In this document: positions 1-64,000 of the stretch, in pieces
How positions within the stretch are numbered: position 1 is the first letter of the stretch
How the letters are laid out: every line of letters starts with the position of its first letter
Origin: Arenicola marina
Taxonomy: Eukaryota > Annelida > Polychaeta > Arenicolidae
Direction: 5' to 3'
NCBI GenBank assembly: GCA_964019135.1
Contig: OZ025256.1
Coordinates: 18,545,911 to 18,609,910, forward strand
Length of the DNA stretch: 64,000 nt
Made by a program: the position numbers and the translations under genes
The notes under the pieces: model-generated
What the model was told of the DNA's origin: nothing
Databases searched by the model: none
Seen by the model: the letters and a program-made list of their open reading frames with translations, nothing else

Positions 1-1566
1 CAGTGATGTCGATACCAATGCAGTGATGTCGATACCAAAACAGTGATGTCGATACCAATGCAGTGATGTCGATACCAAAACAGTGATGTCGATACCAATA
101 TAGTGATGTCGATACCAATACAGTGATGTCGATACCAATACAGTGATGTCGATACCAAAACAGTGATGTCGATACCAATGCAGTGATGTCGATACCAAAA
201 CAGTGATGTCGATACCAATACAGTGATGTCGATACCAATACAGTGATGTCGATACCAATACAGTGATGTCGATACCAATACAGTGATGTCGATACCAATA
301 CAGTGATGCCGATACCAATACAGTGATGTCGATACCAATACAGTGATGTCGATACCAATACAGTGATGTCGATACCAAAACAGTGATGTCGATACCAAAA
401 CAGTGATGTCGATACCAATGCAGTGATGTCGATACCAAAACAGTGATGTCGATACCAATGCAGTGATGTCGATACCAAAACAGTGATGTCGATACCAATA
501 CAGTGATGTCGATACCAAAACAGTGATGTCGATACCAAAACAGTGATGTCGATACCAAAACAGTGATGTCGATACCAATAGAGCGATGTCGATACCAATA
601 CAGTGATGTCGATACCAAAACAGTGATGTCGATACCAATACAGCGATGTCGATACCAAAACAGTGATGTCGATACCAAAACAGTGATGTCGATACCAATA
701 CAGTGATGTCGATACCAATAGAGCGATGTCGATACCAAAACAGTGATGTCGATACCAATACAGTGATGTCGATACCAATGCAGTGATGTCGATACCAAAA
801 CAGTGATGTCGATACCAATGCAGTGATGTCGATACCAAAACAGTGATGTCGATACCAATACAGTGATGTCGATACCAATACAGTGATGTCGATACCAAAA
901 CAGTGATGTCGATACCAATACAGCGATGTCGATACCAAAACAGTGATGTCGATACCAAAACAGTGATGTCGATACCAATACAGTGATGTCGATACCAATA
1001 GAGCGATGTCGATACCAAAACAGTGATGTCGATACCAATACAGTGATGTCGATACCAATACAGTGATGTCGATACCAATAGTGATGTCGATACCAAAACA
1101 GTGATGTCGATACCAATAGAGCGATGTCGATACCAAAACAGTGATGTCGATACCAATAGTGATGTCGATACCAATAGTGATGTCGATACCAATACAGTGA
1201 TGTCGATACCAAAACAGTGATGTCGATACCAATAGTGATGTCGATACCAATACAGTGATGTCGATACCAATAGTGATGTCGATACCAAAACAGTGATGTC
1301 GATACCAATACAGTGTGTCGATACCAAAACAGTGATGTCGATACCAATAGTGATGTCGATACCAATACAGTGATGTCGATACCAATACAGTGATGTCGAT
1401 ACCAATAGTGATGTCGATACCAAAACAGCGATGTCGATACCAATAGTGATGTCGATACCAAAACAGTGATGTCGATACCAAAACAGTGATGTCGATACCA
1501 ATAGTGATGTCGATACCAATGCAGTGATGTCGATACCAATAGTGATGTCGATACCAAAACAGTGAT
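1..1566. repeat. 20-bp minisatellite array (about 80 units)
   Basis: Head-to-tail copies of cagtgatgtcgataccaata run from the window edge, so the array may continue to the left. The last two bases vary between ta, aa and tg, and a few units start gagcg or cagcg. From about 1078 on, 17-bp units lacking one ACA are mixed in. Units 601-760 are repeated exactly at 881-1040, a 280-bp higher-order shift. No spacers, so this is not CRISPR-like. No coding sense. Confidence 0.97.
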
Positions 1567-3400
1567 GAATTAATTTTGCAACTTTGTATTAACTTTTATA
1601 GCGTATAGCCCCCCCCCCACCCCACTCCAAGTTACATGGTTCATTTTGTAATTGCCCGTGTCTAACCGATTCGGATCGCAAATCGTCATACAAACCACAT
1701 GGTATTCTGTCAATTACATGTTGTCAATTGCTATACTGTTATCGCGCACGCTTACACATCAAGGAAATAGCTACCATACCTGAATACCACACGTCAATAC
1801 GGAGCGATGGAGCGACTTGCCGCTTGCCTCGCCCATGCAGTACACAGAGTGTGTGAACCATGTTGTACATGGGAAGCACCACCACCACCAACACCAGACA
1901 GACCGGCCGAGGGTGTTTAAACATTTATCATGACAAATAGGACAACACATCCCTTTTAGTGGTCCGTAATACTACACATCAACAGGCCATAATAATTCTC
2001 GACCCAGCTGTGACGGGCGACCACCCCGCAGCAACATGGATCACTCTCCTGGTTAGGCGCGGGCCGCCGCGAGGGGGCGTTTCTGCGCTGACAGCCGAGT
2101 GGGTGTGTTTGTTATAACGTGGCCCCCGCTCCCTGACGTGCTGACCGCAGGTGGACGCCAGGTTTGCCTCTACAGGACGACACACAGGGGGGCGGGATGG
2201 CTCTACAGAACAGCCTATAGGAGGGCGGGATGGCTTCACATGACAACCTAAAGGGCGTGTTGGTGACGGTCATATCATGACGTCGTCAGCTACAAAACGT
2301 CACGCATATCTCGGCACGGCGACATCGCCCCCGAGGTGGCAGCACCTTCGCCAGTGATATTTTGGTAACGACACCGGCCGGGGAAGTACCAATATTAATT
2401 GTGTGGCGCGCAATGAAAGTACTGATACAGCTGGAGCAGCATCCAATTGCTTTTTTTGATTATATACGTGATGATTTAAGGTTACTGGGGCGATGTTTTA
2501 CACACAATTCACAAGCTGTTGCTCGCGGAAACAGTCAGCTTTTTAGTAATTAAGCGGCCTCACTGGGAACCAAGTATGTTAGAAGCATCCCGATGTGTGG
2601 TCATACAGCGGAATCAACGCAATAACCCTGTGGGATCATTCAGACTTAATCAGGAAAGCACTTGGCAACACGCGACGGTCACATATCGTGGAGTACATGG
2701 CGGACATGCTGGTTACCCCCCTAGCCGTGGAGACAGTTACCATGACTACTGCATGAATTGCCCTGGCGCCGTGTGACCGAAGCACGGATGCTAGGACCAG
2801 TTTATCCCGGACACGACGGCGAGTGTTCCATCCAGTCTCATGGATGTGTTTCAATGCGTAGGCAGCTGTCAACCGATGGAGTAAAATGCGATACTTCCGA
2901 AAATGAATGACGATGGAGATGGATAAAAAGTAAGTCTACAGTGGAATTAACGCCAGGCAGTCATGGCCGCCATTTAATCACGCGACGGAAAGAATAGACG
3001 TCAATTACCCGCAATTGAACATATTTTGGGTGAAGTGAATTAAACACTGGGAAACTTGGGAAAGGCTGTTGTGAAATGACAACAAAGAACACCTCACGTC
3101 GCCAGGAATTGATCAAGGACCAATGACGGAGGACAACACGGGATATCCCCTAGTCACACCAGCGAGCAGTGCGCCATACACGCCAGGGACACGGTAGGAG
3201 GGGGAGAGGGGGGGGGGGGAGTCCTATAGGGGGTCACAGCTCTCACGCTCATCTTCACTGACCGCCGCTTACCCACGATCCACTCGTGTGGACAGGGCAA
3301 AACAGTTCCTGGCTGCCGTCCCCGTCTCCCCCTCAAACCAATCCAGGTTTGTGGTCGCGTTGTGAACTCCTGTGAGCGGGTCAAGCTCATCACCCGTGAG
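1567..3400. other. Intergenic, no recognised gene
   Basis: Only short open frames occur here and none shows a recognisable domain or convincing splice structure. A small imperfect duplication around 2160-2240 (ggcgggatggct twice) is the only local structure I noticed. Confidence 0.5.
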
Positions 3401-3404
3401 ACTA

Positions 3405-3500
3405 TATGCCAGCTGGTTGGGCTGGCTGGCTGGCTGGCTGCCTGGCCGACTGCCTGGCTGGTTGGGCTGGCTGGTCGGCTGCCTGGCTGGCTGGCTGCAG
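3405..3500. repeat. GGCT-rich simple repeat
   Basis: Imperfect run of ggctggctgcctggct-like tetranucleotide multiples. The frames through it (GWLAGWLA-like) are low-complexity artefacts. Confidence 0.85.
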
Positions 3501-3628
3501 TCACGGCGTACAGCCAACAGGAACACGTGCAAGGGTCCCGGGCCCCCTCAACAGCCGTGAAATGCATGCAGGTTATTCCATACCATTGACAGCGAGCGCC
3601 ATTGACTTACGTGTCGTCATGAAACTAT

Positions 3629-3830
3629 CACCCGGAGCGCAGTAAGGCGGTCCCATATAACACCGGGAGCGCTGTAAGGCGGTCCCATTATAACACCCGG
3701 AGCGCTGTAAGGCGGTCCCATTATAACACCCGGAGCGCTGTAAGGCGGTCCCATTATAACACCCGGAGCGCTGTAAGGCAATCCCATTATAACACCCGGA
3801 GCGCTGTAAGGCAGTTCCATTATAACAGCA
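3629..3830. repeat. 33-bp minisatellite (about 6 units)
   Basis: About six copies of a 33-bp unit containing ggagcgctgtaaggcggtcc followed by cattataacaccc. The later units diverge slightly (ggcaatcc, ggcagttcc). Confidence 0.9.
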
Positions 3831-4179
3831 AGGTTAGTTACGTTCAAGTTCCTGTCTTGATGGCATAGCGACTGCTACCGCTCATTCTATTCCAAACGGC
3901 AACAAAATAGGATATCAAGGAGATATTTTGATATATCGTCTTGGAGAGATGACATGTTGGAGGACAAGAAGCTCCTTCGTTGCTCCGCTTCCCATCATCG
4001 CTCGTCACTCTGTCGTATGTACGTGTCACTTAAGAATCGTTGTCTGGTCAGCAATGCGTATGACGCTCCAGATGATAATAGGAACGCCAGTTGACGCTCA
4101 ATATAGGCATAGAGATCTCTCAATACACGCGGGACACGACCGATCCATACTCCGACATTAGCCACGCTTGATTCTTTTT

Positions 4180-4385
4180 CCTTAATCGTTAGTATGAAAT
4201 TGAAGGTACAGGTGCTAATCTCTGAAACTGACAAGAAAGTGCCATGCTGCATTGTTTGTCCGACTTGTTTGTCCGACATAACGCACGTGGGAGAGCTTTT
4301 CTTCACCACATGATTGGATAAATTATTTAAAGTAACGGTGACGTCAGTGAATGAGTGACAGCCTGGATCGGTCTATTGGGATACC
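4180..4385 (-). repeat. Interspersed repeat, inverted partner of 58470-58725
   Basis: Contains tgtttgtccgacttgtttgt, a TGACGTCA site and a stretch ending in cctggatcggtct. The reverse complement of all these blocks appears in the same order at 58470-58725, so both are copies of one dispersed element. This copy ends about 40 bp before the start codon of the PH-domain gene and so lies in its presumed promoter. Confidence 0.75.
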
Positions 4386-4426
4386 AGATGTGTTTTTTGT
4401 TTGCTCACTAGCCGTCAGTCGGCGCC

Positions 4427-7411
4427 ATGATCGTTCACGGCCGTGACGACCAGGGTGTCCTGCAGGCCGGCTACCTCTGGAAACAGGCGCGCGGAGCGCT
4501 CAAGGCCTGGAAGCCGTATTACTTCGTCTTGAGTCGCGTGTGTCTCCTCGTCTACCGGAAGCAGCCAGAGGGCCTCGCCGGAAGTCACCCCAAGTTCAAA
4601 CTGGAGCTGAGCGACCTTCACCGTGCCGAGACTATGGACGTCGGGGGCGGCGATGGCGGCGGGAAGCCCGGGAAGGGGGTCAGTAGGCTGTGCAAGCGGC
4701 TGACGGTAGTGCCCCTGGTGGGGCCGCCATGGGTGCTGAAGGCCCATGATGGGCGGGAGGCGCGGGAGTGGGCCGCCAGACTGTCGGACGCCATTGACGT
4801 CAGCGGCAGACGACGCCAGGTGCACGTGGAGCTCAAGCGCGCGTCCTTCAAGCGCCACGTGGAACAGAATCTCCAGGACAAGCTGCGGTTCTTTAATAAC
4901 GCCGCCCCCAGGGGGCAGTGGCCGGCTCTCAAGGTCACCTATTTGAGGAGGGTGGCGTCCTGCGAGTCAGTCGTAAGTTCAAAAGCGGCGGCGACAAGCT
5001 CTGGTGAAATGGCTCCGTCCGAGATGCTGCGTCAAAGTGACAGGCAGAAGGCCGCGTCGCTAGAAGAACTGTCAACGACACCCCACGTGAGTCATGTGAG
5101 TCCCAGGCGAAACAGGCGACATGACTGGAACGGCATTTTGCAGGACGATTTTGTCATGTGGGCTGACAAAGTTCCGAACAAATCCTTTGAACAATGTATT
5201 TCAGTGACGTCACCTCCCGACGCCTCGACTCGGACCGGATACAGGACCTCGGTGACGTCACCACCAGACGGCGTGACACGGACCGGATACAGGACCTCGA
5301 TGACGTCACCACCAGACGGCGTGACACGGACCGGATACAGGACCTCGGTGACGTCACCACCAGACGGCGTGACACGGACCGGATACAGGACCTCAGTGAC
5401 GTCACCTCCGATTGGTCGGCCTCTTGTCCCAGTGCCCCGATGGTCCCTCCGCTTCAAGGGGCTCCCTCCCCGACCCCCCTTCCCCCGCGGCGGCCCGCGA
5501 CTGCTCCACCGCCCGCTGCGGCGACCCCACTCCACCCTGTGTGTGGTGCCCGAGGAGGTCAGTCCCCACCCTGACGAGAGAGAGGGTGTCACCCCCTGTA
5601 ACAACCAGTCTCTGAACGAGACTCACAAACTGTACCGACAATATCACTCAGAGGAAATACTAAACAGACCATACCCGACGGAAATGTCAAATTCAAACAT
5701 ATCCACCCGTTGCTATGACGACGATGCACGCCCACGAGAATGTTTCTATAGTGTCGAGGATGACCGCAAGGGCGGAGGATTTCAGGGTTATTGCAGGAAA
5801 CCAGGTTCTCCGATAGCCAACCACCGGGTCCGAGGCCGCGACAGCGATGGTTACCATGACGACCGTTGTCACAACAGCTCACGGAACAGCCACGGCACGA
5901 TGGAAGGCACCTGGCTCCCTGTACATAGACTCTCCGATGCCGCCTCCTCAAGGCGAACGTCCGGTTCTAACAGTGATGGCGACAGTCGCTCGGCGGGCGC
6001 CAAGCTACGGTCGAGAAGTTTCAGTGAGAGTAGCAACGAGCATAGCAGCGAGAGCGGAAGCGAAGAGGTCACGCGAAGGTCGCCAGAAGGTCAGTCGACG
6101 AAGCAGGTGTCATATGAAGGTCAGTTTGCGGGACGCCAAAGGTCATCAATTGGAAGTCTGAGGTCATCACAGGGTCAGTTAACGACACGAGATTATTCTC
6201 TGAAAGAACAGGCGACGAGAACGCAGTCACATTCGCCTTGGAATGAACGCCACGATTGTCATTGGGCTGGTGACGGGGAGTTTAGGCGTCCGCCAAGCAC
6301 CCCCCGCCACCACAGTTACAGAGGCCCGATCTCTGACCCCCATGCGACCTCTATACTCACAGGCTGTCCAAATGGCAAGGATCTGGATGTAAGACGTCTT
6401 AGAGCAAACTCCGAAGCAAACCACTTTAGGTTGATCTCTACGGACCTGGATATGGAGGGAGACTTCTCTGGCGGCTACGGACATGTGCCACCTGGCGGCG
6501 GCGCACTGAGGTCTGACCAGCGTGTGCCCCCTGGCGGCGGCGCACTGAGATCTGACCAGCGTGTGCCACCTGGCGGCGGCGCTCTGAGGTCTGACCAGCG
6601 TGTGCCACCTGGCGGCGGCGCACTGAGGTCTGACCAGCGTGTGCCACCTGGCGGCGGCGCTCTGAGGTCTGACCAGCGTGTGCCACCTGGCGGCGGCGCA
6701 CTGAGGTCTGACCAGCGTGTGCCACCTGGCGGCGGCGCACTGAGGTCTGACCAGCGTGTGCCACCTGGCGGCGGCGCACTGAGGTCTGACCAGCGTGTGC
6801 CACCTGGCGGCGGCGCCCTGAGGTCTGACCAGCGTGTGCCACCTGGCGGCGGCGCACTGAGGTCTGACCAGCGTGTGCCACCTGGCGGCGGCGCACTGAG
6901 GCCTGACCAGCATATCACCGGAAGTGGTCTTCAACTGATCTTCGACTCCCCGGTGTCTCGTAAATCCCTGTTCCGGTACGAAGTGGAAACTGAGAGCGAA
7001 GCTCGGCAGCGGGACTCGCTAGGCGACGACACTGTCGATGACGTCACAGTCGATAAAACATTTTTCCTACGCTACACGTGCAGTCCCCACGTGGGCAGAA
7101 ACGCTACGAGAGACCGTGCGGCTAGCCGCGTGGATGGTTACCATGGCCACGTGAACATGATGCCTAATTGCCATGGAGATGTAAAGTCACATGGTAAAAC
7201 TGGTTATTATGATAACTCGACTAACGAGAGCAATGGCGGCCACCACGCTGGTACAGGCCGCCAGTTATACAGCACTGGAGGTTCCGACTCTGAGAACCCT
7301 AGACACACACAGCGGTACAAAGACACGGCGCGCTTCTCTTTCCGCTCCCGTTGGGACAGACTCAGTCGCCAGGCGGCGCCGCACGAAGCGGGCACTGGTC
7401 TTCAATCATAA
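4427..7411 (+). CDS. PH-domain protein with two coding minisatellites
   Basis: A single open frame of 994 codons starting in a good context (gcgccATGa). Residues about 10-125 look like a pleckstrin homology domain: GYLWKQ at the first strand, KPYYFVLSRVCLLVYRK over the next strands, and a C-terminal helix with the near-invariant tryptophan (EAREWAARL). PH domains usually bind phosphoinositides or protein partners at membranes. The rest has no domain I recognise and is Ser/Arg-rich (SRSFSESSNEHSSESGSE). Two in-frame tandem repeats interrupt it: 16-residue units at about residues 259-328 and eleven 13-residue units (VPPGGGALRSDQR) at 687-829. An AATAAA lies 100 nt after the stop. The frame may be one exon, or the 3' part may be read through an unrecognised intron. 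The PH call is firm; the orthology is not. Confidence 0.75.
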   Translation: MIVHGRDDQGVLQAGYLWKQARGALKAWKPYYFVLSRVCLLVYRKQPEGLAGSHPKFKLELSDLHRAETMDVGGGDGGGKPGKGVSRLCKRLTVVPLVGPPWVLKAHDGREAREWAARLSDAIDVSGRRRQVHVELKRASFKRHVEQNLQDKLRFFNNAAPRGQWPALKVTYLRRVASCESVVSSKAAATSSGEMAPSEMLRQSDRQKAASLEELSTTPHVSHVSPRRNRRHDWNGILQDDFVMWADKVPNKSFEQCISVTSPPDASTRTGYRTSVTSPPDGVTRTGYRTSMTSPPDGVTRTGYRTSVTSPPDGVTRTGYRTSVTSPPIGRPLVPVPRWSLRFKGLPPRPPFPRGGPRLLHRPLRRPHSTLCVVPEEVSPHPDEREGVTPCNNQSLNETHKLYRQYHSEEILNRPYPTEMSNSNISTRCYDDDARPRECFYSVEDDRKGGGFQGYCRKPGSPIANHRVRGRDSDGYHDDRCHNSSRNSHGTMEGTWLPVHRLSDAASSRRTSGSNSDGDSRSAGAKLRSRSFSESSNEHSSESGSEEVTRRSPEGQSTKQVSYEGQFAGRQRSSIGSLRSSQGQLTTRDYSLKEQATRTQSHSPWNERHDCHWAGDGEFRRPPSTPRHHSYRGPISDPHATSILTGCPNGKDLDVRRLRANSEANHFRLISTDLDMEGDFSGGYGHVPPGGGALRSDQRVPPGGGALRSDQRVPPGGGALRSDQRVPPGGGALRSDQRVPPGGGALRSDQRVPPGGGALRSDQRVPPGGGALRSDQRVPPGGGALRSDQRVPPGGGALRSDQRVPPGGGALRSDQRVPPGGGALRPDQHITGSGLQLIFDSPVSRKSLFRYEVETESEARQRDSLGDDTVDDVTVDKTFFLRYTCSPHVGRNATRDRAASRVDGYHGHVNMMPNCHGDVKSHGKTGYYDNSTNESNGGHHAGTGRQLYSTGGSDSENPRHTQRYKDTARFSFRSRWDRLSRQAAPHEAGTGLQS
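5203..5410 (+). repeat. 48-bp coding minisatellite with CRE site
   Basis: About four and a half copies of a 48-bp unit encoding TSVTSPPDGVTRTGYR. Each unit carries gTGACGTCAc, a perfect CREB/ATF-type palindrome. The period is a multiple of three, so copy-number change keeps the frame. Confidence 0.9.
6485..6913 (+). repeat. 39-bp coding minisatellite (11 units)
   Basis: Eleven nearly identical 39-bp units encode VPPGGGALRSDQR; the last reads ALRPDQH. Changes between units are mostly silent third-position ones (gca/gct/gcc), and 39 is divisible by three, so length change is tolerated in frame. Confidence 0.95.
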
Positions 7412-7511
7412 CTTCCGGTCGAACAATAAGTAATAGTTTGATTATCATTGTATTCCTGTTGGTTTAATAAGTGGATATACATGTATAGAAGATATTATAC
7501 CATGTATGTTC

Positions 7512-7517
7512 AATAAA
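7512..7517 (+). terminator. Polyadenylation signal AATAAA
   Basis: AATAAA 100 nt downstream of the stop codon of the PH-domain gene, in AT-rich sequence. It is consistent with the 3' end of that gene. Confidence 0.6.
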
Positions 7518-7980
7518 ATATAATGAAAAGCAATGCCGCAAAGACTACATAAATAAATTTGATTTATTACAGTATGCGAATACACGTTATACACTGTTGG
7601 GACCATTATGAAAGACACATCGCTCTGTCGTCTAACACATTGCATTTTGATATCCTAGTCTGACGTGGCAGATACTCGCTGAACTTTACTCAATTAACGA
7701 GTGTAACGTTATGGACCATAATGCAACAGTTACTTTAATAGATCATAATTATAACAAAGTGTAAACAACAACCGCTGCCTTGTAATATCCAGGAGTAGCT
7801 AATTGGTAATTTACATAAATATCACAGACCTTTAATTAGCTTTCTTCTAAATGAATTCGATATTCTTTATCAACTATGTAGAGGTGAAGTACTGAAAATG
7901 AGACAGTCGTTGTTTTCTACAATTATTATTTGCACAATATTATTACGTTTTTTTTTTTTTTAATATAAACTTTATTTATT
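7518..7980. other. Intergenic AT-rich, nothing recognised
   Basis: AT-rich sequence with a T-run near 7948-7960. No coding frame or repeat recognised. Confidence 0.5.
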
Positions 7981-7989
7981 TCACGAGGT

Positions 7990-9047
7990 TGACAGCAGCG
8001 AATTCTCATATTGATGTTCACAACAAACGTTGGTTGTATATTCAGGAAGCTTTAACCACTTCTGGTCATATCGCGTCAATGGGAGACGGAAGGATTGGTT
8101 GGTTGTATATTCAGGAAGCTTTAACCACTTCTGGTCATATCGCGTCAATGGGAGACGGAAGGATTGGTTGGTTGTATATTCAGGACGCTTTAACCACTTC
8201 TGGTCATATCGCGTCAATGGGAGACGGAAGGATTGGTTGGTTGTATATTCAGGACGCTTTAACCACTTCTGGTCATATCGCGTCAATGGGAGACGGAAGG
8301 ATTGGTCGGTTGTATATTCAGGACGCTTTAACCACTTCTGGTCATATCGCGTCAATGGGAGACGGAAGGATTGGTTGGTTGTATATTCAGGAAGCTTTAA
8401 CCACTTCTGGTCATATCGCGTCAATGGGAGACGGAAGGATTGGTTGGTTGTATATTCAGGAAGCTTTAACCACTTCTGGTCATATCGCGTCAATGGGAGA
8501 CGGAAGGATTGGTTGGTTGTATATTCAGGAAGCTTTAACCACTTCTGGTCATATCGCGTCAATGGGAGACGGAAGGATTGGTTGGTTGTATATTCAGGAC
8601 GCTTTAACCACTTCTGGTCATATCGCGTCAATGGGAGACGGAAGGATTGGTTGGTTGTATATTCAGGAAGCTTTAACCACTTCTGGTCATATCGCGTCAA
8701 TGGGAGACGGAAGGATTGGTTGGTTGTATATTCAGGACGCTTTAACCACTTCTGGTCATATCGCGTCAATGGGAGACGGAAGGATTGGTCGGTTGTATAT
8801 TCAGGACGCTTTAACCACTTCTGGTCATATCGCGTCAATGGGAGACGGAAGGATTGGTTGGTTGTATATTCAGGAAGCTTTAACCACTTCTGGTCATATC
8901 GCGTCAATGGGAGACGGAAGGATTGGTTGGTTGTATATTCAGGACGCTTTAACCACTTCTGGTCATATCGCGTCAATGGGAGACGGAAGGATTGGTTGGT
9001 TGTATATTCAGGACGCTTTAACCACTTCTGGTCATATCGCGTCAATG
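7990..9047. repeat. 69-bp minisatellite grown from a SINE tail
   Basis: About 15 copies of a 69-bp unit with ttgtatattcaggaagcttt and tcatatcgcgtcaatgggag. The same sequence is the 3' tail of the SINE copies at 22798 and 54084, and the last unit here runs directly into a SINE body, so the array is an amplified SINE tail. The period is 23 codons, which leaves frames of more than 350 codons open on both strands; these are not genes. Confidence 0.93.
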
Positions 9048-9248
9048 GGAGAACGAATGGAGAGTGGAGCCATGTCCCCGGGGTAAACCCCTACTCTTTG
9101 CGTAGAAGAACATGGGATATTTATCCTGCGACCACACCGACATGGCCACAGCGGGGCTCGAACCACCGATCCACGTGCCGTTAGGCTCTCGGGTGGCCAG
9201 AGCACTCATGGCTAGCGCTCTAACCCACTGAGCTATCGAGGCGGCCCC
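9020..9248 (-). mobile_element. tRNA-derived SINE, full head
   Basis: On the minus strand the element begins GGCCGCCTCGATAGCTCAG, with an A-box (TAGCTCAGTGGGTTAGAGCG) and a B-box (GGTTCGAGCCC). Then come GTGGCCATGTC, GCAAAGAGTAGGGG and CCCCGGGGACATGG body blocks shared by all copies in the window. The tail merges into the 69-bp array. Five related copies or fragments occur in this window. Confidence 0.88.
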
Positions 9249-9992
9249 CGTTATTATTAGTATCTCATTATATTGTGCGTTATGGCAAATCTTAACACAA
9301 TCGACGTACATGAGACGGGATCCAGCTCATACGGGTACTTGACGGTGCAAACCTTATATTGAGGGACTCTTACACACAGAAATATAACTCCAGCGAGACA
9401 TCTATTACCAAACACCCATCCAGATAGGTCTAACAAAACTCAAGGTTATCAATCCCACCCCATTTAATTAACACATGCCAATTACTTCATGCGGTTCCAC
9501 TTCTGAGGATTGTGACGATTTATTCGCCTACCTGAAGCGGAAGAGGAGGCGCAGAAACAACACGTGACGCATTAAGGCCGTTGAACATAACTTGCACCGT
9601 TAAAATAAATATCACTTAATATATAATTAATGACATTTAGTGAAGAGTTCCGTTATTTCCGTCAGTAATAGACCTCGTGTGAGTGACTTCACCCATCCCG
9701 CCATTCCCTGCAGGAGTGAAGCTGTGCTACCATATCGTCACCGCCATCGCTAATATACCGTGAGCCCGTACCATAACCCAGAACACATTACAATAACAAA
9801 CAGGAGCAAAGACATTATGCATTCCTCGCACATCATGTACGAAAATACAGCTAACAAAATATACATCTGAGACAGGAAAACCTGACGGATAAAACCTGTA
9901 TTGAAATATATATATATAAGATTCATATACGAGGCACCAGTTTGCTTGAGAACGCGAGACAAATGCTACATTTGACGATGACCACGACCCTC
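9249..9992. other. Putative 3' UTR/flank of the SLC22A18-like gene
   Basis: No coding frame. On the minus strand an AATAAA lies at 9519-9524, about 470 nt past the transporter stop codon, and could end its transcript. A short (TA)n tract lies near 9908. Confidence 0.45.
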
Positions 9993-12900
9993 TCAGATAC
10001 CCCTGATCAACAGGAAGAGGGTGATCATGAGACTGTTGGCGCAGCCGAGAAATCCGAAAGACGAGAAGCCAAACTTGTTTAACATCACTCCGCCGACAGA
10101 TGGCGACACCGTGCGGATCATCGAGTTGACCGCCATATTGACGCCCAACATGGCACCTGCACAATAGAATAAAACATATTTACATATACAGCTTACAGTC
10201 AAAACAGTCACATTCATTGTACACACAATGCTTAATTCAAGGCTAAGAATATATGTAGTCATCTCATGTCCAATAAAATCAACAATTTTATAAAAGGAAT
10301 TGATGCATAGCACTATTTCTATCCCATCAAGTAATTGAGGGTGTCTAACACTATTCCTATCAATTAATTGAGGATGCATATCGCTATTCCTATCCTATTA
10401 TATAAAATACTTGAGGGTGTATAAAACTATTTTTTTCCCATGAAGTCAATAAAGATGGGAATCGCTGTACTATCCTATAAAGTAAACGTGGCTTCGCAGT
10501 GTTCTTCATATTCTAAGATTATTGTTGTTTGTGGGTTGCTTGTGGGGTGTTTGCGGGTTGTTTGTGGGGTGTTGGTGGGTTGTTTGTGGGCTGTTTGTTC
10601 GGTAGTTGCGGGGTGTTGGGGGGTTGTTTTTGGGCTGTTTGTAGGTTGTTTGTGGGGTGTTTGTGGGGTGTTGCGCTCTCACCTGTATCGGCGTCAGAGA
10701 CTGTCCGCGTGAGGGCGCTGCCGATGACGACACTCATGAGCGTGAGGCCGACACAGAGGGGCGCCAGGACCACGTACAGCTGGAAGACGTCCACCACGAA
10801 GGCCTGCAACACACACAGCATAGGACCAGACCATGGTGGAACCAGCACTGACACCCCACCCCACCCCCCTCCACTGACCACTCACCAGCAGTAGATAGGA
10901 CCAGACCATGATAAAGGCAGCACTGACACCCCACCCCACCCCCCTCCACTGACCACTCACCAGCAGTAGATAGGACCAGACCATGGTGAAGGCAGTACTG
11001 ACACCCCACCCCACTCCACTGACCACTCACCAGCAGTAGATAGGACCAGACCATGATGAAGGCAGCACTGACACCCCACCCCACCCCCCTCCACTGACCA
11101 CTCACCAGCAGTAGATAAGACCAGACCATGATGAAGGCAGCACTGACACCCCACCCCACCCCCCTCCACTGACCACTCACCAGCAGTAGATAGGACCAGA
11201 CCATGGTGAAGGCAGTACTGACACCCCACCCCACTCCACTGACCACTCACCAGCAGTAGATAGGACCAGACCATGGTGAAGGCAGCACTGACACCCCACC
11301 CCACCCCCCTCCACTGACCACTCACCAGCAGTAGATAGGACCAGACCATGATGAAGGCAGCACTGACACCCCACCCCACCCCCTCCACTGACCACTCACC
11401 AACAGTAGATAGGACCAGACCATGGTGAAGGCAGCACTGACACCCCACCCCACCCCCCTCCACTGACCACTCACCAGCAGTAGATAGGACCAGACCATGG
11501 TGAAGGCAGCACTGACACCCCACCCCACCCCCCTCCACTGACCACTCACCAGCAGTAGATAGGACCAGACCATGATGAAGGCAGCACTGACACCCCACCC
11601 CCCCCACCCCACTGACCACTCACCAGCAGTAGATAGGACCAGACCATGGTGAAGGCAGCACTGACACCCCACCCCACCCCACTCCACTGACCACTCACCA
11701 GCAGTAGATAGGACCAGACCATGGTGAAGGCAGCACTGACACCCCACCCCACCCCCCTCCACTGACCACTGACCAGCAGTAGATAGGACCAGACCATGGT
11801 GAAGGCAGCACTGACACCCCACCCCACTCCACTGACCACTTACCAGCAGTAGATAGGACCAGACCATGATGAAGGCAGCACTGACACCCCACCCCACCCC
11901 CTCCACTGACCACTCACCAGCAGTAGATAGGACCAGACCATGATGAAGGCAGCACTGACACCCCACCCCACCCCACTCCACTGACCACTCACCAGCAGTA
12001 GATAGGACCAGACCATGGTGAAGGCAGCACTGACACCCCACCCTACCCCACTCCACTGACCACTCACCAGCAGTAGATAGGACCAGACCATGATGAAGGC
12101 AGCACTGACACCCCACCCCACCCCCCTCCACTGACCACTCACCAGCAGTAGATAGGACCAGACCATGATGAAGGCAGCACTGACACCCCACCCCACCCCC
12201 TCCACTGACCACTGACCAGCAGTAGATAGGACCAGACCATGATGAAGGCAGCAATGACACCCCACCCCACCCCCCTCCACTGACCACTCACCAGCAGTAG
12301 ATAGGACCAGACCATGATGAAGGCAGCACTGACACCCCACCCCACCCCACTCCACTGACCACTCACCAGCAGTAGATAGGACCAGACCATGATGAAGACA
12401 GCACTGACACCCCACCCCCCCACCCCACTGACCACTCACCAGCAGTAGATAGGACCAGACCATGATGAAGGCAGCACTGACACCCCACCCCACCCCCCTC
12501 CACTGACCACTCACCAGCAGTAGATAGGACCAGACCATGGTGAAGGCAGCACTGACACCCCACCCCACTCCCTCCACCGACCACTCACCAGCAGTAGATA
12601 GGACCAGACCATGATGAAGGCAGCACTGACACCCCACCCCACCCCCTCCACTGACCACTCACCAGCAGTAGATAGGACCAGACTATGGTGAAGGCAGCAC
12701 TGACACCCCACCCCACCCCCCTCCACTGACCACTCACCAGCAGTAGATAGGACCAGACCATGGTGAAGGCAGCACTGACACCCCACCCCACCCCCCTCCA
12801 CTCACCACTCACCAGCAGTAGATAGGACCAGACCATGGTGAAGGCAGCACTGACACCCCACCCCACCCCACCCCCCTCCACTGACCACTCACCAGCAGTA

Positions 12901-15900
12901 GATAGGACCAAACCATGATGAAGGCAGCAATGACACCCCACCCCACCCCCCTCCACTGACCACTCACCAGCAGTAGATAGGACCAGACCATGATGAAGGC
13001 AGCACTGACACCCCACCCCACCCCCCTCCACTGACCACTCACCAGCAGTAGATAGGACCAGACCATGATGAAGGCAGCACTGACACCCCACCCCACCCCA
13101 CTCCACTGACCACTCACCAGCAGTAGATAGGACCAGACCATGGTGAAGGCAGCACTGACACCCCACCCCACCCCCTCCACTGACCACTCACCAGCAGTAG
13201 ATAGGACCAGACCATGGTGAAGGCAGCACTGACACCCCACCCCACCCCCCTCCACTGACCACTCACCAGCAGTAGATAGGACCAGACCATGATGAAGGCA
13301 GCACTGACACCCCACCCCACCCCCCTCCACTGACCACTCACCAGCAGTAGATAGGACCAGACCATGATGAAGGCAGCACTGACACCCCACCCCACCCCAC
13401 TCCACTGACCACTCACCAGCAGTAGATAGGACCAGACCATGGTGAAGGCAGCACTGACACCCCACCCCACCCCCCTCCACTGACCACTCACCAGCAGTAG
13501 ATAGGACCAGACCATGGTGAAGGCAGCACTGACACCCCACCCCACCCCCCTCCACTGACCACTCACCAGCAGTAGATAGGACCAGACCATGATGAAGGCA
13601 GCACTGACACCCCACCCCACCCCCTCCACTGACCACTCACCAGCAGTAGATAGGACCAGACCATGATGAAGGCAGCACTGACACCCCACCCCCCTCCACT
13701 GACCACTCACCAGCAGTAGATAGGACCAGACCATGATGAAGGCAGCACTGACACCCCACCCCACCCCACTCCACTGACCACTCACCAGCAGTAGATAGGA
13801 CCAGACCATGATGAAGGCAGCACTGACACCCCACCCCACCCCCTCCACTGACCACTCACCAGCAGTAGATAGGACCAGACCATGATGAAGGCAGCACTGA
13901 CACCCCACCCCACCCCCTCCACTGACCACTCACCAGCAGTAGATAGGACCAGACCATGGTGGAGGTAGCACTGACACCCCACCCCCTCCACTCACCACTC
14001 ACCAACAGTAGATAGGACCAGACCATGGTGAAGGCAGCACTGACACCCCACCCCACCACCTCCACTGACCACTCACCAGCAGTAGATAGGACCAGACCAT
14101 GGTGAAGGCAGCACTGACACCCCACCCCACCCCCCTCCACTGACCACTCACCAGCAGTAGATAGGACCAGACCATGGTGAAGGCAGCACTGACACCCCAC
14201 CCCACCCCCTCCACTGACCACTCACCAGCAGTAGATAGGACCAGACCATGGTGGAGGTAGCACTGACACCCCACCCCCTCCACTCACCACTCACCAACAG
14301 TAGATAGGACCAGACCATGGTGAAGGCAGCACTGACACCCCACCCCACCACCTCCACTGACCACTCACCAGCAGTAGATAGGACCAGACCATGGTGAAGG
14401 CAGCACTGACACCCCACCCCACCCCCCTCCACTGACCACTCACCAGCAGTAGATAGGACCAGACCATGGTGAAGGCAGCACTGACACCCCATCCCACCCC
14501 CCTCCACTCACCACTCACCAGCAGTAGATAGGACCAGACCATGGTGAAGGCAGCACTGACACCCCACCCCACCCCCCTCCACTGACCACTCACCAGCAGT
14601 AGATAGGACCAGACCATGATGAAGGCAGCACTGACACCCCACCCCACCCCCCTCCACTGACCACTCACCAGCAGTAGATAGGACCAGACCATGATGAAGG
14701 CAGCACTGACACCCCACCCCACCCCCCTCCACTGACCACTCACCAACAGTAGATAGGATCAGACCATGATGAAGGCAGCACTGACACCCCACCCCACCCC
14801 CCTCCACTGACCACTCACCAGCAGTAGATAGGACCAGACCATGATGACGGCAGCACTGACACCCCACCCCACCCCCTCCACTGACCACTCACCAGCAGTA
14901 GATAGGACCAGACCATGGTGACGGCAGCACTGACACCCCACCCCACCCCCTCAACTGACCACTCACCAGCAGTAGATAGGACCAGACCATGATAAAGGCA
15001 GCACTGACACCCCACCCCACCCCCTCCACTGACCACTCACCAGCAGTAGATAGGACCAGACCATGGTGAAGGCAGCACTGACACCCCACCCCACCCCCCT
15101 CCACTGACCACTCACCAGCAGTAGATAGGACCAGACCATGATGAAGGCAGCACTGACACCCCACCCCACCCCCCTCCACTGACCACTCACCAGCAGTAGA
15201 TAGGACCAGACCATGATGAAGGCAGCACTGACACCCCACCCCACCCCCTCCACTGACCACTCACCAGCAGTAGATAGGACCAGACCATGGTGAAGGCAGC
15301 ACTGACACCCCACCCCACCCCCTCCACTGACCACTCACCAGCAGTAGATAGGACCAGACCATGATGACGGCAGCACTGACACCCCACCCCACCCCCCTCC
15401 ACTGACCACTCACCAGCAGTAGATAGGACCAGACCATGATGAAGGCAGCACTGACACCCCACCCCACCCCCTCCACTGACCACTCACCAGCAGTAGATAG
15501 GACCAGACCATGGTGACGGCAGCACTGACACCCCACCCCACCCCCTCCACTGACCACTCACCAGCAGTAGATAGGACCAGACCATGATGACGGCAGCACT
15601 GACACTCCACCCCACCCCCTCCACTGACCACTCACCAGCAGTAGATAGGACCAGACCATGATGAAGGCAGCACTGACACCCCACCCCACCCCCCTCCACT
15701 GACCACTCACCAGCAGTAGATAGGACCAGACCATGATGAAGGCAGCACTGACACCCCACCCCAGCCCCTCCACTGACCACTCACCAGCAGTAGATAGGAC
15801 CAGACCATGATGAAGGCAGCACTGACACCCCACCCCACCCCACTCCACTGACCACTCACCAGCAGTAGATAGGACCAGACCATGGTGAAGGCAGCACTGA

Positions 15901-18900
15901 CACCCCACCCCACCCCCCTCCACTGACCACTCACCAGCAGTAGATAGGACCAGACCATGGTGAAGGCAGCACTGACACCCCACCCCACCCCCCTCCACTG
16001 ACCACTCACCAGCAGTAGATAGGACCAGACCATGATGAAGGCAGCACTGACACCCCACCCCACCCCCCTCCACTGACCACTCACCAGCAGTAGATAGGAC
16101 CAGACCATGATGAAGGCAGCACTGACACCCCACCCCACCCCCCTCCACTGACCACTCACCAGCAGTAGATAGGACCAGACCATGATGAAGGCAGCACTGA
16201 CACCCCACCCCACCCCCCTCCACTGACCACTCACCAGCAGTAGATAGGACCAGACCATGTTGACGGCAGCACTGACACCCCACCCCACTCCACTGACCAC
16301 TCACCAGCAGTAGATAGGACCAGACCATGATGAAGGCAGCACTGACACCCCACCCCACCCCGCTCCACTGACCAGTCACCAGCAGTAGATAGGACCAGAC
16401 CATGGTGAAGGCAGCACTGACACCCCACCCCACCCCGCTCCACTGACCAGTCACCAGCAGTAGATAGGACCAGACCATGGTGAAGGCAGCACTGACACCC
16501 CACCCCACCCCCTCCACTGACCACTCACCAGCAGTAGATAGGACCAGACCATGATGACGGCAGCACTGACACCCCACCCCACCCCACTCCACTGACCACT
16601 CACCAGCAGTAGATAGGACCAGACCATGGTGAAGGCAGCACTGACACCCCACCCCACCCCCTCCACTGACCACTCACCAGCAGTAGATAGGACCAGACCA
16701 TGATGACGGCAGCACTGACACCCCACCCCACCCCCTCCACTGACCACTCACCAGCAGTAGATAGGACCAGACCATGGTGACGGCAGCACTGACACCCCAC
16801 CCCACCCCCTCCACTGACCACTCACCAGCAGTAGATAAGACCAGACCATGATGAAGGCAGCACTGACACCCCACCCCACCCCCCTCCACTGACCACTCAC
16901 CAGCAGTAGATAGGACCAGACCATGATGACGGCAGCACTGACACCCCACCCCACCCCCTCCACTGACCACTCACCAGCAGTAGATAGGACCAGACCATGA
17001 TGACGGCAGCACTGACACCCCACCCCACCCCCTCCACTGACCACTCACCAGCAGTAGATAGGACCAGACCATGGTGACGGCAGCACTGACACCCCACCCC
17101 ACCCCCTCCACTGACCACTCACCAGCAGTAGATAGGACCAGACCATGATGACGGCAGCACTGACACCCCACCCCACCCCCTCCACTGACCACTCACCAGC
17201 AGTAGATAGGACCAGACCATGGTGACGGCAGCACTGACACCCCACCCCGCCCCCCTCCACTGACCACTCACCAGCAGTAGATAGGACCAGACCATGATGA
17301 AGGCAGCACTGACACCCCACCCCACCCCCTCCACTGACCACTCACCAGCAGTAGATAGGACCAGACCATGGTGACGGCAGCACTGACACCCCACCCCACC
17401 CCCTCCACTGACCACTCACCAGCAGTAGATAGGACCAGACCATGGTGACGGCAGCACTGACACCCCACCCCACCCCCTCCACTGACCACTCACCAGCAGT
17501 AGATAGGACCAGACCATGATGACGGCAGCACTGACACCCCACCCCACCCCCTCCACTGACCACTCACCAGCAGTAGATAGGACCAGACCATGATGAAGGC
17601 AGCACTGACACCCCACCCCACCCCCTCCACTGACCACTCACCAGCAGTAGATAGGACCAGACCATGGTGAAGGCAGCACTGACACCCCACCCCACCCCCT
17701 CCACTGACCACTCACCAGCAGTAGATAGGACCAGACCATGGTGACGGCAGCACTGACACCCCACCCCACCCCCTCCACTGACGACTCACCAGCAGTAGAT
17801 AGGACCAGACCATGGTGACGGCAGCACTGACACCCCACCCCACCCCCTCCACTGACCACTCACCAGCAGTAGATAGGACCAGACCATGATGACGGCAGCA
17901 CTGACACCCCACCCCACCCCCTCCACTGACCACTCACCAGCAGTAGATAGGACCAGACCATGATGAAGGCAGCACTGACACCCCACCCCACCCCCCTCCA
18001 CTGACCACTCACCAGCAGTAGATAGGACCAGACCATGATGAAGGCAGCACTGACACCCCACCCCACTCCACTGACCACTCACCAGCAGTAGATAGGACCA
18101 GACCATGATGAAGGCAGCCAGTCTGATGATGGACATCTCTGACATCCTCTTCGCAAGGAAACCCACGCCGACTCCTTGAGTAACCTGGGCGACATGGCAA
18201 AGAAACAGCTACATATTCGTCTTGAGTAGTTCCAATTGTGTTGTTACATCATACCTTAACATACATTAAATAGAAGACTATACAAGGCTAAATACAATAC
18301 AAGAATAAATAAAATACAAGACTAAACACAATACAAGACTTACAAATCACCTGCTCATCTTAAAAACTTAAAATACAAGATTTACAAACATACAATCTCC
18401 TGCTCATCTTAGAAACTTAAAATATGAGACGATAAATCAAGGCAATACAAGAATAAATAAAATACAAGACTAAACACAATACAAGACTTACAAATCACCT
18501 GCTCATCTTAAAAACTTAAAATACAAGATTTACAAACATACAATCTCCTGCTCATCCTAGAAACTTAAAATATGAGACGATAAATCAAGGCCAGCAATCC
18601 TATGTATGACATGATGAGACAACACTCACCAAGGTCAGCAATCCTATGTATGACATGATGAGACAACACTCACCAAGGCCAGCAATCCTATGTATGACAT
18701 GATGAGACAACACTCACCAAGGCCAGCAATCCTATGTATGACATGATGAGACAACACTCACCAAGGCCAGCAATCCTATGTATGACATGATGAGACAACA
18801 CTCACCAAGGTCAGCAATCCTATGTATGACATGATGAGACAACACTCACAAAGGCCAGCAATCCTATGTATGACATGATGAGACAACACTCACCAAGGCC

Positions 18901-21900
18901 AGCAATCCTATGTATGACATAATGAGACAACACTCACCAAGGCCAGCAATCCTATGTATGACATAATGAGACAACACTCACCAAGGTCAGCAATCCTATG
19001 TATGACATGAGACAACACTCACCAAGGTCAGCAATCCTATGTATGACATGATGAGACAACACTCACCAAGGCCAGCAATCCTATGTATGACATGATGAGA
19101 CAACACTCACCAAGGCCAGCAATCCTATGTATGACATGATGAGACAACACTCACCAAGGTCAGCAATCCTATGTATGACATGATGAGACAACACTCACCA
19201 AGGCCAGCAATCCTATGTATGACATGATGAGACAACACTCACCAAGGCCAGCAATCCTATGTATGACATGATGAGACAACACTCACCAAGGCCAGCAATC
19301 CTATGTATGACATGATGAGACAACACTCACCAAGGCCAGCAATCCTATGTATGACATGATGAGACAACACTAACCAAGGCCAGCAATCCTATGTATGACA
19401 TGATGAGACAACACTCACCAAGGCCAGCAATCCTATGTATGACATGATGAGACAACACTCACCAAGGCCAGCAATCCTATGTATGACATGATGAGACAAC
19501 ACTCACCAAGGCCAGCAATCCTATGTATGACATGATGAGACAACACTCACCAAGGTCAGCAATCCTATGTATGACATGATGAGACAACACTCACCAAGGC
19601 CAGCAATCCTATGTATGACATGATGAGACAACACTCACCAAGGCCAGCACTCCTATGTATGACATGATGAGACAACACTCACCAAGGCCAGCAATCCTAT
19701 GTATGACATGATGAGACAACTCACCAAGGCCAGCAATCCTATGTATGACATGATGAGACAACACTCACCAAGGCCAGCAATCCTATGTATGACATGATGA
19801 GACAACACTCACCAAGGCCAGCAATCCTATGTATGACATGATGAGACAACACTCACCAAGGCCAGCACTCCTATGTATGACATGATGAGACAACACTCAC
19901 CAAGGCCAGCAATCCTATGTATGACATGATGAGACAACACTCACCAAGGCCAGCACTCCTATGTATGACATGATGAGACAACACTCACCAAGGCCAGCAA
20001 TCCTATGTATGACATGATGAGACAACACTCACCAAGGCCAGCAATCCTATGTATGACATGATGAGACAACACTCACCAAGGCCAGCAATCCTATGTATGA
20101 CATGATGAGACAACACTCACCAAGGCCAGCAATCCTATGTATGACATGATGAGACAACACTCACCAAGGCCAGCAATCCTATGTATGACATGATGAGACA
20201 ACACTAACCAAGGCCAGCAATCCTATGTATGACATGATGAGACAACACTCACCAAGGCCAGCAATCCTATGTATGACATAATGAGACAACACTCACCAAG
20301 GCCAGCAATCCTATGTATGACATGATGAGACAACACTCACCAAGGCCAGCAATCCTATGTATGACATGATGAGACAACACTCACCAAGGCCAGCAATCCT
20401 ATGTATGACATGATGAGACAACACTCACCAAGGCCAGCAATCCTATGTATGACATGATGAGACAACACTCACCAAGGTCAGCAATCCTATGTAGGACATG
20501 ATGAGACAACACTCACCAAGGCCAGCAATCCTATGTATGACATGATGAGACAACACTCACCAAGGCCAGCAATCCTATGTATGACATGATGAGACAACAC
20601 TCACCAAGGTCAGCAATCCTATGTATGACATGATGAGACAACACTCACCAAGGCCAGCAATCCTATGTATGACATGATGAGACAACACTCACCAAGGCCA
20701 GCAATCCTATGTATGACATGATGAGACAACACTCACCAAGGCCAGCAATCCTATGTATGACATGATGAGACAACACTCACCAAGGCCAGCAATCCTATGT
20801 ATGACATGATGAGACAACACTCACCAAGGCCAGCAATCCTATGTATGACATAATGAGACAACACTCACCAAGGCCAGCAATCCTATGTATGACATGATGA
20901 GACAACACTCACCAAGGCCAGCAATCCTATGTATGACATGATGAGACAACACTCACCAAGGTCAGCAATCCTATGTATGACATGATGAGACAACACTCAC
21001 CAAGGCCAGCAATCCTATGTATGACATGATGAGACAACACTCATCAAGGCCAGCAATCCTATGTATGACATGATGAGACAACACTCACCAAGGCCAGCAA
21101 TCCTATGTATGACATGATGAGACAACACTCACCAAGGCCAGCAATCCTATGTATGACATGATGAGACAACACTCACCAAGGCCAGCAATCCTATGTATGA
21201 CATGATGAGACAACACTCACCAAGGCCAGCAATCCTATGTATGACATGATGAGACAACACTCACCAAGGCCAGCAATCCTATGTATGACATGATGAGACA
21301 ACACTCACCAAGGCCAGCAATCCTATGTATGACATGATGAGACAACACTAACCAAGGCCAGCAATCCTATGTATGACATGATGAGACAACACTCACCAAG
21401 GCTAGCAATCCTATGTATGACATGATGAGACAACACTCACCAAGGCCAGCAATCCTATGTATGACATGATGAGACAACACTCACCAAGGCCAGCAATCCT
21501 ATGTATGACATGATGAGACAACACTCACCAAGGCCAGCAATCCTATGTATGACATGATGAGACAACACTCACCAAGGCCAGCAATCCTATGTATGACATG
21601 ATGAGACAACACTCACCAAGGCCAGCAATCCTATGTATGACATGATGAGACAACACTCACCAAGGCCAGCAATCCTATGTATGACATGATGAAGCCGTTT
21701 TGGTCCGCAGGCAGCTTAAACGTGTCCATGGCAACCACAGAAAACATGCTCTGGAATATACCGATGGGAATACCTGAAATGAAATGAAATGTAACCAATA
21801 TAATGCATCAGACATGCTCAGTGCAGTAAAATAGAACAATATCTCTGACAAGGCTTCACAAATTGTGCGTGCCATTTATTGCTTAGTTCGATTCCTACGA

Positions 21901-24900
21901 AATACAAAGTTACAGAGTGTATAATTATATAACCGTACGGCATTTATACCGACCAGAGATCAGCTTCACCGTCAACAGTAGGACGGCTTCAGGGTGTTTG
22001 AGCAACGATAACAGCTTTGTAACATTGAAGATGGCGGAACTGGAACGATCTGCAAATAACAGATGCAATATATCATAATAATTGTTCTTCCACCAGGCAA
22101 TTGGTTAACCATCGAGTTGGCCAGCACAGTTCCTTGGACACCCTGTGCCTGATAGGCACAGTACCAGTCTCCATCTTCACACGCGTAGACCGAAGGCAAG
22201 GGTCAAACTACCTACGTACGAAAATATGGTCGACCTCTCTAGTGCAGTACCACTATCTACATAAACGGGTCAACAGATAAATCTGAGAAGCAAATATATT
22301 GGCACGCACTGAAAGCGTGGTAGAGAAACGTCCGGTACTCGGGTTGGCCCAACATAGTGATAGTGATTGCGATTTATTTCCGTTTTAGGCCCAGAATTCA
22401 TGATACATTAAATACGCACAAACTTTACAGCATGATACATGGTTATGAACAATGACTGAACAGTTTGTAACTTTAATGTCTAAATACCCCTCTCTGCCCT
22501 ACACTATAGACGAACATGGTTAAATGCCGATGAAATACGCTTTCGGTGCAAGACATTAACGCCAGAAAATTATCAACGGTGGGTAAATATAGAGTGCTCG
22601 CTTGTCTCTCTGGTCCATTCGGTCACGAGGGGACTGACCTTCATTGCGCTGGACTTCCGGTCTCTTGGTTCTGACGGGGACGTAGTGGAGGCAGATGATG
22701 ATGCTGAGGATGGAGCCCGCACACGCTATGAACGCCGCCGTCTCCTCCCTGATAGCAATACGTCATGATATACAACACACACAGGCAATGCACACGCATT
22801 GGTTGGCTATTCAGGACGCTTTAACCCTGATTGGTCATATCGCGTCAGTGGGAGAAGGAAGGATTGGCTGATTGGGAGAAGGAAGGGAGAGTGGAGCTAT
22901 GTCCCCGGGGTGGGTAACCCCCTACTCTTTACGAAGAAAGACATGGGATCTTTAATCTGAGACCACAAAGGCATGGTCACAGCAGGGCTTAAACCATCGA
23001 TCCACGTGCCGTTAGGCTCTCAGGTGGCCAGAGCACTCAATGCGGGCGCTCTAGCCCACTGAGCTATCGGGGCGGCCCCCACACGCCTTGAAACGTCGAC
23101 TTAGCGCTGTGTCATCAGCGAATAGCAATCCCCTAATGAAGAAGCACCTCCGCTAGGATTTAGCGCTCAATTTTGAACGGTTTCTGACACATGACCCTCG
23201 TCAAATAAGATAATCTGATATGTGTTGCTTTTTGATAAGTGAAGACATTTGAACGGAATCGACTTAACCGATTAAGCCTAACATGGATCAATGTTTGAAT
23301 ATCTCAGTATTTAGAGATCAAGAGATCCTGGCTCCCGAACCAATACGAGCCTGGTCGATGGCGCCATCCATCTACCCTCTAAGTGTCACTCTACATCCAC
23401 TACGTACCCAAAGTTAGTGGTAAGCTTTCCGCCCACCAGGGGGCCTGCGATCATGCCGATGCCGTAGGACAGTCCTAGCTTGGCCAGCGCGTCTGTCCTC
23501 TCTGAAGACTCACACAAGTCCGTGACCACCATCTGACCACCTACAACCGAACAATATTGATGGTTACCGGTTACCAAGTCAAAGCCCTTAAATATTTTTG
23601 GATCACTTTTTAAACATGGAGTGCTGGTAGAATACCTTTTAAACATGGATTGCTGGGTAGAATAGACTTTTTAAACATGGATTGCTGGGTAGAATTAAAC
23701 TTTTTAAACATGGATTGCTGGTACAAGACTTTTTAAACATGGATTGCTGGTAGGATACTGTTTAAACAAGGATTGCTGGGTAGAATAAGACTTTTTCAAG
23801 CATGGATTGCTGGGTAGAATAAGACTTTCAAGCATGGATTGCTGGTAGAAAAGACTTTTACTTTTTAAACATGAATTGCTGGGTAGAATAAGACTTTTTC
23901 AAGCATGGACTGCTGGGTAGAATAAGACTTTTTCAAGCATGGATTGCTGGTAGAAAAGACTTTTAAACATGGATTGCTGGTAGAAGGACTTTTTAAACAT
24001 GGATTGCTGGTAAAATAGACTTTTTAAACATGGATTGCTGGGTAGAATAGACTTTTTAAACATGGATTGCTGGTAGAATAGACTTTTTAAACATTGATTG
24101 CTGGTAGAATACTTTTTAAACATGGATTGCTGGTCAAATAGACTTTTTAAACATGGATTACTGGTAGAATACTTTTTAAACATGGATTGCTGGGTAGAAT
24201 AGACTTTTTAAACATGGATTGCTGGTCAAATAGACTTTTAAACATGGATTGCTGGTAGAATAGACTTTTTAAACATGGATTGCTGGCAGAAGACTTTTTA
24301 AACATTTATTGCTGGTCGAATAGATTTTTTAAACATGGATTGCTGGTAGAATAGACTTTTTAAACATGGATTGCTGGTAGGATAGTTTTTAAACATGGAG
24401 TGCTGGTAGAATACTTTTTAAACATGGATTGCTGGCTAGAATAGACTTTTTAAACATGGATTGCTGGGTAGAATTAGACTTTTTAAACATGGAATGTTGG
24501 TAGAAGACTTTTTAAACATGAATTGCTGGTAGGATACTTTTTAAACATGGTTTGCTGGGTAGAATAAGACTTTTCAAGCATGGATTGCTGGTAGAAAAGA
24601 CTTTTAAACATGGATTGCTGGTAGAAGGACCTTTTAAACATGGATTGCTGGTAGAATAGACTTTTTAAACATGGATTGCTGGGTAGAATAAACTTTTTAA
24701 ACATGGATTGCTGGTAGAATAGACTTTTTAAACATTGATTGCTGGTAGAATACTTTTTAAACATGGATTGCTGGGTAGAATAGACTTTTTAAACATGGAT
24801 TGCTGGGTAGAATAGACTTTTTAAGCATGGATTGCTGGTAGAAGACTTTTTAAACATGGATTGCTGGTAGAATAGACTTTTTAAACATGGATTGCTGGGT

Positions 24901-26078
24901 AGAACAAACTTTTCAAGCATGGATTGCTGGTAGAAAAGACTTTTAAACATGGATTGCTGATAGAAGGACTTTTTAAACATGGATTGCTGGTAGAATAGAC
25001 TTTTTAAACATGGATTGCAGGGTAGAATTAAACTTTTTAAACATGGATTGCTTGTAGAAGACTTTTTAAACATGGATTGCTGGTAGGATACTTTTTAAAC
25101 ATGGATTGCTGGGTAGAATAAACTTTTCAAGCATGGATTGCTGGTAGAAAAGACTTTTAAACATGGATTGCTGGTAGAAGGACTTTTTAAACATGGATTG
25201 CTGGTAGAATAGACTTTTTAAACATGGATTGCTGGGTAGAATAGACTTTTTAAATATGGATTGCTGGTAGAATAGGCTTTTTAAACATTGATTGCTGGTA
25301 GAATAGACTTTTTAAACATGGATTTTTTGTGGAATAGACACTTTGTAGTCGTGTAAATACGTCGTGTAACGCATAACGACCCATAACGCAGAGTGGGAGT
25401 TTAAAAGTGACCCTCACATAGTGAGGATATGTAGAACGATGTTGGGGACTACATTCCATTGTCATTGACTATTGCACTGTAATCTTACCTTGCATGGCGT
25501 GCATGAAAACTGAAGGCAATCTGGCCATGAAGAGGAGAGGGACACTGACCGCCATCCCAGTCAGACCATAGCTCAACGCCGCAGAGGAGAATGCTAAGGT
25601 CAAGGCCGCGCGGCCGCCATAGAGGTCACCAAACCTTCCGAACAGCGGACCGCCCAGCAACTGAACCACCGCGAAGGTCGTTTGTAGGTAGCCAAACACG
25701 ACCGGGTCCGCTCCTAGCTTCTTACTGAGGTACTGCAAGAAATATTTGGTCAATGCTTCAGCAAGGCATTCACACCACACATGGCACAAATGCTATCATG
25801 GACAGATGATTACATTTTGTTCTGTCATTATAGTCAGTTACTATTTTTAATAAATGTAACCACAGTTCAAGTTCATAACTTACAGGCAATGTTCCAATCT
25901 GGATGAAGAAGCACATGGCATAGAGTGCAATATTACAGTGCACCACAAAGACTATGAGATTGAGTGTTCTCCCGAACAAGCGGATCTCTCGATGGTTGTC
26001 ATTCCCTCGCGATTCTCCTTTGCTTCGGTCTCCTGGTTCAGTCGGGGTTGGCGTTGAGGCAGGAGAGCGGGACTTCAT
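9993..26078 (-). CDS. SLC22A18: SLC22A18-like MFS transporter, nine exons
   Basis: Exons: 25884-26078, 25489-25732, 23408-23540, 22639-22748, 21954-22049, 21661-21773, 18083-18184, 10683-10803, 9993-10156. Phases join cleanly to 425 aa; human SLC22A18 (ORCTL2) is, as I recall it, about 424 aa. Recognised blocks include YLSKKLG...FGYLQTTFAVVQLLGG, the MFS loop motif GRFGDLYGGR at residues 97-106, GGQMVVTDL, SMFSVVAMDTFKL, VTQGVGVGFLAKRMSE and SVSPSVGGVML; these line up with the family over the full length. Members have twelve membrane helices and are proposed organic-cation/drug-proton antiporters; the substrate is uncertain. Exon 1 adds a polar N-terminal tail before the first helix (LNLIVFVVHCNIALYAMCFF). 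Introns 2, 6 and 7 are almost entirely minisatellite, and intron 3 carries a SINE. All nine exons look intact, so the gene is probably functional. The exon models rest on splice consensus and family memory only. Confidence 0.93.
10530..10672. repeat. GTTTGTGGGGT simple array at the start of intron 8
   Basis: Imperfect repeats of tgtttgtggggtg, about 11-13 bp each. On the minus strand the array begins within about 10 nt of the exon 8 donor (ACAG|GTGAGAGC), so it is another array packed against a 5' splice site. Confidence 0.85.
10820..18117 (-). repeat. About 74-bp array of exon-7 end plus splice donor
   Basis: Roughly 98 units, 62-80 bp each. Read on the minus strand, each unit is the last 36 nt of transporter exon 7 (encoding AAFIMVWSYLLL), the donor CTGCTG|GTGAGTGGTCAG, then a GGGGTGGGGTG-rich spacer. 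The first unit is the genuine exon end (18083). The last, diverged unit (10820-10860) runs into the acceptor of exon 8, so intron 7 is almost nothing but array. Unit variants change the exon copy (AAFIM, AAFTM, AAVIM). A 292-bp higher-order shift is visible (13961 versus 14253). Confidence 0.95.
18295..18592. repeat. 148-bp tandem duplication
   Basis: Two nearly identical copies, 18295-18442 and 18443-18592, of an A-rich segment starting caatacaagaataaataaaa. It sits in intron 6 between exon 7 and the 44-bp array. Confidence 0.9.
18587..21692 (-). repeat. 44-bp array of exon-6 end plus splice donor
   Basis: About 70 units of 44 bp. On the minus strand each unit is the 3' end of transporter exon 6 (encoding IMSYIGLLAL), its donor GCCTTG|GTGAGTGTTGTC, then the next exon copy at once. 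The genuine exon 6 is the first unit (donor side 21661). Homogeneity is high; the commonest variants are gcc/gtc and aatcc/actcc. Confidence 0.95.
22798..23078 (-). mobile_element. tRNA-derived SINE in transporter intron 3
   Basis: Same element as at 9020-9248: minus-strand head GGGGCCGCCCCGATAGCTCA, B-box diverged (GGTTTAAGCCC), body and tail gcgtcagtgggagaaggaag. It contains a small internal duplication of the ggattggctgattgggagaa region, the step that may seed tail arrays. Confidence 0.85.
23585..25335. repeat. About 30-bp minisatellite filling intron 2
   Basis: About 58 imperfect units of tttaaacatggattgctggt plus agaatagac, with 27-33 bp spacing variants. It occupies most of transporter intron 2 (23541-25488). 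Unlike introns 6 and 7 it carries no exon sequence or donor. Confidence 0.93.
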
Positions 26079-28340
26079 TGTGAGCTGTAATAGTTACAGG
26101 GTGATAACCTCAGTACCCTATTGTCTGTTTTATGTAGAATTTCTGAAACAAGAAAATATCCATTGATAAATATATACCACTTGTATGCAGACTTTACAAG
26201 ATTCAAAACATTATCATCTCCATTTACAACAGTACATGTACGCTAGAAGTTGATGGAGGAAGCTAAATTAATTAATGACCCGGACAAGCAATTTAGATAA
26301 AGTAAGTTGTATTTGCGACCAGTGTTAGTGATATAACAAATCTATGTTCAGGAACGAAAAAAATGCTCATACAGTAAATGTTCTGCTATTTGTTATATTA
26401 TTTATTACACCCTAACTATTGTTAATATTTATGAAATAATGCATTATTTCCACATAAGACATTTGTAGATGTATAATTCACAGATAAATGTCATGGAGAA
26501 TGTATTGGTACCAGGGTAATTATTATTATTATTGAACACCAACCAATGTGGCTACAAAGGCTCTGGCTTGTTAATGTTTATTAAGCCCAGAAAAGCATAT
26601 TTAACTGTCTATGCCCACTTTGACCACAGGATGATTGGGACAATTTGATTACAGCCGGGGGAGGGGTGCAGAGTGGGGGGGGGGGGGTGGGGGGGGGGGG
26701 GTGAGGTGGAATTAGGGATTACTGTTAATTGGCTGAAGATGAAACATAGCGAATTTATGCGTGGCTGCTGTATGAAAATGAGTGAAGTTATTGAATAGAA
26801 ACAGTGACGAAATGATAATTGCAGCTGAGCTCGGTAGGCGTACAGCATCTGTGAAATGAAAACGGTACAGCAAAATGGACAATTGGGGCTAAACAGTAAT
26901 ATGAATGCAAAGATCAAGGCCTCAAAGCTTAAAGTCAGTTTAACAGTTAAATAAATCCAGCATCATAACTGCACTGAGACTAATTTACACAGATGCATCA
27001 CAGCTGAAAGAAAGTTTTTACGCAAACATCTATTCCTCAAAGCAAGGAACCCAGTTTCACAATTACTGTATTCACAACTTATCCCAACAGTACCATCATA
27101 TCTGCGAAAACAAAAACCTTGAAGCCATCTGCTGATCTGCACATTTACATTTAAATAAAAAAAGATGAAATATTGATATTTCGTCTTAACAATGAAGGCA
27201 GCACTGAAATGGCTTGCTACAGCCTTAATAGCTATACCAGTGAGCCCGGTAAAATCCTAAACAATTCTAGTTTCAAAACTATGCTGACCATGCACTTAGC
27301 AAAACTTTCCCACAGTGTTCTGCCAAAAAATTACAGAAAATAACTCATAACCTTATTGTATTGCTTGTGGGAGAGTCGGCATAAACTGAACAGGATGTAA
27401 TGTGTAAACCTAAGAAGGCATTGGTCAATTACTCCACACAAGATCATATATTAAACAAAACTACACCTCTTTGAACCATAACTAAAACTTGCAATTTTAG
27501 TTACAAGTGATATTAGCCTAATATGTAGTCCCGTTACGTGCCAGTTTTAACAGGCGTCCAGTCGTACCTCCCTCCTTGCCTGACAAAACGCCACAAGGTT
27601 GGGGCTACCTAATATGTTACTTGTGAAAGGTTTTGTCTTTTGACAGTTTGCTCAATTTATTAGCAATTAACCAATGTAACACTTAGGGGTAATATTCACT
27701 TAGCCACACCAATATAAGGCAATAGACTTGACACTAAATCGCGCCAAATTCGCGGAAAATATGGGCCGAAACGTGAGTACAACATTTATGACTTTGGTTT
27801 CACGTTTTCAACTTCAACTTCAAGCACGTACAGCTCGAGTGAAAAAATTAAGCCAGTGCCGCAGTGGTGGCTGTGGCCGTGGCCCCCCCGCCGTGGTAAA
27901 GCCGTAAAGGCGAGTCGGCAGTGAAGTCTCGCATTTTTAACGGAGTAAATTTTCGTGGACTCGTACTTTTCACGTGAATGTCCCGGGTTTTTCACGGAAT
28001 CGCGATTTTCATGCAACACCACTGTCTGACTCTGAGCGTGTTGGGTTTATCTATAAAGCTGGTACCGCCGCTCAATCTCATACAAGTAAGCTTGGCGAGC
28101 GAAGTTGGGACCGCGGAACCAGGCTATTTATCTATCACATGCGCATCGCCATCGCCAGAGGTCGCTCAAGCTTCGCCTGTTAGCGGAACGCCCTCTGCTG
28201 GGAGCATGGGATGGCACATATCTAAACAACGGAAAATATAGAACGCCCCATTCACGTGGTGCAGTAAATCCACTGACACAGAAGGGAGGGCCAAGCTGTG
28301 TGTGTGTGTTTGGGGGGGTGGGGGGGGGGGGCACACTCCC
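26079..28340. other. Upstream of transporter; no gene recognised
   Basis: Should hold the transporter promoter and 5' UTR, but I see no TATA box or other clear element. A long G-run interrupted by single bases lies at 26673-26702 and a second near 28310-28330; both could form G-quadruplexes. At 28260-28290 there is a single arm like the cagtaaatc-ctgacacag MITE family. Confidence 0.45.
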
Positions 28341-28342
28341 TA

Positions 28343-28903
28343 CTAAGTGGATTTAAGTGCCTGTGGTTCTTTCAGATTTGTTCAAGATAACACCACAAAG
28401 ATCAAGACCGCAATATCACTAAGTTTATTTCAGGTCGTTTCATAATATATGCGGCCTTAATTATGACTCGCTTACCCCAGTAGGCCTATATATTTGTTGT
28501 GGAGTTATTGTCAACAAATCTGTGTTTTACTAAGTGGATTTAAGTGCCTGTGGCTCTTTCAGATTTGTTCAAGATAACACCACAAAGATCAAGACCGCAA
28601 TATCACTAAGTTTTTTTCAGGTCGTTTCATAATATATGCGGCCTTAATTATGACTCGCTTACCCCAGTAGGCCTATATATTTGTTGTGGAGTTATTGTCA
28701 ACAAATCTGTGTTTTACTAAGTGGATTTAAGTGCCTGTGGCTCTTTCAGATTTGTTCAAGATAACACCACAAAGATCAAGACCGCAATATCACTAAGTTT
28801 TTTTCAGGTCGTTTCATAATATATGCGGCCTTAATTATGACTCGCTTACCCCAGTAGGCCTATATATTTGTTGTGGAGTTATTGTCAACAAATCTGTGTT
28901 TTG
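28343..28903. repeat. Tandem triplication, 187-bp unit
   Basis: Three copies at 28343-28529, 28530-28716 and 28717-28903, each starting ctaagtggatttaagtgcct and ending near tcaacaaatctgtgtttt. Copies differ by only one or two bases, so the duplication is recent. Confidence 0.95.
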
Positions 28904-28990
28904 CACAGATGGCGGGATTAAACTGGCCGCTTAGAGGGTTGCCACTTTCCATCACCACCCCCATTTCGTGGATCTCACCCCACCACACCT

Positions 28991-29081
28991 AGCCCCAGTT
29001 CTGTGGCTGCATGTAGGACGGGCAAAAATCTGACGGGCACTGTGGGATTTTTGCCCGCCCTACAGCCACAGAACTAGGGCT
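28991..29081. repeat. Hairpin / fold-back element
   Basis: The left arm agccccagttctgtggctg and gacgggcaaaaatc is matched by its reverse complement in gatttttgcccgccc and cagccacagaactagggct. Arms of about 38 bp surround a short loop. Probable MITE-like fold-back; no clear target duplication seen. Confidence 0.75.
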
Positions 29082-30667
29082 ACCCCAGTGCACCCATCTG
29101 TAAAAATGGATGGGTGCAACCGTAAAAAGAGACCGGTCCAGCTGAACCGTCAGCTAGGCGACCACAAAGTCAATACCAAAAACTGGACGCAGTTGTGGTG
29201 TACTGGGTATGATAGGAGTATTTTGCGGTGATAACCGGCGGTGTCAGCATATCAGGGCGCCATCGCTGAATATACCTAGCGTCCACATACGTCCACTAGC
29301 TGACGGTCGTTCACGTACATAAATTCTATAGTCAGCATCATTTTCTTTTAGAAAACAACATGAGAAATTGTTCAGATAAGTGGCAGCCATTAATCCGTTT
29401 GTTTATATAACACTCAGATAAGCGGCAGCAAATAATACATAGGTTTATGCAACATTATATATTTTCGATTGTTTTTTCGTTTATAAATGTACATTAATGT
29501 CCAGTGATCAATAAAAAGAAGAAAGAAAAAAAGAAGAAATGCGCATGAGGTCCAATGCATGATCGAGCTGACACCTAGCTTTTATACTAATTAGCGCCTT
29601 CGAACACAGTCATGGGCTACTCAATTGCGGTTTTCCCTCTTCTTCTTAATTCTTACCCATCTCGGTGTGATGAGCTGATCCAATGTAATAGTGTGACCCA
29701 AATGGCCTCCCATATATATCAGGCTTGCCATCCGCCTCGGAAGCGAAACTCACACAGCATCAAAGCCCGCAGTCAGCGGCAGGCCGGCGCCGCTGCATGC
29801 AGACGCATATTGCAGTTGAGGCGACGGGTATATATATAGGCCTTTACTATAGCAAAGACCGCGGGCATTATGTGCGTTTAGCAGCGTCAATACTTCTACA
29901 TAATTTACACGTCGTATGCATCTTTCCTGCATTAAAATTGGTTATGACGATCAATGTATCTGGAGGGTATTCCTACAGAGGGCAGGACGGACCGTTCTGG
30001 GGAAAAAGATCGGTTCGACTGATTTACGGCGGGAATAGGACCATACCGGGCGGAGCCTAATCTAACCGCGGGCCAGGAACTACGTTGCGATATTTTGGTA
30101 GGTCTACGTGAAAATAATCATAATTTGGCCTGTTCATTCAATCCATTTAACTCTTATGTAGCATGTATTATTCAGTTAATTATCAAATTTGATGTTTAGA
30201 TCGAGATCATGCAATTGATATGTTTCACACTTCGGAATAATTCGACAATCATTGCATATTAATTAGATATTTATCATTAAATATGGAATACTTTGTTATG
30301 TAATTAATCTGATACAGAATGCGTCAGATTGGGGTGGCAAAGTGCAAATAACCACGCACATGCACCTGCGTTTGGAGTAAACATCAACAGATGGCTAATT
30401 ATAGACTCGGGGAACTACCGCGGGATACCCCAATGTGACGTCATCCCAAACTGCGACGCCCAATGCATAATTTTCCGATTTCCTTATGCCAAGGAAAGCG
30501 GCGCATCGTTGGGTCAGTACGTACTACTTCCATAGATAACAGAAGGACGGTTAAGCGTAGGCCTATAATATATTGAACAAAACCCAGAAGCAATCGGGAC
30601 AAAGTAAGTGACACAAACAAATCTAGCGGTGGATAGATCACTGACACTACACTGGGAAAGACCTTAA

Positions 30668-30738
30668 TTGGCGCAAGTGCCCCCAGGCAAGCCCGCTTCT
30701 CCTAGATAAGCGGGCTTGCCTAGGGGGACTTGCGCCAA
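30668..30738. repeat. Near-perfect 31-bp inverted repeat
   Basis: Arms 30668-30698 and 30708-30738 match at 29 of 31 positions around a 9-base loop (ctcctagat). The arms contain aagcgggcttgcct. It could extrude as a cruciform or be a tiny fold-back element. It lies between the two copies of the duplicated promoter region. Confidence 0.88.
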
Positions 30739-30997
30739 GGATATACCAAGAAATTACCATTAAAATTGTTGTGATTCATTTTATACAGAATTGGGACGTC
30801 AAAAGCTACGAGTTTTGTGTACATGAATGTGTGCCGCGTGGCAACATGTGCACCTGCGTTATGAGTAAACATCAATAGATGGCTAATTATAGATTTGGGG
30901 AACTACCGCGGGATACCCTAATGTGCAACGTCATGCCAAACTGCGTTCTGGTCCATTTGGAATATATACCGAGAAACACTGCGCAGTCGACAAGGTG

Positions 30998-31003
30998 TAT
31001 AAA
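30998..31003 (+). promoter_or_regulatory. TATA box
   Basis: TATAAA in ggtgTATAAAgggacatggg, about 100-150 bp ahead of the open frame of zinc-finger gene 1 on the same strand. Transcription would begin near 31030. The leader that follows contains no ATG in frame with the protein. Confidence 0.5.
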
Positions 31004-31093
31004 GGGACATGGGCACAAGGTTGGGCCAGTACTACTTCGACATTGGTGACAGAAGCACAAGCGTAATACATTGAACAAAACCCAGAGAAGTAA

Positions 31094-32319
31094 GAGGAAC
31101 CTTCAGGATCTACTAGATTCCTGACACAAGAAATTGCACTGGCGGCTGAATTGGTGGCTGTAAGTCAAGCGAGCGGTCGTCCGGTCGCGGCCCCGGCCCG
31201 GCCGTCTGACAGATGTAACCGCTGCGAGAGCTCCGCAGACGACGACGACGGAAACACACGACTGGTATCGACCCTGTTAGAGGCACGGCGACGGGACCAG
31301 GAGGAGATCCGTCTACTGAGACAACAGGTTTGTAATTACCTTCTCACTTCCCATATATATTTAAACACCCGGCCACAGCCTCGGCTTTAATTTGCGATTT
31401 AATTTAACCGGCCTGTTAATACACTAAGTTATGCATAAAAAAACACAATATGTCCACATTATCTCAATTTTTTTGAATAATAGCCTACTTCGTGCAAAGC
31501 TTTGTTATTATTGGTTATATCGGGTGGATTTGGGGATAATTTTCTTCATTTAATTATAGTATTTTTGTCCAATTATTAATTACCCTTATAATTAATTTAG
31601 ATCTTAAAATGAGCCCATGCGGGTAGGCCTACCATAACAGTCAAACAACATTAAAATTAACTCTGATTACCTGAGTATTATATTGAGAAAATATGGTTTT
31701 ATCCTGTTAACGTTAAACATTGTAATTTTGGCAAATATATTGATTTAAACTAGTTGTGTACAATAGAGGTGGATAGAAATTAAATGTGGGGGGGGGGGGG
31801 GTGTAGAGGGGGCTGGAGGTTCTCGCCGCATCCGTACATACGCTGACAGTCCGGACTGGAGTGTCCAACACTATTTGTCGATGAATTTGTCTCTTAAAAA
31901 TATAAAACCATTCAATTACAGCAAAAAAGGGAATCCGATCTGCAGGACCCAGGATTTAAGTTATCATAAAAATATTGGGATAATTTCGGTCTTTTAAATA
32001 ATACATATGGGCCTAATATTTTATATGTACAATATTGTTATAAATATTGTAGGTGGAGACTTTACAAGGAAGACTCCGGGCCCTTGAGCGTGAGAGAGCA
32101 TACGCCAGAACGACAGGGCGGTCAGATGGCAGCGGGGACCCACAAAGTGCTGACGCCAGCTACGCCAAACCACAATGGACCTGCTCCTACTGCACGCTGG
32201 TCAACGACTTCCCGAACACCACGTGCGCCGCATGCGAAGGACAATTTAAGGGCGCAGAACCGAAATCTAGATGGGACGTGACGTCATTCAAAAGGGAGGA
32301 TGTAGTTTGTGACTGCTAA
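31094..32319 (+). CDS. RanBP2-type zinc-finger protein 1 (5' end unresolved)
   Basis: Two exons fit: an open frame from after an in-frame stop (31091-31093) to 31327, donor CAACAG|GTTTGT, then 32053-32319 after acceptor TTGTAG, both in phase 0. The exon junction encodes LLRQQ|VETLQGRLR in a leucine/arginine heptad-like, probably coiled-coil stretch. At 32176-32235 there is a RanBP2/NZF zinc finger with the W-x-C-x2-C-x10-C-x2-C spacing (WTCSYCTLVNDFPNTTCAAC), a fold that in other proteins binds ubiquitin or RNA. The tail RWDVTSFKREDVVCDC is shared with the paralogue at 42332-43335. Oddity: the first exon frame has no ATG, so translation starts either in an unseen upstream exon or at a non-AUG codon. 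Substrate unknown. Confidence 0.75.
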
Positions 32320-33445
32320 CGATTCAGCTGAGTCAGCTGATTCAGCGCAAATGCACGACCCTCGAATCCGACCACCGACCGACCAGCTCTGCGTTGCAAA
32401 GGGATCTGTCTGTATCACTGCAAAGCAGAGATGGATATGATTCAGCTAGAAATGCATATATAGGCAGAACAGTAACATCCCTAACCTTGGACCCGCTGTG
32501 TTCTCTATTCATTGCAGAGTATATGGACAGCTCCAGATTAATGTTAGCAAACTTCTCAACTACTTTTGCTCATGTGCGTTATTTATATGAACCTCTTATT
32601 GTACACAGTAGTGTAAATTGAGGAGTCGTTTTTTATTTTATATTTATTTTAATAATCTTTAAATAATGAAATGAAATTTAAAAAAACTAAAAAGTAAGAA
32701 TTTTTATACATTGCATTTCAACAATTGTTCATTATAGCATAATGGCAAAAGTTATTTTAATGTCCTTAATTCAAGAAAGAAAAAAACGCACAAGCAAATG
32801 GTCAGTATATTTACGACAGCCATTTGAAATTTGAAGTCCAGTATAGTTTAAATGCTGATGTTCTGATGTTTCTCTTGTCACTAGCATCCATAATGAAAAG
32901 CCAGTTTGATCTTGTATTCAAGACCCCACAAACAATTGGTCAGTATATTTAAACAAAACGAGTGTAGTAGCGTTTAACGGAATGTTCTTTCTTACACAAT
33001 CAATGTGACTTGGACTGCCAGTAAATTTAACTAAATGTCGCCGGTGTTCATCTACATTCGTAATAAATAAAAATCATGAAAATTCAATCCGGATTTTGTT
33101 TTTTCTTAGCATGACGGTGATTCTGTCTCTTATATTGTCAAATTAACACTTGGTCCAAATAGCGACGACTGAGCTCGTAATGAAGACAAACACATCACCA
33201 AAACAAATTTGTTTACTTTGAGGTTTAGTTTATTGCCAGCCACGTAGTCAAGCCGAATCCTCGGGGCTTGATCGACATCGAAGACTCGAGATTTGTTGTG
33301 TCAACCACCAATATCAATGTACGGCAACATACGTTGTTCAACAAGAAGAATTCGACCCCTATTGGCTTTTATTCATAGGCTATATGGCGCGCCAACAGCT
33401 AATACGCGCGGGAAACTTGAGACAGATTTATAGCCAGGATGACGA
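32320..33445. other. 3' flank of zinc-finger gene 1; nothing else recognised
   Basis: AT-rich. Contains AATAAA at about 33063-33068 that could serve as a distal polyadenylation signal. No coding frame supported. Confidence 0.4.
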
Positions 33446-33778
33446 TGATGTCACCAAGTCAGCACATTAATGTGATGTCACAATGTTTGTTGTGACGTCA
33501 GCATATTAATGTGATTTCACAATGTTTGTTGTGACGTCAGCATATTAATGTGATGTCACAATGTTTGTTGTGGCGTCAGCATATTAATGTGATGTCACAA
33601 TGTTTGTTGTGACGTCAGCACATTAATGTGATGTCACAATATTTGTTGTGACGTCAGCATATTAATGTGATGTCACAATGTTTGTTGTGACGTCAGCACA
33701 TTAATGTGATGTCACAATGTTTGTTGTGACGTCAGCATATTAATGTGATGTCACAATGTTTGTTGTGACGTCAGCACA
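33446..33778. repeat. 39-bp array with a CRE in most units
   Basis: About eight units of 39 bp. Most contain TGACGTCA (a full CREB/ATF palindrome), the half-matching TGATGTCA, and a tattaatg or cattaatg AT core. It lies between zinc-finger gene 1 and the 3' end of the secreted-protein gene. Regulatory activity is inference from the motifs. Confidence 0.92.
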
Positions 33779-34075
33779 GCACGAGTTCTAAGTAAACATC
33801 GAGGACTTTAAATGACCACTACATACATACGGTAATAATAAAAGAAGGCTTCCATTAAGTTGGTTGAAGGATGTTAGCGCTAAATGCGCACAGTGCCCCT
33901 CCCTTCAATTTCTTCCAACATTTGTTTCATTACTGCCCCCTATTATCCAAATGACTATTAATAACCGATTCATTGCATAGAAACATCAGGTTCAGTGCAT
34001 AGCCATAAACATATTTTGTATTCTAAATTGTGAAAACACAAAGCAAATATAAGGCTAGTCGTCACTGTACTGCTT

Positions 34076-37000
34076 TCAGTCAGTTCCCCATTCCTTGTCC
34101 GCCAAGAGGACATTGAGGCTAGGACTTAGTTCTTTATTCGGCCACTTGGAGGCGACACTGAAGTCTGCACACTGGTAAAAGGCTGGGGGCGCGGAGGGAT
34201 TCTTGGTTTCATAAATCACTTGTAGGACATATGTTGCCGGCCTATAAAAGATAGATAAAAAGAAACTTGCATTGCAAATACGCCTAAATGGCATTGAAAC
34301 GAGGCATTATGTAACATAAATCCTGCTGACAAAATTAAAATTTGAAAAACAAAAATCGCTGAGAGCTAGAACGCTGCAATACACCTCGTGTATTTGATAC
34401 CAATGCATGGCTTGGACCAGATTTGCTAAAACAAAAACATTCATTATGTCACCATGCAGTCCCAGCGGCAATGAACTAGTCTGAAACAACGGTGCTGATG
34501 TATACATCCACTAGGAGAGAATACGATAGGACTGTTCTTCATTGCAAAATCATCAGCGCAATGACAGAGGTACGAGCAAGTAGAGGGCTCTAACCCACTG
34601 ACCTATCGGGGCGGCCCTCAGACTCGCAAGGGTTGGGGACAGAGTACTCACTCGACTGGTATCGTGATGTTGACGCTATACAGATGGAGACTTGGGGTCG
34701 CAGCGTCCGTCACGTGACCCACTTCCTTGAAGGCTATTTTACGTGACGCGGTTTTGGTTTTACCCAGGGATACACTGAAGAAACCCTGAAATAAGAAAGA
34801 TATTCTGCATAAGCAAGTTGGTGGTTAGGGTCAACGTTTTCCCCGTTTTACCTTAACATTACCCTACTTTATTAAAAAAGTAATTAATGGGAATTATACT
34901 GGCCTATCAAATGGTCATATTTGTGTTTTATTATAGCTAGTTTTCCGTAATGTTAAGTAGGTGTGCATATACAAGTCCTTCATATATATGTAATTAACCC
35001 ATATAAAGTACGAAAGTATGAAAAATACTTGGTGAGTTACACTTATAAACATCACATTTTCTCAACTTTTTAGTCAGCTTTTTCAACTGTGTCCATATGA
35101 CATTATTTTAATATTCTAAATTCACACCCCAAAGATATCCATGTATATGAACGGCCACTTATAACCTAAGTACACTTAAAAGAAATAGAAGAATACACCC
35201 TCAAGTAGTTCACAATCCGTCGTCTTGCGTCTTGCATTTTTGAATCGTTGATATCAAGCTTCTATTTACCGGGTCGTTCTTGTTCCAGTGGTCCAGATTC
35301 TTCTGGAATATCACAGTGAAGTTTGTTCCCGCTCTGTCCGAAAGAAAAGGCACTCCGGTTCAACTCATAATACATATGAGATATATAAGCATTGAAGTCC
35401 GCCAACAGGATTAAACTTTGGGAAAGTAAAAAACGGGTCGAAGCTATAGTGATAGGGGATGAAATACTATAATTATATATAAAAGTTGAGACCTCTATTG
35501 TTTCACTCTTACGATTCCTGGAACAAATTTTAAGATACCAGAAAAACAAACAACCAGGAGACATAGGCGATTAATGGGACACCCGAAACGACCTGTAAGT
35601 GAGTCAATGTGGGTATCATACAAGAGGTATAATGTCAGCTGATAGTATGTACAGTGAGCGCAGGATTGAACATCCTAAAAGAGGGAATGGGCACGTGTCG
35701 TGCGTTAGGGACTGGCACACCACGACGGGCTCCGGTTTGAGGAACTGGACTTGAAACGACAAACTAGGCGCCCATGCAGTGACTACAAACCAAGAACTAT
35801 CGACAGGAATGCGGGAAGCTCTGTCGTTCACAGACAGGCGTATTCAGTCATAAGCGCAAATGCCGCGACGCAAATCGTATTACCTAAACCAACACAAAGC
35901 TGCAAATCCATCGTCTTCCGCAGACGGACGGATGCCAACCAGTATGTACAATACCTTCCCACCTAACACCTGAAGTCCCGCCAGCGTTAATTTAAGGTTG
36001 TTCCTTCGTTACTGTTATAACGTAACCCTCTGAAAACATTCTTTGAACGTTAAAGAATTTAGGGTTATACCACGTAACCTTCCGATAGTTTTATTGATGC
36101 AATAGGATTTAGATAGGACATGTTATTTTACGAGGTTTGACCGCCGTAATTCTATCTACATAGCTCAGTTTGTAGCGAAATGAGCTTCAGACCAGCGGAC
36201 CCGCCCCCTTCGAATGGGTCACAATACAAACTTCACTAAACAATTTAACTCGTCATCGGGAGAGTTGTTATGTTCTACCGATCCCCTTTTTCGACCGCAG
36301 AGCCGCCATTTTAGTGTAATTGCACTTAATCAAGGTTGGATTGACGGAACAACCCCCACCCCCGCCCCGCGGTCGTTTTTCGGAGCTAGTGGGGGATTTG
36401 CAACGTCGAATGTCTACTTCTCACGACGTTCCCTGGCGCTTTTTGACTAATTCCAGTGTCGATTCTGGTTTTTTAGATCCTTAGTGTCGAAATTTGGGGG
36501 TCAATGTCGAATGTCGATTTTTCAAGTATGCCTGTGTCGCGTGTCGCTATTCACCCCTTCCAGACCCCTAGAGATCACCTGACCTACATTATAGAGTCTC
36601 CTCGCCTTCCATCCCTTGCTCAGCGGTACTAAAAGGTTCATTGCAGTGCAGATTATTGCGACAATAACAAACTTAAGAAACAATTTTTAGTGGGGCATCA
36701 AAGAAAGTTACGGTACTCACCTGATCTGTATGGGAACAGATAGCGGCTTAGCTCCACAAGGACCCTTAATCGCAAAACATTCTTCCGACCCTGCAAAGAC
36801 ATTAGCATATTTAAAGATACAATTTGTCGCTAAATAAATCGCAATTTTTAAATCACAACAAGACTACTATGAACTGCAAATTCATTGTCTTTAGCAGATG
36901 CCGAAATCTCAAACTTGCACTAGCTGGTCACGCGTAAACAGTGTCACTTTTACACCGAATCAGAGCAGTGGACAAATACGGTGCCATATATATGTGCTTG

Positions 37001-39683
37001 GGCCTGTTTCTGTACACAATAACATATTTACTATTTTGAAACACAATTTTTCGAACAGTAAAAGGCAAAAGGTGGGATGAAATCCACTTACCTGGGGTTT
37101 TGGGTCCAGGGCTGAGGTCCACTCACCTGGGGTGTTGGGTCCAGGGCTGAGGTCCACTCACCTGGGGTGTTGGATCCAGGGCTGAGGTCCACTTAGCTGG
37201 GGTGTTGCGTCCAGGGCTGAGGTCCACTTACCTGGGGTGTTGGGTCCAGGGCTGAGGTCCACTTACCTGGAGTGCTGGGTCCAGGACTGAGGTCCACTTA
37301 CCTGGGGTTTTGGGTCCAGGGCTGAGGTCCACTGACATGGGGTGTTGCGTCCAGAGCTGAGGTCCACTTACCTGGGGTGCTGGGTCCAGGACTGAGGTCC
37401 ACTTACCTGGGGTTTTGGGTCCAGGGCTGAGGTCCACTGACATGGGGTGTTGCGTCCAGGGCTGAGGTCCACTTACCTGGGGTTTTGGGTCCAGGGCTGA
37501 GGTCCACTCACCTGGCGTGTTGGGTCCAGGGCTGAGGTCCACTCACCTGGGGTGTTGGATCCAGGGCTGAGGTCCACTTAGCTGGGGTGTTGCGCCCAGG
37601 GCTGAGGTCCACTCACCTGGGGTTTTGGGTCCAGGGCTGAGGTCCACTTACCTGGGGTGTTGGGCCCAGGGCTGAGGTCCACTTACCTGGGGTGCTGGGT
37701 CCAGGACTGAGGTCCACTTACCTGGGGTTTTGGGTCCAGGGCTGAGGTCCACTTACCTAGGGTGTTGCGTCCACGGCTGAGGTCCACTCACCTGGGGTGT
37801 TGGGTCCAGGGCTGAGGTCCACTCACCTTGGGTGTTGGGTCCAGGGGTGAGGTCCACTTACCTGGGGTGTTGGATCCAGGGCTGAGGTCCACTTAGCTGG
37901 GGTGTTGCGCCCAGGGCTGAGGTCCACTCACCTGGGGTTTTGGGTCCAGGGCTGAGGTCCACTTACCTGGGGTGTTGGGTCCAGGGCTGAGGTCCACTTA
38001 CCTGGGGTGCTGGGTCCAGGACTGAGGTCCACTTACCTGGGGTTTTGGGTCCAGGGCTGAGGTCCACTTACCTAGGGTGTTGCGTCCAGGGCTGAGGTCC
38101 ACTCACCTGGGGTGTTGGGTCCAGGGCTGAGGTCCACTCACCTTGGGTGTTGGGTCCAGGGGTGAGGTCCACTTACCTGGGGTGTTGGGTCCAGGGCTGA
38201 GGTCCACTTACCTGGGGTGTTGGGTCCACTTAGCTGGAATGTTGGGTCCAGGGCTGAGGTCTACCTAGCGGGCGTGTTGGGTCCAGGGCAAAGGCCCACT
38301 TACCTGGTGTGTTGGGTCCAGGGCTAAGGCCCACTTACCTGTGGTGTTGGGTCCAGGGCTGAGGTCCACTTACCTGGGGTGTTGGGTCCAGGGCTGAGGT
38401 CCACTTACCTGGGGTGTTGGATCCACTTAGCTGGAATGTTGGGTCCAGGGCTGTGGTCCACTTAGCGGGCGTGTTGGGTCCAGGGCAAAGGCCCACTTAC
38501 CTGGCGTGTTGGGTCCAGGGCTGAGGCCCACTTACCTGGGGTGTTGGGTCCAGGGCTAAGGCCCACTTACCTGGGGTGTTGGGTCCAGGGCTAAGGCCCA
38601 CTCATCTCGGGTGTTGGGTCCATGGCTAAGGCCCACTTACCTGGAGTGTTGGGTCCAGAGCTGAGGTCCACTTACCTGGGGTGTTGGGTCCAGGGCTGAG
38701 GTTCACTTGCTTGGGGTGTTGGGTCCAGGGCTGAGGTCCACTTACCTGGAGTATTAGGTCCACTTACCTGGGGTGTTGGGTCCAGGGGTGAGGTCCACTT
38801 ACCTGGGGTGTTGGGTCCACTTAGCTGGGGTGTTGGGTCCAGGGCTGAGGTCCACTTACCTGGGGTGTTGGATCCATTTAGCTGGGGTGTTGGGTCCAGG
38901 GCTGAGGTCCACTTACCTGGGGTGTTGGGTCCAGGGCTGAGGTCCACTTACCTGCGATGTTGGGTACACTTACCTGGGGTGTTTGGTCCAGAGGCTGAGG
39001 TCCACTTACCTGGGATGTTGGGATCACTTACCTGGGATGTTGGGTCGAGGGATGAGGTCCACTTAGCTGGGGTGTTGGGTCCAGGGCTGAGGTCCACTTA
39101 CCTGGGGTGTTGGGTCCACTTAGCTGGGGTGTTAGGTCCAGAGCTGTGGTCCACTTACCTGGGGTGTTGGATCCAGGGCTGAGGTCCACTTACCTGGGGT
39201 GTTGAGTCCAGGGCTGAGGTGTTGGGTTCAGGGCTAAGGCCCACTTACCTGGGGTGTTGGGTCCAGGGCTGAGGTTCACTTATCTGGGGTGTTGGGTCCA
39301 GGGCTGAGGTCCACTTACCTGGGGTGTGGGGTCCAGGGCTGAGGTCCACTTACCTGGGGTGTTGGGGCCAGGGCTGAGGTCCACTTACCTGGGGTGTTGG
39401 GGCCAGGGCTGAGGTCCACTGACCTGGGGTGTGGGGTCCAGGGCTGAGGTCCACTTACCCTAGGTGTTGGGTCCAAGGCTGAGGTCCAGAGCTTACCTGG
39501 TGTTTGGGGTCCACTGACCTGGGGTGTTGGGTCCAGGGCTCAGGTCCACTTACCTGGGGTGTTCAGTCCAGGGCCAAACCCTCCTCTTTGTGGTGGTGAG
39601 AGGAGACAGAGGTGGCTGCTACAGAGTCCCACCAGGGCTGCCAACATGAGCGCAATGGCTGTAGTCCCTTGAGAGATACCCAT
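34076..39683 (-). CDS. Secreted LPMO-like protein with predicted N-terminal His
   Basis: Five exons: 39554-39683, 36721-36790, 35270-35333, 34652-34785, 34076-34241; the phases join to 187 aa. Residues 1-23 are a classic signal peptide (TAIALMLAALVGLCSS), and cleavage after CSS leaves His24 as the mature N-terminus (HLCLLSPPQRGG). An N-terminal His plus a second His chelates copper in lytic polysaccharide monooxygenases and relatives; His82 in NLDHW is a candidate partner. The C-terminal YVLQVIYETKN...FYQCADF (137-160) resembles the end of the LPMO beta-sandwich (YVLQW...CADI). Four cysteines (26, 48, 55, 157) could make two disulphides. I recognise the LSPPQRG-type secreted invertebrate protein but know no assigned function; copper binding and enzyme activity are inference. 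Intron 1 is filled by an array made from the exon 1 end and donor. Confidence 0.86.
34586..34620 (-). mobile_element. SINE head fragment
   Basis: Contains gggctctaacccactgacct and atcggggcggcc, the reverse complement of the tRNA-like head of the SINE family. The body is missing. It sits in the exon 4-5 intron of the secreted-protein gene. Confidence 0.7.
37085..39575 (-). repeat. 35-bp array of exon-1 end plus splice donor
   Basis: About 70 imperfect 35-bp units. On the minus strand each reads CCTGGACCCAACACCCCAG|GTAAGTGGACCTC. The genuine exon 1 of the secreted-protein gene ends CCCTGGACTGAACACCCCAG|GTAAGT at 39554, so the unit is that exon end plus donor. Some units have lost the donor (tcagctgg, tagctgg), others keep it perfectly. 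AACACCCCAG can also resemble an acceptor, so short pseudo-exons are conceivable. Confidence 0.93.
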
Positions 39684-39759
39684 CTCTGCGCTACAAGTAA
39701 ATACAGTCTTCACCTTGCAGAGACAACCACTCATTCAAATGATTTTTTTCCCCTGAATT

Positions 39760-40566
39760 ATTGTACATGTATTGTAGTTACATTATAGTATTAGGTAGGG
39801 AGTAATATGTGTGATAAAGTGGAGTCTGCATATCATTCATGGCGGATAGAGCTACTATTTCTGCAGCATTCCTACACAAATCTGATAATTATTTTCACAC
39901 AGATTCCAGGGTCTGGAGCATGCATACAGCTAGGGATTAATTAAGCTAATAATGAAGGTAATTTACAGTTACATATGTGCGGGTCAAAAAACCATTATGA
40001 TTTTTGCAAGCTGGCCTCATTCCGGTCTGCAAAACCACCAGATTCACCTATTTTATTTATTATACATGCCACATACGATATTAATTTAGGTCAGGACCAT
40101 TTACCCATTTTGAGGGTTGTTTCAGTATAGATTTCTTGACTGTAGCTATATATATCAATTAAGGTCATGTACATACCTCTATAGGTACCTCACTTACTCT
40201 ACATTATACATTTCACATAAATACAATTCATAACCATATATATTGCAGCATGTAATATATGCTCTTATACATTCATGTTATGGTTACTTATCCCATTTAT
40301 CATTGTACAGTATAACAGTAATTAGTTAGTGGAGGATTAATTAACTGGACAAACTATAGTGAGGATGTATATTCCTATTAACAGATGCTGCAGATCAATG
40401 GGCAGAAATAATAATTACAGCAAACTAATAATACACCAATAAAAAATGCAGCAGTCATGTGTCATATATATTTATATACGTTATTTTATATATATACACA
40501 CATAAATGTTAAATGTTGCCGCCCCGGCCTCCTCTCCAGCCCCCACGACCCACGATTGAAACTCCT
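39760..40566. other. AT-rich flank, nothing recognised
   Basis: Lies upstream of the secreted-protein gene on the minus strand and should hold its promoter. No TATA box or coding frame that I can support. Confidence 0.4.
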
Positions 40567-40575
40567 GCTAGCGAT

Positions 40576-40692
40576 CACAGGCACAGTAAATCGACTGACA
40601 CAGAGGGGGGGGGGTGCACAGTATTAGTAGGCCGTGCGGAACCCTGCCCCCCACCCCTCTGTGTCAGTCGATTTACTGTGCCTGTGGCCTGT
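40576..40692. mobile_element. MITE with 9-bp target duplication
   Basis: The element has inverted ends cacaggcacagtaaatcgac and the matching gtcgatttactgtgcctgtg. It is flanked by the direct repeat gctagcgat at 40567-40575 and 40693-40701. A 9-bp duplication points to the Mutator-like class. The interior is a G-run and a C-run. Related ends occur at 28260, 59917 and 63856. Confidence 0.85.
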
Positions 40693-40701
40693 GCTAGCGA
40701 T

Positions 40702-42175
40702 TACCGGTATATAAATACAACACTCACAGTAACGTTACTGTCAATGTTAATCACCGAATCAGTGTGCAGTAACAATATCATATGATGAGGCGAGTTATCT
40801 TCCGTTCGGTAAATTGTATACCAAATGCGCTGTCAAGTCGCAATTAATGCTGATGGTTTGTCAGCCACAAAGACCGCACCTCTTTTTTTTAGCCGATCGG
40901 TTTGTCGCTGTGAAATAAGTGCTCACATGATCGCCTGTGTGTAGGTCACATGACTACATTGTCGGTCAGAGTGCACTTGTAAGGGTGTTGACCCCCAAAA
41001 AAAGGCCGCAAAAAGTTCGCCGAAATATTTTGTTTATATTCCAGAGGCAGACATTTTTTTTAACACGCCGCGGAGTCGAACTCAATAATGCAAGTTCATT
41101 GAACAACAAGGGCCTAATTTACCCGAACGAAAGAACGAAACTGTTCTTTAGAAAATTCTGTAATAATAACTTGATAATAAGCTTAATCCTTTTTCGCTAC
41201 TTCGGATATAGTCTTACACAGAACCAAGCTCCCCGCACGGTGGCACTACGCAAGTTAGCTTTTACTGGAGCACTAGCGGAGTGAGTCGAAGGCAGAGCAC
41301 AGAGTGACACAGAACATGCATCTGCTGCATATATATATGACGGGCTGAGGGTGATAGAGCGATTGTGCGGGTGGGGCGTCCATTCTAAAGAGGGGAGGGG
41401 GCGGGGCATGCACAACAAACATAAACAAATGTATAATTGATTTGCACTGGAAATGGGATTCAACGCACCTCTCTGGAGCGGCGATCCCCCTCAGTGGATC
41501 CTCCCCCTGGCTCCGCCAGTGACCCTCTAGAAATGCACAATTACCAGGCAAATTAGGGGGTCTGGATATATATGCCATAAGTCATGTAGATCTATAGAAA
41601 TATACCTACTATATACCCAGTCGCGGATTCAGGAGGGTGTGGGGCGGGGGTGATGCGGGTGCAGACCCCCCGCTCCGTGACGAAGCGTCACCCCAGCCTC
41701 ATAAGCGAACTGGTTTCCAACCAACCTGCGTTGGATCCCCCCCCCCCTCCCCACCCCCTCTTACGGGATTTCCCCGGGAAAACCCTAAAATGGAAAGCCG
41801 ATTGAGCCCCAAATGGTTCAAATTGTTTTGCTAATCTGCGACAAATATACTCCAGATTAATTCGCCTCAAATGTCTACGTTAGCAATAACTAATCAATGC
41901 TTCTGAAGAATATTTAATATGTTAGACCTGAAATTCAGATAAATAAGGCTTAAATCTGAATTCTAGTAAGCTTAGTAAGAGTGGCGACGGCCTTCCATAA
42001 CTCACGGGCGGTTAGTGCCGTCCAGGGGCCACGGGGCCTACCAGGCATGCGCGGCTTGTGCGCCACATTCAAATTTGCTGCAGAGCGGTTAACACGTAGC
42101 CTACTGTGCATTCGAAGCTACAGGTGGAAAGCTCTGCTGGTGGATTTTTCCTCCATGCAAAGAGGTTCCAGCTAG
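40702..42175. other. Intergenic, no recognised gene
   Basis: Several short open frames with no domain. 41615-41830 contains GC-rich, G/C-run sequence resembling the decayed hairpin elements elsewhere in the window. Confidence 0.4.
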
Positions 42176-42180
42176 CTGGA

Positions 42181-42296
42181 ATCACGTAAAAACTTGACAA
42201 GGGTCGAGCGTGAAAACTTGACAACCCAGGGTCGATCGTGAAAACTTGACAACCCAGGGTCGATCGTGAAAACTTGACAACCCAGGGTCGATCGTC
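42181..42296. repeat. 29-bp repeat in zinc-finger gene 2 promoter
   Basis: About four units containing cgtgaaaacttgacaaccca and gggtcgat, ending 36 bp ahead of the start codon of zinc-finger gene 2. Confidence 0.9.
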
Positions 42297-42331
42297 AATG
42301 TAGGTTACTTCAATCGACAGACATTGTTGTC

Positions 42332-43335
42332 ATGGCAGCGCCCCACAAAGAACCCATCCAATTGAAGCAGCAGGTAAGCATTCAATTTATTGATCTAATT
42401 AATGTTCAAGCGGCGGCAACCCAAAAATATAGCCTGGCTCCATACAAGTACCACATATATACAATATAGCTTAATGTAGGATTTGTATTTCGGAAACCTA
42501 GGGTCCCGGGCTTAGGCCGTAAGTTAGGGTGTTAATTGGCTTAGCCAAGACCCTATCTATAGTGCATGACGCATGGCCCTCACGACCTCAACCCTAACGG
42601 GGGTGTAAGGCTATCAGCTTGTTGTCAGAAGGGTCAAGTTCACTGGGCTACCATAGGCCTAATAGATGCAGATCTGTGCATGTGGATGGGTGTGGTCTAT
42701 TAGTAGGGCGGGGGGGGGGGGCACACCATGGAGTTATGCATAGTGTGTTATAACACCCCCCCCCCCGCCCCTCAACCCCGTCTCCATCCACATATCTGTA
42801 GCGCTTGTGAGTTTACGCAGGCCTACAAAATAAGTGTCCTCAATCGCCTACAAGTAAGGCATTAGCCTGAAAACAAGACGTTAATACTGTCGTTAGACAA
42901 TGTCGCCCCTCCAACTGTCTAACGACATTAACGTCTTGTTTTCAGGCTAGTAAGGCATCAGCGTTTACGTTTCCTCCAGATGGCACAATTCGCCACATTG
43001 CACGACTATAATATTAATGGTAATCGCACGTACATTGGTCGTCACAGGTTGAATGGCCGCAAGAGACCGTACAAGATGACGACGGAGAGAGACGACAAGC
43101 GATGCAGTCACAGTCGGCTCCGGGCGACCCCGAAATCACCGGAGTCACGTCCCTCAGCGTGAATCGCAGCAGCGACGACAGCGGCACGCCACAGGCATGG
43201 ACCTGCCCCTGGTGCACTCTGTTCAACGATGAGAGGCGTACGACGTGCGAGGTGTGTGAAGGCCAGCGGGTCGGCAAGCTTGAGGCTAGGTGGGATGTGA
43301 GCACTTTCAAGCGATCAGATATCGCGTGCGATTGA
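42332..43335 (+). CDS. RanBP2-type zinc-finger protein 2
   Basis: Two exons: 42332-42373 (MAAPHKEPIQLKQQ, donor CAG|GTAAGC) and 43048-43335 after acceptor GTCACAG. Both are phase 0 and give 109 aa. The QQ|VE junction, the finger WTCPWCTLFNDERRTTCEVC (43198-43257) and the tail RWDVSTFKRSDIACD match the gene at 31094-32319, so the two are paralogues that kept intron position and phase. The finger has the RanBP2/NZF spacing W-x-C-x2-C-x10-C-x2-C. Such fingers commonly bind ubiquitin or RNA; which applies here cannot be told. Intron 1 holds two small hairpin elements. AATAAA follows at 43733. Confidence 0.82.
42665..42800. repeat. Hairpin with G-run and C-run interior
   Basis: The arms catgtggatggg and ccatccacat enclose a long G-run and a C-run, with more distant matches cagat/atctg. 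It resembles the other MITE-like elements and lies in intron 1 of zinc-finger gene 2. Confidence 0.55.
42863..42949. mobile_element. 87-bp hairpin MITE with 9-bp target duplication
   Basis: The inverted ends tagcctgaaaacaagacg and cgtcttgttttcaggcta extend into gtcgttagaca / tgtctaacgac, making the element almost one hairpin. It is flanked by gtaaggcat at 42854-42862 and 42950-42958. A 9-bp duplication suggests Mutator-like mobilisation. Confidence 0.88.
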
Positions 43336-43339
43336 TTGA

Positions 43340-45069
43340 CTGATCAATGTGCCTCTCATGTCGCGTGAACTGTGCGATCTAAATCGGTGGAAAGGTCGGA
43401 TCCAGGGTGTCCAGCCTGCCCCTCCCACCTTTGGGGAAGAATGCTGTTTTTCATTGCCCATACAACACTGTTTCAATCAGAAATCATTGATTGAAGTCGT
43501 TGTTTTCTTAACACGGTAAAATGTTACAGTGTTCAATGGCTAAAAAGTATATTTTAGAGACGTTTTCTGCCAGACTGGTACAGGATAGGTATATAGATAG
43601 AGAAATATTTGTATTTTTTTTTGTTAAAGTTGAATATATCGAGCCCTTATCCGCAAAAAATTAAGCCCAGGCGACATTTATATCACAATCTGCTGAAAAC
43701 TCCATTGTTTCATTCTATAAATTCCCAAACCTAATAAACATCGCCGTTTCGGCTGTGATATGGCAAAAGTGTCTATCCCGAGACACCACAGAACTCTGTC
43801 GCGGCACTGCTGCTTGTAACAAAGCATCGCGTAGCACAAACACTCATGATGTTTACCACTAAGTACTAAGTTGAAAACTTACTGGTAAATTGGTATCACG
43901 TGCAAGGCTAAGAGACTCCATTTGGCAGTGTACGGGGCATGCGTGGAATATAGACAAAAGAAATTAGGGATGATTTAGGGACTGATTCTTATTTGTATGT
44001 TGGCCTCTTTACTTTTGGCGGGAAAGAGCTCTATATGCAACTTTTACACTGAGACTGCTAGATGTAGAGAACGTTTTTTACGAAACAATCTGAAACTCAT
44101 TTTTCGGAGAGAAAATTGCTGTATGAGTAACTGAACGTCTCGTGTCCTGAGGTTAGGCCTACGCTAATACACTCATGCGTATCAATGAATGGGCTGCTGC
44201 TCGGACAAGGGGAATGTCGGTCCAGAATGATTTTTTTTTATAATAATGACAATGGAACTAATAATAATGACAACAGTTTTGCAAGTTATTCATGTTAGGC
44301 GGTGTTTCGTGCAATACACGGTTATTGTAATATAATAATTTCAAGATCAATTTTATTTTTATGTATATTGTATGCACGAGGCGGCTTCAAATATATGGGA
44401 TAGCCTACATCTATTTCATATGCACGGTAACTTATTTGATAAGATTGGCGAAGTACGCCACCGGTATAGTTTGCTTGGAAACACTCTCGATATAGTTCAG
44501 TTCCCGTGGCTACTACGTACCTCGTGAGTTTCTATCACTGAGGCAGTTGATTATATTTCGGTCTATTTTATATTATATTTTTGCTCAAGCTACACTTTTG
44601 CCTGTCACCGCCGATTTTTTTCAGATGTATTCTGTTTATTTACAAGGCAGCAAACTGTAATTAGTTTATATATGTTTTATTTAAATTTTCCATTGTACTG
44701 TATGTTTATCTAAAATATAATTAGTTTATAGACGCAACGCTCGTGCTAGCCACATGTGACGTTGTTGGTTTCACGCAACATGTCCTAACCATCAAATCCT
44801 GAAACACAACTTCATTTTGTTAGTGTAGACATATTAATGTACTTTGCAGCAGAAGGCAAATAAGTATATTTACAAGGCAGCAAATGCAGCAAAGCAGAAA
44901 TAACTTTATACATTTTTTATTTAAATGTTCCATTGTATGTGTCTATAATATATGTTGACATATGTACATACGTGTTTAATAAAACATGTTGACAATTGGA
45001 CAGTTTATTTGGTATATAGATAACTTACAGAATGTACAATTATACTAAGTCCTTCATTAAATGAAACTT
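43340..45069. other. Between zinc-finger gene 2 and the SDR gene
   Basis: AT-rich sequence with no supported coding frame. Holds the 3' flanks of the two convergent genes. A partial repeat (aaggcagcaaa... tttatttaaat) recurs at about 44640 and 44873. Confidence 0.45.
43733..43738 (+). terminator. Polyadenylation signal AATAAA
   Basis: AATAAA about 400 nt past the stop of zinc-finger gene 2, same strand. Plausible 3' end. Confidence 0.45.
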
Positions 45070-45075
45070 TTTATT
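45070..45075 (-). terminator. Polyadenylation signal AATAAA for SDR gene
   Basis: Minus-strand AATAAA 172 nt beyond the SDR stop codon, in AT-rich sequence. Plausible 3' end. Confidence 0.55.
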
Positions 45076-45182
45076 TCCGACCTACTTCACAACAAGTCAT
45101 ACTACCAAAAGAAATGATTACAACGCTTATTGTGATGGTAAAGGGAAAGGCTACAGCGCGTGCTACCGACGTCAAGCTGAAA

Positions 45183-45249
45183 TCGGTTTGATGACGTCAT
45201 GCTGAGATCGGTTTGATGACGTCATGCTGAGATCGGTTTGATGACGTCA
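45183..45249. repeat. Short CRE-bearing tandem repeat at the SDR stop codon
   Basis: Three imperfect units of tcggtttgatgacgtcatgc. Each includes TGACGTCA. On the minus strand the SDR stop codon TGA is the first three bases of the first TGACGTCA. Confidence 0.85.
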
Positions 45250-47970
45250 CTGTCCGGATGTGACATACAGGAATTCAGGGGTGTTGCCCTCTATAACTGC
45301 GGCGGCTCCATTCAGCTCCTCGTCTCTCCGTAACATGTCCATTAAGATGTCAGCCACAGTTTCCGGCCTGGTGGGGGAAGGGAATTATTTAAATCAGTAA
45401 GACAGTTGAGACGTTCATATTTGAGACCCAGCTATCAAGTGACATCATCGACATATATCTGAGCGTCATATCTGAGCTAATGCCGGTATGTTTGTAATTG
45501 ATTTTTTTTTCGCTTGCATATCTTCAGGTTGTAAGCTTCATTCAAAATTACAGCAATTTAATATCCACAGCAAACTTGTTGTAGGCCCACACGTACTGAA
45601 CAGACGGTCAGATCTCGTTAGTGTAAGCACTAAGAAATGGCTTTCTATATGACTATATAACACGACAACGATGTACGAATTTGATGCCATAATACACCAG
45701 AAAGCCACAGTCTCTCATTTAGTTGTACCATTCGAGCAACAGTAGTGCATGTTATATGTCTTATTTATTGCCCTAACAAATGGTAGGCCTACAAGAGTGA
45801 ACAGAAGCGCCACGTACAGCTGGGTCGAGTGCCGGAGCACGATCGACCTTCGCATACAGTGTGTTGCGGGCATATGTCCACTAAATAATGAGCCCTAAAG
45901 TGTAAAATATTGGTCAAGAAAGGATAATTATTATGCATCGATATTTACGGGTTATGCGGGACTGCTCTCGTGGAGGCGATGGACCGCGGTCAATCGTACT
46001 CCGGCGCGCAAACCTGACGTCTCGCTGATAAAATAGAGGGCGACCTAGAAGCATGGAACTTTTTCTTCCGGCCTACACGAAGGCCCCCTCATCGATTGTT
46101 GTAGTAAACATTACGCACGAGCAATATGTGAGCTATTCTGCCATAATGGTTGACGCTAACATTTAAAAAAAAAGACCACCCCACCAATGGGCGCATTTCG
46201 TTGGAAACCCGGTATATCCCCAAGGTGGACCGAATACACACATTACTCATCGGTACACCGCCCAACACTTCTTACACCCGGGTCGGGTGCGCGCGCATCC
46301 TTTCGGCATGCCGATGTGCCCCGTTCAAAACAGCGCAGGACATTCGGGAAAAGATGGCGGCTGATTGAAAGTGACTGTCTGAATGTGACTGTCTGAATGT
46401 GTGAACATTTCATTGACAATCGGCGTAGCACGACCGGTAGGTCCTGAAGAGCTTGGGTATACCGTGCGGCCAATGATGGCGCTTATCGATTGACTCACTG
46501 GATGAGGCCCTCCTTGCGCTTCAGCTGCAGCCACTTATGCTTCTCCTCGAATAACTCGACCCGGTCCGGCTTATGGCACTCCGTCAACAAGTCGGTATCC
46601 ACGATGGAGGGACACAGACACATCATCTGGATCCCATGGCTCGCCAGATGGAGCCCGGACTGAAAGACACCAGGAATTCCGGGGTTCAGAGGCCGAATTC
46701 CGTAGAAAACAAACATGAAACTGCAGGGGCGGATCTAGGAATTTTAAAAGGATAGGGGGGGGGGGGGGGCGGGGGGTGTCCGAACCTGCGACCGGGAGGG
46801 GGCTCTTTTTTGCGACCGGGAGATCCGCCAGTTTTTGGACGGCCGGAGGGGGGGGGGGGGTCCACGCCGCCTCAGATAGCGTTCTTCCTCAAAAAAAAGG
46901 GGGGGGGGGGGTCCACGCCACAGTTGGCCTAAATTTTGCATTGAAAAACTGCATTCTTTCTCAAAAAGGGGGAGTCCGGACACACTGGACACCCCCCCCC
47001 CCTCCCCCTGGATCCGCCCTTGCAGTGTGTACATATTCACTTGTTGAAACGATGGTTCCGTCTGGTGTCGTCACAGTGAAGGAAGCAGCCATGCTTAACA
47101 AGTTCAAAAGTCATCCACTTATGGGTGAATGGCTTGGTCAGTGTAGTGTGTCACCAGTGTACTGTCTGCGGTTTACGGAATTCGGCGACGAAATAAAAAC
47201 AGGCGAGTATCCTCCTTTATTTCATTGAGCGCAGTCTACAACACCAATCATTGTGCCGATATGATAACTATGCCAGATGGAAGGTTTATTGTCAAATACA
47301 CTATGTCGCCCTACGTACCATGAATGCCCCCTGCACACTATGACCGTTGTAGTACACCCCTCCACCCCCATCCCTACCTCCCCGGGTCTACACTCTCCAA
47401 TAACCCACATTTCTGATTACTTAATTGTTTTCATTTTATCACTCATATCTAGTTATATATCTAACATTTAATTCGTCGTAATTTATTGCTAGATTAGCGT
47501 ACATCCTAAACCCATGAGACTAACTAAGATATTTGCAAGGCAGAGCATGGAGCTAGATGGTAGACAGTGAGAGAAGCCAACAAGAGAATTCAGCCTTGTC
47601 CCGGTATTCACATACCCCCGCTCAAATGACCCTTTTTCTCGCCTGTTTCCTCTTTCCTCGCAGCAGAAAGATACATTTTCTCTTAATGTGCCTACCTGAG
47701 ACTGGAGAGTTGTGGGTTTCCACAAATTAAGAAAATGCTCCATATTTTCCTCTTATAATTCCGCTGGTCCCTTCTCCAAAATGTTGCATAATTGTCATAA
47801 GTCAGCTGCAATGTTTAATCGAATTTTGAATTTTCGTGCCCCCCCCCCCCCCCACACACACCATCGTGGCAGTAACATCCCTCTCTCGCTGTTCCGTCCG
47901 CTGCGTTTATTTCCAAGAAGTCACGGTATTCGCAAACTGCGATAAAACTGCTCACCATCACCATCAGATA

Positions 47971-48025
<55 letters not shown>

Positions 48026-51000
48026 GAGAGAGAGCATTGTTTGGTCAAGTAGAGTAGCAAAGTGATATTGATTTAATATTTAAAAAAAAAAAACGTTTTA
48101 GCCTTTGTCATATTTTATATCGTGTACTTCTACCGCTACAATGTATTATGCAACCTCTTTATGTCAGAAGATATTATTATAATATTATATATATACGTAA
48201 AAGCAATGTTTTTTTAATAAATAGGCCGCTTACCGACATGACTCTGGTGTAGTTAAGCACGGCGGCTTTGGAGGCCGAGTACAGGGGACCCCACACCGCC
48301 AGGGGCTTCACCGCTGAAAAAAGTAGTTCCATATCATTCTTCGTTCGCAATAATTTGAAACTAGGGTCCGTCTTCCATGCAATAGCAACGAAATGTATTA
48401 GCGACTGTAGTGAATGGTAGGCATGAGTATTTCGTGAGCGATGCTGAAACAATATGTTAATTTTGTCCTGAGATGGCCAATGGATGCCGGCCGCCTGAGT
48501 ACACTAGAAAAGTCAGTGCGTGCTAGAGCCTTTTTATAAATAGCCTAACGGAAGGATTCCTGCACATCCACACAGAATAAGCACGCAACCGCGATTCTAC
48601 GGTAATGACCGCGGTTCTACCGTAATAACGGCGGTTCTACGGCAATAACGGTGCTTCTACGGTAAAAACGGCGGTTCTACGGTAATAACGGCGGTTCTAC
48701 GGTAATAACGGCGGTTCTACGGTAATAACGGTGGTTCTACGGTAATAACGGCGGTTCTATGGTAATAACGGTGGTTCTATGGTAATAACGGCGGTTCTAT
48801 GGTAATAACGGCGGTTCTACGGTAAAAACGGCGCTTCTACGGTAATAACGGCGGTTCTGCGGTAATAACGGTGGTTCTACGGTAATAACGGTGCTTCTAC
48901 GGTAATAACGGCGGTTCTACGGTAATAACCGCGGTTCTTTGGTAATAACAGCGGTTCTGCGGTAATAACAGCGGTTCTGCGGTAATAACGGCGGTTCTAC
49001 GGTAATAACGGCGGTTCTACGGTAATAACGGCGGTTCTACGGTAATAACGGTGGTTCTGCGGTAATAACGGTGGTTCTACGGTAATAACGGTGCTTCTAC
49101 GGTAATAACGGCGGTTCTACGGTAATAACCGCGGTTCTTTGGTAATAACAGCGGTTCTGCGGTAATAACAGCGGTTCTGCGGTAATAACGGCGGTTCTAC
49201 GGTAATAACGGCGGTTCTACGGTAATAACGGCGGTTCTACGGTAATAACGGTGGTTCTGCGGTAATAACGGTGGTTCTAAGGTAATAACGGTGCTTCTAC
49301 GGTAGTAACGGCGGTTCTACGGTAATAACGGTGGTTCTGCGGTAATAACGGTGGTTCTATGGTAATAACGGCGGTTCTGCGGTAATAACGGGGGTTCTAC
49401 GGTAATAAAGGGGGTTCTACGGTAATAACGGCGGCTCTATGGTAATAACGGCGGTTCTACGGTAATAACGGTGGTTCTACGGTAATAACGGTGGTTCTAC
49501 GGTAATAACGGCGGTTCTACGGTAATCACAGCGGTTCTACGGTAATAACGGTGGTTCTATGGTAATAACGGCGGTTCTGCGGTAATAACGGGGGTTCTAC
49601 GGTAATCTAGGTCTGGCGGTTTAAAGGATATTTCACAGTAGCGTTCTGCCAAAAGCAACCATCGAATCAGTATCTGGTATAGAAACTTGCCACTCCACTG
49701 CAGTCCTATTGCGGACATCCCCTACCAACCTATCCTATCGGTTATTCCTCGGCCAACCCAAGACATACCCAGACATGAAGACTTAAGCTGGCTGAACAAC
49801 TGATTGGGTGCTTCTAAGCTTCCTTCCTTATCAGTGTGGCTTCCTTCATTACATGCCATTAAAAATGTTGTGTTTGATATTAATCGAAACACATGTAACT
49901 TCGATATAATCGGTTACTTTCATATTTCCTGTAATCGTAATCATAAAATTCCCAAGTAATCGTAATCCTGAAATTCCTAAGTAATCGTAATCGTGAAATT
50001 CCCAAGTAATCGTAATCATAAAATTCCCAAGTAATCGCAATCGATTAAATTTATGCTACAATGCAATCGCCTCAGGTGACTCTCTTGACCTACCTGCAAG
50101 CGATGCGGTGTTGACAATGACTCCTCCCTTGCCTCCGGAACACCTGCCGATCTGCTTGATGGCTTCTCTCGTGGAATGGACAACGCCGCTCTGTAGGAAA
50201 TGTAATTGCGCGGGGAGGATAGAAGTATGGTTAGGGAGCTTGGGACACCACTTCAGACCGACCGGCATTTCCCATGAATGGAGGGAGGTGGGGATGGGCT
50301 GTGAGAGCGTCCACACATAAATAGCGTGTATTTCACATTACGAAATTAGGGAGGGGGTCCGGATCCCCAGCCACCCCCCCCCCCTTCCTCACCCTCTCGT
50401 CCCCTCTTCCTTGAATCCGACAGTGTGCTGGTAAGCTGTCAAGGCATTCATATAGTAGTTACCTATGTGATATATGACATTTTAGGCCAAAAAAATAGTG
50501 GCAACAATAACCACAAAATAAACAATGACTAATAAAAATGAATATAAATGTCTTGATATTTTAAGTCTCATAATGCCGCTAAGAGGTGTGCATATAACTC
50601 ATTCCAGACTAGCTTAATTGTCATGCTGGGGCGTAGCCAGCCGTACGCACGTACGCACATGCGTACACATTGGGTTGTGTCCGTACGTACAATATCCTGT
50701 TGTTGGGAGTATTTTTTTTTTCATTTTATGTGCAGCCGGTGCGTCTCTGGCTACACCCCTGTTATGTATACATGGATCTTCAAGGGCACGGTCTGACCGT
50801 CCAGTGGCTCAAGTCTCTGGCTACACCCCTGTTATGTATACATGGATCTTCAAGGGCACGGTCTGACCGTACACTTGCTCAAGTCTCTGGCTACACCCCT
50901 GTTATGTATACATGGATCTTCAAGGGCACGGTCTGACCGTCCACTTGCTCAAGTCTCTGGCTACACCCCTGTTATGTATACATGGATCTTCAAGGGCACG

Positions 51001-54000
51001 GTCTGACCGTCCACTTGCTCAAGTCTCTGGCTACGCCCCTGTTATGTATACATGGATCTTCCAGGGCACGATCTGACCGTCCCCTCGCTCAATTCTCTGG
51101 CTACACCCCTGTTATGTATACATGGATCTTCAAGGGCACGGTCTGACCGTCCACTTGCTCAAGTCTCTGGCTACACCCCTATTATGTATACATGGATCTT
51201 CAAGGGCACGGTCTGACCGTCCACTTGCTCAAGTCTCTGGCTACACCCCTGTTATGTATACATGGATCTTCCAGGGCACGGTCTGACCGTCCACTTGCTC
51301 AAGTCTCTGGCTACGCCCCTGTTATGTATACATGGATCTTCCATGGCACGATCTGACCGTCCCCTCGCTCAAGTCTCTGGCTACACCCCTGTTATGTATG
51401 CATGGATCTTCAAGGGCACGGTCTGACCGTCCACTTGCTCAAGTCTCTGGCTACGCCCCTGTTATGTATACATGGATCTTCCAGGGCACGATCTGACCGT
51501 CCCCTCGCTCAAGTCTCTGGCTACACCCCTGTTATGTATACATGGATCTTCAAGGGCACGGTCTGACCGTCCACTTGCTCAAGTCTCTGGCTACACCCCT
51601 GTTATGTATACATGGATCTTCAAGGGCACGGTCTGACCGTCCACTTGCTCAAGTCTCTGGCTACGCCCCTGTTATGTATACATGGATCTTCAAGGGCACG
51701 GTCTGACCGTCCACTTGCTCAAGTCTCTGGCTACGCCCCTGTTATGTATACATGGATCTTCAAGGGCACGGTCTGACCGTCCACTTGCTCAAGTCTCTGG
51801 CTACGCCCCTGTTATGTATACATGGATCTTCAAGGGCACGGTCTGACCGTCCACTTGCTCAAGTCTCTGGCTACGCCCCTGTTATGTATACATGTATCTT
51901 AAGGGCACGGTCTGACCGTCCACTTGCTCAAGTCTCTGGCTACGCCCCTGTTATGTATACATGGATCTTCAAGGGCACGATCTGACCGTCGTACAATATT
52001 GACGTCGAGCATCCACTTCCACCGTCCTTCATGCATGGTGCCCGCGTGGTTCAGGATGACGTCAGGGGGTCCGAAGGCTTCCTTCACCCGGGCGTACGCC
52101 GCTTAAAGGCAGAACACGGAAAGCTTAGTAACAGAGCTGCCCGGGGTGGAGCGACACAGGCGTAGGACTGTGGGGTTAATATTGGCCAGGCAGGAGCGAC
52201 ACAGGCGTAGGAATGTGGGGTTAATATTGGCCAGGCAGGAGCGACACAGGCGTAGGAATGTGGGGTTAATATTGGCCAGGCAGGAGCGACACAGGCGTAG
52301 GAATGTGGGGTTAATATTGGCCAGGCAGGAGCGACACAGGCGTAGGAATGTGGGGTTAATATTGGCCAGGCAGGAGCGACACAGGCGTAGGAATGTGGGG
52401 TTAATATTGGCCAGGCAGGAGCGACACAGGCGTAGGAATGTGGGGTTCATATTGGCCAGGCAGGAGCGACACAGGCGTAGGACTGTGGGGTTAATATTGG
52501 CCAGGCAGGAGCGACACAGGCGTAGGAATGTGGGGTTAATATTGGCCAGGCAGGAGCGACACAGGCGTAGGAATGTGGGGTTAATATTGGCCAGGCAGGA
52601 GCAACACAGGCGTAGGAATGTGGGGTTCATATTGGCCAGGCAGGAGCGACACAGGCGTAGGAATGTGGGGTTAATATTGGCCAGGCAGGAGCGACACAGG
52701 CGTAGGACTGTGGGGTTAATATTGGCCAGGCAGGAGCGACACAGGCGTAGGAATGTGGGGTTCATATTGGCCAGGCAGGAGCGACACAGGCGTAGGACTG
52801 TGGGGTTAATATTGGCCAGGCAGGAGCGACACAGGCGTAGGACTGTGGGGTTAATATTGGCCAGGCAGGAGCGACACAGGCGTAGGACTGTGGGGTTAAT
52901 ATTGGCCAGGCAGGAGCGACACAGGCGTAGGACTGTGGGGTTAATATTGGCCAGGCAGGAGCGACACAGGCGTAGGAATGTGGGGTTCATATTGGCCAGG
53001 CAGGAGCGACACAGGCGTAGGACTGTGGGGTTCATATTGGCCGGGCAGGAGCGACACAGGCGTAGGAATGTGGGGTTAATATTTGCCAGGCAGGAGCGAC
53101 ACAGGCGTAGGAATGTGGGGTTAATATTGGCCAGGCAGGAGCGACACAGGCGTAGGAATTTGGGGTTAATATTGGCCAGGCAGGAGCGACACAGGCGTAG
53201 GAATGTGGGGTTAATATTGGCCGGGCAGGAGCGACACAGGCGTAGGAATGTGGGGTTAATATTGGCCAGGCAGGAGCGACACAGGCGTAGGAATGTGGGG
53301 TTAATATTGTTTACAGAAATGTGGGGTGAGTAGGCGGTGTCGCCGCCCCGCCATCGCCATAATGGAAGGACGGGGGGGGGAGGGGGTGTTCACACATAAG
53401 AAGTATGCGTTTGACCAGGGGGGGGGGGGGGGGCTCTAATAGTTGGTCACCCAAGCCCCTGTCAGGAGTTGTAGAGCGGTGTTGGTTACGCTTCCCCCTT
53501 GTACCCCGCCCCCCTCTCAACACACTGCAGAACCTTTTATTCCACCTCCAAAATGCACAGATGGTAGTAGCAAATCTTTCTGTTGACGTCATTCGTGCCG
53601 GTAATGTCCGTTGGTATGCGCTAATTTACATTTTTGATATTGACACAGCTGTTTGCAAAGCGGGAATGGCCTTCACGCATTGCTACAAACCGTTCTTAGT
53701 TTTCGTATTAAATTATAAAAACAATCAGCCGCTGTAGTTTACTCACCTGCAATGTCCTCCTCCTTGGTGACGTCACACTTCTGGAAGAGGATGCGTCCCT
53801 CTCCGTAAGTCTGCGCCAGTTGACTGGTCGTCAAGCGCGCTTCCTCCTCCAGGACGTCACACAGCATCACCTGGGTGTAGGGGGTCACGACGTAATAAAA
53901 CAAGCGTTTCGTTTCGTTTAGAGTGCGAAATTTGCCAAGATTTTAAAATAAAATGTCATGATGGTGAACCTCACCACCAGGAGTTGGCGCGGCTAGGACG

Positions 54001-56177
54001 GAAAGTCCATCATCGGGCGCAACACTCTATTTGTCATGACGAAGGGACATCGAAGCAGCCCACCAGATTCATCGGGAAGCCATGATTGGTTGCATATTCA
54101 GGACGCTTTAACCACTTTTGGTCATATCGCGTCAATGGGAGAAGGAAGGGAGAGTGGCGCCATGTCCCCGGGGGTAAACCCTACTCTTTGCAAAGAAGGA
54201 CATGGGATCTTTGTCCTGCGACCACACAGACATGGCCACCGCTAACCCACTGAGCTATAGCCCGGCCCCGCATTCCATGGAGTAGACTTGCTCGCTGGAG
54301 AACCATCCTACCTGACCATCGCCAGGTAGTTCGGCGCAACCTCTTATCAGGTTCGCTGGAATCAGTTAGCCGGCATGGTCTAAATGTTGTACTCATTATT
54401 TTCGCTTAATGTATACTACTATTGTTTCCTCGGAGTCGTGTTTTGCCGGTAAGGACCTGCGAACCATGAGCATTTTCTCAGAGCGGGTCATTATAGCTCC
54501 GTCACAATAATGACCCCTCGCTCACATACTCTATGCCATTGCCGCCTCCTCGGAGGAAACAATATAAATAAACATTAAGCCAGATAAAAATAATTTGTGA
54601 GACTTACAACTTACTTACAAGACTTACAAATTGTGAGACCTACAACTCATTCCTTACGTAATACTTAACCAGGTACCATGCAGGCACTACACTTATAATG
54701 AATGTCCAATAACCAAATGACATTCACCCGGGCGTGGGGGGAGGGGGGGGGGGGTGCAGGGGGAGGGGGATGCAGGGAGAGATGGGGGGGGGCTGGTATT
54801 AGAGCGCATATTTTCCATGGAAGAAAACAATTCCATTCGGAACTGCAATATTCATACCCCACAGAACTTTTAATTCACTTGTAAACCAACGTCTAATTTG
54901 TATATCCAGACTGGGAAGTTCTGGTGTTATCCTGGGGACAACAGTATCCGTTGAGCGGTTTGCCTGAAATAAAAGTGTTAACCAAGCGGGCCTGCATACT
55001 CATGCGGCATAAAGCGGGTCAGTGGCAATGAGATATACCCCTTCAGGGCATTTGAGCATTTGGTTGGTTGTATATTGGGGGCGGGGGGGGGGCGGGATAT
55101 ACCCCTTCTGACTCACGAATGCCCAATAATTAGGGAGAGAAATATCGAATCTCTAAGATGAGGACATTTTAAAGGTGGGCGGGAAAACAAACACCTCAAT
55201 GTTGATATCGCGAATATCGAGGAATTCGCAGACTGCTATAACGAATCGCAGTAAATAAGGAAAGGGTCTTCGCGTTGAACCAGGAATTGTACGGATGACG
55301 ATCCCCACGAATTGCCAACAGCTAATCGCGAATCTCCTTGAATTCCTGGATGCCAATCGCGGAGATCGAACAAGGTATCCTCCTCCCCCTATATTTAGAA
55401 CGCCTTAACCAAGTCTGGTCTTAAGTCTGGTCATATCGCGTCAATGGGAGAAGGAAGGGAGAAGGAAGGATGGGAGAAGGAACAGTGAAGCCATGTGCCA
55501 TGAATAACCCCTACTCTTTGCGAAGAAGGACATAGGAACTTTATCCTTCGACCACACAGACATAACTCGAATCACCGACCCACGTGCCGTTAGGCTCTCA
55601 TGTGGTCACAGCGCTGAATGCCAGCGCTCCAACTCACTGAGCTATCGGGGCGGCCGTCCTTCAGAGCGGATCTGTGAAAAAGGAATGGCTTTTCCACAGA
55701 CCGCTCCTACGACAGGGGAGTGTGCAGGAATCCTTGATAGGGGGGGGGGGGGGGGGGGGGTGGCACACTGAAATCTTGCGGAGGGCTGAACAAAATTTCG
55801 ACCAAAGGGTCCATTATTTTTTTTGGACGACCGCGGGTGGGGGGGGGGGGGCGGAACGCATTATTTGAAAATGGGGGGGGGGGGCACAGATATACTTTAG
55901 GGGCTGAAAGGGGGGCACGTGCGACCTGTATCCCTATGCACTTCTCTTCGGGGGGGTGGGGGGCATACATCTATTTGAGCAATGACCCACAACGTAAAGA
56001 GAACCATCTGTAATTTTCGCTGTAGATGCTCATCATCAATTTCATAATCAGAAACAATGACATCTTGTCAGTCTGTATTACCTTTGCGCCCTGTGACAGG
56101 AGAGCCCGACAGAATTCTTTGCCCATGCCCCGCCGAGCACCGCCAAACACCAGGGCAATGCAGCCATCCAACTTCAT
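45247..56177 (-). CDS. Short-chain dehydrogenase, 15-PGDH-like, seven exons
   Basis: Exons: 56082-56177, 53747-53870, 51995-52101, 50094-50190, 48234-48313, 46499-46659, 45247-45367. All phases join to 261 aa, close to the 266 aa of human HPGD. It is a classical SDR: glycine-rich GGARRGMG at 12-19, Asp37 after the second strand (NAD preference), NHAG at 91-94 in place of NNAG, and the tetrad Asn108, Ser139, Tyr153, Lys157 in YSASK. The order and the spacing around SLA...YSASK are most like 15-hydroxyprostaglandin dehydrogenase, an NAD-dependent oxidase of prostaglandin 15-OH groups; the real substrate may differ. The start is the only ATG after an in-frame stop. Introns 1-5 carry two SINEs, four minisatellites, a MITE and a dinucleotide repeat, yet every exon is intact. 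Confidence 0.93.
46722..47024. mobile_element. MITE-like element with G-run interior, SDR intron 5
   Basis: The ends tgcaggggcggatctagg and cctggatccgcccttgca are inverted repeats of each other. The interior has several G-runs of 10 or more separated by ccacgcc. The left end lies 62 bp beyond the exon 6 boundary, in the intron. Confidence 0.7.
47964..48034. repeat. (TA)n(GA)n microsatellite
   Basis: A TA run of about 26 bases is followed by a GA run of about 40 bases broken once by a C. Intronic. Confidence 0.97.
48586..49606. repeat. 20-bp minisatellite with 200-bp higher order
   Basis: About 51 units of ttctacggtaataacggcgg in SDR intron 4. 48901-49100 and 49101-49300 are identical except for one base, so a ten-unit block was duplicated recently. 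Confidence 0.96.
49926..50045. repeat. 27-bp repeat (about 4 units)
   Basis: Units of gtaatcgtaatc plus ataaaattcccaa, ending about 50 bp from the exon 4 donor of the SDR gene. Confidence 0.88.
50744..51992. repeat. 70-bp minisatellite starting at the exon 3 donor
   Basis: About 18 units of 70 bp containing ctacacccctgttatgtata and gggcacggtctgaccgtcca. On the minus strand the first unit begins within 5 nt of the exon 3 donor (AATATT|GTACGACGG). Two unit types (acaccc/acgccc with caagg/ccagg) alternate in blocks. Confidence 0.95.
52143..53308. repeat. 45-bp minisatellite in SDR intron 2
   Basis: About 26 units of 45 bp containing gagcgacacaggcgtaggaa and ggggttaatattggcc. The period is divisible by three and both strands lack stops, giving 395- and 310-codon frames that are artefacts. 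It starts about 40 bp from the exon 3 acceptor. Confidence 0.95.
54084..54269 (-). mobile_element. tRNA-derived SINE, internally deleted, SDR intron 1
   Basis: Tail gattggttgcatattcagg, body and head (ctaacccactgagctata) are present, but most of the B-box region is missing. This copy preserves the single-copy tail that is amplified at 7990-9047. Confidence 0.85.
55391..55655 (-). mobile_element. tRNA-derived SINE, SDR intron 1
   Basis: Shares the tail gcgtcaatgggagaaggaag, the body block ctactctttgcgaagaagga and the head gctatcggggcggcc with the other copies; diverged in the middle. Confidence 0.83.
55739..55960. repeat. G-run-rich low-complexity segment
   Basis: Four G-runs of 10-20 bases are separated by 40-80 bp. 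Similar runs in this window lie inside hairpin elements, so this may be a decayed one. The apparent frames here are low-complexity. Confidence 0.5.
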
Positions 56178-56179
56178 TC

Positions 56180-57985
56180 TGACGGCCGGCTGGTGTGCGA
56201 GTCCAGGTGAAATCACAGCCTAGGTCAGGATTCAGCCTATAATATAATATGTAGAGACCACTTTCCACCGCTCGAAGGCACTGCAATGTATGAGGAATTC
56301 AGTTTCTCTGACTTGATGTATTAAATGAGCCGACCACAACTCCTAGGATGTAGCAAGAGGTATTCGCATAGTCAGTGTGCCTGTTTTCCAGTTGCCTATG
56401 AAAATATGTTTAAACTAACTCCAGGGATGAACCGTTCACTAGTTATAGGAATGAAGTGGCCATGCACTCCCAACTGCCAGCCATGGGCAGTGCGCTTTTC
56501 ACGTGTGCACAATCTGACCGTGAGTGGTGTACTGTGGTCCGACAGCTTGTCCCGGCGGCACTACATTAGTACAGTGGCGGGGGTGTGCCGCCCAGGCCAT
56601 AGAGGGCATATAGAGAGCGAGAGAAAAGCCGAGATTTTGTGGTCATTGAAAGAGAAATTTTGGGTTAAAAAGGGCATTAAAAATAGCCAGTTATAGAAAT
56701 GTATATGGATGTTAATTAACTGGACGCTTTCGATATCAACTGGAATATAAAGCCATGAGCTGACATTTTAATGCCGTCTCAGCAGGGCACATCATTTGTG
56801 CGGAACATATGTATATACCTAGCTATATTTCAGTGCCCCCCCCCCCCGCGGACATCTTGTCCCACTGTAAGTTAGGCCCATACGACGACCTGTCTGCTTA
56901 GATAGCCTTATTCCTTATCAACAGCTTAAAGATGTAAAAATAGATGTAGAGATCCAAAGTAACTGAAGCATAAAACGCGATCTATTCATAAACTACTCAT
57001 CGTTTCTCTGGAATTCTATTTTGACACATCCGGGCCAGTCTACTGTCTACTACTGCGGGGAGGGTGTGTGGGTGTGTGGAAGGATGCAAAGTTCTGATAA
57101 CATGCACATTGGACTGAAAGCACTGATTAATGAACCCAGTTTGGCTTCCCAATAATCATCATCATCTGAAAACGATTTCCATCGTCGAACTAATTCTAAT
57201 CTTTTGCGTATACCAGCTGAACAACATTTTGAAGATTAACTATGTAATGGTTGTGACGGGATTAAAGAAAGGTAAAGTTTGCGAAATTCCGTAATATAAA
57301 TGTAAGGTGTCTCCATTCCATTGCTTTTAATATTGAAAATTTCAGCGAAAACTATAATAATTTATGTATTCTTAAAACTAATATAGGAGAGTGTGTGTGT
57401 GTGAGATAGAAGGCAGTTCCACCCATCGTTGAATACAGACGTTAAATATTTCAATGTGTTCGTGTTATTGTTTACTCACGGTCTGGGATCGATCTGCCCT
57501 GACACTGACACCTATATTTCAATGCGCATCAAACGCATCGGTCTGAAGAATAACCTGTTACAGACCGGTTCAACAACTTGCATCATTTAGCGGTAACCAT
57601 ACTGAACGCCACATAATTTGAACCTCCGCTTGTCTCTCCAATATAATATATAATATAATATAATTAACACAACAGATGCTAATTACTTTTGCGTCTTGGT
57701 GGGGTCAAGGTCACGATCGTGCCTAAGAATGATCGCAGTTACCAAAGAAATGAAATTGAAACCTGTATATGAGACTTAAAATGGGATTTCCTCACTTTTT
57801 AAAAGCAAGAGTATTACGATCGATTTACAATTTTTTTTTTATTATTCTCACACATCAAATCTCTCACCATAAAAAGGGCTAGCTGGGTTCTCATCGCACA
57901 CTACAGTAGAGCTACTTCGTTCCCGACCCATGCGCCACAGAAGATTTAATTGGGTCCTGACCCCACACCACAACAGAGCTAGTTG
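56180..57985. other. SDR upstream region, no gene recognised
   Basis: Includes the presumed SDR promoter. Minus-strand CTGACCTAG|GCTGTG just ahead of the start could be an acceptor of a 5' UTR exon. No other coding frame supported. Confidence 0.4.
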
Positions 57986-58085
57986 GCCATCTGAGAGACT
58001 AACTACACGTGGATCGGTGGTTCGCGCCCCGCTGTGGCCATGTCTGTGTGGTCGCAGGATAAAGATCCCGTGTCTTCGCAACCAA
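57986..58085 (+). mobile_element. SINE fragment, opposite orientation
   Basis: Contains cacgtggatcggtggttcg, cgccccgctgtggccatgtc and tgtgtggtcgcaggataaag, the middle of the SINE. The tRNA A-box and the tail are absent. Confidence 0.8.
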
Positions 58086-58469
58086 TCACATCCACACTGT
58101 CACCGGCTGTCTCAAGATGACACGAAGTGGTTTCTTAGGGGAATCATAACTTGACTGTAGTGGATATGGCACACTTTAGACTTATGCATGTTTTATGGCT
58201 GGCATTCCACGTGCATATAGTGTATAGGTGGTACTTCTGGTATATGTAGAGTGTCCTCCGCTGCCGGTTGCGGACTGACCCCCAGATAACCCCGCCGGGT
58301 TCAATCCTGCCTCACACTCTGAATCGGGAACGGGGTGACTGGTTCACCTCATCAACACTTACCCGTACTTAGTATATGAGTTTGATACTAGATCAACGGC
58401 TATAACCAACGGGTGGAGGGAGGCGCGAGGGGGATCATGCAGGAGTATGGAGTTAATCTGGTCTAGGCA

Positions 58470-58725
58470 ACAAGAGACCGATCCAGGCTGTCAATCAGTC
58501 ACTGACGTCACTGCTGCTTTTATCCAATCATGTGGCGTCTTCCACATGCGTTATGTCGGACAAACAAGTCGGACAAACAAAGAAATATCTCACATGCGTT
58601 ATGTCGGACAAACAAGTCGGACAAACAAAGAAATATCTCACTTTTGTTGTCAGTTTCAGAGATGAGTACTTCTCACTTGTACCAGCTATGATTGTCAATT
58701 TCATACTCACGCTTAGGGAAAATTA
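58470..58725 (+). repeat. Interspersed repeat, partner of 4180-4385
   Basis: Carries gagaccgatccaggctgtca, gTGACGTCA-type sequence, atccaatcatgtgg and two tandem copies of acatgcgttatgtcggacaa; the copy near 4 kb has this block only once. Family unknown. Confidence 0.75.
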
Positions 58726-58735
58726 AGTGTTAAGT

Positions 58736-58832
58736 TAATGTCCGAGGAACACGACATTACCGGATAATAGAGTCCGAGGGCGAAGCCCGAGGACTTATTG
58801 GTATCCGGCAATGTCGTTTTCCGAGGTCATTA
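58736..58832. repeat. Hairpin, about 45-bp arms
   Basis: taatgtccgaggaacacgac on the left pairs with gtcgttttccgaggtcatta on the right, and gtccgaggg with gcccgaggac at the centre. It lies about 180 bp ahead of a THAP-domain remnant and may be an end of the same transposon. Confidence 0.75.
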
Positions 58833-59009
58833 CCTTACGTAAAATCCACGTCCTTGGGACTCAAACCAAAGATTGTCTAGAGTAAGATCTCCAACTCGCG
58901 CGTTCACTGCGTGCACATTCGTGCAATGCGCCATCTAGCGGTCGGGATGCTAATTCAGGCTCCATGGCAATGGACGCCGGCGTAACTGACGCAAGAAACT
59001 GGCGCTGCC

Positions 59010-59289
59010 ATGGACTTTTGTACGGCCACTAACTGTACAAACTGCAGGAAGAACAATCCCTACCCCTTTTTTTCAGTTTCCTAAAGATGAGAAAATGTAA
59101 AGCAAGTTCGGACAAGTCTTTGTCTACTTTGAGTTCCAGCTTTGTTAACAAAAGTGACATTGTCATTGGGCCATTGAACCAAGGAGGGCATAAGCTTATA
59201 TCAACTAAATTATCAATCCGAATAGAATTGGTTTGCGAGGTTTTCATGGAAAAAAATAACTATTTCACCTCTAAATCCCCTCTGAAATA
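59010..59289 (+). pseudogene. THAP-domain remnant of a DNA transposon
   Basis: The frame from 59010 encodes MDFCTATNCTNCRKNNP followed by YPFF. One T too many in a T-run breaks the frame just before what would read QFPKDEK. C-x4-C near the N-terminus followed by F-x-FP-x-D is the signature start of a THAP zinc finger, as in P-element-type transposases and domesticated THAP genes. A downstream frame (KASSDKSLSTLSSSFVNKSD) has no recognisable transposase core. Most likely a decayed, non-autonomous element. Confidence 0.55.
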
Positions 59290-59916
59290 GATGTTTCTGC
59301 TAACACAGATGAGCAGGGTAGATAGAAATGGTTCATGGATTCAGAAGCATGCGTATTCAAACCATAGTTTAAACACAGCAAGTCTACGTGAAGCCCAATA
59401 GGGCTGTACAGGGCTGCGTACCGCAGCACGATCGATCGCGATCGCACTCCTTACGGTACGACAAATAAGGAATTGAACTTGGCGGATTGGTCAAGGACGC
59501 GTGCAGTTTTGAACCGGAAGTGGGGTAAGGTACGCCGCGATCAAAAGCAAGCCCCCGCACGGTGGCGCTACAAGAGCAGAGGATAACAAGCATGGCCGCC
59601 AGAAGCTACGAGTGTGCGACTTACAAGATTATATTCACCGATTTCTCGTTATTACTAGACCATCCCCGTGGTAACGATGTGTGACCAAACAAGTTTCAAT
59701 CCGATACGTGCGTTGTATGTATGAAAAGTTGTGCCACCTGTGATATATGACTCAAAATTACTATAAACACTGTAAAAAAACGTGAAAACCGAAACTGCCC
59801 AGCTTAGTCAATGGGAAAAATGCACAGGCGCTGACACGGATGTCGACCCCTAACCAGAGATTTATATGCATGTTTTATACCGGCCTGGCCCCATGGCATG
59901 GACCATGGGCCCAGAC

Positions 59917-60040
59917 ACAGTAAATCAGTAGAGGGATGGGGTTATAGGGAGTGGGGTGGACTACATTGTATCTACAATGTGTGTGTGGTACCGCAGGCTT
60001 GACCCCTTCCCCTAGCCCCTCCCTCTACTGATTTACTGGG
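59917..60040. mobile_element. MITE, cagtaaatc family
   Basis: Arms cagtaaatcagtagaggga and ccctctactgatttactg are inverted. The interior is ggggt- and cccctt-rich. Related to the element at 40576. Confidence 0.75.
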
Positions 60041-61949
60041 GGCATTAGTTTGGTGGCCTGTTTACCCCCCTGACACTTCATTCGCACAGGTTCAGTGCAT
60101 GTACGTTCAATTGGCATGCCAATTGTATTTAGCTCAAACAGTGAATATGTATTTGATTGCAATAGGCATATCCATTAAGCTAGTCACATTAATATTGCAT
60201 TAATGTATGCTCAAATGTAATAATGGTCATTTTTAATGTCGAAGATGATGTTATTGCACTGTTATATTCGCTGTTTAAGATTGTAGTCACACTATATAGC
60301 GTCAACACCATATCGATAAGTAATGTAATACATATAAATGTTAGATTTTAGGTCTGCAATAACTATTGAACATATTGTCGCACGGTTTCCATCATATTTG
60401 TGGAAATGTCACCTTACTGATGAAACATGTGGCAGGAAGTACAGGAGCTGTTCTGCATGTTCCTATGTCTTGTCGTTCTTGGCGAAGGCGAACATCAGGC
60501 TAAGAAAGTGTCACATGGTTATGGACACACCTCCCATATGGTTTCCACAAATGAGGTAATACAAAATGGATGTCTTTTTTGTAAAAAATGTACATGCCAA
60601 TTTATCAATCATTATCAGAATATTAGCACAGTCTTTCCTATCAAACATGTAATGTACTGGTTACTTAAGATGTGGCTAAATGTTTTTAATTGTGGCAATA
60701 ATGTTCAATTGCATGATGCCGAATTGCATTTGTTTTAAGATTGAGTTGCATTGTTTTCACCTTGATGAAAAAATTACATAGACAATGAAGCCAGAATCTA
60801 TGTAAACTACAGGCATGTGTCTCAGATATTATTTCAGGACTTCAGCAGTAAGTGAAGGTTAACTATGTGAGGCGACACCTGTATAATAATCCGAGATAAT
60901 ACCAAGTCCTTGTTCCGGTTACTTAGCGATATTAGCGTCAGAATACATGCATGATGGAGGTTGCGGCATATGGCCTATACAGCTGGCTCTGTTTTTCTTT
61001 GCAGCAACCCAGTGGGAGCAAGAGTCTGTACTTCTGTTGTATTGGTGGAGACGTACAGAGCAGTCGAGCCGCTGTTCCAGTCACCAAATGTCAGGGGAGC
61101 CGACGTGTGGCGTCGAATTGCCCAACCCATGAATGCATAGGGTCACGCTTTCAGCCCTGATGTCTTTTACAAAACACTAAAAAGACGGAATACATGTATA
61201 TTTTTTTTAAGTATTCGTTTGACTTCACATTTCATGTACTGTTATTGTGTAGATCTGTAAACTTTTAAAATTATTCATTCCCCATTTTAGGACCAAATTT
61301 ATCTGGTATCTTATATATGTATTTATGTACTTAGCTTGCACAGCTCCAAGACCATCGAGGATGATCGCGGGAAAATGCGCTGCCGCCGGCGGTAGTAATA
61401 GCTAAACCTGATGGAAGACCTTGCCGGCAACCCAGGAGTGCGATTGCTGTAGGATTGCTGTTTTCCTGCACTGCAGGTAGATTCGATGCTAAGGCCAGAC
61501 ATTCATTTACAAACTCTAAAGGAGCTGCAAGTGCATCTGTAGTGTGTTCTTAAATAACGCAATGGAATAGAGGTGGAGGTGCTTTCCTGTCATACCATCG
61601 TGAGTCCTATGCTGATGAAAGAATGAGAAGGAAAACGCGGTATAATGGCGCGGTTGTGTAGGGGAATTTCTCTGCCATATGAGGCCAGTAGCAAGTAAAA
61701 CTCTAGCAAGGGCGACCCCGGCTTGTATTATTAGCAACAGCACATGGTACGGTTATTACGTGTTCCTGACCGCCAGGAATTATAGTAGCCATGATGACAT
61801 ATACTGCCAATAAGCAAGCCGGAAATAACTGGTGGTTAGTGATATTTACTGTACAACTTTGATGGCATTCATAATTGGAGTGCATAATTGAGTGGTGTGA
61901 TTCATTGCAGGTGACATAGTGACCGATGGGTAAAGGAGCCTGGCGACTA
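60041..61949. other. AT-rich intergenic, no recognised gene
   Basis: Short frames at 60338-60560 and 60947-61160 show no domain. Some of this may be the inside of the Harbinger-like element suggested by the flanking remnants. Confidence 0.35.
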
Positions 61950-62171
61950 CAGCTCCACGTCAGCGTCATAGAAACGTCGCCGCCCGACGCCAGCGGCGAG
62001 CCGTCTAGCCCCAGGTGTGGTTCCGCACTTTCTTGGAGGAGCACAGACAATCAGCAGCAGCAACTACAGAAAATCAGGGCGCGCTCCTTAGCGCTGGAGC
62101 ATCAGCGCAACGTCACCACACGAGAAAGAAACGCTATCATGCGTGCATTATGTTCGAAAGTTAAGAAATGA
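61950..62171 (+). pseudogene. Possible Harbinger accessory (Myb-like) C-terminus
   Basis: The frame ends STDNQQQQLQKIRARSLAL...RERNAIMRALCSKVKK, a charged helical tail like those closing Myb/SANT-type proteins carried by Harbinger transposons. It converges on the transposase remnant at 62560-63185. No Myb core is seen, so this rests mainly on context. Confidence 0.3.
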
Positions 62172-62559
62172 AATAAACCTGCACTGTGGACAGATGCCTG
62201 GTCTCGTGCTTTCCTTTGAGACAATCTGCTTAGGTAATGAATAGTGGGCGATCGGCTTCACAACCTTGTCGCTAAAGTCGCTATACTACAACTCCCATCC
62301 TATTCAATGCGTAATAAAAAGAAACTCTCAAACCACAGCATTGTGTTCCGGCTTATTTGAGAAAGTGAGACTAATACAAAGCGTGATTCAAAGACATTCA
62401 TGGACAGTTAGACGAATACATGAAATCTTGTAGAAGAACATGTATCGACGAATACACGTTTACAAACAGTTTGAAGCTACATATCCGTAAGATAAATACA
62501 ATGATCTTACTGGGTTGGCAGAATGCAGATATAGATTTCTTTGTTAAATGATGTATCGA

Positions 62560-63185
62560 TTATTGCGACAATCGAAACCCCCAAATATTTATCATCTTCC
62601 GATATGGGAAAACCGCTGGCGTTCTTCAAAGATGTCCATGGATTCGGGATTTTCGTGCTCCGTATGACCTGCACCATTTATGCCGCCATCATCACCACAG
62701 GGATATCTTTCACATTGCACATTTCCAAAAATGTCATATGTCTCCTGTACACTTTAAACGTCCAATCGTTCTCTCCACATCCGGCCGGTGACTGGAATGT
62801 GTCGATCTTGTTGAATTTCTTTTCAATGACGGACAAATGGCCCTTATAATATTGATGAAGGAATCCCGGAACTCGGATGGTCACGGTATGGCAATATGGG
62901 TGCCATCCACACTGCCTATGACTCCAGGCAATCCATACTTGGCAGGATAGAATTGCGATGTAATTCCATAGCCGCCCTATCCGGCCACTTGATGTTTCGC
63001 AAGTTTCGCATGGTCTGTTCAACGCACTACACACCGCCATTACAAGACAGTGCAGAGACCCCTTGCTCAAGTTAAACCCTGCGGAAGGACTCCTGATTGC
63101 TAGGCAGCCACAGCAAACTCAGCACTCTCTTCTCCACAGTTTGGCACCAGACAGTGAGGGATGGGGCCAATGTGTTACACAGGAT
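62560..63185 (-). pseudogene. HARBI1-type (Harbinger) transposase remnant
   Basis: Minus-strand frames show, in order, VEKRVLSLLWLPSNQESFRR, LSKGSLHCLVMAVCSALN, KYGLPGVIGSVDGTHIAIP (carrying the first catalytic Asp of the DDE triad), then VERTIGRLKC and NVKDIPVVMMAA. These are the recognisable blocks of Harbinger/PIF transposases. They lie in different frames with stops between, and the stretch between the GSVDGTHIAIP and VERTIGRLK blocks is too short, so the copy is dead. In live elements the enzyme inserts at a 3-bp target. Confidence 0.72.
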
Positions 63186-63855
63186 TCTGAAATGCAAAAT
63201 GGGTGTCCTATAATTTAAATGTTCCATTGCAACCATACATATAGTGCCTGCATAAAAAAAAATATCCAATTTATACTTTTACACTATAACTCTAACAGAA
63301 CATACAATTGTTTCCCAGTGAAACAGTAATAACAAAGACCAAATGATTACTGTTATGTTGTTGAATCAATGCCGCTAAAATATGAAGCCGGTGAAAGTTT
63401 GACCTTCAAGGACTTCTTTAAATATGTATGTTACTTCAATGGAAACTTAGACTTCAATTGTGCAAAACATGGCAAACAGGCTTTATCAAAGAAGAAGTAT
63501 TCCTTAATTACCCATAGCACTGGAATAGGGCTCATCTGTGGCCAGGTGGTCCAGTGTGCATGGTGCTGTTTCATGTAAAGAGGTTGTAAGAGAGTGATAC
63601 GTACATAAGTTAGATAAATGGTCATCAACACTAAACAGGGCATGGTTACATTGAACTTTGAATAAAGTAGGTTTAATTTAATTAGTGTGAACAATAGTTC
63701 TCCTTGCAGGAGTAAAATATTAATATAGTAGGCTTTAAAGCATAAAGGTATAGATATCAAAGAAAAAAATAATACTATATGGTAGTAAAATAATTATGAC
63801 ATAAATGTGATTTTTTTTAGAAAATATGAATTTAAATCTTACATAAGGTTATTAC
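63186..63855. other. AT-rich, nothing recognised
   Basis: No supported coding frame or repeat. Confidence 0.4.
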
Positions 63856-64000
63856 CACAGCCACAGTAAATTAACTGACACAGAAATTGGGTTGGGGAGT
63901 TGCAAAGCAGTAGGCAATGTGATCGATCCTCGATCCATATTCCATAATAGGGCTTACGTCTCTCTAGACATACAATACTGTTACACCTATGCTGAAACAA
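63856..64000. mobile_element. MITE arm cut by the window edge
   Basis: cacagccacagtaaattaac and ctgacacaga match the left end of the element at 40576-40692. The partner arm is not seen within the window. Confidence 0.5.

Follow-up and report, generated by a model that had tools for sequence, protein, structure and literature searches.

A donor-straddling tandem array of about 98 units occupies nearly all of one intron in a transporter gene of Arenicola marina

Results

Within a 64,000-nucleotide stretch of Arenicola marina DNA (assembly GCA_964019135.1, contig OZ025256.1; hereafter the window), intron 7 of a transporter gene consists almost entirely of tandem copies of the end of exon 7 together with its 5' splice donor. 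Very likely this array is a giant mirage that arose from a duplication straddling the donor, its copies being removed as intron through the first donor and persisting as passengers. The term mirage is an existing one, applied in the available portions of two reports to amphioxus Adh, globins, troponin C and PGBD5 (PMC3087553; PMC3902484).

The nine-exon gene model has GT-AG boundaries at all eight introns and an open frame of 425 aa. Judged from its predicted translation, the encoded protein is a member of the MFS family, the joined exons matching Pfam MFS_1 (PF07690) with an E-value of 4.8e-36 over residues 49-390. The nearest solved chain is a weak match (MFSD10, 6s4m, E 2.4e-05). The protein is a putative SLC22A18 orthologue. 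The features are collected in Table 1; the earlier note had left the minus strand implicit and lacked the arrays at 18586-21692 and 37083-39574.

Table 1 Positions in the window of the mirage arrays and the features adjoining them
Feature	Position	Strand	Basis
MFS-transporter coding region, whole, start to stop codon, 9 exons	9993..26078	(-)	Gene model and Pfam MFS_1
Exon 8, 16 nt past the end of array 1	10683..10803	(-)	Gene model
Intron 7, 7,279 nt, nearly all donor array	10804..18082	(-)	Gene model and array edges
Mirage array 1; units mostly of 74-75 bp, with 98 donor junctions	10820..18118	(-)	TRF and motif splitting
Exon 7, 102 nt, both ends in phase 0	18083..18184	(-)	Gene model; acceptor GCCATGTCGCCCAG, donor CTG|GTGAGTGG
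Mirage array 2, intron 6 (3,476 nt), 44-bp unit	18586..21692	(-)	TRF and motif count
Exon 6; last ~31 bases recur in intron 6	21661..21773	(-)	Gene model
Mirage array 3, intron 1 (2,763 nt), 35-bp unit and 22-bp variants	37083..39574	(-)	TRF and motif count
Exon 1 (coding part) of nearby secreted-protein gene; last ~21 bases recur in intron 1	39554..39683	(-)	
70-bp-unit array, starts 4 nt into intron 3 of SDR gene	50743..51990	(-)	TRF; GTRAGT count

TRF describes array 1 as 98.4 copies of period 75 with 96% matches. When the minus strand is cut wherever the donor motif occurs, with up to 2 mismatches allowed per half, the result is 98 donors, of which the real one is the first, and 97 units (75 bp in 48, 74 in 39, 70 in six, 69 in two, and 80 and 73 in one each). 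Each unit comprises 36 coding bases followed by the donor and intron bases containing G-runs (38-39 intron bases in total). The 9-mer CTG|GTGAGT is common to 89 of the 98 donors, the junctions being distributed as CTGGTGAGT 89, TTGGTGAGT 4, CTGGTGACT 2, CTGGTCAGT 2 and CTGGTAAGT 1; GTRAGT occurs in 94 and the initial GT in all 98. At its upstream edge (18118) the array takes in the final 36 nt of exon 7, which ends at 18083, so that the units span the exon/intron boundary. At the far edge only the last 16 nt of the intron fall outside the array: the last, diverged copy reads ...CACCATGGTCTGGTCCTAT, then GCTGTGTGTGTTGCAG|GCC, and the true exon 8 acceptor, TTGCAG|GCC, stands beyond it. The anatomy drawn in the earlier note, with about 98 copies at 10820-18184, its unit content and exon numbering, a start at the real exon 7 boundary and a last diverged unit leading into the exon 8 acceptor, is thereby borne out.

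The 97 units fall into 41 distinct variants whose order is weakly local, neighbours having a mean identity of 0.9626 against 0.9588 overall. We found no evidence of local block duplication in intron 7 (longest repeated run of 3 units; shuffles, mean 2.4, maximum 4) or in intron 6 (run of 6; shuffles, mean 7.3, maximum 11). Array 2 carries 70 donor motifs, 66 of them GTGAGT, in units of about 31 coding bases plus the donor, with 11 variants among 69 units. Array 3 has at least 71 motifs (54 GTRAGT and 17 otherwise, eight of these CAGCTAAGT), a lower bound because the motif search skipped copies, leaving spacings of 95, 70 and 55. The three arrays thus copy different units at three donors in two genes, introns 6 and 7 being consecutive. 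On their sense strand, over 12,898 bases together, GTRAGT occurs 98, 66 and 55 times, compared with 27 in the remaining 51,102 bases of the window and none on the opposite strand of the arrays, an excess that excludes chance. Since these three mirages lie inside 29 kb and make up 20% of the window, such structures need not be small and can add much intron length.

The reading frame points to use of the first donor. When introns 6 and 7 both use their first donors the 425-aa model is obtained. All 98 intron 7 donors were checked: donor 1 gives the normal protein, donor 4 would add 73 aa, and 96 miss the normal stop; with the last donor the intron would measure 82 nt and the frame would be broken. 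Donor spacing is spread over the three phases as 44, 27 and 27, with no in-frame excess. The frame likewise stays open with donor 1 only in intron 6 (66 GTGAGT donors checked, of 70 motifs) and in array 3 (54 GTRAGT donors checked, of 71 motifs). Furthermore, the weak MFSD10 match and two weak alignments to NorA in the PDB (E 0.00064 and 0.0008) run without insertion across the exon 6/7 and 7/8 joins. Because only the first of the tested donors gives the normal protein, although donor 4 formally keeps the frame, the first is most likely the one spliced, with as many as 97 copies skipped, of which 88 are identical to it. The proposal that the splicing machinery faces some 98 near-equal donors describes the sequence and not an observed splicing behaviour; on coding grounds the candidates come down to donor 1 and, formally, donor 4.

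The placement of arrays relative to donors was compared with random placement for 11 intronic arrays in this one window, nested TRF rows being dropped. A donor is spanned by three of the 11, against an expectation of 1.00 (P 0.0515), and in five the edge comes no later than intron position 12, against an expectation of 1.29 (P 0.0022), whereas none spans an acceptor, an unremarkable zero (1.00 expected, P 0.31). At cut-offs of -1, 5, 12 and 20 nt, picked after the data had been seen, P was 0.0515, 0.0111, 0.0022 and 0.0043. A first version, using nine arrays (period at least 10, copies at least 3) from 14 listed by hand and leaving out two small intron 6 arrays (18280-18340 and 18331-18572), gave 0.0478, 0.0098, 0.0018 and 0.0035. 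Intron 7, filled by its own array, supplies a large share of the expectation. Within one window and with post hoc cut-offs, arrays thus lie on or beside donors somewhat beyond random placement. The array in the SDR gene adjoins a donor without repeating it and contains no GTRAGT.

Discussion

The history suggested by the observed anatomy is one in which a segment straddling the donor of exon 7 and intron 7 was duplicated in tandem, giving a minisatellite that would have grown to about 98 units and come to occupy all of the intron except the 16 nt before its acceptor. Such growth may have been tolerated because each new copy has an intact exon-donor junction upstream of it. The frame and the protein alignments suggest that the spliceosome takes the exon-proximal donor as partner for the exon 8 acceptor, in which case all copies would leave as intron and the protein would be unchanged, the copies being passengers that lengthen the intron. 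Copy number probably shifts by unequal exchange or slippage, and length instability, somatic as well, is reported in the available text on the Adh3 mirage. G-quadruplexes were rejected as a general cause of the arrays: three G-runs are present in 86 of the 97 intron 7 units, the strict four-run motif in only 3, and the commonest intron 6 unit has no G-run. The unit as a micro-exon is weakly rejected, its inner CAG being preceded by a G-rich and not a pyrimidine-rich stretch; a crude pyrimidine count fails to separate acceptors (exon 8 scores 8/15, the best internal site 10/15), and 3 of 193 internal YAGs have at least 9 pyrimidines of 15.

With 89 of 98 donors identical, it must be position or context, and not donor strength, that decides between them. 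Candidate cues would include the body of exon 7 with its enhancers, exon definition over its 102 nt, the order of synthesis and the G-run context. In mammalian test systems the intron-proximal of two competing donors tends to win; were that preference valid here, the last donor would be predicted, against the use of the first. The available text on DOK7 intron 4 also describes an intron-proximal choice, there of a donor that is the stronger as well (PMC5585400). It is possible to conceive of regulated or noisy multi-donor splicing, in which internal donors would enter some transcripts, frameshifts would lead to nonsense-mediated decay and array length would tune expression. To this would speak the identity of 88 of the 97 further donors with the 9-mer of donor 1, the 96 choices that break the frame, the 73 extra residues that donor 4 permits, and the suggestion that signals copied in mirages could serve as cryptic sites (PMC3087553, available text). 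The published mirages are nevertheless reported, in the portions available, to leave regular splicing undisturbed, as in Adh and troponin C (PMC3087553; PMC3902484). One annotation of lancelet PGBD5 makes repeat copies an exon, whereas the authors found no splicing of the repeat stretch that restores full homology (PMC3087553; PMC3902484, available text). Given also that in-frame copies are not in excess and that every donor except two runs into a stop or out of frame, we hold multi-donor splicing to be improbable.

U1-binding sites protect introns from premature cleavage and polyadenylation and can retain RNA in the nucleus. Selection might accordingly keep the arrayed donors as a U1 platform with either role, and roughly one GTRAGT per unit in three arrays of two genes, still present in 94 of the 98 intron 7 donors, would fit. 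The donor is not, however, specially preserved: variant units per column average 0.83 in the hexamer against 0.4 in the last 20 coding columns, 17 of 71 array 3 motifs have lost GTRAGT, and six of the nine intronic arrays first tabulated are without it, which makes such a platform very unlikely. We give scarcely any credence to a collapsed or expanded repeat in the assembly. Long arrays pose problems for assembly, the order of the units is only weakly local, and PGBD5 copies differ between two lancelet genome versions (2 or 7, 3 or 6; PMC3902484, available text); yet introns 7 and 6 contain 41 and 11 distinct unit variants, three arrays carry different units at three donors, and the same source confirmed the PGBD5 repeats in reexamined and new reads. 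It is the exact copy number that is uncertain, not the array structure.

It is tempting to go beyond a donor-straddling mirage and speculate that 5' splice sites nucleate array growth, each intron lengthening at its 5' end as its own donor is copied, under a strict first-donor rule. A donor-tied process, such as one involving U1-bound nascent RNA or an RNA:DNA structure formed during transcription, would then repeatedly start duplication. We regard this extension, for which the placement counts above would speak, as unlikely.

The 98, 70 and 71 tandem donor junctions amount to a natural experiment on donor choice. How the splicing machinery settles on one of several equal donors has long been asked, the usual test being a few engineered copies. 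Use of an internal donor would retain upstream units in the mRNA, so long-read RNA from the gene would show the choice.

Ordinary intronic minisatellites (VNTRs) are likewise tandem arrays of variable unit length; unlike them, the present arrays keep a register tied to the donor, with units of coding bases and a working-looking donor. Intron gain by tandem genomic duplication (the Rogers model; PMC3443670, available text) similarly has a duplicated splice-signal segment whose copies turn intronic. There an exonic AGGT is duplicated, whereas here the junction is CTG|GTGAGT and an existing intron was lengthened; a new intron using a duplicated AGGT as both donor and acceptor does not fit, the acceptor lying outside the array. 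The closest likeness is to the amphioxus mirages, minisatellite-like tandem copies that straddle the junction of an exon and an intron, many of the units carrying splice signals. The Adh precedent mentioned in the earlier note finds second-hand support in the available text of PMC3087553. In the portions available, BflGb6 repeats the acceptor side, while BflGb9, like all three arrays here, repeats the donor side; BflGb6 haplotypes have 6 and 3 copies and PGBD5 has 2-7, compared with 98, 70 and 71 junctions here. Unlike those mirages, one array makes up nearly a whole intron and two consecutive introns are affected. The description of an extreme, whole-intron case is thus apt for nearly all of intron 7, though not as a one-off, intron 6 and a second gene being similarly affected. 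The intron 7 array is a very large example of an already described structure; since the kind was known, what is gained is scale and testability.

Results

Intron 7 of the transporter gene, a minus-strand gene of the MFS class, holds a very large mirage, the term from amphioxus genes for minisatellite-like tandem copies that straddle an exon/intron boundary together with its splice signals, and two more mirages lie in the window. We refer to the arrays of intron 7, intron 6 and intron 1 of a second gene as arrays 1, 2 and 3, respectively.

Genes and donor-associated arrays in the window, with the basis of each assignment
Feature	Position	Strand	Basis
MFS-transporter gene, nine exons, membrane transporter of 425 aa	26078 to 9993	minus	gene model
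Array 1, 98.4 copies of a 75-bp unit, 96% matches	10820-18118	minus	TRF
Array 2, 44-bp unit, at the start of intron 6 (3,476 nt) of the transporter gene	18586-21692	minus	motif count
Second gene, five coding exons, 187 aa	34076-39683	minus	gene model
Array 3, 35-bp unit, intron 1 of the second gene	37083-39574	minus	motif count
SDR-gene array, 70-bp unit, from 4 nt into intron 3	50743-51990	minus	TRF, gene model

Cut at the donor motif, array 1 resolves into 97 units bounded by 98 donors, a number that counts the real one; 48 of the units measure 75 bp, 39 measure 74 bp and the remainder 69 to 80 bp. Each unit joins the final 36 coding bases of exon 7 (12 codons) to 38-39 intron bases, donor first. 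The array starts 36 nt within exon 7 and ends, in a diverged copy, 16 nt short of exon 8; thus, only 16 nt of the 7,279-nt intron lie outside it. The earlier note had described about 98 copies of a unit of about 74 bp, built from the last 36 coding bases and the donor and running from the exon 7 boundary region to a diverged copy near exon 8, and the array bears this out. The donor 9-mer is CTGGTGAGT in 89 of the 98, with TTGGTGAGT (4), CTGGTGACT (2), CTGGTCAGT (2) and CTGGTAAGT (1) making up the others. Junction donors account for 94 of the 98 GTRAGT hexamers in the array; units 49, 52, 56 and 72 supply the remaining four, each with a further GTGAGT seven bases downstream of the first.

Array 2 contains 70 donor motifs, with the 9-mer TTGGTGAGT in 65 and GTGAGT in 66, and array 3 at least 71, with GTRAGT in 54. 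The 17 of 71 motifs in array 3 that are not GTRAGT (eight of them CAGCTAAGT) amount to more altered donors than in arrays 1 and 2, hence array 3 may be older. On the sense strand, GTRAGT occurs 98, 66 and 55 times in arrays 1, 2 and 3 versus 27 times in the remaining 51,102 bases, and it was absent from both strands of all 14 other tandem arrays checked in the window.

Distinct units number 41 of 97 in array 1 (mean pairwise identity 0.9588) and 11 of 69 in array 2 (0.9825). Adjacent units resemble each other hardly more than units taken at large (lag-1 identity 0.9626 in intron 7), and the series of units that recur in introns 6 and 7 are no longer than those in shuffles. Mean variant units per column of array 1, gap columns counted too, were 0.83 for the donor hexamer, 2.28 for the 36 coding columns and 2.97 for the remainder. 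The coding variation falls mostly in two columns (20 and 44 variant units); since the last 20 coding columns, at a mean of 0.4, vary less than the donor hexamer, conservation of the donor within the unit is nothing special.

All eight introns of the transporter gene are GT-AG, and its protein matches Pfam MFS_1 (E 4.8e-36), with MFSD10 (6s4m) as its best solved relative (E 2.4e-05). The name SLC22A18, taken from the earlier note, is a putative one that fits the human protein. The N-terminus of the second gene's product suggests secretion. Its match to Pfam BIM1-like_dom is weak and below threshold (E 0.0015, 19.4 bits; cut-off 27), and its best PDB match has E 1.3; it is possibly an animal relative of LPMO-like copper proteins. 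A weak match to the LPMO_10 model also falls below cut-off, and, judged by eye, the mature product would start HLCLLSPPQRGG after the likely signal peptide.

With every one of the 98 donors taken in turn as the end of exon 7, between exons 1-6 and exons 8-9, the frame stayed open to the normal stop for two: donor 1, which gives 425 aa, and donor 4, which adds 73 aa. With the last donor, intron 7 would measure 82 nt. For intron 6, one of the 66 GTGAGT donors tested (70 motifs in all) kept the frame, and for intron 1 of the second gene one of the 54 GTRAGT donors tested (71 in all), the first in each case. Furthermore, the exon 6/7 and 7/8 joins show no gap in the MFSD10 alignment, a weak PDB match that has a one-residue gap inside exon 7, nor in two NorA alignments shown, likewise weak and made with a query carrying one mistyped residue. 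Taken together, the frame tests and these ungapped joins make use of the first donor the reading that yields the normal protein, and we infer that splicing uses it. With a donor weight matrix, 89 of the 98 array 1 donors, donor 1 among them, score identically; donor strength, so scored, does not explain the choice.

The SDR-gene array abuts the intron 3 donor without repeating it. That donor, ATT|GTACGA, looks weak. Intron 8 of the transporter gene likewise has an array next to its donor, made of 11-bp units (10524-10672) and beginning 10 nt into the intron.

Placement was compared with a model in which one seed unit is dropped randomly on the ancestral intron, using 11 intronic arrays from three gene models (period at least 10, at least three copies, nested rows dropped). 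In this sample of one window, and at cut-offs picked after the data were seen, three arrays span a donor against 1.00 expected (P 0.0515), four have an edge at or before +5 against 1.13 (P 0.0111) and five at or before +12 against 1.29 (P 0.0022); nine of the 11 arrays gave P 0.0478, 0.0098 and 0.0018. None of the 11 spans an acceptor (1.00 expected; P of zero 0.31), none comes within 12 nt of one and one comes within 20 nt (1.47 expected). The excess at donors is a lead, not a result.

Elsewhere in the window, 48-bp and 39-bp tandem repeats (5204-5406 and 6484-6911), both unit lengths being multiples of three, sit within a plus-strand open frame of 999 aa, measured from stop to stop, that includes a PH domain (E 1.4e-08); they are likely coding repeats. 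Short plus-strand open frames at 32053-32316 and 43024-43332, about 11 kb apart, have similar RanBP-type zinc-finger matches (20.7 and 22 bits, below the Pfam cut-off of 27) and are perhaps paralogous exons. Dispersed minus-strand copies resembling CCCCGATAGCTCAGTGGGTTAGAGCGC (about 9240, 23070, 34610 and 55650) look like a tRNA-derived SINE; ARAGORN found no tRNA.

Discussion

Array 1 is most likely a passenger, a minisatellite that would have grown out of the exon 7 donor junction and that first-donor splicing would remove whole. It offers a clean test of donor choice. Preference for the intron-proximal site is common among equal donors, and the transporter gene would behave oppositely if it obeys the first-donor rule. 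For human DOK7 intron 4, splicing is reported to prefer the intron-proximal donor, which is also the stronger one, and SRSF1 is described as favouring intron-proximal and hnRNP A1 intron-distal donors (PMC5585400).

Mirages are already known as a kind; what this case adds is its size, its occurrence in two consecutive introns and the test of donor choice. In the literature searched, of limited coverage, no mirage of such size and no whole-intron case was found. The model of intron gain in which AGGT is duplicated in tandem (PMC3443670) does not describe the pattern at the transporter gene, and what is mentioned for VCBP3 introns is whole or partial exons that include splice sites, not arrays (PMC2632668). 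For the lancelet PGBD5 gene, 60- and 108-bp repeats are reported at splice sites, with copy numbers (2 or 7, 3 or 6) that depend on which of two genome versions is taken, and Adh and troponin C are cited as cases (PMC3902484). There, the 108-bp copies form an exon in one annotation, and no splicing tried restored full homology over that stretch (PMC3902484). Like the SDR-gene array, a lancelet PGBD5 repeat is reported to adjoin its 5' splice site while containing no copy of it.
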